The translations under genes and the position numbers were made by a program. Below the pieces are notes generated by a model, which was given only the letters and a program-made list of their open reading frames with translations, was not told where the DNA came from and ran no database searches. Below, piece by piece: positions 1 through 64,000 of a stretch of 64,000 nucleotides of DNA. The DNA is taken from NCBI GenBank assembly GCA_963555705.1, contig OY743183.1, positions 28,803,932 to 28,867,931 on the forward strand, written 5' to 3'. This stretch comes from Ligustrum vulgare (Eukaryota > Streptophyta > Magnoliopsida > Lamiales > Oleaceae). Position 1 is the stretch's first letter. Each line of letters opens with the position of its first letter.

Positions 1-725
1 GAAGTACAGTTACGGCCGTAAGTGATGCTGTCACGGCCGTAAATCCAGTTTCACGCAAATAATGCGGATTTTTAATTCCTTTTTTGTATTTTTATTCATT
101 TTCCAGTTTTTAGCTATTTTAGGTTAGTTAAAACTCTATTCTGAGTCCATTAGCGACTAGGATTTTATTTTGCTTATTTATACGCTTTTTCCATTCATTG
201 TAATTCAGACTTCGATTTTGATATAAACAGTTTTTATTGAGTATTCAATAAAAGTTATAGGTGGATTCCTATGTTTTTCGAACTTATCAAAAATATTTCT
301 TGTGGCGTTCAAATATCGAACTTATCAAATATTTTCTAGATTATTTGTGGCGTTCAAAACCAGAGACTTATCAAGGAGATTGGGCAAATCCTTGTAGCGT
401 ATCTAAAGTCGTGGTTCTTTATTCCGCATCGTCGAGTCATCGCGTCGTGAATATCGGGTCATGATTCATCCGTCCAACCACAACCTGAGTTCGGAACATT
501 CCGATGTTTCTTCCGCGCTTCGAATCTCATCAACCTTTGTGGTGTTCACACTTTTGTGGTTCTTATCTCTACATCGTAACGGGTCTCGAGTTTAATATAC
601 CCCTACTCCTTGCGTTGTGAGGTTGGGGTTACATTTTTATCTTCTACAGATTGGATTTGGAGCATTCCAGCACTTCGAGTCTAAATTTCGCGTGTTCTCA
701 GTGATCCCCATAACGGATCACATCA
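1..725 (+). repeat. 5' LTR of G1, truncated by window start
   Basis: Ends in GGATCACATCA directly before the primer site, the same end as the 3' LTR at 6791. It contains three imperfect copies of a 'gaacttatcaa...ttgtggcgttcaaa' segment (about 279-365) that occurs once in the 3' LTR. Bases 11-41 carry two ACGGCCGT palindromes where the related LTRs have GCGATCGC-type palindromes. The two LTRs of G1 are therefore much less alike than expected for one insertion. Confidence 0.8.
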
Positions 726-727
726 TC

Positions 728-739
728 TGGTATTAGAGC
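728..739 (+). other. Primer binding site (initiator Met-tRNA type), G1
   Basis: TGGTATTAGAGC lies two bases after the LTR end. It differs by one base from the usual plant TGGTATCAGAGC, which pairs with the 3' end of initiator methionine tRNA to start minus-strand synthesis. Confidence 0.85.
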
Positions 740-1351
740 TGGTCTCTAAATCCAATTCTTTTTATATTTCTTGTTTTAATTTTTTGTTTTTTTAATTTTT
801 GTTTTTGTTCCTTTATTGAAATTTCATTCAACTTTTGAATCTCTTCACTAATCCAAGATTGGTCACGATTTCAATTCTTGTCTTGATTAGCAAAAAAAAA
901 AAAAGGTGGAGAAAAGTGATTATTATTGAAATCAAGATCAAGAACACAATTCCAAATTCAAGAAGACATTTCTTGATATCTTTTACAATATTTCCTACAT
1001 TCTTGATAGTTTCTCATTGTCCATTACTACGCTAAAATTCATTCTGGGTTCGTACAATCCAAAATTTCTATTTCAAGAAGATCACCTTCTTGAAAATCTT
1101 CAATTCGTTCTTCCATTGATGTTGTGTTCTCGTTCAATTCTTGTCTTTGAGCTTTGGGGTTAATTCCACGGAGATCAAATCCTTAACTAGTTTGGTTGGT
1201 TCATTGAGAACTAGAAAAAAAGGAAAAGAGAGCTAAAAGGTAAGAGTGGTGAACATATTAGAGGGAAAAAGCCGAATTGAGTGATACATGAGTGACAAAC
1301 AAGTGAGGATCATTACATAAATTTTCTTTTCTTTTCCTTAAATCACTAACC

Positions 1352-3091
1352 ATGTCACAGAAGGATGCATCATCAACAAGAGAGGATAACCAACAATTTC
1401 ACCTCCTTGCCATGATGGAAAAACAGTTTGAGAAGTGGGAAGCAAAACTGGATGCAAAATTGGATGAGAGGTTGGGGAAGGTTAATGATTCGGTAGGAAC
1501 GCGTGTTAGAGACACTACTCAACCGCGTCAGGAGCAACCACAGATGCTCCCCAATATGAGGAGACCACTAAGGTATGACTTTAACCCTCGACATGGAGCT
1601 AGGAATGATAATGTTGGGAATGTTGAAAGTGATAGTGATAGTGATAGTGGGGATATGTCTATGGCAAGTTGGGGTAGAAGAAGAGATCGAGGTGGTAGAC
1701 GTGAAAGAGGATATAGGCGTGAACATAGGGAGAGAGATGAAATGGATGGGAGTATTGGAAACATTAAAATGACAATTCCATCGTTCCAGGGTAAAAGCAA
1801 TACGGAGGTTTATTTTGAATGGGAAAAAAGGGTAGAATTTATTTTTGACTGTCATAACTATTCTGAGGCGAAAAAGGTAAAATTGGCGGTCGTGGAATTT
1901 ACCGATTATGCTATAGTATGGTGGGATCAATTGGTAACAAGTAAAAGGAGGAACCGTGGGAGACCAATTGAAACTTGGGATGAGTTGAAAGTCTTTATGA
2001 GAAAAAGGTTTGTACCCAAACATTACCACAGGGACATTTACCAAAAATTACAAACACTTTCTCAAGGTAATAGGAGTGTGGGAGAATACCATAGAGAGAT
2101 GGAAATGGCTATGATTAGAGCAAATATTGAAGAGGATCCGGAGGCAACCATGGCCAGATTTCTAAGTGGGTTGAATAGGAAAATTAGTAACGTGGTTGAA
2201 TTACAGCATTATGTCGAGTTGGAGGCTATATTGTATATGGCCATGAAAGTGGAGCGACAGCTGAAAAGGAAGGGGGCCTCGAAATTTTCTATAGGTTCTA
2301 CTCCTTTTGGGAATTCTACATGGAGTGGGACCCCTAAAAATGAAGGGGTTTTTTAGAAAAGCAAGTTTGAGACACCGAAGGGAAAGGAAGAGCCACCCAA
2401 CAAAGGTATTTCTGATTCTCAAACTCCTAGAAGTAGATATATTAGATGTTTTAAATGTATGGGTTTAGGACATATCTCTTCACAATGTCCAAATAAGCGG
2501 GTGTTGATTGTGCGTGATGGGGTATTGTGTTCGAAGGATGAGAAGGAAGAAGAGGATGAGTTTAAGGATGTGCCAGCTTTAGAAGAGGCTAGTGATTGTG
2601 AGGATGGGGACTACGTTGTAGCTAAATCACTTGTCACTAGGAGGGCCCTTAGTACTAAAGTTAAGGTGGAAGAGTCGGGTGAGCAAAGGGAAAATATCTT
2701 CCATACTAGGTGCTTTGTGAACAACAAAGTATGTAGTTTGATAATTGATGGGGGTAGTTGTACGAACGTGGCCAGTACTACCTTTGTGGAAAAATTGTGC
2801 CTACCTGTGCTAAAACACCCTAGGCCTTACAAACTACAGTGGTTAAATAAGTCGGGAGAGATTAAAGTGAATAAGCAAGTGGTGATTGATCTTGCAAATG
2901 GAAAGTATGAAGATGGAGTAGTTTGTGATGTGGTTCCCATGCATGCGGGGCACATCTTGTTGGGCAGGCCGTGGCAATTTGATAGGAAGGTTATTCACGA
3001 TGGTTATAAAAATAGATACACCTTCACCAAGGATGGGAAAATGTCAAACTTATGCCTTTATCACCACAACAGGTCTAGGAGGACCAATTAA
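1352..3091 (+). pseudogene. gag: G1 gag-protease frame with one in-frame stop
   Basis: One reading frame starts at ATG 1352 and is open to 3091 except for TAG at 2354-2356, where sister copy G2 has Gln (a C-to-T type change). In order: an N-terminal helical stretch, a Ser/Asp and Arg-rich linker (residues ~90-130), the retrotransposon gag domain (~140-300, with YFEWEKRVEFIFDC, WWDQL and RPIETWDELK), a CCHC zinc knuckle at about 2447-2491 (CFKCMGLGHISSQC), an acidic linker, and an aspartic protease. The active-site segment reads IIDGGSCTNVAS and the protease ends near LLGRPWQFD. Gag packages the RNA and protease matures the polyprotein. The intact knuckle suggests decay is fairly recent. Confidence 0.85.
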
Positions 3092-3093
3092 AA

Positions 3094-3250
3094 CTAAAAA
3101 GTGAGGAAGAGAAAAAGAGAATTGGGACCACGTTCCCAGAAAAAGGAGAGTTGAGTGAACAGAAGAGAGTTGGGACCACGATCCCAGAAAAAGGAGAATT
3201 GAGTGATCAAAAGAGAGTTGAGACCATGATCCCAAAAAAAGGAGAGGGTG
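3094..3250 (+). repeat. In-coding tandem repeat between protease and reverse transcriptase (G1)
   Basis: About three ~57-base units, each with GAGAGTTGGGACCACG-TCCCAGAAAAAGGAGA. They encode a repeated basic linker (RVGT..PEKGELS). The GGGACCACG-TCCC core is self-complementary. G2 keeps the same array at about 12,975-13,120 on the other strand, so it belongs to the family. Confidence 0.7.
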
Positions 3251-4765
3251 TGCAGAGTGCCACAAAAAACAAAGGAGAGAACAAAAGTGAACTTTGAGGC
3301 AAAACAAAGTGAGATTACTAAAGCAATATTCTTCGAAAACAAGTCAATAATTTTGCTAATATACAAGGAATCTTTCCTTGCACTTGATGAAACTAACCAC
3401 CCCCTCCCTAGTTTAGTTGTATCTCTTTTACAGGAATTTGCAGATTTATTTCCCGAGGAGATTTCTAGTGGGCTACCACCTATTCGCGGGATCGAACACC
3501 AAATTGACTTTGTGCTGGGAGCGGTCATCCCAAACAGGCCAGCCTATAGGAGCAATCCAGAGGAGACAAAGGAGCTACAGAGGCAATTTGAGGACCTGTT
3601 AAGTAAGGGCTATGTTAGGGAGAGCATGAGATCCATGTGCAGTACCGATCTTGTTGGTACCCAAAAAGGATGGGACTTAGAGGATGTGCGTGAATTGTAG
3701 AGCAGTCAACAATATCACAGTAAAGCATCACCCTCCCATACCTAGGATAGATGATATGCTTGATGAGTTGCATGGGGCAAGTATTTTTAGTAAAATATAT
3801 CTCAAAAGTGGCTATCACCAAATTCGCATGAAAGAAGGTGATGAATGGAAAATTGCCTTCAAAACCAAATATAGTTTATATGAATGGATGGTTATGCCAT
3901 TCGGTCTTTCTAATGCCCCAGTACTTTTATGAGACTAATGAACCATGTTTTGCGTGCTTACATTGGTAAATTTGTTGTGGTATACTTTGATGACACTTTC
4001 GTGTATAGTAAGGACTTAGGTGATCACATTGAACATTTAAGATCCGTATTGAAAGTTTTGAAAACTGAGAAACTTTAATCTAATTTTAAAAAGTGTATTT
4101 TTTGCATGGAAAAGGTAATTTTTCTAGGATTTGTTGTTAGTGCTAATGGTGTTGAGGTAGATGAGGAAAAAATTCAGGCTATTAAAGAGTGGCCAACTCC
4201 TAAAAGTATTATGAAGGTTAGGAGCTTTCACGGGTTGGCTGGGTTTTATAGGAGGTTTGTTAAAGACTTTAGTACACTTGCAGCACTACTCACGAAAATA
4301 GTTAAGAAAAGTGTAGGATTTCATTGGAAGGTTGCACAAGAAAATGCCTTTAATTTACTTAAGGATAGGTTATGTTCTACACCGATTTTGGCTTTACCTG
4401 ACTTTAACCAAACCTTTGAGATTGAATGTTATGCATCAGGAATAGGTATTGGAGCTGTTCTTATGCAGGAAAAAAGGCCAATTGCATTCTTCAGTGAAAA
4501 GCTGAGTGGAACATCATTGAATTATCCTACTTATGACAAGGAGCTTTATGCTCTTGTTCGTACTTTGGAGACATTGCAACATTATATGTGACCAAAGGAA
4601 TTTGACATCCATTCTGATCATGAGTCACTAAAGTATCTCAAAGGGCAAGGTAAGCTAAACAAAAGGCATGCTCGATGGATGGAATTCATAGAGACCTTTC
4701 CTTATGTCATCCGCTACAAACAAGGTAAGGATAATGTGATAGCAGATGCCCTTTCTTGCAGGTAA
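3248..4765 (+). pseudogene. pol: G1 reverse transcriptase and RNase H, frameshifted
   Basis: Reverse transcriptase begins near 3430 (SGLPPIRGIEHQIDF), followed by PNRPAYR and the 'LLSKGYVRES' segment. A one-base insertion near 3695 shifts the frame, which resumes as [24 protein letters not shown] second shift lies near 3920 after PFGLSNAP. The catalytic box reads YFDD at about 3985, but the following residues are changed (family YFDDILVYS). A stop occurs at 4076. RNase H covers 4106-4765 ([36 protein letters not shown]) and has a TGG-to-TGA stop at 4589-4591. Compared with G2 the RNase H core is complete in length. At least five lesions show the enzyme is dead. Confidence 0.85.
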
Positions 4766-6100
4766 GTACTTCTAACTTCTTTAAATGCAAAGTTGAATAT
4801 ATTAGAGGTATGTATGTTGATGACCCTGATTTTTCTACCATCTATGCTTCATGTGAAAAGTGTGCGATTGATAAGTTTTATAGGCATGATGGATACTTGT
4901 TTAGAGAAAATAAACTTTGTGTGCCAAATTGCTCTATACGTGAATTGTTAATACGTGGGGCTCAGGGTGGGGGTGTTAATGGGACATTTTGATGTCTTGA
5001 AAACCATAGAAATATTGCATGAACACTTTTATTGGCCTAAAATGAAAAGGGATGTTCACCATTTTTGTGACAGGTGCATAACTTGTAAACAAGCAAGTCT
5101 AGCTAGGGTCCTACCACAAGGTTTGTATACCCCTTTACCTGTACCTAATGAAACTTGGGTAGATATATCTATGGACTCGTTTTAGGTTTTCCTAGGAAAA
5201 AAAAAGGTAGGGATTCTATATTTGTGGTAGTGGACAGGTTTAGTAAAATGGCACATTTCATCCCTTGTCATAAAACTGACGACGCAACAAACATAGTAGA
5301 CCTATTCTTTAGGGATGTTGTAAGACTCCACGGGGTACCTCGGAGTATTGTGTCTGATAGGGATGTTAAGTTCCTTAGTTACTTTTGGAAAGTATTGTGG
5401 GGGAAGATGGGTACTAAGTTGTTTTTCGTTACTACATGTCACCCTCAAACTAACGGTCAAACAGAAGTAGTTAACAAGATATTAATTCCACTTCTACGCA
5501 CTATCATAAATAAAAACCTGAAGAGATGGGAAGAATGTTTGCGTTTTGTGAAATTTGCTTATAATAAGGTTGTGCATTCTTTACATCATGTTCTCCTTTC
5601 AAAGTTGTTTATGTTTCAACCTATTAACTCCTCTCGTTTTAATTCCTTTGCCTGTAGATGAAAGGAGCAGTTTGGACGGGGAGAAAAAGGCTAAGCTTGT
5701 GAAGTCAATCCATCAGAAGGTGAAGGACCAAATAGAAAAGAATAACGAGCGTTATGCATCCCAAGCAAACAAAGGTCGGACGCATGTCACGTTCGAACTA
5801 GGTGATTGGGTGTGGGTGCACTTACGAAAGAAGCGGTTCCCAACACAAAGAAAATCTAAGTTGCAGCCAAGGGGAGACGAACATTTTCAAGTCATCGAGA
5901 AGATATACAAGCTGGATCTTCCAGGTGAGTATAATGTATCTGCTTTTTTTAACGTTGCTGACCTTTCTCTGTTTGATGTAGGTGATGATTCGAGGACGAA
6001 TCATTTTCAACAGGGAGGGGATGATGAGCACCAGAGTGGCCCAACGAGCAAGGACCCGTTGCATGTGCCGGGGGGGACCAATAACGAGGCTAAGGGCTAA
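4766..6100 (+). pseudogene. pol: G1 integrase and C-terminal tail, frameshifted
   Basis: Integrase inserts the cDNA into the host genome. Seen: an HHCC zinc-binding part ([22 protein letters not shown] at about 5018-5085), then the catalytic core with [33 protein letters not shown] and QTEVVNK. The frame breaks near 4985 (GGVNGTF, stop), 5183 and 5600. The C-terminal part (5660-6100) has the GDWVWVHLRKKRFP...KLQPRGD module, a NVADLSLFD segment and an acidic tail that crosses into the LTR at 6022. No classical chromodomain was recognised. Disabled by frameshifts. Confidence 0.82.
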
Positions 6101-6791
6101 GAAAATCAAACAAGTCATGCAAGGATTTATTTAAACTTGGGTGGATGAGCATTCAAGTCCAAGACCAAAGTCTCTACTTTTGACTCATGACATGTTAGAA
6201 GAAGAGACAAAGGTGATACAAGTGATTTGGGCCGAGAATCAAGTTCAAAACCAAGGAGTTGGAGATTTGAACCACACGACCGCGTGGTATGAAATGGAGC
6301 GCGATCATGACCTGCACTGAAAAAGAGACCCGAGGATTTTGGCCTCTCCACGCGATCGCTACCGAGGTGCTTGCGTGATCGCGTGGGTATAATATTCAGG
6401 GTTTTCCGCATTTTTAATTCTTTTTCCATTTTAGGCCCATATGTTGCGGTTTTGGCCTATTTTTGTGATAATACTCTTTATTAGTTACCTTTCATTGAAT
6501 GAAAACACAACTTCGAGATTATTGATAATTAAAGGTGAGTTATTCCCTTGTTCTTCTTTTTTCTTAATGAATAAATTGAACTTATCAAAGGATTAGACAA
6601 CATTTGTGGCGTTCACCCATTTGTGATTCTTATTTCCGCATCGTAACGGGTCTCGGGTTTAATATACCCCTGGTTCTTGCGTCGTGAGGTCGGGGTTACA
6701 TTGTTATCGTCTACCGATTGAATTTGTAGCTTTCTGGCGTTTCGAGTCTAAATTCCGCGTGTTCTCCGTGATCCCCATAATGGATCACATC
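6022..6791 (+). repeat. 3' LTR of G1
   Basis: 770 bases, TGATGAGCACC...GGATCACATCA, directly after the purine tract. It contains CCACACGACCGCGTGG (6272) and CCACGCGATCGCT...GATCGCGTGG (6349-6386) palindromic clusters, which are shared with G2. Confidence 0.85.
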
Positions 6792-6987
6792 AACTATTCT
6801 GGGTATATTAAATCTTTTAGTGATTATACATGTATCACAATATGCATAAGTATAATCAATCATTAAATAAATATCAATTTCGACATATAATCTATAATTA
6901 TTTTACTTGAAATCTCAACGTACTGCGATCAACTGGTACATCAAAAAATACTCCCAAAGTACCGAGATGAGGATCATACATTTTGAT
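6792..6987. other. AT-rich flank, no gene recognised
   Basis: Short AT-rich stretch between the G1 3' LTR and a DNA transposon. No coding or structural signal was identified apart from the transposon's left target duplication at 6980-6987. Confidence 0.5.
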
Positions 6988-7527
6988 TAGGGATGGCAAA
7001 AAAATCCGAAGGATCCGAAACCCGGAGGACCCGAAATGACCCGCCCCGAAAATTACTCGCCTCGTCGGGTCCGTGGGGCGGGTTTTCAGCCCTGTGGTGG
7101 GTTTCGGGGCGGGTTCGGGACTGACCCCCACCCCCCCGGCCCCGTGTCCCGGTAAATTTTATTTTATTTTTTTTAAATAATGAAATGAGAAATTAAAATA
7201 AATTTGATGAAGTCCAGAAGAATTGAACATTGGTGGAATTTAGGGATATGAGAATATACAACCACTATACCATTATATTGTTTATTGATTTTTTTCTTCA
7301 AATATATACATATTATTTTTAAAGTTCAAACTTAAAAATTCTAACTAGTTCAACGCCTAAATTTTTCATGTAAAATCTCATTACCAATTTATTTAAAAAA
7401 AAAAAAAATCGGGTCATTAGCGGGGCGGGAGGTCGCCCCGACCCGCAACTTCGGGGGTCGCGGGGGGGGGGGGGGGGGGGGGGGTGTGGCCCTGACCCGC
7501 CCCGAACCCGACCCATTGCCATCCATA
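6988..7527. mobile_element. hAT-type non-autonomous transposon, 540 bp
   Basis: Seen: terminal inverted repeats TAGGGATGGCAA / TTGCCATCCATA, with GC-rich subterminal sequence (CCCGACCCGCC / GGCGGGT types) at both ends around an AT-rich middle. Flanking 8-base duplications are ATTTTGAT (6980-6987) and CTTTTGAT (7528-7535), one mismatch. Known: 8-base duplications and GGGATGGCAA-like ends are typical of plant hAT elements. No transposase is encoded. It includes a 23-base run of G (7462-7484). Confidence 0.8.
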
Positions 7528-8309
7528 CTTTTGATCTCACTCATTAGTATATCAATGAGCTCAAGCTAGTGATTTAGATTATAGTCTATCCACCATATAT
7601 AATGTCAGTTCTATGAAAAAAATTCATGTACAATGAGTCATCTTTTACGATTGTATAATATTTTTTTATTTCTACAAGTAACTAGTGGATTTACACATTT
7701 AAGTGTTTGGACTTCAGGTCTTTGAACAATAACCCCTACATTGGTATTTTTATATTTGGTCAAAGTATTATAATTTCATCAACCTCATTTTCACAAGAGA
7801 GTTGTGTATATATTTGATTTATTTATTTTCATCTCAATATAAAATATAGAGATATTTTTATATTTTTTATCATCAATTACATGAGTTTTTGTCATTTAAC
7901 AATGTATATTTTACTCACCATGAGTATTTAGCCTCAAATGGATCATCTCAATTATTCAAGAGATATTTATTTTTGGAATCGATTGTCATTATACTTCAGG
8001 CATAATTACGCTTCAGGAGTGTTTTCCCTATAAAATTCACAAATCTTATATTATATCAATCGGCTAAAAGTGCCGCAACGCACGTTATTCATATTTAGGG
8101 ATACAATATCAATCATATATCTGAGTGCATTTTGGTGGAGTGTATACATATTGTACTTCTTAGAAATCATAAAACTTCTTCAGATAATCCCTGTTTCATT
8201 ATATTGACTTGTATAGAATATTATTGAATGATAAACAATTTATAAATAATTTATTCTCATATCAAATAATTTGAAGCTTTTAATCAGGATTATCTAACCG
8301 TTCTTTATA
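7528..8309. other. AT-rich intergenic stretch, nothing recognised
   Basis: No open frame longer than about 60 codons and no transposon end identified. A 'gccgcaacgcacgtt' string near 8072 faintly resembles decayed Helitron hairpins but lacks a CTAG end. Confidence 0.4.
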
Positions 8310-8486
8310 GAACTTCTGGTTCAATACGGTTTTATTTCACTCATGTGTATGAATATTTGGTTCAATACAATATCGATGAACTTCTGGTTCAATGCAATGT
8401 ATATTTCACTTATAAACTTCTGGTTCGATACTATATACATATTTCACTTGTACGTATGAACTTCTGGTTCAATACAATATTTACTT
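8310..8486 (+). repeat. Tandem repeat upstream of locus A viral-like pseudogene
   Basis: Five imperfect copies of 'gaacttctggttcaatac(aatat)' spaced 30-50 bases apart (8310, about 8350, 8379, 8415, 8458). The homologous place in locus B (39,905-39,925) has a single copy, 'gaattctgattcaatacgg'. So this promoter-proximal array expanded only in locus A. Confidence 0.75.
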
Positions 8487-8698
8487 GTTCGAATTTATAA
8501 ATCAGTATACCTTGATTTATTATATCTAAAAAGGTGATTAGACCGAAATCTCAAAAATGATCATTGTCCCCATCCTTTTGATTACAAATCTTTTCCCTTT
8601 TCTTGGTGTAATCAATGACGCGCAGAACCACTGCTCTTTTACGTGTTAGATAATGCATTTAAAATAGATTATTTGGGAAGAAGATTAGATCCATCAAA

Positions 8699-9208
8699 AT
8701 GGATTTTATATTATCAAATATTCGTAAATACTATTCTAATCTTCCGATAAATGTTTTGAAAAAGATTTACCGAGTTCGACTTGAAAGATTGAGGCTGCTG
8801 ATGGAATAAGGTATCCTAGAAGATGTTCGTTGGTTGATCGAAGCAAAAGTTCGATTATCTGGTGAATTACCAGATTCATTTTCTAAGCACATATCTGGCT
8901 TAGGTAAGAGTACTTTTGTAAAGAAGCAAAGAGCAAAAGGATTGAAGGGTTGTTACAAATGTGCTCGATGGACATGTGATACCCATTGTAAATCAATAGG
9001 GTATTCATCCAGAAATCTAGATGATAAAATAGATTTCATTAATGGTGGACTGAGTAAGGAGTCATTTGATGAAATTCGACTGACACTTGAGACGCACCCT
9101 TGTGGGTATGTGCAGCGTGAGCTACTATCTTTATGGGCTCAATTCAACGAAGAGAAAGATCATTATAGTCTCAACAATATAATATCAAAAGATACATATT
9201 TATTTTAA
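8699..9208 (+). pseudogene. Locus A copy of carlavirus-like cysteine-rich nucleic-acid-binding protein (broken)
   Basis: Homologue of the intact gene at 40,194-40,745. It starts at an equivalent ATG (8699) and is interrupted by an in-frame TAA in 'LLME*GILED' (8807-8809). From ATG 8834 the frame is open to 9208. It keeps the Gly-Leu-Gly-Lys-Ser segment, the basic KKQRAKGLKG stretch and all four cysteines of CYKCARWTCDTHC, followed by GYSS and the SKESFDEIRLTLETHP segment. The C-terminus differs because of a ~50-base deletion after IISKD relative to locus B. Inferred: an old paralogous copy decaying without selection. The following 270 bases match the spacer before LOG in locus B. Confidence 0.75.
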
Positions 9209-9480
9209 TAAAATATTTTGCATTTTCATTTTTTGCATATTAACAGATTGTTACTGAGAGAGTACCGAAAGAGTGTCCATTATGGAGCATTAAATATGCT
9301 GTCAGAGATATGATCAAATGTGGTCTCATTTAGTCAAAAGTAAATAGTAACTTTTTCAAAAGAAGAGCAGTAAATAGTGAATATTTTCAAGTTTAAGAAG
9401 TCAAATTATTTTGCAGTTTATTGCATCCCAAAATAACATTTTTCTTGTAAGTTTTCTTTCCTTATACTCTTAAAAGATGG
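9209..9480 (+). promoter_or_regulatory. LOG upstream region of locus A, cut at the start codon
   Basis: Aligns with 40,746-41,058 of locus B. Shared strings include 'gtcaaaagtaaat', 'cagtaaat' and 'gcatcccaaaat.acat.ttctt.gtaagtttt', ending in 'aaaGATGG'. In locus B that ATGG is the LOG start codon plus one base. Here the LTR of G2 begins at the next base and no LOG coding sequence follows on the far side of G2. Confidence 0.75.
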
Positions 9481-10252
9481 CGATGTGATCCGTTATGGGG
9501 ATCACGGAGAATATGCGAAATTTAGACTCGAAATGTCGGAAAGCTCCAAATCCAATCGGTAGATGATAACAATGTAACCCTGACTTCATGACACAAGAAC
9601 CAGGGGTATATTAAACACGAGACCCGTTACGATGTGGAGATAAGAACCACAAAGGGATGAACGCCACAAATGTTGCCTAATCCTTTGATAAATTCAATTT
9701 GTTCATTAAGAACGAAGAAGAATAAGGGAATAACTGACCTTTAATTATCAATAATCTCAAAGTTGTGTTTACAATCAATGAAAAAGTAACTAATAAAGAG
9801 TATTATCACGAAAATAGGCCAAAACCGCAACAAATGGGCCCAAAACGTAAAAGAATTAAAAACGCGGAAAACCCTAAATATTATACCCACGCGATCGCGT
9901 AGACACTTCTATAGCGATCGGGCAGAGATGCCAAAAAAATCTTGGGTCTCTTTTTCCATGCAAGTCGCGATCGCTCTCCACTTTATATCACGCAGTCACG
10001 TGGTTCAAATCTCCAACTCCTTGGTTTTAAACTTGATTCTCAGCCTAAATCACTTGTATCACCTTTGGCTCCTCTTTTATCATGTCATGAGTCAAACGCA
10101 GAGCCTTTGGTCTTGGACTTGAATGATCATCCACTCGAGTTTGCATAAATCCTTGCATGGCTTGTTTGATCTTCTTAGCCCTCGGCCTCGTTATTGGTTC
10201 CCCCGGCACATGCAACGGGTCCTTGCTCGTTGGGCCACTCTGGTACTCATCA
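9481..10252 (-). repeat. 3' LTR of G2
   Basis: 772 bases; in + orientation it starts GATGTGATCCG and ends GGTACTCATCA. It carries GCGATCGC palindromes at about 9890 and 9965. The first ~200 bases in element direction encode the end of the pol frame. Confidence 0.85.
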
Positions 10253-10696
10253 TCCCCTCCCTGTTCAAAAGGATTCGTCCTCGAATCATCACTTGCATCA
10301 AACAGAGAAAGGTTAGCAATGTTAAAAGAAGCAGATATATTATGCTCACTTGGAAGATCCAGCTTGTATGCATTGTCGTTTATCTTCTCGATGACTTGAA
10401 AAAGTCCATCTCCCCTTGGCTGCAACTTAGATTTTCGTTGTTGGGAACCGCTTCTTTCACAAGTGCACCCACACCCTATCATCCTGTTCGAACGTCACAT
10501 GCCTCTGACCTTTGTTTGCTTGGGATACATAACGCTCATTCTTCTTCTGTATTTGGTCCTTCACGTTCTCATGGATTGACTTCACAAGCTTAGCCTTTTT
10601 CTCCCCGTCCAAACCACTCCTTTCATCTACAGGCAAAGGAATTAAATCAAGAGGAGTTAGTGGGTTGAAACATAAACAAGTTCGAAAGGGGAACAT
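10045..10696 (-). pseudogene. pol: G2 integrase C-terminus with tail encoded in the LTR
   Basis: Two overlapping frames: 10,457-10,696 (DERSGLDGEKKAKLVKSIHE, GDxVWVHL) and 10,045-10,482 (KSKLQPRGDGLFQVIEKINDNAYKLDLPSEHNISASFNIANLSLFD, then an acidic DDSRTNPFEQGGDDE). After the LTR border at 10252 the frame continues as a basic ITRPRAKKIKQAMQG motif and stays open another 150 bases. Known: CRM-clade chromoviruses have a C-terminal CR motif, thought to guide centromeric insertion, partly encoded by the LTR. Inferred: this tail is that motif; the clade call needs a tree. Confidence 0.7.
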
Positions 10697-10789
10697 GATG
10701 TAGTAGAATGCATAGCCCTATTATAAGAAAATTCCACAAAAGGAAAACATTCTTCCCAACTCTTCAGGTTTTTACTTATGATAGTGCGT

Positions 10790-11613
10790 AGAAGTTAAAT
10801 TAATGTCCTATTAACTACTTCTGTTTGACCGTCGTTTGAGAGTGACATGTAGTAGAGAATAACAACTTAGTACCCATCTTCCCACACAAGACTTTACAAA
10901 AGTAACTAAGGAACTTAACATCCCTATCAGACACAATACTCCGAGGTACCCCGTGGAGTCTTACAACCTCCATAAAGAATATGTCTGCTATGTTTGTTGC
11001 ATCGTCAGTTTTATGACAAGGGATGAAATGTGTCATTTTATTAAACCTGTCCACTACATCAAATATAGAGTCCCTACCTTTTTTTGTGCTAGGAAAACCT
11101 AAAACAAAGTCCATAGACATATCTACCCAAGGTTCATTAGGTACAGGTAAAGGGGTATACAAACCTTGTGGTAGGATCCTAGACTTAGCTTGTTTACAAG
11201 TTATGCACCTGTCACAAAACTGGTGAACATCCCTTTTCATTTTAGGCTAATAAAAGTGTTCCTGCAATATTTCTAAGGTTTTCAAGACCCCAAAATATCC
11301 CATTTACACCCCCACCATGAGCCTCACGTACTAACAATTCACGCATAGAGCAATTTGGCACACAAAGCTTATTTTCCCTAAACAAGTATCCATCATGCCT
11401 ATAAAACTTATCAATCGCACACTTTTCACATGAAGCATGGATGGTAGAAAAATCAGGGTCATCAACATACATACCTCTAATATATTCAAACCCAAGCAAC
11501 TTCGCATTTAAAGAAGTTAGAAGTACGTACCTGTTAGAAAGGGCATCTACTACCACATTCTCCTTACCTTGTTTGTAGCGGATGACATAAGGAAAGGTCT
11601 CTATGAATTCCAT
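10790..11613 (-). pseudogene. pol: G2 integrase core and RNase H end
   Basis: 11,242-11,613 holds the RNase H tail ([28 protein letters not shown]) and the start of the integrase region through [15 protein letters not shown]. 10,815-11,240 holds the HHCC part ([13 protein letters not shown]), the D of [30 protein letters not shown], the second D in [11 protein letters not shown] and TTCHSQT. The glutamate region is just beyond a frame break (QTTVKQK, family QTEVVN). Disabled integrase. Confidence 0.82.
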
Positions 11614-12900
11614 CCATCGAACATGCCTTTTGTTTAGCTTACCTTGTCCATTGAGATGCTTTAGTGACTCATGATCAGTATGTATGACAAATTCCTTTGG
11701 CCACAGATAATGCTACCATGTCTCCAAAGCACGAACAAGAGCATAAACCTCCTTTTCATAAGTAGGATAATTCAATGATGCTCCACTCAGCTTTTAACTG
11801 AAGAATGCAATTGGCCTTTTTTCTTGCATAAGAACAACTCCAATCCCTATTCCTGATGCATCACATTCAATCTCAAGTGTTTGGTTAGGTAATCCCCCAA
11901 TGAAATCCTACACTTTTCTTAACTATTTATGTGAGTAGTGCCGCTAGTGTACTAAAGTCTTTAACAAACCTCCTATAAAATCCAGCCAACCCGTGAAAGC
12001 TCTTAACCTCCGTAATACTTTTGGGAGTTTGCCACTCTTTGATAGCCCTAATTTTTTCCCCATCTACCTCAACACCATTAGAACAACAACAAATCCTAGA
12101 AAAATCACCTTTTATGCAAAAAAGTACGCTTTTTAAAGTTAACATATAGTTTCTCAGTTTTCAAAACTTCCAATACTGATCTTAAATGTTCAATGTGAGC
12201 ACCTAAGTCCTTACTATACACCAAAATGTCATCAAAGTATACCACAACAAATTTACCAATGTAAGCACGCAAAACATGGTTCATTAGTCTCATAAAAGTA
12301 CCAGGGGCATTAGAGAGACTGAATGGTATAACCATCTGTTCATATAAACCATACTTGGTTTTGAAGGCGGTTTTCCATTCATCACCTTCTTTCATGCGAA
12401 TTTAGTGATAGCCACTTTTGAGATCTATTTTACTAAAAAGACTTGCCTCATGCAACTCATCAAGCATATATCATTTAGCCTAGGTATGGGATGTCGATAC
12501 TTTACCGTGATATTGTTGATTGGTCTACAATCACGCACATCCTCCAAGTCCCATCCTTTTTGGGTACCAACAAGACCGGTACTGCACATGGGTCTCATGC
12601 TCTCCCTAACATAGTCCTTGCTTAACAGCTCCTCAAATTGCCTTTGTAGCTCCTTCGTCTCCTCTGGATTGCTCCTATAGGCTGGCCTGTTTGGGATGAC
12701 CGCTCCCGGCACAAAGTTAATTTGGTGTTCGATCCCACGAATAGGTGGCAGCCCACTAGGAATCTCATCGGGAAATAAATCTGCAAATTACTACAAAAGA
12801 GATACAGCTAAACTAGGGTGGGGTGGTTAGCTTCATCAAGTGCAAGGAAAGATTCCTTGTACATTTGCAAAATTACTGGCTTGTTTTCAAATATGGCTTT
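11550..12900 (-). pseudogene. pol: G2 reverse transcriptase and truncated RNase H
   Basis: 12,425-12,712 encodes the RT start (GAVIPNRPAYRSNPEE, LLSKDYVRESMRPMCS, DVRDCRPINNITVKYRHPIPRL). 12,105-12,395 encodes [30 protein letters not shown] and an intact catalytic YFDDILVYSKD. 11,927-12,145 encodes the RT/RNase H connection ([14 protein letters not shown]). Unlike G1, about 80 bases of RNase H are missing between KSVGFHW-like sequence and [10 protein letters not shown] near 11,900. Further stops lie near 11,715 and 11,795. The two sisters therefore decayed independently. Confidence 0.82.
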
Positions 12901-13029
12901 AGTAATCTCACTTTATTTTGCGTAGAAGCTCACTTTTGTTTTCTCTCATTTGTCTTTTCTGGCACTCTGTACACCCTCTCCTTTTTCTGAGATCGTGGTT
13001 CCAACTCTCTTTTGATCACTCAACTCTCA

Positions 13030-14832
13030 TTATTCTGGAATCGTGGTCCCAACTCTCTTCTGTTTACTCAACTCTCCTTTTTCTGGGAACTTGGTCCCAA
13101 CTCTCTTTTTCTCTTCCTCACTTTTTAGTTTTAATTGGTCCTCGTAGACTTGTTGTGATGACAAAGGCATAAGTTTGACATTTTTCCCATCCTTGGTGAA
13201 GGTGTATCTATTTTTATAACCATCGTGAATAACCTTCCTATCAAATTGCCACGGCCTGCCCAACAAGATGTGCCCCGCATGCTTGGGAACCACATCACAA
13301 ACTACTCCATCTTCATACTTTCCATTTGCAAGATCAATCACCACTTGCTTATTCACTTTAATCTCTGCCGACTCATTTAACCACTGTAGTTTGTAAGGCC
13401 TAGGGTGTTTTAGCACAAATAGGCACAATTTTTCCACAAGGTTAGTACTGAACACGTTCGTACAATTACCCCAATCAGTTATCAAACTACATACTTTGTT
13501 GTTCACAAAGCACCTAGTATGGAAGATATTTTCCCTTTGCTCACCCGACTCTTCCACCTTAACTTGAGTACTAAGGGTCATCCTAGTGACAAGTGATTTA
13601 GCTCCAGCGTAGTCCCCATCCTCACAATCACTAGCCTCTTCTAAAGCTGGCATATCCTTATACTCATCCTCTTCTTCCTTCTCATCCTCCGAACACAATA
13701 CCCCATCATGCACAATCAACACCCGCTTATTTGGACATTGTGAAGAGATATGTCCTAAACCTGTACATTTAAAACGTCTCATATCTCTACTTCTAGGAGT
13801 TTGAGAGTCAGAATTAGTTTTACCTTTGTTGGGTGGCTCCTCCTTTCCCTTTGGTGACTCGAATTTCCCTTTTTGCACAGCTCCATTTTTGAAATTCCCA
13901 CTCCATACAGGCTTCCCAAAAGAAGTAGAACATGTGGGAAATCTCGTTGTCCCCTTCCTTTTTAACTTCCTTTCCACCTTCATGGCCATATGTAGCATAT
14001 CCTCCAACTCGACATAATGCTGCAATTCAATAACGTTACTAATTTCCCTATTCAACCCACTTAGAAATCTGACCATGTTTTCTCTAATCATAGCCATTTC
14101 CATCTCTCTATGGTATTCCTCCACACCCCTATTACATTGAGAAAGGGTTTGTAATTTTTAGTAAATGTCCATGTAGTAATGGTTGGGTACAAACCTTTTT
14201 CTCATAAGGGGTTTCAACTCATCCCAAGTTTCAATTGGTCTCTCACGGTTCCTCCTTTTACTCGTTATCAATTGATCCCACCACACTATAACATAATCGG
14301 TAAATTCTACGACCGCCAATTTTACCTTTTTCGCCTCAGAATAATTATCACAGTAAAAAATCAATTCTACCCTTTTTTCCCATTCAAAATAAACCTCCAA
14401 ATTGCTTTTACCCTAGAATTGTGGAATTGACATTTTAATGATTCCAATACTCCCATCCATTTCATCTCTTTCCCTACGTTCATGCCTATATCCCCTTTCG
14501 CGTCTATCACCTCGATCTCTTCTTCTACCCAAACTGGCCATAGACATATCCCCACTATCACTATCACTTTCAAAATTCTCAACATTATCATTTCTAGATC
14601 CATGTCAAGGGTTAAAGCCATACCTTAGTGGTCTCCTCATATTGGGGAGTGTCTGTGGTTGCTCCTGACGCGGTTGAGTAGTGTCTGTAGCACGCGTTCC
14701 TATTGAATCATTAACTTTCCCCAACCTCGCATCCAATTTTGCTTCCCACTTCTCAAATTGTTTTTCCATCATGGCAAGGAGGTGAAATTGTTGGTTATCC
14801 TCCCATGTTGATGATGCGTCCTTCTGTGACAT
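13030..14832 (-). pseudogene. gag: G2 gag and protease, frameshifted
   Basis: Gag begins at the ATG ending at 14832 (MSQKDASSTWEDNQQFHLL, as in G1). It shifts frame at about 14,605 and again near 14,160. The last frame (13,030-14,124, 364 aa) carries the gag end, a zinc knuckle whose first cysteine is lost (RFKCTGLGHISSQC) and a protease whose active-site segment is altered (ITDWGNCTNV instead of IIDGGSCTNV). The acidic linker and the RVGT..PE repeats follow. Non-functional. Confidence 0.85.
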
Positions 14833-15465
14833 GATTAGTTATTTAAGGAAAAGAAAAGAAAATTTATATAATGATCATCACGTGTTTGTCACTCGTGTAT
14901 CACTCAACTCGGCCTTTTTCCTCTAATATGCTCACCACTCTTGCCTTTTACCTCTCTTTTCCCTTTTCTCTAGTTCTCAATGAACCAACCAAACTCGTTA
15001 AGGATTTAAACTCCGTGGAATTAACCCCAAAGCTCAAGGACAAGAATTGAACGAGAATACAACATTAATGGAAGAACGAATTGAAGATTTTCAAGAAGGT
15101 GATTTTCTTGAAATAGAAATTTTGGATTGTACGAACCAAGAAAGAATTTTAGCGTAGTAATGGACAATGAGAAACTATCAAAAATGTAGGAAATATTGTA
15201 AAAGATATCAAGAAATGTCTTTTTGAATTTGGAATTGTGTTCTTGATCTTGATTTCAATAATAATCTCTTTTTTTTTTTTTTTTTTGGGAATTTGTACTC
15301 TTTTTTTTTTTGCTAATCAAGAACAAGAATTAAAATTGCGACCAATCTTGAATTAGTGATTCAAGAAATTCAAGAATTGAATGAAATTTCAATAAAGGAA
15401 CAAAAGAAAAAATTAAAAAAAAAAATTAAAACAAGAAATATAGAAAGAATTGGATTTAGAGACTA

Positions 15466-15477
15466 GCTCTGATACCA
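15466..15477 (-). other. Primer binding site of G2
   Basis: GCTCTGATACCA on the + strand, i.e. a perfect TGGTATCAGAGC on the element strand, two bases from the LTR end. Confidence 0.88.
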
Positions 15478-15479
15478 GA

Positions 15480-16252
15480 TGATGTGATCCGTTATGGGGA
15501 TCACGGAGAACACGCAGAATTTAGACTCGAAAAGCTATAAAGCTCCAAATCCAATCGGTAGACGATAACAATGTAACCCCGATCTCACGACGCAAGAACC
15601 AGGGGTATATTAAACTCGAGACCCGTTACGATGCGGAGATAAGAATTACAAAGGGGAGAAAGCCACAGAACTTGTCTAATCCTTTGATAAGTTCAATTTG
15701 TTCATTAAGAACGAAGAAGAATAAGGGAATAACCCACATTTAATTATCAATAATCTCAAAGTTGTGTTTTCAATCAATGAAAGGTAACTAATAAAGAGTA
15801 TTATCATGAAAATAGGCCAAAACCGCAACATATGAGCCCAAAATGGAAAAAGAATTAAAAACGAGGAAAACCCTAAATATTATACCCACGCGATCATGCA
15901 GGCACCTCGGTAGAGATCGCGTGGAGTGGTCAAAATCTCTCGGGTCTCTTTTTCATTACATATTGCGATCGCGCTCCATTTTATACCACGCGGTCGCGTG
16001 GTTCAAATCTCCAACTCCTTAGTTTTGAACTTGATTCTCGGCCCAAATCACTTGTATCACCTTTGGCTCCTCTTCTATCATGTCATGAGTCAAAAGTAGA
16101 GCTTTTGGTCTTGGACTTGAATGCTCATCCACCCAAGTTTGCATAGATCCTTGCATTGCTTGTTTGATCTTCGTAGCCCTCAGCCTCGTTATTGATCCCC
16201 CCAGCACACATGCAACGAGTCCTCGCTCGTTGGGCCACTCCGGTACTCATCA
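15480..16252 (-). repeat. 5' LTR of G2
   Basis: 773 bases, TGATGTGATCC...GGTACTCATCA in + orientation. Contains CCACGCGGTCGCGTGG and GCGATCGCG clusters (about 15,890-16,000). Confidence 0.88.
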
Positions 16253-17604
16253 ATAGTATCACTATAGAATGATACAAATGACCCTATTATATAATATGTT
16301 GAAATTGAAATTGGAGTGTAACATTTTGTAAATTATATCTGGGCAATTGATTATTCACCAGAAGTGAATTCGAAAATGAATATTTAATAATTTTCCTAAA
16401 GTGGATTCAAAATGAATTTAATTATTCACTAGAAGTGAATTTGGAAACAGATGATGTTTAGTTATTTACTAGAAGTGAATTCTAGATATGATTATTCACT
16501 AGAAGTGAATCAATTCTGAATTTGAAAAATGCAATCGATAAATTAAGAAAACATTGCTTAATATAGCATGTTATGACATCATAAATGAGTTATGAACGAT
16601 TCATATAAAGCTCATTATAAATGAGATGTTTGATGAAAATATTCGAGACTGCATCAATATATTTATGATATTCCACGAAAGGAATAAATACGCGTTGTAC
16701 TCTTTTTTCCTTAGCTGAGGTTTTGTCCCACAAAGTTTTCCTAACAATGTTTTTAATGAGGCAACAATTTTGGCATATTAATGAGAATAATGTACTGTTT
16801 TTTTCCCTTAGCTAAGGTTTTGTTCCACAGGATTTTCCTAGCAAGGTTTTTGAGGCATTATCACAACTATCTAGCAACACATTTTTGTACTGGAATGATA
16901 TCAACAAATGAAGAAAATCATAGACATCTTATGAAGAATGTTATGATATAGCTACACACAAGAAGATTTCTATATATATATACATATTCCAGACGAAAGA
17001 TGATATCAATATTCAAGAAGCTCATGAATACTTGATTACACACTTCAGGGTGAGAATCATGCCTACTCTTTTTCCTTCATCCAGGTTTTGTCCTACTAGG
17101 TTTTCCTGACAAGGTTTTAACGAGGCAGCGGCTATACTCTTTTTCCTTGGTTCAAATTTTATCCCACTGAGTTTTACTGACAAAGTTTTAATGAGGCAAC
17201 ACTTCAGAATTCCAAACTTCGGAACATGATTTGTTCTACTTATCATTTGATGTCATTTTGAACAGTGGACTCAATAATTCACGATGACCAACATTATAGG
17301 GAGCAGTTGTACTCTTTTTCCTTTACTCAAGTTTTATCCCACTGGATTTTCTTAGCAGGTTTTAACGAGGCAGGCAATTGCATATTGGATCATTCAAGGG
17401 GGAGTGTTATAAAATATGCATTTTATATATATAATGTGAATTACCATTATATCCCTGTAAACTTTACATATTATGATTGTGTCATTGATCACCCCTATAA
17501 TAGGGGCTTAAGTTTGTAATATTACATATATTTAATGAGAAGCAATTTTCTCATTCTCTCTACCTCTCTTTCTTGTTCTTCTAAAAATTGATAGTTTTAC
17601 AACA
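16253..17604 (+). mobile_element. 3' end of a truncated Ty1/copia element
   Basis: No coding region remains. Seen: repeated 'ttattcactagaagtgaatt' units (16,345-16,515), then four to five copies of the 'actctttttcctt...ggttttgtcccac..ggttttcct..caaggttttaacgaggca' motif (16,697-17,375), an AAGGGGGAG purine tract ending at 17404, and a 200-base 3' LTR (17405-17604, TGTTATAAAA...TTTTACAACA). Known: this repeated motif lies between the pol stop and the purine tract of many plant copia elements. The 5' portion is lost at the junction with G2. Confidence 0.8.
17405..17604 (+). repeat. Copia 3' LTR, 200 bp
   Basis: Begins right after GGGGGAG with TGTTATAAAATATGC and ends TTTTACAACA; short LTR of a Ty1/copia element. 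Confidence 0.75.
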
Positions 17605-18490
17605 TACTCAACAATATTACCATTACTTTTTTGACATCAAGCATTTTCAATAATCTGTCATGTACAATGTTCCTACCAATGAAAATCGCCTTTATTTATC
17701 TTGTTCAATTAATTAGTTTTTCACACGTATTTCTAACTATGTCCCGCGATTAAAATGTTTGTCGTGATTTGATTTAAAAAGGAATACCATGTAAATATTA
17801 AAAATAAATATTACAATGAAAACATTGAAAAAAAAAGATGTAACCTTGTTATCTAGTGATTACAAAGAGGTGAAATTGCTCCGTGGGCCCCACCCCATTC
17901 GGGTAGGAAACTCTCCTATCCGTCACGGGTAGGAGAGAAGCTCTCTACAAGGAGAATACATATATATCTGTGAGGTTACATAAAACGATCATGGCAAATC
18001 AAGAAATTCATCAAGAAAGAAATTACTTTTACTTACTCCCAATTGTAGAAGTCATTTTGTCCTAGTTTCCTCACTCTTCCACTAAAAATTCAATTAAATT
18101 CATGGACCGACTCTCGAATTGTGATAATATTTTAACCTTATAATTTATTTCAATGTCTTAAAATCAAAGCTTACTCACAATTTCAATCGAAAAAGAAGTG
18201 ACTGTAATTTCTGTTCCAATTTCTCTATTATACATCATGTCTAAGAACTTGACGGAAAAACATAAAAAGTCCATCATGACATTTTGAAACATCAATGTGC
18301 CGTTTTTCAAGATACCATTTCATGAAACATTGGTATCCCTAGATTCTTTTCAAGAAAATGATGAAAATATTGTTAACGACCACCATTACATAACTGTCAT
18401 TTTCTTTCAATCCTAAAGGACGAAATTGGGTTGGGTTCACCTCTACCTTGAATGTCATAATCATTGTCTACACCCCATTTTTCTTACGCT
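17605..18490. other. Non-coding flank, nothing recognised
   Basis: AT-rich; a small hairpin 'tctcctatccgtcacgggtaggaga' lies at about 17,912-17,936. No gene or transposon end was found before the CATGC target duplication at 18,491-18,495. Confidence 0.4.
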
Positions 18491-18495
18491 CATGC

Positions 18496-19906
18496 TGTTG
18501 AAATTATATATGCCCATAGAATATAATTCACGACATTTAAAATAAAATATTAATTGATTGTATTAATATGAAGTTGCGTTTGTTTACATGTCGATTTGAT
18601 ATTACAAATTGAGTGTTTAATTTGTTAAACAAAGAAAAATTCAATTTGTGATTGGATATAAAATCAACGTTCACGATCAGTAAATAAATATGGACAATTT
18701 ATTTTGATAAGATCGTCTCGGTTTTATTAAAGTCTACCTTTGACTTTGGTAATAAAATTGAGAATACGTTTGGAACGTATTGGACGGGACCACGTGAAAT
18801 TAATTTGTGACATTGACCGTACAAATTTAATTTCACTTGATTATCATACGTGGGACCTTAATCCTAATCGGATAATGGACTTCGATTACTAACTTGAAGT
18901 TCTTTGAGGTATCAATGGGTGAGATCAAATTGCTGATCAATATCTCGGTACTTTGAGAATTAAAGTGAACTAACGACGAACATATATTCGTATTATGGAA
19001 TCCGTCACCTTTTAGGTATGATCATAATTTCATTGGTTCTTCTAGTGGACAGTTGAATCTGAGCTCAATAATTCGACAGTGACTGTTGAATTCTATGATG
19101 TGATTGGATCACATCGAACTGTCAGATAGAAGATGAGAGTTAAGAATTTATGAATATTCAGAGAAGGGCATTTTGGTCATTAACTTGCTCAGAATATTCG
19201 AGTTGATCGACGGGGGTAACATGTAAGAACGATAAGTTAGAGGATATAATTATTGATTAATTGTTTCAGTAATTTCAATTTTACTAAGAGTGCAATCTCG
19301 TTCTTTTAGTGGAATAGAACGTGATTAATAAATTAATTTTGACTGATCAAGAGTTGATCGGGTCATAATTAATTTATTGGAGCTTAGTTTAATTGTGTCC
19401 GATCAGGTTCCCTCGGTGGCTTCACTATAATGAGTTTATACAGGCTTATTAACTGTATTGGGCTGTGCAGAAATGGACCTGGGTTATGGCACTAGGCCTG
19501 GTAGGGTTTTGGTGTGTAAAGAGGTTACAAATAGTCTCCCAAGACTGTTTTTCTTAACCTAATTGGCAAAGTGGCGAAACACACACTAAAGTGTGTAGTG
19601 TGTGTTTCCTCTTTACAAAGAAACCCTAATCCTAATTTAACCTAGGTCTTGAGAAAGGTAACCACGCACCTGCACAGCTGCCATTGGAGAACACCGAGGA
19701 AAGCTTGAGGGTTTGAAGCTTTGGTGAAATCAAGAAGCAGCGAAAAGAGATTATTGTAAAGCACGCTACAAGGGTAATATCTTTTTCTTTTTATGTGCAC
19801 AAAATTATTTATTCCAAGTTGAATACATAGAACAGAAAATCCTGTAACGGGATGATCTATCACAAGAAATCAATTTTTGTGAGTAGAGCAACCCGAGTTC
19901 CCAACA
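18496..19906 (+). repeat. 5' LTR of C1
   Basis: 1411 bases; differs from the 3' copy mainly by single substitutions, concentrated in its first ~170 bases (about 12 there). Confidence 0.9.
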
Positions 19907-20254
19907 ATTGTTATCAAAGCGTTAGGTTTTTGATACTGTTTCATGTATTTAGGATTAAATAATTTTGTTATGCATGTGTTAGTGGAGCGGTGTAGGTTTT
20001 TTTGTGATTTGATTTGTTATTGGTTGAATGATATTTTAATGAACTGATTTATGGCCTTAGATTGTTTGTTCTGAATTATGTATTTGTTTTATCGAGTCTT
20101 GTAACAAAGGGGGTGGATTACGACTCCATGTTTCCCCTTTGATTTTGATTTATTGTAAAATAGAATTAGAAATTAGTTTTTCAATTGTATTTTTGTTGCA
20201 ATCAAAATCTGAAGACCAAATCTGTGACAACTAGAACATGGAGGACTTCTGCAG

Positions 20255-20770
20255 CAAATTCAAAATAAGGGCTTGACTTCATCTTCCTCAGCACATGAAG
20301 GACTTGGCTTGCAATTTCTGAAAATCAACCATGAACGGTATGCAGGCAGTCGGCGGGACTCGTGGGTGCTACCATTGTGATCGGCGGTCAATGGCGGCGA
20401 CTTTTGGGCTGCAATCTTGGCTCGATTGCGACGGTAGTGGAACACACATATGCCACTGCACGCAGTCGGCAGCACTTGGGTGCTGCCGTTGCGATCTGTG
20501 GACGCTTGCGCCGTTGTTGGCGCTGTGACCCCACGTAGATCGCGGTGGCAGCGGCACCACAGGTGCCACTGCGATGCAGGTTCAAAATAGTAGTGCCGCA
20601 GCAGGTTCGAAAATGGCAGCGCCCATGGCACTGCTGCTGCTGTTGCGGTGACTCAACCCAGGCGTGGCTGTGCTGCGATGGAATGGTGTCGCGACGGCCC
20701 AGGTTGACTCCCTTCTGGCAGCTGCGGTCTATTTCGACGATGGAGTGTTCCCGATAGCGGCTGAATTCAG
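20255..20770. other. GC-rich insert in the C1 leader
   Basis: About 500 bases, conspicuously GC-rich (many GGCGGC, CAGCGGCACC, CTGCTGCTGTTG strings) inside an otherwise AT-rich element, between primer site and pol. Overlapping open frames occur on both strands, as expected from GC content alone. I recognise no protein. It could be a captured host fragment or a family-specific leader. Confidence 0.5.
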
Positions 20771-23149
20771 ATAGGGAGAGACATAGGTTTCGGATGTGTA
20801 GAATAGAGAGCAGAGGATTTAGTTGGGCTGATAATTTCAATTGGGCCGGCTGTGACTTCTTAATGGGCTGGCTGTGACTTCTTCTTGGGCCGGATGGACT
20901 GAATTAAAAATTGCAGATTGGACCATTTTGAAGTTGGGCCAGATAATTATTATTTGAAGAGTTCGAGTAATGGGCTGGACACTTGCAAATGGAAATTGAA
21001 GGATTGGGCCGGGTTGTGGCTCAATGTAATCTTTAATTAATTTGTAATTTGTGTCTAGGTTTTGGCCATAAATCATGTTCTAGTTTATTTTATTATTGCA
21101 TTTATTTATTGCTTTAATTGAATTGTGGATGAATGTCATTTGATAACATGTCATTTAGATCGCATTAACACCGCTCTAGGTACTATACTGTCATGCATTG
21201 TTTTATATTTTATTTTCTTTTCTAAATGTTAGATTAGAAAATAAATATGTTTATTAATAATTAAATTGATTTTAAGAGTTAAAATTGATTGGGTAATTAT
21301 TAATTAAAATCCAAGAGTTCAAAATATTAAGTGAGCGAGGGTGCATTTTTTGAACCCACGGCCTCCCCTATTAGCTCATTAGTAAAATTTTGTGTATGCC
21401 TCGTGCTAATTTAATTAGTCTCCCTATAGGAGGGCTGCACTGTTTTGGTTACTGGATTGGGCCCAATTAGGTGATAATTTTTTAAGTGTGAATTAATCAT
21501 GATTACCCTATAGGTGACATAATTAATTTGGTACTTGAAATATTATTAATGTAGGGGTTAGACACTTAAATCAATGATATCGTGGGGACTTCCTATAGAA
21601 TATCCAAACGATGTCAATGATGGCCAAATTTTAACGACTATAAATTAAATATTGCATGAGATGCTAAATATATTTAATTTAGTGGGAGGGTCACAGCCTA
21701 GCCATAAATCACATTTATTTCTCCTATAGAGAAATGTGTTTAAGATTTTGGGATTTTAGGTTGTCGTCATATTATAGTAGTTTCGGGTCTACTTGTGCAT
21801 AATTTTTTATTCATGCATCATATATGAAAGTATTCACCATTTATGCAACTCCTGTATTTTATTTGAATGTCGTATTTCCACAACTAGTTATATGTTTAGA
21901 CATCACCAACTAATTGGCGAAAACTGCAACATGTCTCGTTATAATTCTTTCCACTTATGACATTTGTTCGTGCTAGAAGATCCTTGTTCAAAAATAATTA
22001 TAAATCTTCCGATGAAAATGGTTTTATTTTGATGAGATGGTTTATTGCATAGTTTTGATTCTCACGTCAAGTACTTCGCAATAAAAACATCAAAATAGGA
22101 TACCATATTTATTTTCTCGATGGAAGGGTATTTATGATAATTTGAACATTTTAATTATGGAGTTATGCAAAATATGCTATCAAGCTATAATAAATCTCTA
22201 CTTATGAACCGATCACGATTTTTACAAGAGGCCATTTGGTAAAACATGATTGGTCACTTTAACGTGGTGGAGGTTCCACTTGCAAACATTGATTCATGTG
22301 ACATAATGCTTGAGAAATCTTTTAAGATGATCTCTTGCGGTTCAGTGTGGACTATATTCACCAGGATGAACGTGTCCCTGAAAGGTTCAATGTAAGCTAT
22401 TCATAATGAAGAGTTTATTTTAAAGCAACGGATAGTATGGTAGGCCCTCTAACCTTTTTGCTTTTGAGCAAATATATGATTAATGAGGAAGTAGCCTTTC
22501 TTGGAAACTGTATAATGTAGTAAGACTCTATTCATTGTGTTATGGTTAGTAATTGAGTCTATCTTGATTATAGATTCTAGAGTAACTAATCACTATTGCA
22601 AGTTGTTGCAATATGGTCCTAGGTGACCAAATGACACAATGAGATAGAGTATAAGGATAAGCACGTGTATGGTAATATGGAAAGAGCCGTTGGGCTTTTA
22701 TGTTTGCAAAACAATTTGATTGTTATTTTGTCTCTTTATTATTTGAGCGGAATTATTTAGCACTTAATCTCCAGTTATTAGTTGGAATTAAGTTAAATAA
22801 TGCTCTTATTATTGTGAGACAAATGGTTAACAATCCCAAAGCCTTGTAAATGGTTCTAAGTGTAATATTACTACAAGTGATAAGGGATAGACAACTCCTT
22901 GTATTAATGAACTCTTTGATAAGATCTTAAGATAATCATATTTATCTAAATAAGATTGAAAGACTAGTAAAGATAGCCTCTAAGTATTTTGGAGGTGGAA
23001 TCTATGTGGGCTTTTGAATTTTATTTAGAGGGTAAAATGATTAAGATCTTATGCTTGGTCACACTTATCCAAAACTCGATTCTAATACTAGTAAGTGATG
23101 GACCTCAAAAGGATCTGAGGTGGAATCTATATTGTTTTCTGAATCTTGT

Positions 23150-25150
23150 TTAGAGGATTAGATAACCAAGAGTCCTTATACATTAAATGGACTTAAGAGT
23201 TTGGGGATTAATACACTTCGATATGTGTGGATTCTTTGGTACTCAAGATATGAGAGAGTACAAGTAATTCATCACTTTTATTGACGATCACTCCAGATCT
23301 CAATTCTATACTTAATATCTCATTGATCTGAAATGTTGAAGAATTTCTAGAATTTTGGACAGAAGTTGAGAAGTAATTAAGAGAATCGAGATACTTCGAT
23401 TTCATCGAGGTTTGTGTATCTCTCATATGAGTTTAGGAACCATTTATCGGAAAAGGAGAACAAGGTATTACCAAATCAATGATGAGTTAACCTCGTTACT
23501 AGTTTCATTTGGGAATGTATACCGGAGATAGTCAGGTTCCTTCATAGCCTAGTACCATTGATTCGTTTCCTGAAATACCCCTAGAGTTGTGGCATGGGTG
23601 CAAGCCCAGTCTACACCACGTTCAGATTTGGAGAATTTTGGCACACTAGCTGAAAGCAAGGATTGATGAGATGTAGGCAACAATGAAGGTTTGATTATAA
23701 GGCATGCAACGAAACTAGAAATTATTTCTTCTATAATCCTCTGGTCAAGAAAGTATTTGTTGAGTACAAATGTAGCTTTCTTAGAGGATAAGGCATATGG
23801 AAGAATACAAATCAACAAGTAAAATTCTATTGGATGAGATGTTAGAACGTGGTTCAAACAACTTGATTCCAGATTTCCGCATAGAATTATTCTTGATGAT
23901 TTGGAACTTCCTACGGAACCGATGGTTGCTGATCCTAGTGGGAGAATGGGCAAGTGGTTTAACCACTATTCTTGCCTTGTGATCCCAATGGACAGGGAAA
24001 AACCAAATGTTGTAGTCGAAGTTGTTCTCACTGTTCTGTCTCTTCTTTATGTTCATAAAGAGGCAGTGAAGAGGTTGATCCAAATTAGGGATATACCAAG
24101 TAGTGGGAGGAGAGGAAGGGACTCTGTTTGGACAAAATGGAAATACACTTCCAGCGACTAATTGGAGTGGGAGGGTTGTAAGACCACCTTCTTGACTCTT
24201 ATTCTACGGAGAGTCTTTTTAGACAGTCTCTACTGAAATAAGAGAAGAACTCCTCATTTAGGGAAGTGGTAGAAGTTATAGACTTGAAATCATGGAAAGT
24301 GAATGTGAACTCGAAATTAGATTCCTAGTAATCCAACAAGTTTGGATATTTGTAGATGCAACCAATGGGGTCAAACCTATAGGGTGTGATGATTTTTAAG
24401 ATGATAAAAGAATGGTAGATGGAAAGGTTGATACCTTTAGTGTAAGGCTTATGGTTGTGGGTTTATGAAACCTTCTCGCCAATAGCCATGCAAAAGCTTA
24501 CCTGGATCTTTTATCTATTGTCGTTCATTGTGAAAATGAGGTACGACACATGGATGTCAAGATGTTGTTTCTTGAATGCATCTTGAGGAAATCATTTACA
24601 AAGTGTAATCTAATGAGTTCATATTAAAGACCATGAAAGTAAAATTTATGGCTTACAAGTTTCCAACTTTGGATTTGGGTAATTGTTCAAGATATAGTAT
24701 ATAGAATTTGATAGAACCATTGTGATACATGTTCTTAATCAAAATCTTGATAAATCTTAAGTATACTTGTGTATACAGAAAGATGAGACAGTTTTCGTGA
24801 CTATTTATTTGAATGACACTCTACTTATGTGTGAGAGTATTTTCATTAAATAGTAGTTGGCACCAGCAATTAGATTTAAAGGACTTGTAGATGACTGTCT
24901 ATTTTTTTCTAGACGTCTGTACTTTTCGGAGTGGGAGAAAAATGAAATAGAATATTCTCAAGTTTCATGTAATAATAAGATACTATCTATATTTGCAATA
25001 TTGAAGTCTTGAAAGGAATAATGTTCTTTGTGGACTTTGTCTATCTTATGAGTATTCTCCTAAGACTCATGGTAAGATAGAGAAGGTTCCTTATGCTCCG
25101 GCTATAGGAAGCCTTACTTTGCACTAGATAGGTCATATCTTATGCTGGAG
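23150..25150 (+). pseudogene. pol: Decayed copia pol remnants (integrase, RT, RNase H) in C1
   Basis: No continuous frame. Recognisable islands: near 23,205-23,300 an integrase-like 'DMCG...FIDDHS' segment; near 24,550 the RT segment 'MDVK.LFLECILEE', which in intact copia precedes the catalytic region; near 24,800 a worn version of the YVDD catalytic region; near 25,090 'VPYAPAIGSL', which marks the RT/RNase H junction of copia. The order shows Ty1/copia rather than gypsy. Dozens of stops show the protein was lost long ago, older than the LTR divergence suggests. Confidence 0.7.
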
Positions 25151-25518
25151 ATATTGTTGGTGATTATTATTTTGATCTAGGATCAGATCATTGAATAGAG
25201 GTAAAACATATACTGAATCGTTTTTTGAAAAACGAATAAATATTTGCTTATCTATTCAGTTTGTGATCTGATGGATTAAAACTAATTAAAATCTGATTTG
25301 ACTAGGACTCTCGAGAGTCGTCAAAATTGGAATATAACTGGGAGATAATGTGGTGAATTGGTTGAGTATAACACAATCTTGGATTGTTTGTTATACAACC
25401 GTGACTTACATCGAAAGGAGTTATCATCTTGGTTGAGAACATAATCATTAATGTAATGATGATGTTGACAAGATGGATGATTCGATTTTCATGTATACTC
25501 TAAGGGAAAGTGGGAGAT

Positions 25519-26930
25519 TGTTGGAATTATATATGCACATAGAGTATAATTCACGATATTTAAAATAAAATATTAATTGATTGTATTAATATGAAGTTGC
25601 GTTTGTTCACAGGTCGATTTAATATTACAAATTGAGTGTTTAAGTTGTTAAACACAGAAAGATTCAATTTGTGATTAGATCTAAAATCAACGTTCACGAT
25701 CAGTAAATAAATATGGACAATTTATTTTGATAAGATCGTTTCGGTTTTATTAAAGTCTATCTTTGACTTTGGTAATAAAATTGAGAATACGTTTGGAACG
25801 TATTGGACGGGACCACGTGAAATTAATTTGTGACATTGACCGTACAAATTTAATTTCACTTGATTATCATACGTGGGACCTTAATCCTAATCGGATAATG
25901 GACTTCGATTACTAACTTGAAGTTCTTTGAGGTATCAATGGGTGAGATCAAATTGCTGATCAATATATCGGTACTTTGGGAATTAAAGTGAACTAACGAC
26001 GAACATATATTCGTATTATGGAATCCGTCACCTTTTAGGTATGATCATAATTTCACTGGTTCTTCTAGTGGACAGTTGAATCTGAGCTCAGTAATTCGAC
26101 AGTGACTGTTGAATTCTATGATGTGATGGGATCACATCGAACTGTCAGATAGAAGATGAGAGTTGAGAATTTATGAATATTCGGAGAAGGGCATTTTGGT
26201 CATTTTAACTTGCTCAGAATATTCGAGTTGATCGACGGGGGTAACATGTAAGAACGATAAGTCAGATGATATAATTATTGATTAATTGTTTCGGTAATTT
26301 CAATTTTACTAAGAGTGCAATCTCGTTCTTTTAGTGGAATAGAACATGATTAATAAATTAATTTTGACTGATCAAGAGTTGATCGGGTCATAATTAATTT
26401 ATTGGAGCTTAGTTTAATTGGGTCCGATCAAGTTCCCTCGGTGGCTTCACTATAATGGGTTTATACAGGCTTATTAACTGTATTGGGCTGTGCAGAAATG
26501 AGCCTGGGTTATGGTACTAGGCCTGGTAGGGTTTTGGAGTGTAAAGAGGTTACAAATAGTCTCCCAAGACTGTTTTTCTTAACCTAATTGGCAAAGTGGC
26601 GAAACACACACTAAAGTATGTAGTGTGTGTTTCCTCTTTACAAAGAAACATAATCCTAGTTTAACCTAGGTCTTGAGAAAGGTGACCACGCACCTGCACA
26701 GCTGCCATTGGAGAACACCGAGGAAAGCTTGAGGGTTTGAAGCTTTGGTGAAATCAAGAAGCAGCGAAAAGAGATTATTGTAAAGCACGCTACAAGGGTA
26801 ATATCTTTTTCTTTTTATGTGCACAAAATTATTTACTCCAAGTTGAATACATAAAACAGAAAATCCTGTAACGGGATGATCTATCACAAGAAATTAATTT
26901 TTGTGAGTAGAGCAACCCTAGTTCCCAACA
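25519..26930 (+). repeat. 3' LTR of C1
   Basis: 1412 bases, TGTTGGAATTATATATGC...GTTCCCAACA, followed directly by the CATGC duplication. Confidence 0.9.
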
Positions 26931-26935
26931 CATGC

Positions 26936-27622
26936 TCGATAGAAATTAAAATTTTATAAAAGTCAAAATCAACAATTAGTTTTAATCATACATTTCATAA
27001 GATTCACAACTTCTCAATGTTTCATCAACTTTTATCAAAATATGTTAAAATATAAATTTAATCCCCACCAAATGTATTGCTTATCTCTTATAGAGTTGTA
27101 ATGAGTCACGTCGTCTTGTATTATTATTAACTTCATCGTGAATTAATAATTTGGTTTGTAAGTAACTTTATAAATATATCGTAAAGTTATTGAAATATCA
27201 ATTAGGCTTTTAGTTGAAATTTTTAGCGAACTTAATTATTTATATGTGATTTTATTTTTATTTTTAAAAAAACTTGAAATGGAAATTAATTATTTTTTTA
27301 TTACACTGATATCTGTTTATACGATTTTTGAACATTAGATCTTATATTCGTGGAACATTTACATTTTTAGTATATTCTAAATAAAAGTGAGTAAATAAAT
27401 ATTCGTACATTTTTATGGCCATTTTGCTCACAAAAGGGTTATACATGCTCTCCTTTAAACATAGATGATGGAGACAGACAGAGACTATATAGCAGGTCTT
27501 GTTTTAATTATTGAATCATGTTTAACTCAAGATAATCAAGAATTTGCTCTTTTTTCCCCCTCAACTCACGATGAGGCATAAAGAAAATGAACCCAAAACT
27601 AACGTTTAATTATAATTTTCTT
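26936..27622. other. AT-rich intergenic DNA, nothing recognised
   Basis: No open frames, transposon ends or RNA genes seen between C1 and the Tat-like element. Confidence 0.4.
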
Positions 27623-27627
27623 GAATG

Positions 27628-29812
27628 TGTTAACGAAAAAAATACACAATTTAGAGGCCCAACACGGAAGTTCAAGACATGAGTGCCATCACAAATAATA
27701 GGGCAAAGTGGAGAAGTCTGGATGATTGGACGGATATAAAGATTTTGGACGATTGGGCGATTATGCAAGATACAAGTAAAGAGGCAATTTCACAATTCAA
27801 CCCACGATGTAAGGCAACTTATTGAAGATGTTACGAACGGTTATCACTATGTGAACGGTTGGTGAGATCATAGACAGTTGATGCAATGCTGGAAGTTGAC
27901 AAGAACATGGACAACTCAAACTCGATGATCATGGAATACACTTATTTGTATGTCTAAATTAGGATTAATTATTGTCGTTTGGGAATATTTGCTAGTTAAT
28001 TTATGTTTATTTGTTTACTTTTCAGAAAATGTCCCAATTGAAGAAGAATGAAGTAATGAATGGAAAAATGACACGATTAGATGTTAATTGGAGCTAAATT
28101 GGACAAGTGAGGAGTTGGTGACGTCAACCGGGAAACATGCTTGGTGCCAAAGTGACTAAATCAGAGGTTGGAGGACCTAATTGAATGAATTAAGAGCTTG
28201 AATGGTCAAATCGAGAAGAAGATAAAGTTTGGGGACTAAATTGCAACAATCAGAAGTTGAGGACTGAAGGTGCAATTAAAAGTCAGGGACTAACTTGTAC
28301 AGCCGAGAAAATCGCGAAGTCGCGATCGCTGGTCACAAACCAAGCGATCGCGAGATGAGGCAAATTCTTAACCCGAGAGTTTTAACATCAACCACGCGAT
28401 CGCTATGGGTTCTACCACGCGGTCGCGCAGCTTTCCGGCTGGGCCGACTGTGGGCTTTTTCTCGCGATTTTCAACAGAATTTTATCTTCTTGACCTAGGT
28501 TTTCTCCAAAAGATATATATATACAACATAAGAGGCACGAAAAAGGGGACCTTTGCCTCTCCATAGAACAAGCTACAACAGAGAAATCAACATCAATTCT
28601 TGGGGAATCAAGCAGCAAAAAAGGGCGTGAATTGAAGATTTATCCAAATTTTCTTGGGATTTTCATATTATAGGTGATGAAGTTCTTTTATATTTGTGAT
28701 TTGCTATTAACTATGTATCTAGGCTAATTTTCCATCGTGCTAGGATTATGATGAAGTCTTAGACAATTATTTCATGCTTTGGTTTACTTAATCTTGTGAC
28801 AACTGGTATTTTGAGTTATTGATTCGTATTTATTTTCATCTATAATTTTGATGCATGAATTATATGATGTATGTGGTGAATTTCTATGATCGAAAGAGTG
28901 GACTTTCACTAGACTTGAATCAATAGCCATAGGGTTCGATAGGGATAGAAATATACCACTATGCCCTATGTGATCTTTTCATGTTTTGCTTGTTTAATGC
29001 TTTCCTAAATATTAGTATTCATCATAGAAATATAGGTGGATCGTAATTAGGAAAATGCTTAATTCTTGTTCGAAAGAGAGTTTTAGGCATTATAGAAACA
29101 TTGATCGTCAATAATATACCTTGTCTTGGGTTATTTGAATTAAAGTGTGAAATATCAATACTAAGATGGATTCTAAATCCTAGCACTTCATTTACATACA
29201 TTTGTTAAACAAATCTTGAAAATTCCATTTGCTTATTTATTTGATCATTAATTTTAGATTTCTTCGGTAACTTAGTCTACTCATATAGAATCTCTTATAA
29301 ATCACTGCAAATTCATTCGTTTCGGTTAAGGTTAATAATTTAAGAAAATAGATCTAACCAATCCTTGTGGGAACGACATTCGGACTCAAATCCATTTTAT
29401 TACTTGTTCGATACCGTACACTTGCGGTAAGAGTTAAAATTAGTCGGTCATTACTTAGTGCAAAGAAATGAAGAACGATTATACAAAGAAGTGAATAACA
29501 GTTAGCTATGAAACCAAGGCAGTAAATTAGAAATTAAAGTAGGCAATTAGTAGAATTGTTATATTGTAGAAAATTAGACATTTAGAAGAACCAACAAATC
29601 AAAAATCTTAAACAGGGTTGTAATTTTCATATCTTAGATTTTATTAGAACTTTATTAGTTTAATTTGTATGTTTGTTCCCCTTAAAGACATTTTGTAACT
29701 TAAGCTTTTCTAGTACAAAACAATCTTTTTTGGGACTTTGTCTCAAGAGGTTTGTCTCTTACATTTTCATATGATCCCCTTTTAATTGTTAACATAAGCG
29801 AAACAATACACA
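27628..29812 (+). repeat. 5' LTR of T1 (split by insertion)
   Basis: Begins TGTTAACG. Parts 27,628-27,931 and 29,451-~29,812 align with the two halves of the 3' LTR. The last ~10 bases are uncertain. Confidence 0.7.
27932..29450 (+). mobile_element. Solo-LTR-like insertion in the T1 5' LTR
   Basis: 1519 bases absent from the 3' LTR of T1, with TG...CA ends (TGGAATACACTT...TTAGTCGGTCA). Contains a GCGATCGC cluster (28,319-28,430), a TATA-like GATATATATATACA near 28,511, and near 29,360 a 'ccttgtgggaacgacattcggactcaaat' string like those near the ends of Tat/Athila-type LTRs. No target duplication is obvious. Best read as a solo LTR of another gypsy family. Confidence 0.55.
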
Positions 29813-32799
29813 TGCGAAATAATTTGATACGTCCAGTGGGACAATTGGTGTAAGAAAAGTTTGAAGAAAAATGCCTCAAAAAATTCTAACAAGAAGTCGA
29901 TTGCACTTCAATTTCTTCCATCTATAATTAAAGAATAAGAGGGTTAGCAAAGCCCGAACACATGAGGATCTCGTTGTCATTATGAACCTATCACAGAGTT
30001 GAGCCCTTACCATTTGTGCACTGTTGGGAGAGCTCATTGAAGACATAGTTGAACAGGTAAACTTACAAAGCATTCATACTTCAGAAAGACTTGTTTAAAA
30101 CAAAAATAGGATTTATGACAATATGGCCAAACAATTGGGCACATTGAATGAACTTATGAACAAATTGGTAGGTCAAGTATGTCAAACAAATCCTATAGGA
30201 AGTGTAATTACTTCCAAACTAAGAGTATAATAGGTAATGACTCACCAATCACGAACACAAACTCTGGTTTACTAGTCATTAATACGAGCTAAAGCCAAAA
30301 AATGCTACATATTAAACCATCAAACACGAGGGTTTCAGACTTTCTAACGCGGGAGGTGTTGGAACATTTTAATGGGGGTACCCTTAATATGAGGAAAATT
30401 TTCAGAACATAAGACAAAATGTTGTACATACTAATAGAGAACCAAATGTTATGCATGCCAATGAGGGAGGAAACCAACCCTTTAACAGTCATGTCGAAAC
30501 CACAAGGCCAAACATTGTACATCCCAATAGGGAGAAAATTCACCCTTTAATCGTAATATTGAGATAAACAATGGTCCATTTATGGATAATGTAGGGGTCA
30601 ATCATGTTAGACCACACGCACTACCTTATATACCGAGCCAGTAAAAGTTTCATTTGATCCTAATGCTATGTTAGGGGGAGCAAATAACAAAAATTTTACA
30701 AGATCAAATGGCCTTTGGAACTTGACCATCAACTCTTCCAACATACAGCAAACCTTATCCAGACTAGGTGGATCAAGCCTATCCTTGGCCTAGGGGATTT
30801 AGAGTACCCGACTTCTCTTTATTCACTAGTTTACAGGAAGTATCAACTCTAGAACAATAGGGCTTTCCATATTACAATGTGGTGAAGTTACTGATTATCA
30901 CAAGATGAGATTGTTCCCAAGTTCATTAAATAGGGTTGCTTTCTCATGATTTATTAACTTTTCAACAAACTCTGTTCAAACATGGTAACAGTTAGAGAAG
31001 TTATTTCATGTTTGATTTTATAAAACTGAATCAAAATTTACTTGACAGATCTAGCAAACTTGCATCAACTACCAAATAAATGAGTTAAATCTTTTCTTCA
31101 AAGATTTAAATGGTTAGGAGTAAATTTTTTATTATCTTGCCTGAAAAAGAATTCATCAAAATCACCAAAAATTGCTTCATTTCTGAATTAAAAGAGAGTT
31201 TCCCGATCTTTTTCAACTTAGCTCTAATGTCATCAAATATGAGCGATTATTAAGAAAATCAAAACAAATGAGGAGTTCTAGTAAAGAGACTTACTATAGA
31301 GACCCCGACGTCCATTCCATAGATATTAATAAGGATGTGACCAATGTGTGTTTGGTCGAATAGGTTAAAGGAGATACTTATGTTTGTTCCATATTAACCA
31401 AGATAGAAATATCAAATAAAGATAAACTAATAAAATAATAAAATAAAAAGGCTATGGTGTTTTCATTTGATTTAGGAAAGGCCGATATGATATTTGATTA
31501 GTAGTATAAAGACAAGAAGATAAAATTGGGCGATAAGCATAAACTGCCAAACCCTGAATTTATTAAGGGTAAAAAAATATTATAAATGACATAATGCATG
31601 GTCTCATATGAGGAATAATTGCCTAGTTTTTGGAAATGTATTGCAGAATGACATTAAAATAGGGAAAATTAATTTTGTCAAAAAAGAAGATGGCGGTGGA
31701 TGAAAATTCATTCCCACATCTAGTTGATGTTGACATGGTTTTCCAAAGTTCAACAAATAGGATCTATCAAAGTTCAAGTTGGTGGTGGATGAATGGGAGG
31801 ACGAACCATGCCCTAGTGTTTTTCAAAGATTAAAAGAATAAACTATTGATGAAGGAAATGAAAATTTATGTGTTAGATGCCAAAAGGAAATTGGAAAAGT
31901 AGTAGATAAAAAGATGGAATACAAACAAACAATTAATACCACAGAACCACTGTTGTTTAGAGAACAAATGAGATCACCTCCTGGAAGGTGCTCTCATTCG
32001 ATGAGATGAAAAGGATGCAATAGAGAAACTTACGGTCGAATGATAAGACAACAACAAAGTATGGAACATTCTAAGCCTACATAGTTCATTAGCAGGGAGA
32101 ATTAGAACACTCTTATAGTTAAGCAAAGTGGGAGGGTACAAAAATTAGTAGAAAATGCTTCAACAAGTAAACATACCGGGAAGTCAAAGTTTGAGCAAAA
32201 AAATGAAGATGAAGATGATGTTAGACAAGCAAATAACATCAAGTTTAGCACTTCACCTCGGAACATGGCCACCAGTAAATATTGGCCAATGAATTCAAGA
32301 ATAAGGAGGATGTTATAGAAGAAGCAGGCTTCACGTTAGAATGTGAGGATAATATTTCTGTTGATCCACAAGGAAATACATGAATCAGAGGACGATAAAA
32401 TGACTCACATAGAAGAAGAAGTGGACTTAGAAGCAGAATGTAGATTGAGGAGAGTATAATGTGGCAAGCTTCTCTAACAACTCTACCAAGAAGGCAATCC
32501 AGTAGTGGGCACGTTAGGCGATCCATCTGGACGATCATTCAACTAGCTCTTAATTTATGGAATGCCCAAAAGGAAAAGAAGGGTACCTCGTGCTAAAAAA
32601 TATGGGTCATCCCTAAAGATATTTCCTCTACCTACTGGTTGGGGAAAACCGCCAGTAAATTCCATGCAAGTCCATACTAAGGAAATATTGCATGTGGATA
32701 TCTAACGAAATCAAAATAAATAAGTGTAAGCAAAAGGTAGACGTTGAGTCAACAAAGAAAGTCAAGTTCAAGAAACCTTCTTTGAACCAGATTAAACAT

Positions 32800-33170
32800 T
32801 TTCAGCCCCTGTATACGAAGGCTTTAATAGATGACATTCATGTATCCAAGGTGCTCATTGATAATGGGGCAGCAATAACCACTATCCCATACAAAATAAC
32901 AAGGAAATTTACCAAGTCTGATGGAGATATCATCTCGACAAAAGTAGTATTGACCAGCTTCAATGGTGGAGCAAATTCGGTGAAAGGGGTGATGCATTTA
33001 GAGATAACAGTGGGAGTACAACCAAGACCTCGTCTTCTTCATAATAGATGGACCAAATGGTTACATTGTACTGTTAGGAAGGGATTGGATACACGATAGT
33101 CAATGCATTCCATCATCAGTTCACCAGTGTCTAGTATTCTGGAATGATAAAGGTGAAGCTAAGGTCATGC
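32800..33170 (+). pseudogene. T1 aspartic protease region
   Basis: Frame 32,692-33,099 carries 'ALIDDIHVSKVLIDNGAAITTIPY', where DNGA corresponds to the retroviral-type protease D[ST]GA active site (second residue changed to N), and 'VLTSFNGGANSVKGVMHLEITVG'. A frameshift near 33,015 follows, after which the next frame reads 'VLLGRDWIH...CIPSSVHQCLVFW', the characteristic protease end of Tat-lineage gypsy elements. Not functional. Confidence 0.75.
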
Positions 33171-33587
33171 GGTTGATCAAAGACCTTTTGTGGCAGAACC
33201 CAAATGGGCAGAAGATTCATGTACAAAGAAAATTACGGCGTCAGGGTGGTTCAAAGAGAAAAATAAACACAAGTGTTATCATAAAGCGAAGAACCTTACT
33301 CAGTGGAGGCTCTTACTAAACTATTTACTCAAATGAGGTCAAATATAGTGGCCTTCAAAGAACTAATAGTTGGCAAGCAAAAGATCTAAGAAGTGTAATC
33401 TAGAACCAATCTCAAAGTGTTCTGGCTGAAATTGTGGCCCTTAAAACCAAACTAATGGTCTATAAAAAAAATTCTGAGAAGAAATAAAAAGAGAAGAAGC
33501 ATTGGCATTATTATAAAATAAAATGGCCATATTCAACTTGGAACACAACCTACAAAGCGAGGTCAACAAGGTGGACTGTTTGGAAGA

Positions 33588-34600
33588 ATGAACCTATACA
33601 GACTTGGGGGTAATTCGATGAGGATTGAAAAGTCATGGTGTGCTCAACCACAAGATCCATTGGTGAGAATAAACATTGGAGATGAAGGAGAAGATCATCC
33701 AACCTTCATTAGCCAATTATTTGATGAAAATGTTAGTACTAAGTTAATTTCTTTATTGAAAAAATATAAAGATTGTTTTACTTGGGAATATGAACAAATT
33801 CCCGGTTTAGATATGAATTTAGTAAAACATTGATTACTTACTAAACCTAACTTCAAACCTCATAAACAACCACCTAGACATTTTGCACCCAATGTGTGGA
33901 TCGAAGTAAAGAAAGAAATAGAACAATTATTAAAAGCATGATTTATTAGAATACTCATATATGTGGAATGATTATCTAACATTATACCTGTGTTAAAAGA
34001 AGAATGGTAAAATAAGGGTGTGCATAGATTGTAGAAATTTAAATCTTGATATGCCTAGAGATGAATACCCAATGCCAACAGTAAATTCTTTAATTGATTC
34101 CACAATTGGACACACTATATATTCTTTTGTGGATATAATCAAATTTATGTAGTAGAAGAAGACATAAATAAGACTGCTTTTAGATGCTTAGGGGCCTTAG
34201 GATGTTATAAATGGGTAGTCATGCCATTCGGCCAAAAAATACTTGTTATTTTCAAATGGCAATGAATTTGATCTTTCATGACCAACTGGTGATTTTATTG
34301 AGATTTATGTGGATAATATACTGGTCAAATCACTAAGAAAAGAAGACAAATTTCACTAATTAAAATGTTCATTTGAACGAATGAGACAATACAAATTAAA
34401 GCTAAATTCTTTGAAGTGTGAATTTGGTGTAAATTCAGGTAACATTCTTGGTTTCTTAGTGCATAATAGAGGAATTGAGCTAGATAAGAGTAAAGCAAAA
34501 GCTATATTTGAAGTCAATCTTCCTAACAGTAAAAAATAGTTACAAAGATTTTTGGGACAAGTTAACTTCTTAAGGCATTTTATTTCCAATTGTGTAGGGC
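33588..34600 (+). pseudogene. T1 reverse transcriptase, decayed
   Basis: Reads in several frames: 'LISLLKKYKDCFTWEYEQIPGLDMNLVKH', 'KPHKQPPRHFAP', 'EIEQLLKA', 'CIDCRNLNLDMPRDEYPMPTVNSLID', 'FRCLGALGCYKWVVMPFG', and a worn catalytic region near 34,300 where YVDD has become unreadable. 'VNFLRHFISN' near 34,560 leads into RNase H. The DMPRDEYPMP segment is typical of the Tat/Athila branch. Many stops. Confidence 0.8.
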
Positions 34601-34609
34601 GAAACAATT

Positions 34610-35060
34610 TACAATCTTAGTAGGCAACTGAATCAATATGAATGTAATTATTCGGTTATAGAAAAGTTGTACCTAGCTCTTTATATTACATGCACAAGAT
34701 TAAGGCCTTATCTTCGATATGTAATTGTGTACTTTGTATCAAAAGTAGATTTAATCAAGTACATGTTTTCATGCCCTGTTTTACATCAAAGAATCGGACT
34801 GCGGACTTTGACTTTATCTGAGTTTGGGATAATATATATGTTCCATAAAAAGCCATTAAAAATCAAGCATTGGGAAATTTCTTAGTTGATCAACCATGTA
34901 TAGATGTTTTGAGGAATGTCGGATTATAAATTAACTTATGTGACAAAAAATCTTGGACATTATAGTTTGATGGTTCAAAGACTACTAAATGTGCATGAGT
35001 AGGCATGGTGTTAATATATCCGTTTGTGGGTAAAATCATCGATTCTTCTTAACCTTAGAC
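34610..35060 (+). pseudogene. T1 RNase H and second (archaeal-type) RNase H remnant
   Basis: 34,640-34,885 encodes 'EKLYLALYITCTRLRPYLRY', 'FVSKVDLIKYMFSCPVLHQRIG', 'LTLSEFGI', the usual RNase H tail of Tat elements. At about 34,968 follows 'FDGSKTTKC', matching the start of the additional archaeal-type RNase H (FDGSS...KGAG) known in Tat/Ogre elements. Downstream coding is lost before the 3' LTR at 35,668. Confidence 0.65.
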
Positions 35061-35979
35061 GATTTATGTACCAACAACAGATCGAATATGAGGCAATTAT
35101 TCTAGAGTTGGAATTATTGTTGGAATGGGATCAGAAAGGGGCAAATTTGTAGAGAGGGGGTTTCAATTTTATTAGCATCTACAAAAATATGGCACAAGCA
35201 AACGTTTGAACTTAATGACAAAGTAAACAAAACTTCATATGCATTAGGGGAACTGATGGCTTTCATGAAATCTCGGAAGGTAGATACGACCTTGGATGAA
35301 GAAGAAGAAATTTTAGTTGCCATGATGAATATAGGAATGAAGTTTGAAAATGAGAGTCGAGGGAAATAAACTGTGAAATCCTAAAGCGATAGCAATAAAA
35401 GGTAAAACTTTGGGGAAGAAAGACCACTCCTTTTATAGGGTAAATAAAAGAGGAAAAGTACTTAGTACTCGTTAGACCCCCCAAGTAATGGAATACGATC
35501 TTTTAGAAAATGAAACGCCAAATGAGGTCTAAAAGGTACCTTGTACTATCGTTTATATTTGCCTTATTTTTTTTCAAATGCATTAAAACACAATGTTAGG
35601 TCATGCAAATGCTTTGAGTGTGGCAAAATTAATGATTACACATTAATTGAGTCACATTTGGGGCAATTGTTAATACTAAAAGTACTCATTTCGGAGGTCC
35701 AATATGGAAGTTCAAAATATGAGAGCCCATCACAAATAATAAGACGATGTGGAAGAGTCTAGATGATTGGACGAATATAATGAATTCGGGCGATTGGGCT
35801 ATTAGACAAGATATAAGTAAAACGGTAGTTTTCACAATTCACCCCACAATCTAAGGAAGCATGTTGAAGACATTACGAACAGTTATCACAATGTGAACAA
35901 TTGGTGAAATCATTGGCAGTTGGTGCAATGCTAGTTGACGAGAATGTAGACACACTACAAGAAATCGGACCAACAGCGA

Positions 35980-38900
35980 TGTAGCGCCCCGAGTTCCGTA
36001 TACCCGATTCACTACGTCATTTTCTGTCTAAATTTTTCGAATAATATTTTTTTTGAAGAAATAATTGAAATTCATTTTTGGCAACATTAAATAAACTGTA
36101 ATGGCCGCTAAAATTGAAAACATTTATGAAACCATTTGAAATAGTAAATCGAACCATTAATATTGTAAAGAAATTGCCAATATCATAATTTCTCAAATAA
36201 ATGAACTTCTATAAATTATTCGATTGTTTGGAAAATACGGAAATCATTAACGTCAAACTTTCAACCGTTCAACGATTATTGCCACCATCATTCATCGCTC
36301 GCCACCGTCTCCGAAATCTGCAAAACTGTTAAAAAGTAGGGTGAGTATTTCATGGGGGAAATACTCAGTAGACTCATCGCAAATTAATTTAATTTATAAG
36401 ATGATTAAACACATAAATCCCGGCTCTTTATAAAACGGGCATTGATAGAGCTTCTTTATAAAACTGCTCTTGATAAAACTCATATTGTGCATTACAGCAC
36501 GGGACATATTTTACAAATCATAGGCTCTTTGAAAATAGCTCTTTGAAAACAGCTCTTTGAAAACCATATACTTATAAAAACATTTTAATTATGTCAAGCA
36601 TAATTTCTTTTGAAAGCATAACATAAGATAGGATTTAAATCCTCATAAACATAAATAGACACAAGAACTTTACCGAACTTAGGTGGCAAGAATTCTTATG
36701 CAGTAAAATCATAATAACAGTAAGTTTTCATCATAACATAGGATAATATCGAAATCCTCATAAACATAAGAATTTTACCGAACTTAGGTGGCAAGAATTC
36801 TTATGTAGTAAGTATACCAAGCATAATTTTCTGAAATTCATAGGGATCAATTGCATCATAACATAAGATAGGATCGAAATCCTCATAAACATATGCGACA
36901 GGAATTTTACCGAACTTAGGTGGTAAATCCTCATAAACATATGGAAAGATAGGAATTTTACCGAACTTCGTGGCAAATCCTCATAAACATAGGAGACACA
37001 AGAATGTTACCGAACTTAGGTGGCAAGAATTCTTATGTGTAGCGCTACTAAAACTCCGGTCCCCTTAACATATCATAACTTATCATATGGGACCCAAAAC
37101 AATCTTGGTAGATTGATTTCATAGCAATGATCCAAAAAAACATTTTCGTGAAGCATAGGGTATACTTACTTTTCGTAAAAACATAAAGTATATTTTCTTT
37201 TCATAAAAACATACTTACTTTTCATAACAACATAAGGTATATTTACCTTTCATAAAAACATACTTGTTTTTCTTAAAAATTGACTTTCACAAGTCACATG
37301 ACATTCATATGAAATCATAATTTAAATCAATTAATAAGTGCGAGTCTACCTCAAATCCGACGAGTGCAAAGTTGAGCGGGAATGATTTCAATTTCTTTAA
37401 ATTCTCCGTACGCTTCGTCTTTAGCCAATAAGTCACTTTAGTATATCGAATATATAGTTCAAAATGATAAATTATAATTTGAAGACTAAAATTGATGTTT
37501 TGAAAGTTGAGGGACTAAAATGAATACCTTTGAAAGTTCAGGGACTAAAATGAATACTTTTGAAACTTGAGCTTAAAATCAAATAAAGTAAATCAGCAGG
37601 GACTGAATAATAGATTTTAAAAAATGAAGGACTGATTAAACTCATTTAAAACTTAAGGGCTGAAATTGATAAGTTTAAAAGCTGAAAGGACTGAAATAAA
37701 ACCTTTTTTAAAACTTGAGGGGCTGATTTGAAATAACTTTAAAACTTTAAAAGGGCTGAAATAAACTATTCAAAGCTGTAGGGACTGATTTAAATCATTC
37801 AGAAAACGTAGGGACCAAAGTGCAAATTTCTGAAAATCAAAATAATTAAACATTTTATCTCTCTCTCTCTCTTCGATACAATCACAGACAGAGAGCGAAA
37901 AGCGAGAGGGAGGCGATCGGCGACTGGGAAGGGCGAGAGCTGGGGAAATCTGGTTTCTAACCGTCGACTCACCGGCGCAACACCGGCGGAACGTAGGAGT
38001 AAGGTGCGGCGAGGGATGGGATTGAAGTAGGTTAGGTTTGATGCGCGAAACCGAGGCTAAAGATTGAAGTTGGGTTCGTGATTTGGGTTTGGAATTCCGG
38101 CGAAGGGAGCGGCGCTTGAGGTAAGTAACTGGCTCCTTTGATTCTTGGGTTTTGATTTTGGTTTTGGGTGAGGATTTGGATGATTGATTTGGGACTAGGT
38201 TTGGAGATTCGGATATGGCGGATTTGAGGATGGCGAATTGGAATTGAGGACGGTTGTGATTAACATTGCAGTGGTGGTGGCTGTTTAACAGATCGGAGGT
38301 GAGTTGGAGATGGTTCTTGGCAGTGAGTGCAGAGGGTGTTGATGATGATGATGACGCTGATTCAATTGGTGATTGGATATGGTGCTGATATTGATGATGA
38401 ATTTGGTTTGTGTTCGATGATTGGTTTGAAGTTAGAAGATGGCTTGATGATGGTTTGATAATTTTTGGCTGGCTGCGTATGAGTTATAGTGTTGCAGTGA
38501 TCGATTGGATTCTTGGGTTGGCAGTGAACTTGGTTTGATTGTTGGTTTGGTTGAGTGGCTGCTTTTGGTGATGATAACAGTGGTTCCGGCAGTGGTGGTA
38601 TTGTGGCTGACCGGTGGTGACTGATTGAGGATTGGTTTGTTTGATTGAGCACTGGTGACTGGGGTGGTGGAGACTGTTGCTGCAAATGGGGTTGGTGATG
38701 ATGGACGGTGTTGGTTTGATTTGCAGATTGGAAATTGAGTTTGTTTTCTTGAAATTGTGTGGATTGATGATAATGGGAATGGCTGCGTGAGATGGTAGTG
38801 AAAGGTGGGAATGGAGACTGAATTATTACTTGAATGTGATTTGTGATGAAAGGGATGTTATAATGATGAATTGGAATGGTGGTAGGTGTAGTTGGTGAGA

Positions 38901-39609
38901 TGATGCTGGGTATTTGCTCTTGGCCGAGTGATGATTATGATGATAATGATGGTGTCTTGTGTGCCCATGTTGAAGATACTTTGGTGATGGTGTAGTGAAG
39001 TGGAAAGAGTGAAAAATAATAGAACATGTATATATCATCATTATGTTCTTGAACCATAATGATGGTTGTTTTTTTGGTGGACAAAGAAAAGGAAGGAGGA
39101 GAAAACGTGGGGGCTAAAAATGGAGTGTAAAGATGGAGTTTGCACATGGAAGGATGATGAAATTGTGTAGAGATTAGTTGGAAATGCTTTGGTGTTTGTA
39201 TAATGATATGGAATATGAAAATAGAAAATAGATATAAAATTTTATATATATAATGATGATGTTTTTATGTAAAGAATTGTACTAAAACTGATATATTTTG
39301 GACTGGAAATAAATTTGAGAATAAATAAATTTTGAGATAAAATCGAATTACGTATTTGGACTTGAAATAATTTGAATAAGGAAAATTGAGATATTTTAAT
39401 AAATTTGGAATTCAAAATGATTTTGAAAATAATACTTTGAGTAAATAATTAAAATAATATAATTTTAGAAATTCGGATTTTAATTTAAAATCGAACAAAT
39501 TCGATATTTCTTGACTTGGCTAGACGAATCCGTCGCGGCGTTAACTTCGACACAATTTTCTAAATATTAAAAATAATTATTTATTGCATAAAAATTCTGG
39601 ATCGCTATA
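35980..39609 (-). repeat. 3' LTR of K1
   Basis: 3,630 bases. In element direction it starts TATAGCGATCC and ends GGGGCGCTACA, so the start is TA rather than TG; the terminal 7 bases form TATAGCG/CGCTACA. Contains 60-80 base repeats (36,640-37,030), a series of 'agggactaaaatgaa' repeats (37,490-37,830) and a GC-rich part near 37,880-38,120. Confidence 0.9.
36640..37030. repeat. Tandem repeats inside the K1 LTR
   Basis: About five imperfect units of 'aacataagataggat..aatcctcataaacata..agaatttTaccgaacttaggtggcaagaattcttatg'. An identical array is in the other LTR (43,559-43,949). Confidence 0.8.
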
Positions 39610-40151
39610 ATCTTAGCTCCTTAAAATAATTTCGTCCTCGAAATTAAACTTACTTAATCTTATAATTTCTGAATACTTAATCAGAATCTCTTCTTCTTAT
39701 CATCGAATATTCTCAAAATAATCAAAACAATTCCTGAATATTTTCTCTACGTAAAATACCCAAACATATCAACATAATATCATCAACTTATCTTTCCAAT
39801 ATTTGTAACCCAAAATTCAGTAAACAAATATCTCCCAAAACTAAGATTCTATACTTAAATGTCACCACATTTCCTGCAAAGTATTTCTTTCACTTGTATA
39901 TACGTATGAATTCTGATTCAATACGGTACTCATTTTACTTTCCACGTATCATCACATTATACCAAGATTATCATTATTAAAACAAAATATCAGTACCCAT
40001 AATTCAAGAAAATATTCCAAATCTCCAATCAAATCTCCTTTATCGATAAAATTTAACAGCGCATTACTTCTTGTCTCCTCTTTTCATTAAAATAATCCTG
40101 CGCTTTCTTGCTGGACACAACATCACGCGGATTCACTCAGATCCTTTGCGC

Positions 40152-40161
40152 TTTTAAATAG
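40152..40161 (+). promoter_or_regulatory. TATA-like box of the NABP-like gene
   Basis: TTTTAAATAG, 33 bases before the ATG at 40,194. The distance leaves room for only a very short leader, so transcription may also begin elsewhere. Confidence 0.45.
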
Positions 40162-40193
40162 TTCATGCTGGGAAGAGGTTGAATCATCAAACA

Positions 40194-40745
40194 ATGGATA
40201 TCATTCTTTCTAACATTCGCAAGTATTATTCCAGTCTTCCTATGAATGATCTGAGAAAGATCTATAAAATAAGGCTCGAAAGATTGAGGTTGCTAATGGC
40301 TCATGATATTCCAGAAGATGTTCGCTGGTTGATAGAAGCAAAGGTTCGACTATCTGGTGAATTACCATCAACATTTCCAAAACATATGCCTGGTTTAGGC
40401 AAAAGCACGTTCGCAAAGAAACGAAGAGCAAAAAGACTGGGTGGTTGCTACAAATGTGCTCGTTGGAACTGTAATACACGTTGCAAATCAGTAGGATATT
40501 CTTCTACTAATCGGGATGATAAAATCGAATTCATAAAGGGTGGACTGAGTAAGGAGTCTTTGGATGATATTCGACTGACTCTTGAGACGCACCCAAGTGG
40601 TTATGTGCAACGTGAACTTCTCTCCTTATACGCTCAGTTTAACGAGGACAAAAATCGTTATAGTCTCCAAAATATAATATCGAAAGATCCTGTTTGCCAG
40701 TCTGTTTTACAAAATGAGGCTTCTGGCAGTTCAGCAATGATATAA
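40194..40745 (+). CDS. Carlavirus-like cysteine-rich nucleic-acid-binding protein (intact, K1 cargo)
   Basis: 183 aa from ATG 40,194 (the frame extends upstream only to a TTG; the homologue at 8699 supports this ATG). Seen: N-terminal helix-rich part with two short repeats of charged residues, GLGKSTF followed by an Arg/Lys cluster KKRRAKR (~88-94), four cysteines in C-x2-C-x4-C-x3-C (CYKCARWNCNTRC, ~98-110), then GYSS and a conserved-looking IEFIKGG...SKESLDDIRLTLETHP. Known: Carla_C4 cysteine-rich proteins of carlaviruses join an Arg-rich cluster to a zinc finger followed by a similar 'GxSY...FI..G' stretch and bind nucleic acid. Their cysteine spacing is longer between the second and third Cys. 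Inferred: an endogenous virus-derived gene, possibly domesticated. A host zinc-finger protein of similar design is the alternative. An A-rich run of 13 lies 51 bases after the stop. Confidence 0.62.
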   Translation: MDIILSNIRKYYSSLPMNDLRKIYKIRLERLRLLMAHDIPEDVRWLIEAKVRLSGELPSTFPKHMPGLGKSTFAKKRRAKRLGGCYKCARWNCNTRCKSVGYSSTNRDDKIEFIKGGLSKESLDDIRLTLETHPSGYVQRELLSLYAQFNEDKNRYSLQNIISKDPVCQSVLQNEASGSSAMI

Positions 40746-40970
40746 GGTAAATCTTTTAAAATATTTTGCTGCTTTCTTTCACGCGTTTTGGAAATAAAAA
40801 AAAAAAATTTCCTTTCTCGAGGTTTGATAAAGCTGGAAATAAAATATTTAATCGCCGAAAGGTGACAGCCTCGATACGATAAAAATATTCAAAAGTGGGC
40901 TGATTTTGTCAAAAGTAAATCTTTACTTTTTCAGAATCAATCAAAAACAGTAAATTTTTTTTTTTTCCGG

Positions 40971-40980
40971 CTTTAAATAG
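40971..40980 (+). promoter_or_regulatory. TATA-like box of LOG
   Basis: CTTTAAATAG, 75 bases before the LOG ATG, nearly the same string as before the neighbouring gene. This suggests separate promoters. Confidence 0.5.
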
Positions 40981-41054
40981 CCAAACATATTTCATAGTTC
41001 AGGCATCCCAAAATCACATCTTCTTCGTAAGTTTTCCCTTCTTTACTATCAAAG

Positions 41055-41708
41055 ATGGAAGCACCAAAACTTCGACAGATCAAAACTATTTGTGTATTTT
41101 GTGGATCAAAAGTAGGGAAAGGCTTCGGTTATCTAGAAGCGGCTGTAGATCTTGGAAAGAAACTGGGGGAAAAAGGTATCACTCTTGTGTATGGGGGTGG
41201 TAGCAGTGGTCTAATGGGTTGTGTTTCCCAATCTGCTCTTGCAGAGAAATCAAAAGTAATCGGTGTTATACCTGTCCCTTTGGTAGATGTTGCAGGCAAA
41301 ACACGAGGGCATGAAGTTCAAACTCTATCCATCCATGAACGCATAACTTGTATGCTATATGGTTCTGATGCCTTTATAGCCCTGCCCGGAGGTTTTGGTA
41401 CCTTAGAAGAAATCTTTAACATTACCTCGTGGGCTCAACTAGATCTCCATACTAAGCCTATTGGGCTTCTGAATGTTAACAATTTCTTTGATGGTTTGTT
41501 AACCTTTCTTGATTATGCTGTGGAACAGGGATTCATCTCTCCATTTTCCAGAAGGCTTCTTATTTCTGCTCCTACTATTGATGAACTACTGGATAAGCTG
41601 CAGTCATATATCTCAATACAAGATCCAGCAGGAGTTAAGATAGATTGGTCGCAAGGAAGGGGAATCAAGCGAAAATGGAGTCCGGTTAATGTAAACTTAA
41701 CTCTTTGA
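41055..41708 (+). CDS. LOG: LOG-type cytokinin riboside 5'-monophosphate phosphoribohydrolase, intronless
   Basis: 217 aa, full family length in one exon. Known: LOG enzymes release active free-base cytokinin from its riboside 5'-monophosphate, in cytosol and nucleus. Seen: Rossmann-type start VFCGS (14-18), nucleotide-binding GGGSSGLMG (47-55), Arg96 in HERITCM where most LOGs have HxRKxxM, and the signature PGGFGTLEE (111-119) with the catalytic glutamate region intact. Then TSWAQL, KPIGLLNV and a short basic tail (GIKRKW). Most plant LOG genes have several introns, so this is a retrogene or one of the intronless LOG-like paralogues. It lies 309 bases after the NABP-like stop on the same strand, in antisense to K1. 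The K-to-I change beside Arg96 makes substrate use uncertain. Confidence 0.9.
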   Translation: MEAPKLRQIKTICVFCGSKVGKGFGYLEAAVDLGKKLGEKGITLVYGGGSSGLMGCVSQSALAEKSKVIGVIPVPLVDVAGKTRGHEVQTLSIHERITCMLYGSDAFIALPGGFGTLEEIFNITSWAQLDLHTKPIGLLNVNNFFDGLLTFLDYAVEQGFISPFSRRLLISAPTIDELLDKLQSYISIQDPAGVKIDWSQGRGIKRKWSPVNVNLTL

Positions 41709-41718
41709 ATCTTAGAAT

Positions 41719-41932
41719 AGGTGGGGGTAGAGTACGGAGTATTCTCACTCTCGAGACACCCCTCCATTTACTAGGATTTCCTTAATGTTTAAATCTTGTG
41801 TGTACTTCAAAGATTCCAGGTGGTAGATTACGGAGTATTCTTACTCTCGAAACACACCTCTTTGAAGGTTTCTTTATTTCCTCAAAAGATCAGAGGTGGT
41901 AGGATACGGCTACTCTGGAAACACATCTCTCA
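41719..41932 (+). repeat. Three imperfect repeats downstream of LOG
   Basis: Units of about 70-90 bases with 'aggtggtaga.tacggagtattct.actctcgaaacacacctct' at about 41,719, 41,817 and 41,892. In the presumed 3' UTR of LOG. Function unknown. Confidence 0.65.
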
Positions 41933-42883
41933 TTCTGAGGATCCTTCCATGTTTTTCTCTTATGCTTTCATGTGTTTCATGTATTTCCTTTCCAGTGTGA
42001 CTCTTGTGTGTTCTCCTTATGAGAAAATAATAAAATCTCTGTTATCATCTACTAAATCTCGTTTGATGTAAATGAACTTGCATGTCTAAACTTAATTCCT
42101 TTAGTAGATGCTTATCATATTATGCTCTTAATTCCAAATGATAAAATTCTGGATAGAGTCTCCCTTGTAATTTGGACTTATCCAAACCATAAGCATACTT
42201 CATAACTCACAATAATAAATAACTCCACATTTGATCACAGCGATCTAAAAATATTGAAAACGATTCCAACACTTCAATATCATCAAAATATCCCATAATT
42301 CAATTCATAATTCCTCAACATAGAAATTTCAAATCATATTTTTCAATATCACAATATTACTTCCTTTCATACCTTAATTGGCTCAAAAGTTACTCATACT
42401 TATAAATATATGCCATAAATCATATTCCCAAAATTTATTCACAAAGCCAAACTTCATAATAAATTTCTCTTCAACATAGAGGCATAATAAATTAACTCAA
42501 CATAATATCCATTACTTAATTCTCAATAAAATCATATTATTCCCATTATGCTCAACACTCGTTTTCTTTAAAAAATTTCTCATAATCATACATTAAAGCA
42601 TATAAGTTATGACAAAGCATAACAACATCATTATTTTCGAAGAAATACATTCTTATTTCTCATAAATCATAAGTATCCGAAATACTCTTCATTCTTTCTC
42701 ATAAATCAATAAAATGAGTATTCGAAATACTGAAATAACTTTAAACATTATAAACTTCTTTACCTCGGAGTTGGTGGAGCGAAATGATGGCAGTGGCAAT
42801 CTTCATAAATAAAAATCTTATAATGGAAAATATTTCTTAAAATTCTTTTTGAAAATTTTACCAGTCTACAGAAACGCAGACTA
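41933..42883. other. AT-rich K1 interior, no gene seen
   Basis: No recognisable coding sequence between the LOG 3' region and the primer site; a retroelement leader would be expected here on the minus strand. Confidence 0.45.
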
Positions 42884-42895
42884 GCTCTGATACCA
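42884..42895 (-). other. Primer binding site of K1
   Basis: GCTCTGATACCA on + is TGGTATCAGAGC on the element strand, three bases from the LTR. Initiator Met-tRNA type. Confidence 0.9.
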
Positions 42896-42898
42896 ACT

Positions 42899-45800
42899 TG
42901 TAGCGCCCCGAGTTCCGTATACCCGATTCACTACGTCATTTTCTGTCTAAATTTTTCGAATAATATTTTTTTTGAAGAAATAATTGAAATTCATTTTTGG
43001 CAACATTAAATAAACTGTAATGGCCGCTAAAATTGAAAACATTTATGAAACCATTTGAAATAGTAAATCGAACCATTAATATTGTAAAGAAATTGCCAAT
43101 ATCATAATTTCTCAAATAAATGAACTTCTATAAATTATTCGATTGTTTGGAAAATACGGAAATCATTAACGTCAAACTTTCAACCGTTCAACGATTATTG
43201 CCACCATCATTCATCGCTCGCCACCGTCTCCGAAATCTGCAAAACTGTTAAAAAGTAGGGTGAGTATTTCATGGGGGAAATACTCAGTAGACTCATCGCA
43301 AATTAATTTAATTTATAAGATGATTAAACACATAAATCCCGGCTCTTTATAAAACGGGCATTGATAGAGCTTCTTTATAAAACTGCTCTTGATAAAACTC
43401 ATATTGTGCATTACAGCACGGGACATATTTTACAAATCATAGGCTCTTTGAAAATAGCTCTTTGAAAACAGCTCTTTGAAAACCATATACTTATAAAAAC
43501 ATTTTAATTATGTCAAGCATAATTTCTTTTGAAAGCATAACATAAGATAGGATTTAAATCCTCATAAACATAAATAGACACAAGAACTTTACCGAACTTA
43601 GGTGGCAAGAATTCTTATGCAGTAAAATCATAATAACAGTAAGTTTTCATCATAACATAGGATAATATCGAAATCCTCATAAACATAAGAATTTTACCGA
43701 ACTTAGGTGGCAAGAATTCTTATGTAGTAAGTATACCAAGCATAATTTTCTGAAATTCATAGGGATCAATTGCATCATAACATAAGATAGGATCGAAATC
43801 CTCATAAACATATGCGACAGGAATTTTACCGAACTTAGGTGGTAAATCCTCATAAACATATGGAAAGATAGGAATTTTACCGAACTTCGTGGCAAATCCT
43901 CATAAACATAGGAGACACAAGAATGTTACCGAACTTAGGTGGCAAGAATTCTTATGTGTAGCGCTACTAAAACTCCGGTCCCCTTAACATATCATAACTT
44001 ATCATATGGGACCCAAAACAATCTTGGTAGATTGATTTCATAGCAATGATCCAAAAAAACATTTTCGTGAAGCATAGGGTATACTTACTTTTCGTAAAAA
44101 CATAAAGTATATTTTCTTTTCATAAAAACATACTTACTTTTCATAACAACATAAGGTATATTTACCTTTCATAAAAACATACTTGTTTTTCTTAAAAATT
44201 GACTTTCACAAGTCACATGACATTCATATGAAATCATAATTTAAATCAATTAATAAGTGCGAGTCTACCTCAAATCCGACGAGTGCAAAGTTGAGCGGGA
44301 ATGATTTCAATTTCTTTAAATTCTCCGTACGCTTCGTCTTTAGCCAATAAGTCACTTTAGTATATCGAATATATAGTTCAAAATGATAAATTATAATTTG
44401 AAGACTAAAATTGATGTTTTGAAAGTTGAGGGACTAAAATGAATACCTTTGAAAGTTCAGGGACTAAAATGAATACTTTTGAAACTTGAGCTTAAAATCA
44501 AATAAAGTAAATCAGCAGGGACTGAATAATAGATTTTAAAAAATGAAGGACTGATTAAACTCATTTAAAACTTAAGGGCTGAAATTGATAAGTTTAAAAG
44601 CTGAAAGGACTGAAATAAAACCTTTTTTAAAACTTGAGGGGCTGATTTGAAATAACTTTAAAACTTTAAAAGGGCTGAAATAAACTATTCAAAGCTGTAG
44701 GGACTGATTTAAATCATTCAGAAAACGTAGGGACCAAAGTGCAAATTTCTGAAAATCAAAATAATTAAACATTTTATCTCTCTCTCTCTCTTCGATACAA
44801 TCACAGACAGAGAGCGAAAAGCGAGAGGGAGGCGATCGGCGACTGGGAAGGGCGAGAGCTGGGGAAATCTGGTTTCTAACCGTCGACTCACCGGCGCAAC
44901 ACCGGCGGAACGTAGGAGTAAGGTGCGGCGAGGGATGGGATTGAAGTAGGTTAGGTTTGATGCGCGAAACCGAGGCTAAAGATTGAAGTTGGGTTCGTGA
45001 TTTGGGTTTGGAATTCCGGCGAAGGGAGCGGCGCTTGAGGTAAGTAACTGGCTCCTTTGATTCTTGGGTTTTGATTTTGGTTTTGGGTGAGGATTTGGAT
45101 GATTGATTTGGGACTAGGTTTGGAGATTCGGATATGGCGGATTTGAGGATGGCGAATTGGAATTGAGGACGGTTGTGATTAACATTGCAGTGGTGGTGGC
45201 TGTTTAACAGATCGGAGGTGAGTTGGAGATGGTTCTTGGCAGTGAGTGCAGAGGGTGTTGATGATGATGATGACGCTGATTCAATTGGTGATTGGATATG
45301 GTGCTGATATTGATGATGAATTTGGTTTGTGTTCGATGATTGGTTTGAAGTTAGAAGATGGCTTGATGATGGTTTGATAATTTTTGGCTGGCTGCGTATG
45401 AGTTATAGTGTTGCAGTGATCGATTGGATTCTTGGGTTGGCAGTGAACTTGGTTTGATTGTTGGTTTGGTTGAGTGGCTGCTTTTGGTGATGATAACAGT
45501 GGTTCCGGCAGTGGTGGTATTGTGGCTGACCGGTGGTGACTGATTGAGGATTGGTTTGTTTGATTGAGCACTGGTGACTGGGGTGGTGGAGACTGTTGCT
45601 GCAAATGGGGTTGGTGATGATGGACGGTGTTGGTTTGATTTGCAGATTGGAAATTGAGTTTGTTTTCTTGAAATTGTGTGGATTGATGATAATGGGAATG
45701 GCTGCGTGAGATGGTAGTGAAAGGTGGGAATGGAGACTGAATTATTACTTGAATGTGATTTGTGATGAAAGGGATGTTATAATGATGAATTGGAATGGTG

Positions 45801-46528
45801 GTAGGTGTAGTTGGTGAGATGATGCTGGGTATTTGCTCTTGGCCGAGTGATGATTATGATGATAATGATGGTGTCTTGTGTGCCCATGTTGAAGATACTT
45901 TGGTGATGGTGTAGTGAAGTGGAAAGAGTGAAAAATAATAGAACATGTATATATCATCATTATGTTCTTGAACCATAATGATGGTTGTTTTTTTGGTGGA
46001 CAAAGAAAAGGAAGGAGGAGAAAACGTGGGGGCTAAAAATGGAGTGTAAAGATGGAGTTTGCACATGGAAGGATGATGAAATTGTGTAGAGATTAGTTGG
46101 AAATGCTTTGGTGTTTGTATAATGATATGGAATATGAAAATAGAAAATAGATATAAAATTTTATATATATAATGATGATGTTTTTATGTAAAGAATTGTA
46201 CTAAAACTGATATATTTTGGACTGGAAATAAATTTGAGAATAAATAAATTTTGAGATAAAATCGAATTACGTATTTGGACTTGAAATAATTTGAATAAGG
46301 AAAATTGAGATATTTTAATAAATTTGGAATTCAAAATGATTTTGAAAATAATACTTTGAGTAAATAATTAAAATAATATAATTTTAGAAATTCGGATTTT
46401 AATTTAAAATCGAACAAATTCGATATTTCTTGACTTGGCTAGACGAATCCGTCGCGGCGTTAACTTCGACACAATTTTCTAAATATTAAAAATAATTATT
46501 TATTGCATAAAAATTCTGGATCGCTATA
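42899..46528 (-). repeat. 5' LTR of K1
   Basis: 3,630 bases, apparently identical to 35,980-39,609, including every internal repeat. This implies a very recent insertion (or gene conversion or assembly duplication). Confidence 0.9.
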
Positions 46529-48653
46529 AGCGAAGACAGAAGTCGTCTCTAAAAGCCTAAAAATCGTCTCTATAGATCAATAGCGACGACATTGTCGTCT
46601 CTAATAGTCGTCGCTTTAGGCCCGTAGCTGAAAGTCAATAGCGATGACACCGTCGTCTCTATTTCTTCGGAAGATATTGCAACGACAATTAGCGACGACA
46701 TAGTCGTCCCTAATAACGAAAAATATTTTATTAATAATTTATTAATTTAACTTGATCCGATCCGAACCATTTTGAACTCGGCCCGAATTTGAACTCAACC
46801 CGAACCTCGAGTATTTATTTTTAATTCATATGATGATAGTGTTGGCTTGGAGACTCGAACTCTTGACCAAGTAGTTGGGTGAGTGATGTCCCAACCGTTC
46901 ACGCAAATAAATTCTTGTGTCTTATTTTGTTTTAAGTAATATATAATAGTTAACTTTAACGAATCACATTTTAATAATAATAGTATATAAACATTTGTTC
47001 CAACACATTGACTTCAATATTATTTTTATAAAAATCGAAAAGCAAAAAAAAAAAAAAAAAATATCGAACCTATAGAGACGACATAGTCGTCGCAATAGGG
47101 TATGTTTTTAGACGACAAAAAAAGTCGTCGCTAATACTCAGGTATTAGAGACGACTTGTTTTTGTCGTCGCAACTTTTTGAGACGACAAAAAAAGTCGTC
47201 CCTAATACCTGAGTATTAGAGACGATTTGTTTTTGTCGTCGCAAATTTTTGAGACGACGTATTAGAGACGACTTTTTTTGTCGTCGCTGATTGCTGAGTA
47301 TTAGAGACGACTTTTTTTGTCGTCGCTAATTTTCGTCGCTGTTGGTCCGATTTCTTGTAGTGACAACTCAAATTCGACGATCATGATAAGTTATTTAGTG
47401 CAATGAATTGAAGGACGATTATACAAGGTAGTGGATATCAGTTGGCTATAAAATCAAGGCGGTAAATTAGAAATTCAAAGTAGTAGACAATTAGTAGAAT
47501 TTGTATATACTATAGAAAATTAGACATTTAGAAGGACCAACAAATAAAAACTCTTAAATAAAGATATAATTTTCTTATCTTAGATTTTATTAGAAGTTCC
47601 TTAATTTAATTTGCGTGTTTGCGCCCTTTAGACATCTTGTAACTTAAATTTTTCTAGTGCAAAACACACAATTTTTGAACTTTATCTCAAGAAGTTTGTC
47701 TTTTACAATTTTGTTTAATATCTTTTTAATTATTAGTACAAACGAAACAACATATCACCAAACACAGGATGTAAACAAAATTTCACGCTACTTTAATTCC
47801 TCTTGATATCTTGTCATGAAAATCTGCATCAATTTTGTAAAAGCTTTACTAGAGCCCACATCTTCTCGCTGTTTAAATATTCATTAGTCAATTATGGGCC
47901 ATGGCTCTTTAGTTTATTTGACAATTCCTGACTTTTATAAGTTTTATTACATTATTCAATTTTCACTTTTTCCATCTCAAATGATTCCAAGACAAAAAAT
48001 AAAATAAAGATGATACGTATAGGGTTTCTACAAAAGGAGAACCCTAAACCACCCATGATGGCAATAGTTGTAAATGGAAGTCCACTGGTCAGGATTGCTC
48101 ATATATGATAGTTTTATTTAAATCACATCATTAAAAATTATCAACTAATTAAATACATATCAGGTAGCTCATTCCTATTGATTCATCAATCTGCATTCTT
48201 ATAGATTTCTCATTGATTGGTACCGAACAAGAGTCTTGTGTATGACATGACAGCTTAATTTTCAAGACGACATCGACATGTAATGGTTACTATTGTACAG
48301 AATGTGTGAAATATCTATATATGGCGGGGTATTTTACCCAAAAAGCAATTTATGAAATATTTATAGAGAGCAGGCAAATAAAAATGAATAGAACGAAATA
48401 TATTATGAGTTTGATATATTATTATTAAAATTGCAACTCAATTTGATATTGTTATGATTTGTAGAAAGGATACTCAAATCATCGAATACAGTAATTTCAA
48501 AATAACATTTATAAACAACATCCAATAACTAATAAGGGTTTAATTAAAAAATATCGATGACTTCTTTTAGTTGTTTTTCTTTTTTTGAATAATTATATTC
48601 TCACCACACTTTAATAGCAATACAATATTTCAAATGCAATTAAGGGAAATATG

Positions 48654-48727
48654 TTACCCTCCCCATGACGGACCCTTGTGATGGGCGGGGATTTTTGTTA
48701 CCCTCCCTGTCATGGGGAGGGGAGTAA
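48654..48727. repeat. Short inverted repeat
   Basis: 'ttaccctccccatgac' and 'gtcatggggaggggagtaa' face each other around ~40 bases, forming a potential hairpin. Could be a tiny MITE or the relic of one; no duplication was identified. Confidence 0.55.
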
Positions 48728-48904
48728 AACCCTGCAATTAAGGTTCTCAATCCATGTTTATTATAGAACTTATGTCCGTTATATTTTCCATCGTATTCTT
48801 ATCTTACATCATTTATTAATTAACAAATCTCATCTCTAATAACTATTTGGTCCACAAGGTTTGTTGGGAGGGCATAAAACGATTCATTTGCGCACCATAT
48901 CTTA

Positions 48905-48906
<2 letters not shown>

Positions 48907-48957
<51 letters not shown>
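48907..48957. repeat. (TA)n microsatellite
   Basis: About 50 bases of alternating TA preceded by GTGTGTG. Confidence 0.95.
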
Positions 48958-48960
<3 letters not shown>

Positions 48961-49934
48961 ACAAGATAGTAGGCCCAAGTTTTTCCGCTAAAACTGTTGA
49001 CATCATTTTATTTTATTTTTTTCGATCAAAATATTAAATTTATTTGTTTGACTTAAGATCATTAAATATCAATTATATCAGCACCGTATTGGCACTCATT
49101 CCCCACTACACGAGAATCAGTGCATTGATACTAACAAATTGTTTAATCAATTCTATAATACATTGATTCATTAGTTGGATCATTTTTATATGAATTTCAA
49201 GAACAAATTATGTAATATTCAAGAATGTATATAAAAAAAACAATTTCCTTATGTGAAATATAATTTTTTTTTTATCATTATTATATTTTGACATTACTAA
49301 AAATATCTACAAAAATATTATTTATAACGTTGAGCAACATTAACGCAAGAAATAAAAAATATTGTTATTTTCCATAAATGAATTTAATACACGTGCAATT
49401 CCTTTTCATGTATTGATTGATGGTCTGCACGATCTAATTGGAAAGTTTTAATATCCTAAATTTTAAGTATTGATATAATAAAGTTCAATAAAGAAATTAT
49501 GTCTATTCATTCTTTGGAAAAATATTTTTTTCCTGTGATCATTCTTTGAATTATGTTTGTCATTCATTAATTCACATCTCATTTTTTAAAATTTGTTTTT
49601 AACTATATTTTATTAATGAGGTATTCTATACATGATATAAAAAAAATCTCTACTTTTTAACCATATATTCTCCTATAATATACATTTCTTTTTAGTTGTA
49701 TTGTATCCAATGACCATGAATCGTAATTATTTAAAAATTATGAACCACAATTATTATTTTTAAAGAAGTTTTTTTAATTTACATTGAATTTTGCTATTGA
49801 ATACTTTTTTTTTCATATTCTTTCCCATAATATATGAATTTAATTGTTTTTGTTATATATTTCTCACATTTTCATTAATTATTGAATATATTTAGTTAGT
49901 TATTCATTAATTAATAATTATAATTTTTTTTGTT

Positions 49935-49962
49935 CCGTGCAACGCACGGGTGCGAATACTAG
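49935..49962 (+). mobile_element. Helitron 3' terminus
   Basis: CCGTGC-AAC-GCACGG hairpin followed by 'gtgcgaatactag' with the final CTAG before T. This matches the hairpin plus CTRR ending of Helitrons. The 5' TC end was not located, so the length is unknown. Confidence 0.65.
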
Positions 49963-52269
49963 TTTAATAAAAAGTAATAAAAGTAAAAATAAGATAAAAT
50001 ATTTTTTTCCTCGGTTAAAAGCACACAAACAATGAACAAAACATTCTTACAAAAATAATCTAGTTCTGATAATTAATAGATGTCAAAGATATATCGATCA
50101 AAAGATTAGGGACACAAGTATTATAATGAGCAAAGCTGAAGGACGTCAAGTATAATTAAAATGTGGTACAACAAATAAAATTAAGTATATATGATGTATA
50201 TATACAATTATTCACTTTATTACTATTATTATCAGATCAATTTGGCATATTGTATTCTCAATTTGAGAGTGATTATAGCCTCGTTTATTTAATTTTGTTT
50301 CATGAAATCCTCATTTTGAGTGATTATAATTTATAGCACTCCTCAAAACTTTATTATGGTACAAAAAGATAATAAACACAAACATAATGTCATGGGACAC
50401 CAAGGCCTTTAATTTGATAACCAAGACGACACCCACCCAAGAAAAGAACTTGACAAGTTATGACAGCCATATGACTTTATACAAAACCTTAATGATCACA
50501 ATTATTTTTTGGGATATACTGTAGTGGATGCTACACTTAGTGGGAAATTTAATGAAATTTGTTAAGAATTATATTTTTTCATTATCATTAATAAAGGTTT
50601 CATGGGACCAATAAGCACTTCCGCCGTCAGCTAAATAAACAATTATTTGTTAAAACATCCCTAATTAAGTGCTTACACGTCTAAAAGTAACTTAAAGGGA
50701 GAAACTTTTTTAGTCGTTTCTATCCTTACCTTTTTTTAGATTTTCATATTTACTCTTAATGTTAATTAATGAATAATTATTTTTTTCCATTTTATCAATA
50801 ATGTCATTAATTTCAATATATACACATTTACAATCTAAACTCTTTACTTTCTCCCTAAAAGTCTTTCAAATATAGCCTAAAATTTTCATTTCTCATTTTT
50901 AGTTTCCGTTGTTTATTTCAAATTAATATTATTCTCACTAAACACAAATACAATTATATTAATACACTATCATAAAGGAAATAGTGGGGAAAAAATCCGG
51001 TTATGATTTTTTCATAAAACTGGAATTCACATTCTTAATTAAATATTAATATATTTTGATCATTAAGGAAGATGTGAGAAATATGAATATTATATTTTTT
51101 GAATTATATTGTTAATATTCTATTATTATTATTTTTTCATTTCTCAATAATGTTATTAATTTAATAAGAATATTTACGACCTCCACTCTATAACCAAAAC
51201 CACATACATTATAGCATTCAATCTAATATATTTACATAGTTACAATATTCTCAATTGCTAATTTTCATTGACACGTTTATAATTCCAAGAATCCTTAATA
51301 TTCATGTATGTTTTTGCACTAAAATGAATTCAATACAACCTATATTATAACCCATATAGCCAACTATAAATTCAAAGCCTAACATTATATTTTTCTAAAC
51401 TTTTTTTAGTCATTATTTCTTTCAAATTTGGTTTTTTAATAAATTGAATGATTTTGTCCACGAATAAAAGTATCAACCATATGTTGCTACAAATTTTGAT
51501 CGCACATGATGAAGATTGAAGTATAAAAAATTTCAATATCCATATGGATTCCATTAAAACCTATATGTACCGATGGAAGTTTTAAAATTTATTTTGAACT
51601 TTTGATTAATGAAGATGAGACATTTTCCATTATATTTTTCTATCTTTATTAATAACTTTTCGATATTGAACAAATATGTTTTTTTTTAATACTTGTAGAG
51701 TACCACATTCTTGCTACACTATTTTATGCCACAATTGAAAATTTTACTCTCATACTTCAGAAAGGAAAAATATATCAATATTATTATGAAAAATCAGACC
51801 AATAGTAATCATACATTTTCAAATGTGCATGATGGAATTAAAATAAACTTGACGACAAACAACAATATTGAAGAGAATGAGACATCTATCAAATTTATGC
51901 ATTGATGATTTCTCATAAGTCTCAAACTTTGTTATAAATGAAAAATACTCTGTGTTAAATTTTCATTGACAATTTTTTTTTCTTTTTATAATATTTAAAA
52001 TATTATATAAATAAAACATATAATTTATTCCTAAATATTATCGATGTTATTCTCAACGTGAAGCTCATATTTACTTTTATCAAATAAGTGAGTCTAGCCA
52101 AGGTTTTGATTGAGAGAGTAAAATATGATCTCAGAAACTTTGTTTAAATATTAAAAATTATTAGATTTTCTTAATTTTATTTGTTTTGCATGTTTGGCTA
52201 ATTTTCTTGAAAAAACACTTGAAATTTTTGTCAGGCATGATTTCTAAAAATTACTTTATATGCACAATT

Positions 52270-52297
52270 AACGCGCGAAGTACGTTTAGACAACTAG
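52270..52297 (+). mobile_element. Possible second Helitron 3' terminus, decayed
   Basis: 'aacgcgcgaagtacgttt' can form a weak hairpin, and CTAG follows 10 bases later before T. Similar to known CGCGCGAAGCGCG-type ends but degenerate. Confidence 0.4.
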
Positions 52298-52497
52298 TAA
52301 CCATAAAAAAGTACAAGTTTTATAGGATAGTCTCATGCATGTTAGCATCATTGTAGGCATTTAACCAGTCAACAAAGTTTTAATATTAGATGATCTATGT
52401 ATATAAGTACTTCTTCCGTAAATACATGATGCTGTTCAAATGTTCTACTTGACTATCTAGGACTTGAGTATCAAAACAGCGACAAAAACACGAGCAA

Positions 52498-52728
52498 TGA
52501 ATTTTGTAAATTTTGTTCTATATTTATCCAAAAAAAATTAATATGAAGAAAAGAAAAACAATCAAGAAATACAAGATTTTCTAGAGGTTCGCCTAGATGT
52601 GAGGCTACGTCCTATTTGCTACTGCAAGAATTCACTTTAATGAAAAATAATGTTTTACAAAAGAAAACATATACATATATTCCCTAACATCTCTTTTCCT
52701 CTCTCTATATTGCAGCACTCAAGTCCTC
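52498..52728 (-). repeat. 3' LTR fragment of C2
   Basis: Matches the right LTR: 'agaggttcgcctagatgtgaggctacgtcc' here, 'agaggttcacctcaatgtgagactacgtcc' near 57,105. It is fused to RT sequence at its right end. Confidence 0.7.
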
Positions 52729-53440
52729 TATCGCAAAATCCTTGAATAATTTTCTTTTTAACTTATTTATCTCTTGTTTGCAAGTACCAGTAATTAACAT
52801 GTCATCAACATATAGAAGCAAAATAATATATGAGTTACCAAAGTTCTTTATACAGAAACAGTGATCTCCTTGGTACCTCCTGAAGCTATTACTACTCATA
52901 AAACTGTCAAACTTCTTATACCACTGCATTTTAGCTTGTTTAAGACCATACAGACTCTTTTGAAGTTTGCACACCATTTTCTCCTTTTTCTGTACTTCGA
53001 AACCTTGTGATTGCATCAAGTAAATTTCTACCTCCAATCACCATGAAGAAAAATCGTCTTTACATTCAACTACTCTAAGTTCAAGTCTCTTCATTTACCA
53101 CTAATCCAAGTAGTTCTCTAATTGTAGTTAATTTCAACACATGAGGGAAAATTTCAGTGTAGTCAATATCTTCTTTCTGTTAAATCCCTTTACAATCAGT
53201 CTTTCTTTGCATTGCTTGCTTCCATCATGTTCTTCTTTCAATCGGTAAACTTATTTATTTTGTAAAGCCTTATTTCCTTTGGTAAGTCTGCCAATACCCA
53301 TGTCTGGTTGGACAATAATGAGTCCATCTCATCCCGCATAGCTAACTCCTGCTTGATTGATTCATCAACATGCACAGCATCACTATAACTTTCTGGTTCA
53401 CCTCTATCAATCAATAAGATATAAAGCAATGTTGAATCAT
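52705..53440 (-). pseudogene. C2 reverse transcriptase
   Basis: 52,705-53,037 encodes KMVCKLQKSLYGLKQAKMQWYKKFD and the intact copia catalytic segment LLLYVDDMLITG, then stops at EDLSAAI where the LTR begins. 53,238-53,429 encodes the upstream part (EPESYSDAVHVDESIKQELAMRDEMDSLLSNQTWVLADLP). Between them the frame is broken by stops. Family RTs continue ~60 residues further, so the end is truncated. Confidence 0.85.
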
Positions 53441-53964
53441 CTCAAGTTTCTTAATTTCAAGAATTGAGTCTTCTGCGCCTGTTTCCAACCTATTTTTATA
53501 AATCACACTTCATTAAAGATCACATTCTTGCTCCTAATAACCTTTCTACCAACATCATCCCAAAAAAAGGATATCCAAACTTGTTATCACCATACCTGAT
53601 AAAGAACACTTCTTTGATTTAGCATCGAGCTTGCTTCTTGCGGTAAAATCAATGTGAATGTATGAAATACAACCAAATACCTTTAAGAGTGAAAGTTTTA
53701 CCGCTTTATTTCTCCATACCTCATCCGGTATTCTACAATTCAATATTATTGAAGGACCTCTATTGATCAAATAAGTTGCATTGTTGATTGCCTCAGCCTA
53801 GAACATCTTTGATAAACCATCATGTACTCTCATGCTTCTTACACGCTCATTCAGAGTTCTATTCATACTCTCAGCTACACCATTTTGTTGATGTTTTCCT
53901 AGAATTATTTTCTTCATCTCGATTCCATTATCAGTACAGTACTTCTTGAAATCATCAGCTACAT

Positions 53965-54094
53965 TGACGTGATTCCTTGTGGGAAGCACGTAGAAAATGC
54001 GAAAATTGTGATTGGAAATCCGAGAAACTCTAAATTCAAGTTGTAGACGATAACAATGCGAACATGTGTACCTCCACTTATGAGATGGTTATAG

Positions 54095-54149
<55 letters not shown>

Positions 54150-55516
54150 CATTTTTTATGGTAGAGGGTATCTACTTTTATTCATTCTAATGAATGAACA
54201 TTACGACTCAAGAACCTAAGGTATATCAAACATTAAACCCGTTTGGATGCGGAAACAAGAATCACAAAGGGGTGAACGCCACAAAAGTTACCTAATCCTT
54301 TGATAGGTTCAATGTGTTCAATAAAGAAAATAAGGGGTCCTCGCCTCAATTGATAATATTTCAATAATAATATCATAGTTATAATAATATATGTTAAATG
54401 AATAATAAAGCTCTTTTATAGGTATAAGGGACAAAATTTGGTTTAAGTAGCCGCCAAAGTTGGGTTTAAACGAAATTAAAAACAACAAAAATGGAAAATA
54501 GAGAGAAACTAATAAAATCCTAAAAGATTCAGCCATGCATTGCATTGCTTTAATGGTCGCGATCGCATGGTTAACTTGGATCGCTCTCAAGTTGTGAAAT
54601 TGTTGCTTATGCGATTATTTGGTGTTTAGGTCATAACTTTCTCTCCTAATGTCCGAATGCGATGATTCAAAGTGCGTTGGAATGATACCTCAAAGGGATA
54701 CAATTATTTCGGATGTAGTGATTTCCAAATTCATGTGCTTTCTATATGGAAATGGGGTCTCAACGTTTGACTAAAAATTTGAATCATAATATTTGCGAGT
54801 TTTTTTTATCCTTCTTTGATTTCCAGTTGATTCTTGGCTCGACTCTTAACTTGATCACTTTTTTTATTCTCTAATATTCTTCCAGCATGTCATGCTTAAC
54901 TTGGAGACCTTCGACCATGAAACTTGAAGTTTTGTTTGGTTTGAGTATTTGATCTTCCCGTCAAGCCCATACTATGATTCTCATCATTCTGTCCTCCAGG
55001 ATGATTCGCCTCGAATCATAGCTTGATTCATAGTGTATCAATGCATCCACTAGATCAAATGGAAAATTTTTGCCTCCATGACATAGAATCAATAAGTTGA
55101 GCTAGTTTAATTGGTAAACATGAAAGTATTGAAACATGAACTTCCTTGGCCATAGGTTGTGTGTCTCACGCTCCGAAGTACAATCAACATGAAAGAAATA
55201 ATTAAGAAAAATAGGGTTGGGTGTGTTAGTTTCTTCAAGTACAAGATATGGATCCTTATACTGATGATGTATCACCACCACCTTATCATTTCGAAACACA
55301 AGGATTTTTTTTCCACCTTCCTCAATCTTTTCACTCTCTTGATCAACCATCTCTTTTAATATTTACTCTCAAAATCAACCACCTCTTCTAATTTTATTCT
55401 TGAATCTTCTACCAATGTGACATGCTTGACTTGGAGACCTTCGACCAAGCAACTAGAAGTTTTGTTTGGCTTGAGTATTGGATCTTCCCATCAAGCCCCT
55501 ACTATGATTCTCATCA
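53965..55516 (-). mobile_element. Deleted gypsy element G3 inserted in C2
   Basis: Flanked by TACAT (53,960-53,964 and 55,517-55,521). One complete LTR (53,965-54,986, TGACGTGATTCC...GATTCTCATCA in + orientation), a ~430-base internal remnant with purine tract and 'ggattcgaggcgaatcatcc'-like pol end, then only ~100 bases of the other LTR (about 55,417-55,516). LTR ends and the 'acaaaggggtgaacgccacaaa' segment relate it to G1/G2. Most of the interior and one LTR were removed by deletion. Confidence 0.8.
54098..54147. repeat. (TA)n microsatellite in the G3 LTR
   Basis: About 50 bases of alternating TA. Confidence 0.95.
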
Positions 55517-55734
55517 TACATGCTCTCCACCATTATCTGATTGCAAACAATTCACCATCAAATATGTCTTGTTTTCAACTATTGCTTTCTAGCTTTTGAA
55601 TATATCAAAGACATCATATTCATTCTTAAAGAAATAGACCCATACCTTCCTACTTGAGTCATCAATAAATTTCACATAATAACTTGAACCTCCAAGGAAA
55701 GTAACAACTGAGGGTTCCCACACATCTGTATGAA

Positions 55735-56394
55735 TCAACTCCAATTTTGTAGCTTTTGCCTCTCTTCCAATTTTGGAGAAACTAATCCTTTTTTGCTTGT
55801 GAAAATATAGCCTTCACACAACCCCTGTTCAACAAATTTCAAACCCATTTTCACTCCACTTTGACTCATGTGTCCCATCTTGCAATGCCACAAATTTGAA
55901 CTGATACCTGAATTAGCAATTGCATCCATATCTCTATAATTGGAAGTAATGTAAAAAGTTCCAGATTTATTTCCTCGAGCAACAACCTTGGATCCCTTCA
56001 TGACTTTCCAAGAACCAGCACCGAAAGTTACATTATGACCTTCATCATCAAGTTGTCCAACTAAGATCAGATAACGCATCAGTTTAGGTACATGCTTCAC
56101 CTTATGAATTTTTCATACATACCCATTTGACATGTTCAAACTTAAATCACCAATACCAACAATATCCATAGGTTCTCAATTAGAAAGATATACCTTTCCA
56201 TAATTTTTAGCAATATAATTTTCCATGATATCGCAATGTGCAGTAGTATGACAAGAAGCTCCTGAATCCATCACCCAAGAGTCAATAGGACTACTAAGTG
56301 ACAAGAGTAAAACATCTTGTACATCTTCAGTCACGACATTAACAACTTTGTTATTCCTTTCTTCCTTCTTCCTTGCTGCTCTACAATTTTTCAT
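55735..56394 (-). pseudogene. C2 protease and GAG-pre-integrase domain
   Basis: 56,176-56,394 contains the end of the CCHC knuckle (MKNCRAARKK) and the copia protease active site VMDSGASCHTT. 55,735-56,100 contains 'LILVGQLDDEGHNVTF', 'LWHCKMGHMSQSGVKMG', the GAG-pre-integrase HxxxH zinc-binding region. A stop near 56,100 separates them. Confidence 0.85.
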
Positions 56395-56399
56395 TAAGT

Positions 56400-57005
56400 G
56401 GCCAATCTTGCAACAATTTCAGCATTTCACTTTCTTTCCAGATCTAGACAACGACCCATTTTACCATTCCTCCACTTCTTTTCATTGGCTTTATAATTGG
56501 AAATCTTCTCGAAATTCCCATTGTGCTCGACATTTAGGGCAAAATCTGATGTTGAGACTTCCCCATAATCTCTTCTACAGGTTTCCTCAACAAGAATAGT
56601 ATCACGAACGTCGCTGAATTTTATATTTGCATTTCCTATACAATTACTGATTACAACTCTCATTGCCTATAGAATTACTGATTACAATCATCAAATCAAT
56701 TTATTGAGATGTTTTGCAGGTTATTGGAAAATAAATTCATTAGATCCTCTGTGGTTTTCCTACCACTATATTGTGACCAACGTTATTCAATAGTGTCAAC
56801 CAAACAACACCTAATACCTGATGATCAATGAGTTTCCAGTCCTCGTCACTCGTTCTGGTCAGATTTTCATCCAAAAGTGGTTGGTGCAGTTTCTTACTGT
56901 ATAGATAATACTCAATCTACATCTTTCAGAATGCAAAATCATTACCACCAAACTTGCAGATTTTGAGCGACCCTCGTTCTTCACCAGTCATTGCTCCCAT
57001 CAAGA
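56400..57005 (-). pseudogene. C2 gag
   Basis: Begins at about 57,000 with an N-terminal copia gag segment (ICKFGGNDFAF), 'WKLIDHQVLGVVWLTLLNNVGHN', then 56,427-56,663 and the first half of a knuckle (C-x2-C-x3-GH-x4-C, with a stop inside). Several stops; capsid not functional. Confidence 0.7.
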
Positions 57006-57011
57006 ACCAAA

Positions 57012-57023
57012 GCTTTGATACCA
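57012..57023 (-). other. Primer binding site of C2
   Basis: GCTTTGATACCA on +, i.e. TGGTATCAAAGC on the element strand, followed by AAAACTG spacing to the LTR end (TTCACA). Confidence 0.75.
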
Positions 57024-57364
57024 GTTTTTGTGAATTAGGAACTCTAATTCTATTTTTATTGAAAGCAATTAATATGAAAAAAAAATCAAGAAACACAATA
57101 TTTATAGAGGTTCACCTCAATGTGAGACTACGTCCACTTTGCTGCTATAGGAATTCACTATAATGAAAAAGAATGTTTTACAAGATAAAACACACACCTA
57201 TCTTCTCTATTTTCTCTTTTTCTATCTCTATTGATGGATGATTAAAGTCTAAAGGTTGCCCCTATTTATAAGATTGAATAGAGGTAAATTCACATTACAC
57301 AAGGACTTCTATTATCTAATAAAAGAAAATCCAAAGTCCACAAGGAATCACTACAACAAAAATA

Positions 57365-57785
57365 GCCTTTTGCAACACTCAAAAAATGTTGCCAAAAGGT
57401 TTTTGCAACGTTTGACAAGTGTTGCAAATCGCAGTGTTGCCGTAAAGAAAAAATTTTTTGCAACGTTTTTTGAACGTTGCAAAAAATTGAAATAAACGTT
57501 GTAATAGACATTTTGCAACGTTTATTAAGTGTTGTGGTAGACCATTTTGCAACGTTTATTAAGTGTTGTGGTAGACCCTTTTGCAACGTTTTTTAAGTGT
57601 TACCTAGATCCTTTTGCAACGTTTATTAAGTGTTGCCGTAGACCTTTTTGCAATATTTTTTGAGTGTTGTCGTAAACCCTTTTGCAACGTTTTTAAAGTG
57701 TTGCAAAAACTTTTAACCCAACCTTTTGCAACATTTATTGAGTGTTTCCGTAGACCCTTTTGCAAAGTTTTTTGAACGTTGCTAT
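57365..57785. repeat. Subterminal repeats of D2 (left)
   Basis: About ten copies of a ~33-35 base unit 'gtagacccttttgcaacgttttttaagtgttg', each an inverted GCAAC/GTTGC motif. Probable transposase-binding array. Confidence 0.8.
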
Positions 57786-59042
57786 ATATATATATTAAAA
57801 TATTATTGAACAAATTATTTATAAAACCCAAATTTTTGTAATTACTTCATTAAAATGGTACTTTAAATAAAAAACAAAAGTAAATACTTTATGAATTTTC
57901 AAATCCATACAAAATAAAGTCTTGATAATGTCTAATAAATCCACAATACAGAATAACAAATCCACGAAAGAAAGTGTTGATAATGTTTAACAAATTCGCA
58001 AAAGAATATCATCATTTGACAAAAGAAATATTTTATTACGGGAATATCAACTTCATCCCGAAATATAATCGCACCTTTAGATCGAAAAATTCAATCCATC
58101 TTCAAAGTTACACCTATAACAAAATTGAGCAAAGTTATAAGTGAATGTCACGCTTTACTTAATAAATGGTAGAAAAAATAAAAAATAGAGTTAAAAGCAA
58201 AATACATTTATATCTTTCAAATGTGATTTCATAGAAATTGATATGACTTGTCCTAAATCAATCTACTAGACCAGAGACGTGAAGTGCATCGATGACATAT
58301 GTCAGCTAGATGCTAGATCTACCACTAAGGAAAATGAGCTTTCACCCAAAGTGTAAAACCTAAACTTAGACGTGTTAACTTCTCTTTCCTTCCCTTCTAT
58401 TGTAAAAAATTCTATAGAAATTTCGACAGAACCTCCCCTATAAATTGGACTTAGTCAACCTGTAAAAAAACATCATAACCAACATAATAATTTAAAAATC
58501 AAACTAACACCTCAAACAACTTCCAACATCAATCCCTAACTCCTCAACATCACAAATTCAACAATAAACTCTATCTAAACCCAAATCAAATTTAAAACTA
58601 ATTAATAATAGCTAACAAAAATCTTGAATTCAAATTAAGCTTGTTTTCAAATAAACTTATATGAAGTTAGTCATAAATAAGAATTACACAAGATCATTGA
58701 ATAAATAAACGTTTCTTACCATAAGAAGCTCTTCCACTAGCATTTTCAGTACTTTTGCTCAGTTCATGACCACCTGAAACGAGGGGGAGGAGAAAATATG
58801 AGTTTTCAATAATCAACTCTATCTATTATAATGTATATGGACAATATATAAGTTACTTCTCAAGACTTCCTTAAGAAATACTTGGCATGTGAGAAACATA
58901 AATTTGTCAAACTAATCTATTAAAACTATTTGGCCAACCAATGGTACTTCCGTAGGCATCCTTTAGAACTCGAAATTCATCGGTAGGTCTATTTAAGGTC
59001 AAGTGATCCATATACACTAATCTAATTTATGTTTTGGTTGTG

Positions 59043-59451
59043 CTTCCTCTGATGGTTGATGATATGACAAAATCTTTGCTATTAAACTTGCTGGCTTATG
59101 AAATGTGTCCTGATGGTCCTTTTGGCTAATTGATTCACTCATTGATCATGCTGATGATGTTAAAGAGCTTCGGAAGACGGGAATTCTTGTCAACAATATA
59201 GGTCGTGATGAAGATTTGGCAAAACTCTTTAAGGAGATAGCTATTGGTTTGGTACCTATCCTTATGCGTATGCAGAAGTTGAAGACCAGATTGAAAAGCA
59301 TTGCAGGAGTAAAGGTCGGGTTTGGATAGCTGAATGGATGCACGATCATTTCAGCAGTCCTTGGACTATCTTGGCTTTTCTAGCTGCAACTTTTGTCCTT
59401 GCCCTTACTATGCTACATACATATTTTACTATTTTTCCACAATCAGACTGA
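59043..59451 (+). pseudogene. Captured 3' fragment of a host DUF247 gene
   Basis: Reads 'LPLMVDDMTKSLLLNLLAYEMCPDGPFG', a stop, 'IDHADDVKELRKTGILVNN', 'DEDLAKLFKEIAI', a one-base frameshift at about 59,252, then 'YAYAEVEDQIEKHCRSK', 'WIAEWMHDHFSSPWTILAFLAA', 'TMLHTYFTIFP' and a stop at 59,449-59,451. This is the C-terminal third of plant DUF247 proteins, ending in the family's hydrophobic membrane-anchor-like segment. Known: DUF247 is a large plant family of mostly unknown role; members act in grass self-incompatibility. Two lesions and no N-terminus: a dead copy captured by D2. Confidence 0.8.
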
Positions 59452-60354
59452 AAAGGCTTAAAATAAGCATGACCTTCGTTCGATATATAATTCTGGATGC
59501 CGAAGAGAAGAAAAGGAGAATCGTACAGTGAAAGAATGGCTGCAATGACTCGGGTTAAACCACATCGAACAAAATCACACACTGAACAAAAGTCATGACA
59601 TATGCAACCTGGTGAACTAACGAGAAAAATCATAATATACTGTTGATATGAAGGCTAGAAAATTACCATCTATTACTTGTCTTCCATCTTACAGTCTTAA
59701 TGGAAATTTCCTAAGAAGATTCAGGTAAATCTAGCTTTCACCAGGAGGCTTGCTACAATAGATAGTCTGATCGCATTTCAAGTTCTAAGAGTCTACGACC
59801 CTAAGAAATAACATTTTCTAATCATGCAATATAGTAAAAGGAACATAGTATTATTGTTATATGGTATTTCTGAAGTAGTTTTAAGCAGGACGAAGAGAAG
59901 TCACAGAATATATACCCTAGCCCCCAGAGATGAGGGAGTGGCAAAGAGGACAGTACAAACCGCACCTAACGGAGCAATTGTCATGGAAATCCCATTTGGT
60001 GCCAAAATTTGATCAATCTTTCCAAGTATAGCCATTGCAGGAAATGCCCCTGCTTAATATAACCAACACCATAAAAAGTTGAATTATTATATCCAGGTCT
60101 GCACATATTTCCAAAGCTAAACAAAATGAATCTATATATTACTTTAAATTAGTAAGTGATTAGACCAGGATACCAAATTACACCAAATTACACCGAGGAA
60201 GACACAAAATCTTCTAGTGCTTCGACGATCATCGGGACAAGAAGCCCAATCAGTATCTATGAAGGTAGTAAGGGAAAGAGAAGAGGTTGCTTGAAAGGTA
60301 ATTCCAAGAGGAAGAGAACCTTGAAGGTACTAAAGAATAAGCTTTACAAATAGC

Positions 60355-60500
60355 CAATAAGCTGAGGTTGGAGGCTGCTTAAACTGACACGCCTTACTCA
60401 CAGCAAAGGCAAGTTCAGGTCTAGTGATTGTTGCATATTGAAGGGCCCCAACAATGCTTTTATATTCGGTGGGATCACCAAGTAAGACACCATCAAATTT
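60355..60500 (-). pseudogene. Copia RT/RNase H junction fragment in D2
   Basis: Minus strand reads 'DGVLLGDPTEYKSIVGALQYATITRPELAFAV', 'KACQFKQPPTSAYW', the classic copia segment. No continuation on either side; a fragment inside D2. Confidence 0.75.
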
Positions 60501-60586
60501 AGAAAAAGAATCTAATTACTCCTAAATTTTGGGAATCTTGTAAATCTGTGTTTTTTTTAGATATGAATGACATTCTTAAATTGGAC

Positions 60587-62173
60587 AATATAAATAGATG
60601 ATCCATTAACAACATAAATTACTCAGGATGGTTTTCATTTTACCTTGACACCGCTTTAGGATTCATCGTCAAACTGCCGAGGAAAAAATTTGAAGCCTAC
60701 CACACGACCACTTACTCTGCAGCAATTTATAACTTTGATCTCATGGTGTGCAAACATAGTCTATACAGTTCTGTAAGTTGGAGGAAAGAGAGAAGTCAAA
60801 AGTATCCAGTCAAGAGGGTAAGTATTTCACCTCTGAGTCTCTTGATCCTAGCAAGCTCCTATCATTTATATTAGATGATCCAATATAAATAATTCTGCAA
60901 ATATCAGATAATAATACACAAAAATATCAGTAAATTCTTTTTAGATTCAACTAATCGAATTGATGATTCAGGCTATAAAAAAGATAAGGTCTAAGGAGAT
61001 AATCTATAAGAAGTCTAAAAAGAGAAACACCCTAAAACCGATGTAACATTAAGCTACATAATCTGAGGTTGATTATACACCTTCACAAAAATTTTCCCAA
61101 ATTTCGAAAATTACCATTCCTAAATCAAAAATGAAACTAAACATTTCAATTACACTAATTAGTTCATAAATTTTGAATCTGAAAAATTAATCTACATAGA
61201 CTAAAAATCTGAAATTATACATGGGGTTCATATATATACATCAATATATACTTACTACTCCATATATACATACAACAATTCAATGTGTGTGTTGTGTGTT
61301 GTGTGTGTGTGGGTCCGTCAGTGTGTGCATGCGGGTGTGTTGTGTCTTGCGAGTGTGTGGGGTTGCATTTGGTGTGTGCGTAGAAAGAGAAGGGGAAGAG
61401 GAGCCCGGCCTCCGGCGGGGTGGTGGTTGGCGGGATGAAGTCGCCGAGGAAGGAGTTGAGGCAGGCGGAACCGAGGGCGAGAGACAGAGATGCGAAGAGA
61501 GAGGGACGGAATGAAGAGAGAAAGGGGTTCGTTCTGAGGCAATTAGATTAGGTTAGATTTTGTATGCGCATTATTTGTAGAGAAAGCAAAATTTTCTTGT
61601 AGTGATAAAGCATTTAAATAAAGGCAAAATTCATACATAGATGTCAAAATTCATACATAGATGTTTGGGTAGTGAGAGTTTTAATTGTCACTAAATTATA
61701 AATAAATTATATTTTTATTTTCTTTTGTATGGATATAATAATTTGTGACATTTGGAACAATTATAAAATTTAGTAATGATTCTAAATGTAACTAAAATTT
61801 GGCAACGTTTTTTAAACGTTGCAATAGCTGCCTATTGCAACGTTTTAAAAACGTTGCCAAAACTTAATTTGAGTGTTGCAAAAATTCCAACTTATTGCAA
61901 CAATTTTTAAATGTTGCAAAAAGGGATAAATCTGAAATATTTATATCAAATGCAACATTCAATTACAAAATGTTACGATAGACCACTTTTAGCAACATTC
62001 AATTAGCAAATGTTGCCATTTAAATGTTGCAAAAGTCCATTTTTGTAGTAGTGAATCCAACTCTTCAATAGGATTTTTACAAGAACACAATCTCATAAGT
62101 TGTCATTAACTACAATTTTCTTCCTTATTCAATTATCCAATTGTCACCTTATTCAGTTATCAAATAATTATCC
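60587..62173. repeat. Tandem duplication unit 1 (1,587 bp)
   Basis: Starts AATATAAATAGATGATCC; includes the right third of D2 to 62,053 and 120 bases of C2 LTR flank. Unit 2 is 62,174-63,753. Confidence 0.9.
61285..61545. other. GT-microsatellite and GC-rich segment in D2
   Basis: TGTGTG repeats followed by a GC-rich stretch (CCTCCGGCGGGGTGGTGG, AAGTCGCCGAGGAAGGAG). Copied in unit 2 at 62,873-63,114. Possibly a captured first exon or leader; no protein recognised in the frames on either strand. Confidence 0.45.
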
Positions 62174-63753
62174 AATATAAATAGATGATCCATTAACAAC
62201 ATAAATTACTCAGGATGGTTTTCATTTTACCTTGACACCGCTTTAGGATTCATCGTCAAACTGTCGAGGAAAAAATTTGAAGCCTACCACACGACCACTT
62301 TCTCTGCAGCCATTTATAACTTTGATCTCATGGTGTGCAAACATAGTCTATACAGTTCTGTAAGTTGGAGGAAAGAGAGAAGTCAAAAGTATCCAGTCAA
62401 GAGGGTAAGTATTTCACCTCTGAGTCTCTTGATCCTAGCAAGCTCCTATCATTTATATTAGATGATCCAATATAAATAATTCTGCAAATATCAGATAATA
62501 ATACACAAAAATATCAGTAAATTCTTTTTAGATTGAACTAATCGAATTGATGATTCAGGCTATAAAAAGGATAATGACTAAGGAGATAATCTATAAGAAG
62601 TTTAAAAAGAGAAAGATCCTAAAACCGATGTAACATTAAGCTACATAATTTGAGGTTGATTATACAGCTTCACAAAATTTTTCCCAAATTTCGAAAATTA
62701 CCATTCCTAAATCAAAAATGAAACTAAACATTTCAATTACACTAATTAGTTCATAAATTTTGAATCTGAAAAATTAATCTACATAGACTAAAAATCTGAA
62801 ATTATACATGGGGTTCATATATATACATCAATATATACTTACTACTCCATATATACATACAACAATTCAATGTGTGTGTTGTGTGTGTGTGGGTCCGTCA
62901 GTGTGTGCATGCGGGTGTGTTGTGTCTTGCGAGTGTGTGGGGTTGCGTTTGGTGTGTGCGTAGAAAGAGAAGGGGAAGAGGAGCCCTACCTCCGGCGGGG
63001 TGGTGGTTGGCGGGCTGAAGTCGCCGATGAAGGAGTTGAGGCAGGCGGAACTTAGGGCGAGAGACAGAGATGCGAAGAGAGAGGGACGGAATGAAGATAG
63101 AAAGGGGTTCGTTCTGAGGCAATTAGATTAGGTTAGATTTTGTATGCGCATTATTTGTAGAGAAAGCAAGATTTTCTTGTAGTGATAAAGCATTTAAATA
63201 AAGGCAAAATTCATACATAGATGCCAAAATTCATACATAGATGTTTGGGTAGTGAGAGTTTTAATTGTCACTAAATTATAAATAAATTATATTTTTATTT
63301 TCTTTTGTATGGATATAATAATTTGTGACATTTGGAACAGTTATAAAATTTAGTAATGATTCTAAATGTAACTAAAATTTGGCAACGTTTTTTAAACGTT
63401 GCAATAGGCTGCCTATTGCAACATTTAAAAAACGTTGCCAAAACTTAATTTGAGTGTTGCAAAAATTCAGACTTATTGCAACAATTTTTAAATGTTGCAA
63501 AAATGGATAAATCTGAAATATATATATCAAATGCAACATTCAATTACAAAATGTTGCGGTAGACCACTTTTAGCAACATTCAATTAGTAAATGTTGCCAT
63601 TTAAATGTTGTAAAAGTCCATTTTTGTAGTAGTGAATCCAACTCTTCAATAGGATTTTACAAGAACACAATCTCATAAGTTGTCATTAACTACAATTTTC
63701 TTCCTTATTCAATTATCCAATTGTCACCTTATTCAGTTATCAAATAATTATCC
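62174..63753. repeat. Tandem duplication unit 2 (1,580 bp)
   Basis: Near-identical to unit 1, with scattered substitutions and small indels (for example 10 bases missing in the GT repeat near 62,875). It contains a second D2 right end finishing at 63,634 with AAT after it. Confidence 0.9.
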
Positions 63754-64000
63754 AATATAAATAGATTATCCATTAACAACATAAATTACTCAGGATGGTT
63801 TTCATTTTACCTTGACACCGCTTTAGGATTCATCGTCAAACTGCCGAGGAAAAAATTTGAAGCCTACCACACGACCACTTTCTCTGCAGCCATTTATAAC
63901 TTTGATCTCATGGTGTGCAAACATAGTCTATACAGTTCTGTAAGTTGGAGGAAAGAGAGAAGTCAAAAGTATCCAGTCAAGAGGGTAAGTATTTCACCTC
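63754..64000. repeat. Tandem duplication unit 3 (runs off the window)
   Basis: Repeats the unit start (AATATAAATAGATTATCC...) to the window end. Confidence 0.88.

Follow-up and report, generated by a model that had tools for sequence, protein, structure and literature searches.

Antisense ORFs (aORF-3R) that lie towards the 3' LTR and are kept in most copies, like those of the element described here, have been described in plant LTR elements, including Grande (gene23), RIRE2, Retand (ORF4), and PvRetro13 (accessible parts of PMC7264820 and PMC11963269). According to the accessible part of PMC7264820, the encoded proteins lack clear similarity to other proteins except for SMC and transposase-28 domains, and resemble neither viruses nor other TEs. 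According to the same text, it is unknown what the antisense genes of plant LTR elements do and where they come from. The aORF-3R elements carry gag-pol. LARD-type elements have long LTRs, no gag-pol, a high copy number, and a non-coding interior.

Element K1, located at 35980-46528 of the window (the whole 64-kb stretch of Ligustrum DNA analysed) and flanked by TSD copies, has features of both. Like the LARD-type elements, it combines long LTRs and many copies with the absence of gag-pol, but its interior holds two selected genes. Like the aORF-3R elements, it has antisense and conserved ORFs. However, pol is absent, so there is no pol-adjacent position to read. The proteins also differ, since one K1 protein belongs to a virus family and the other is a hormone enzyme. 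K1 probably belongs to a multicopy, non-autonomous family of Ty3/gypsy type in which two antisense accessory genes are conserved as a pair.

Structure of element K1

Two direct LTRs, a TSD, a primer site, and a purine tract identify K1 as an LTR retrotransposon (Table 1). Direct comparison of the LTRs revealed zero differences. The primer-binding site TGGTATCAGAGC, which we take to be of the Met-tRNA type, reads on the minus strand 3 nt inside the right LTR, and K1 therefore runs on the minus strand. On the element strand, the LTR termini are TA...CA, the usual form being TG...CA. The 12-nt motif TTCGAGGACGAA is followed by a short spacer and then by the purine tract AAGGAGCTAAGAT, which is short. 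Both long ORFs of the 3,289-bp interior are antisense to the element.

No gag or pol was detectable in K1. In tblastn with six gag/pol pieces from the window, the best E value was 0.034 (a Copia RT piece), and the Gypsy gag/pol pieces reached only 0.41. Two further interior ORFs gave zero Pfam matches, and Rfam matched nothing in 35900-46600 at the gathering score. Without detectable gag and pol, K1 does not qualify as an autonomous Ty3/gypsy element. The first-pass annotation had described two identical 3,630-bp LTRs, the TSD AGCGA and a Met-type primer site at the borders, no gag-pol, and two intact antisense genes; all of this is borne out, and both ORFs are open.

Table 1. Features of K1 and of the older NABP copy, in window positions
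Feature	Position	Strand	Remarks
Older NABP copy and spacer up to the LOG start codon	8658-9480	+	78% nucleotide identity; one stop codon
Left TSD copy AGCGA	35975-35979	.	Read from sequence
3' LTR (left on + strand)	35980-39609	-	3,630 bp; matches right LTR exactly
Purine tract AAGGAGCTAAGAT (minus-strand reading)	39610-39622	-	Adjoins 3' LTR; sequence reading
Stretch upstream of NABP	39623-40193	+	Putative antisense promoter; diversity 0.021 for 39610-40193
TTCGTCCTC, portion of the pol-end motif	39631-39639	+ (coordinates)	
NABP-like ORF	40194-40745	+	183 aa; Pfam Viral_NABP and Carla_C4
NABP-LOG spacer	40746-41054	+	40889-41058 matches older in-window copy (71.7%)
LOG ORF	41055-41708	+	217 aa; PGGFGTLEE present; C-terminal tail KRKWSPVNVNLTL predicted disordered
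Leader side, just inside primer site	41709-42883	.	no gag found; 42010-42459 among best-conserved parts
Primer-binding site TGGTATCAGAGC	42884-42895	-	3 nt inside right LTR
5' LTR (right on + strand)	42899-46528	-	3,630 bp
Right TSD copy AGCGA	46529-46533	.	Read from sequence

The NABP-like and LOG proteins

K1 NABP scores above the curated Pfam cut-offs of both Viral_NABP (30.9 vs 23 bits) and Carla_C4 (26.8 vs 20.9), which cover residues 16-120 and residues 65-97 only, respectively. Searches found 352 homologues by sequence and 649 by profile, the best 120 being listed each time. In a family alignment of 24 members, 20 match Viral_NABP and 22 match Carla_C4 at E <= 0.001. These profile matches assign K1 NABP to the family of cysteine-rich, nucleic-acid-binding proteins of carlaviruses, a family of viral or mobile proteins, and by analogy with that family it may be a nucleic-acid binder or silencing suppressor. 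The predicted structure gave no viral match, the model being poor (pLDDT 61).

These scores would also fit an origin from a carlavirus-like RNA virus, a piece of which became endogenous and was later carried by an LTR element, and the cucumber genome is known to contain a betaflexivirus replicase-like sequence (accessible part of PMC3136472). We regard this origin as rather unlikely. Among the tested interior ORFs, Pfam recognises no further viral gene, the neighbouring gene is a plant-type LOG, and the NABP family is large in plants. Furthermore, two NABP scans of viral contigs found none, although that collection may contain few plant RNA viruses. As a remote origin of NABP, a carlavirus-like virus may nevertheless have been involved, with transfer in either direction; the carlavirus p12 gene may have come from such elements, or the reverse.

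K1 LOG gave a family match of 1.3e-33 and matched structure entry 2a33 at 1.6e-57. It contains PGGFGTLEE, in which P111, G113, G115, T116, and E119 are constant across 18 rows, unlike G112; PGGxGTxxE is presumably the LOG family motif. Family match and motif place K1 LOG among the LOG cytokinin riboside 5'-monophosphate phosphoribohydrolases, the activity being predicted. In a comparison of LOG with viral contigs, three matches of 29-47% were seen.

Many relatives carry LxLxL at the C-terminus, which we take to be an EAR-like (EAR-type) repression tail. Within the last 14 aa, it occurs in 92 of the 120 listed LOG relatives, which are not independent (many are from Reevesia), vs 3 of 1,695 control windows from the same proteins. 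K1 LOG itself ends in VNVNLTL (VxVxLxL), a weaker form that departs from strict LxLxL. In the LOG tree, 27 of 118 rows are without LxLxL, including K1, its nearest relative P0121, and two shortened Arabidopsis fragments, and this absence is scattered, requiring 17 label changes. Basic clusters are present in 105 of the 120 listed relatives, a count made without a control.

Copies, selection and age of the gene pair

The genome search yielded 40 scored interiors, K1 included, which were the best of 3,686 first-look candidates. They are 96-100% identical, and 37 of the 40 cover the query to its end, starting at base 1 or 4. Nineteen other copies were examined, among them at least nine of the ten best-ranked ones. 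In these, NABP is open in 19/19, LOG in 18/19, and both together in 18/19. Each interior is flanked by long direct repeats, with LTR variants of its own; the LTR pairs are 99.6-100% alike across the 2,209-3,653 bp of repeat found. The K1 LTR was matched in full length in four copies (L012, L014, L016, and L036) and partially in the rest. An own 5-bp TSD was found in 14/19, and none was seen in the remaining five. Since the copies were drawn from the top of the candidates, their intactness and identity are biased upward; synonymous and nonsynonymous counts should be less affected. The first-pass annotation had called K1 a young element that spreads the gene pair and had proposed a genome search with the interior. 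The outcome agrees with it: the two LTRs are identical in K1 and nearly or fully so within each of the other copies, and K1 is not alone, with at least 40 interiors present.

Copies whose interiors are 96-100% alike can carry unrelated U3 stretches of about 1.5 kb (16 LTRs compared). Gene capture in U3 was considered and rejected. Instead, we read the difference as rapid turnover of low-complexity sequence, because all ten stretches viewed are rich in C on the element strand.

Among 20 copies, the LOG changes are 18 synonymous and 3 nonsynonymous, one of the latter being a stop (p = 2.6e-8), and the NABP changes are 9 and 9 (p = 0.018), the neutral nonsynonymous share being 75%; both p values are relative to a neutral count in which transitions are given a weight of 2. 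Between K1 NABP and the older in-window copy, dN is 0.12 and dS is 1.08 (dN/dS ~0.11). Mean pairwise diversity is 0.005 in NABP and 0.008 in LOG vs 0.021-0.022 in the pre-NABP region and the spacer. Low diversity alone is no proof of coding constraint, because diversity in the non-coding 41709-42898 is about as low (0.006) as in the ORFs. Purifying selection acts on both genes; the evidence is strong for LOG and, over the older split, for NABP, and modest for NABP among recent copies.

The near-identical LTR pairs and the conserved leader would also be expected if the ORFs were passengers in copies too young for decay. This is improbable in view of the excess of synonymous changes in LOG, the nonsynonymous share of NABP below neutral, and the omega across the older NABP split. 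Selection could also act through the plant, which would then maintain NABP and LOG as a domesticated pair; LOG proteins regulate cytokinin activity in plants (accessible part of PMC9289625), and a host benefit is conceivable. We give little credence to such domestication. The open-gene copies are many and often have their own TSD, many similar LOG loci occur in Reevesia and Populus, and element-level selection is the simpler account of multiple open copies.

The older in-window copy keeps the gene order as far as the LOG start codon. Its LOG body was not found anywhere in the window, and element B, one of two Gypsy elements of the window (A and B), starts at that point. Three Orobanche gene models (P0017, P0018, and P0022) contain both domains, fused, and homologues of NABP and of LOG are spread across several eudicot orders. 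The LTR-element setting was observed in the Ligustrum window and genome, whereas copies in other species are known as genes or proteins rather than seen directly inside LTR elements. Coinciding contig sizes were dropped as proof of pairing, since the eight coincidences, a weak set, compare with a mean of 2.5 and a maximum of 7 for shifted lengths. From these sequence comparisons, the NABP-LOG pair appears to have long belonged to the element family, under selection, rather than to be fresh host cargo.

The earlier claim that a recent insertion took up two complete host genes consequently does not stand. Plant LTR elements do capture host genes, and captured genes are usually in sense to gag-pol (accessible part of PMC7264820), whereas the K1 pair is antisense. 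LOG enzymes form a plant family, and neither K1 ORF is interrupted, as a recent transduction by a single LTR element would have it. However, the older copy with dS ~1, the eudicot homologues, the viral-type NABP family, and the purifying selection make this very unlikely, and the Arabidopsis LOGs At2g37210 and At5g11950 are set apart from the other tree rows by a branch of 0.78. Duplication of the LTR during assembly, which zero differences over 3,630 bp could suggest, is hardly credible given the 19 other loci with flanking repeats, LTR variants, and, in 14, TSDs of their own.

Mobilisation, proposed function and known systems

As a member of a non-autonomous family, K1 would depend on proteins supplied by another element. 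The motif TTCGAGGACGAA also precedes the 3' LTR of elements A and B, and element B shares with K1, in addition, 18 identical nt starting at the primer site. Element A contains Gypsy gag and RNase H, element B contains integrase, and SH3_Tf2-1 is found in both; the tested pieces of A and B gave no chromodomain match. Mobilisation of K1 in trans, as proposed in the first-pass annotation, fits this match of primer-site flank and pol-end motif to a pol-bearing Gypsy element of the window. The likeness is a motif resemblance at the ends, K1 itself being without pol, and the Tekay/Del chromovirus lineage named in that annotation is at most a candidate. The autonomous partner was not found: the single genome search, which lists K1-like copies only, included no autonomous element with K1-like LTRs.

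We infer that K1 derives from a larger element through loss of gag-pol. It would retain the antisense accessory-gene block, which other plant Gypsy elements have in the interval from pol to the 3' LTR, together with the cis signals (LTRs, primer site, leader, and purine tract), the leader 41709-42883 possibly serving in packaging. A related autonomous element would supply the proteins that package and copy the sense RNA. NABP and LOG would be expressed from the opposite strand, probably via a promoter between the 3' LTR and NABP, and would raise the element's own success. The protein functions that we propose are tentative. NABP, like its cysteine-rich carlavirus counterpart, would regulate by binding nucleic acids or would suppress silencing, and LOG, with a nuclear, corepressor-type tail in many relatives, would release active cytokinin; together they would drive host cells to a dividing, permissive state. 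More speculatively still, the two might form a host-manipulation module. The relative of carlavirus p12 would target silencing or transcription in the nucleus. LOG, likewise nuclear, would make cytokinin locally while recruiting a corepressor of the TOPLESS type through its basic and LxLxL tail. Dividing cells would favour transposition and access to the germ line, and a gag-pol-less parasite would have kept and amplified the module.

The function of the pair is directly testable, because the families are recognisable, both genes are under purifying selection, and many near-identical open copies exist. Cytokinin release, silencing suppression, and corepressor binding are suitable assay readouts. 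It is difficult to see why an element without gag-pol would keep accessory genes if these did not benefit the copy carrying them.

LOG within Gypsy elements, as in K1, is already in print. Gypsy elements with a YgdH (LOG) domain occur in Citrus and, under a looser filter, in Populus (accessible part of PMC9289625, citing Steinbauerova et al. 2011). For these, that part mentions no NABP partner, tail motif, or gag-pol-less amplifying form, and PF01623 and PF05515 have 0 occurrences in the main text. The NABP-LOG pair is without a report that we found; a search covering mostly non-subscription papers returned neither the pair nor NABP in a plant element. An extra enzyme gene that is also found in RNA viruses, an AlkB RNA demethylase ORF, occurs in Ogre-type elements of orchids; unlike K1, according to the same accessible part, these elements have gag-pol, a single extra ORF, and a different enzyme. 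The carlavirus cysteine-rich protein, or NABP (chrysanthemum virus B p12), shares Carla_C4 and Viral_NABP with K1 NABP. The latter has 183 aa, whereas p12 is a 12 kD protein, and the K1 gene lies in plant DNA, in antisense orientation to an LTR element. K1 NABP concretely connects an accessory protein of plant RNA viruses with a mobile-element protein.

Structure and genomic copies of K1

The LTR element K1 has a 3,289-bp interior. On each side stands a direct repeat of 3,630 bp, and the two repeats show zero letter differences. To judge from its elements and the relatives of its proteins, the genome is that of a plant. The first-pass annotation had described LTRs of this length without visible difference, a target-site duplication (TSD) and two open antisense genes, and all of these hold in the sequence (see table). 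Since the primer site lies on the minus strand near the right LTR, K1 reads right to left. A commonly used substitution rate in rice is 1.3e-8 per site and year. At this rate, zero differences over 3,630 bp suggest that K1 was inserted less than roughly 30,000 years ago. The sequence adjoining K1 on the right (46529-47331) contains many GTCGTC/GACGAC units, in part in tandem (47105-47331), and a direct repeat of about 1.8 kb with 97.5% identity is found at 60586-64000.

Features of K1 and its neighbours (window positions)
Feature	Position	Strand or detail
Gypsy element A	about 553-6795	gag PF03732
Older NABP copy with spacer	8658-9480	
Gypsy element B	about 9482-16252	integrase
K1 3' LTR	35980-39609	minus
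NABP-like open gene	40194-40745	strand opposite to K1
Spacer	40746-41054	between NABP and LOG
LOG open gene	41055-41708	strand opposite to K1
Leader	41709-42883	just inside primer site
K1 5' LTR	42899-46528	minus
Primer site TGGTATCAGAGC		minus; 3 nt inside right LTR
Purine tract and motif TTCGAGGACGAA		K1 end opposite to primer site
TSD AGCGA		both sides of K1

The search of the 1.385-Gb genome with the K1 interior, proposed in that annotation, scored at least 40 copies (K1 included) with 96-100% identity, a lower bound given that first-look candidates numbered 3,686. Full-span interiors, running from query base 1 or 4 to its end, make up 37 of these 40. For inspection, 19 of the 39 other scored copies were fetched, together with two stretches of one tandem array. 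NABP is open in all 19 and LOG in 18, the exception being copy L018 with a stop at codon 64. Within each copy, the two LTRs share 99.6-100% identity across the stretch of repeat that was found. A 5-bp TSD stands beside TGTAGCGC in 14 of the 19 (the right end of L042 is one base short), and none was found in the remaining five. An assembly artefact is therefore ruled out, and the NABP-LOG pair travels with the element, as had been supposed.

Six interiors lie in tandem at G000:C14:29531752-29569299, each repeat unit of 6,855 bp comprising an LTR and an interior. Neighbouring interior pairs with similar spacing on C10 and C12 also point to tandem LTR-interior arrays. The U3 part of the LTR (LTR positions about 1768-3290; 37747-39269 and 44666-46188) is largely unrelated between subfamilies with nearly the same interiors, while the LTR's other half and its outer end are common to the subfamilies. 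In the ten U3 variants looked at, this part is C-rich on the element strand.

Selection on the gene pair and its age

Diversity was measured in 20 copies taken from those most like K1. The mean pairwise value is 0.005 for NABP and 0.008 for LOG, compared with 0.021 for the region before NABP and 0.022 for the spacer. At 0.006, the leader comes close to the two ORFs in conservation; this, like the choice of copies near K1, is a caveat to the reading of selection. Non-coding positions 42010-42459 are among the most conserved interior parts (0.001-0.004) and are a candidate packaging or leader signal. Changes among the copies are 18 synonymous and 3 nonsynonymous in LOG (expected nonsynonymous share 0.73; p = 2.6e-8) and nine of each kind in NABP (0.75; p = 0.018). 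Between K1 NABP and the older copy in the window (8699-9193), dN is 0.12 and dS is 1.08. This copy has one stop and keeps the NABP-spacer order up to the LOG start, where B begins; its LOG body was not found in the window. Judged from these substitution counts, dN/dS and gene order, the pair predates K1 by far and is kept by selection.

The NABP and LOG proteins

K1 NABP scores 30.9 bits against Viral_NABP and 26.8 bits against Carla_C4, above the Pfam cut-offs of both. In an alignment of 24 rows (23 different proteins, P0045 in two rows), 20 rows match Viral_NABP and 22 match Carla_C4. Homologues number 352 at E <= 0.001 and 649 with a profile; the best 120 of each were inspected, and the organism-named matches listed are plants (Orobanche, Striga, Populus, Xanthoceras, Acer, and Rhamnella). 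The viral relative is described as able to bind nucleotides in both single- and double-stranded form, to work in plants as a transcription factor with effects on cell size and proliferation, and to suppress silencing (PMC9650830).

K1 LOG, a clear match to its family, has a predicted fold that is confident except at the ends, above all in the final 19 residues. Among the best 120 of 7,230 relatives, many are 'hypothetical' proteins from numerous loci in Reevesia, Populus, Xanthoceras, and others. The only known host genes in the 118-row tree, At2g37210 and At5g11950 (which we take to be LOG3 and LOG8), share a 0.78 branch beside three Xanthoceras proteins. LxLxL, the EAR repression motif, falls within the last 14 residues in 92 of the 120 relatives; of 1,695 control windows taken from these proteins, 3 contain it. 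In 105 of the relatives the final 25 residues include a basic cluster, a count made without a control. The K1 tail, VxVxLxL, is a weaker form of the motif, and the tail label requires 17 changes on the tree. A LOG relative with 47% identity is also encoded on a 16-kb IMG/VR viral contig (L001:3376-3783).

Possible helper elements and comparison with known elements

The K1 family is mobile, with intact ORFs and selection on its gene pair. In agreement with the first-pass annotation, no gag-pol was detected in K1 by tblastn with six window pieces (gag, protease, RNase H, two from the integrase region, and one Copia RT; best E 0.034, Copia piece), and two further interior ORFs are without Pfam match. 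A and B lie in inverted orientation and are about 90% alike; no obvious TSD was seen at the two flanks of B. Starting at the primer site, B and K1 are identical over 18 nt, and A and B, like K1, carry TTCGAGGACGAA before the 3' LTR, a pattern consistent with a related Gypsy element mobilising K1. The LTRs of B are about 770 bp, and the K1 LTR has no other match within the 64-kb window, so B is only a candidate partner. The copies scored in the genome search are all K1-like, with no autonomous partner among them. K1 may have derived from a larger element through loss of gag-pol and would be packaged in trans. An antisense promoter for NABP and LOG may lie near 39610-40193, and the two proteins could manipulate the host.

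Three Orobanche gene models (P0017, P0018, and P0022) contain both domains. Matches to NABP and LOG on equal-sized contigs, eight cases with two long ones (4,511 and 8,723), are only suggestive of pairing elsewhere, as a shifted-size control gave a mean of 2.5 and a maximum of 7. No publication on the pairing was found in the literature on NABP in plants or elements or on LOG in elements, as far as its accessible parts go. Antisense ORFs between pol and the 3' LTR are, according to a review, relatively frequent in plant LTR elements; the review assigns them no known function and reports no resemblance to viruses (PMC7264820). Gypsy elements with a LOG (YgdH) domain are reported from Citrus and, under a looser filter, also from Populus (PMC9289625).
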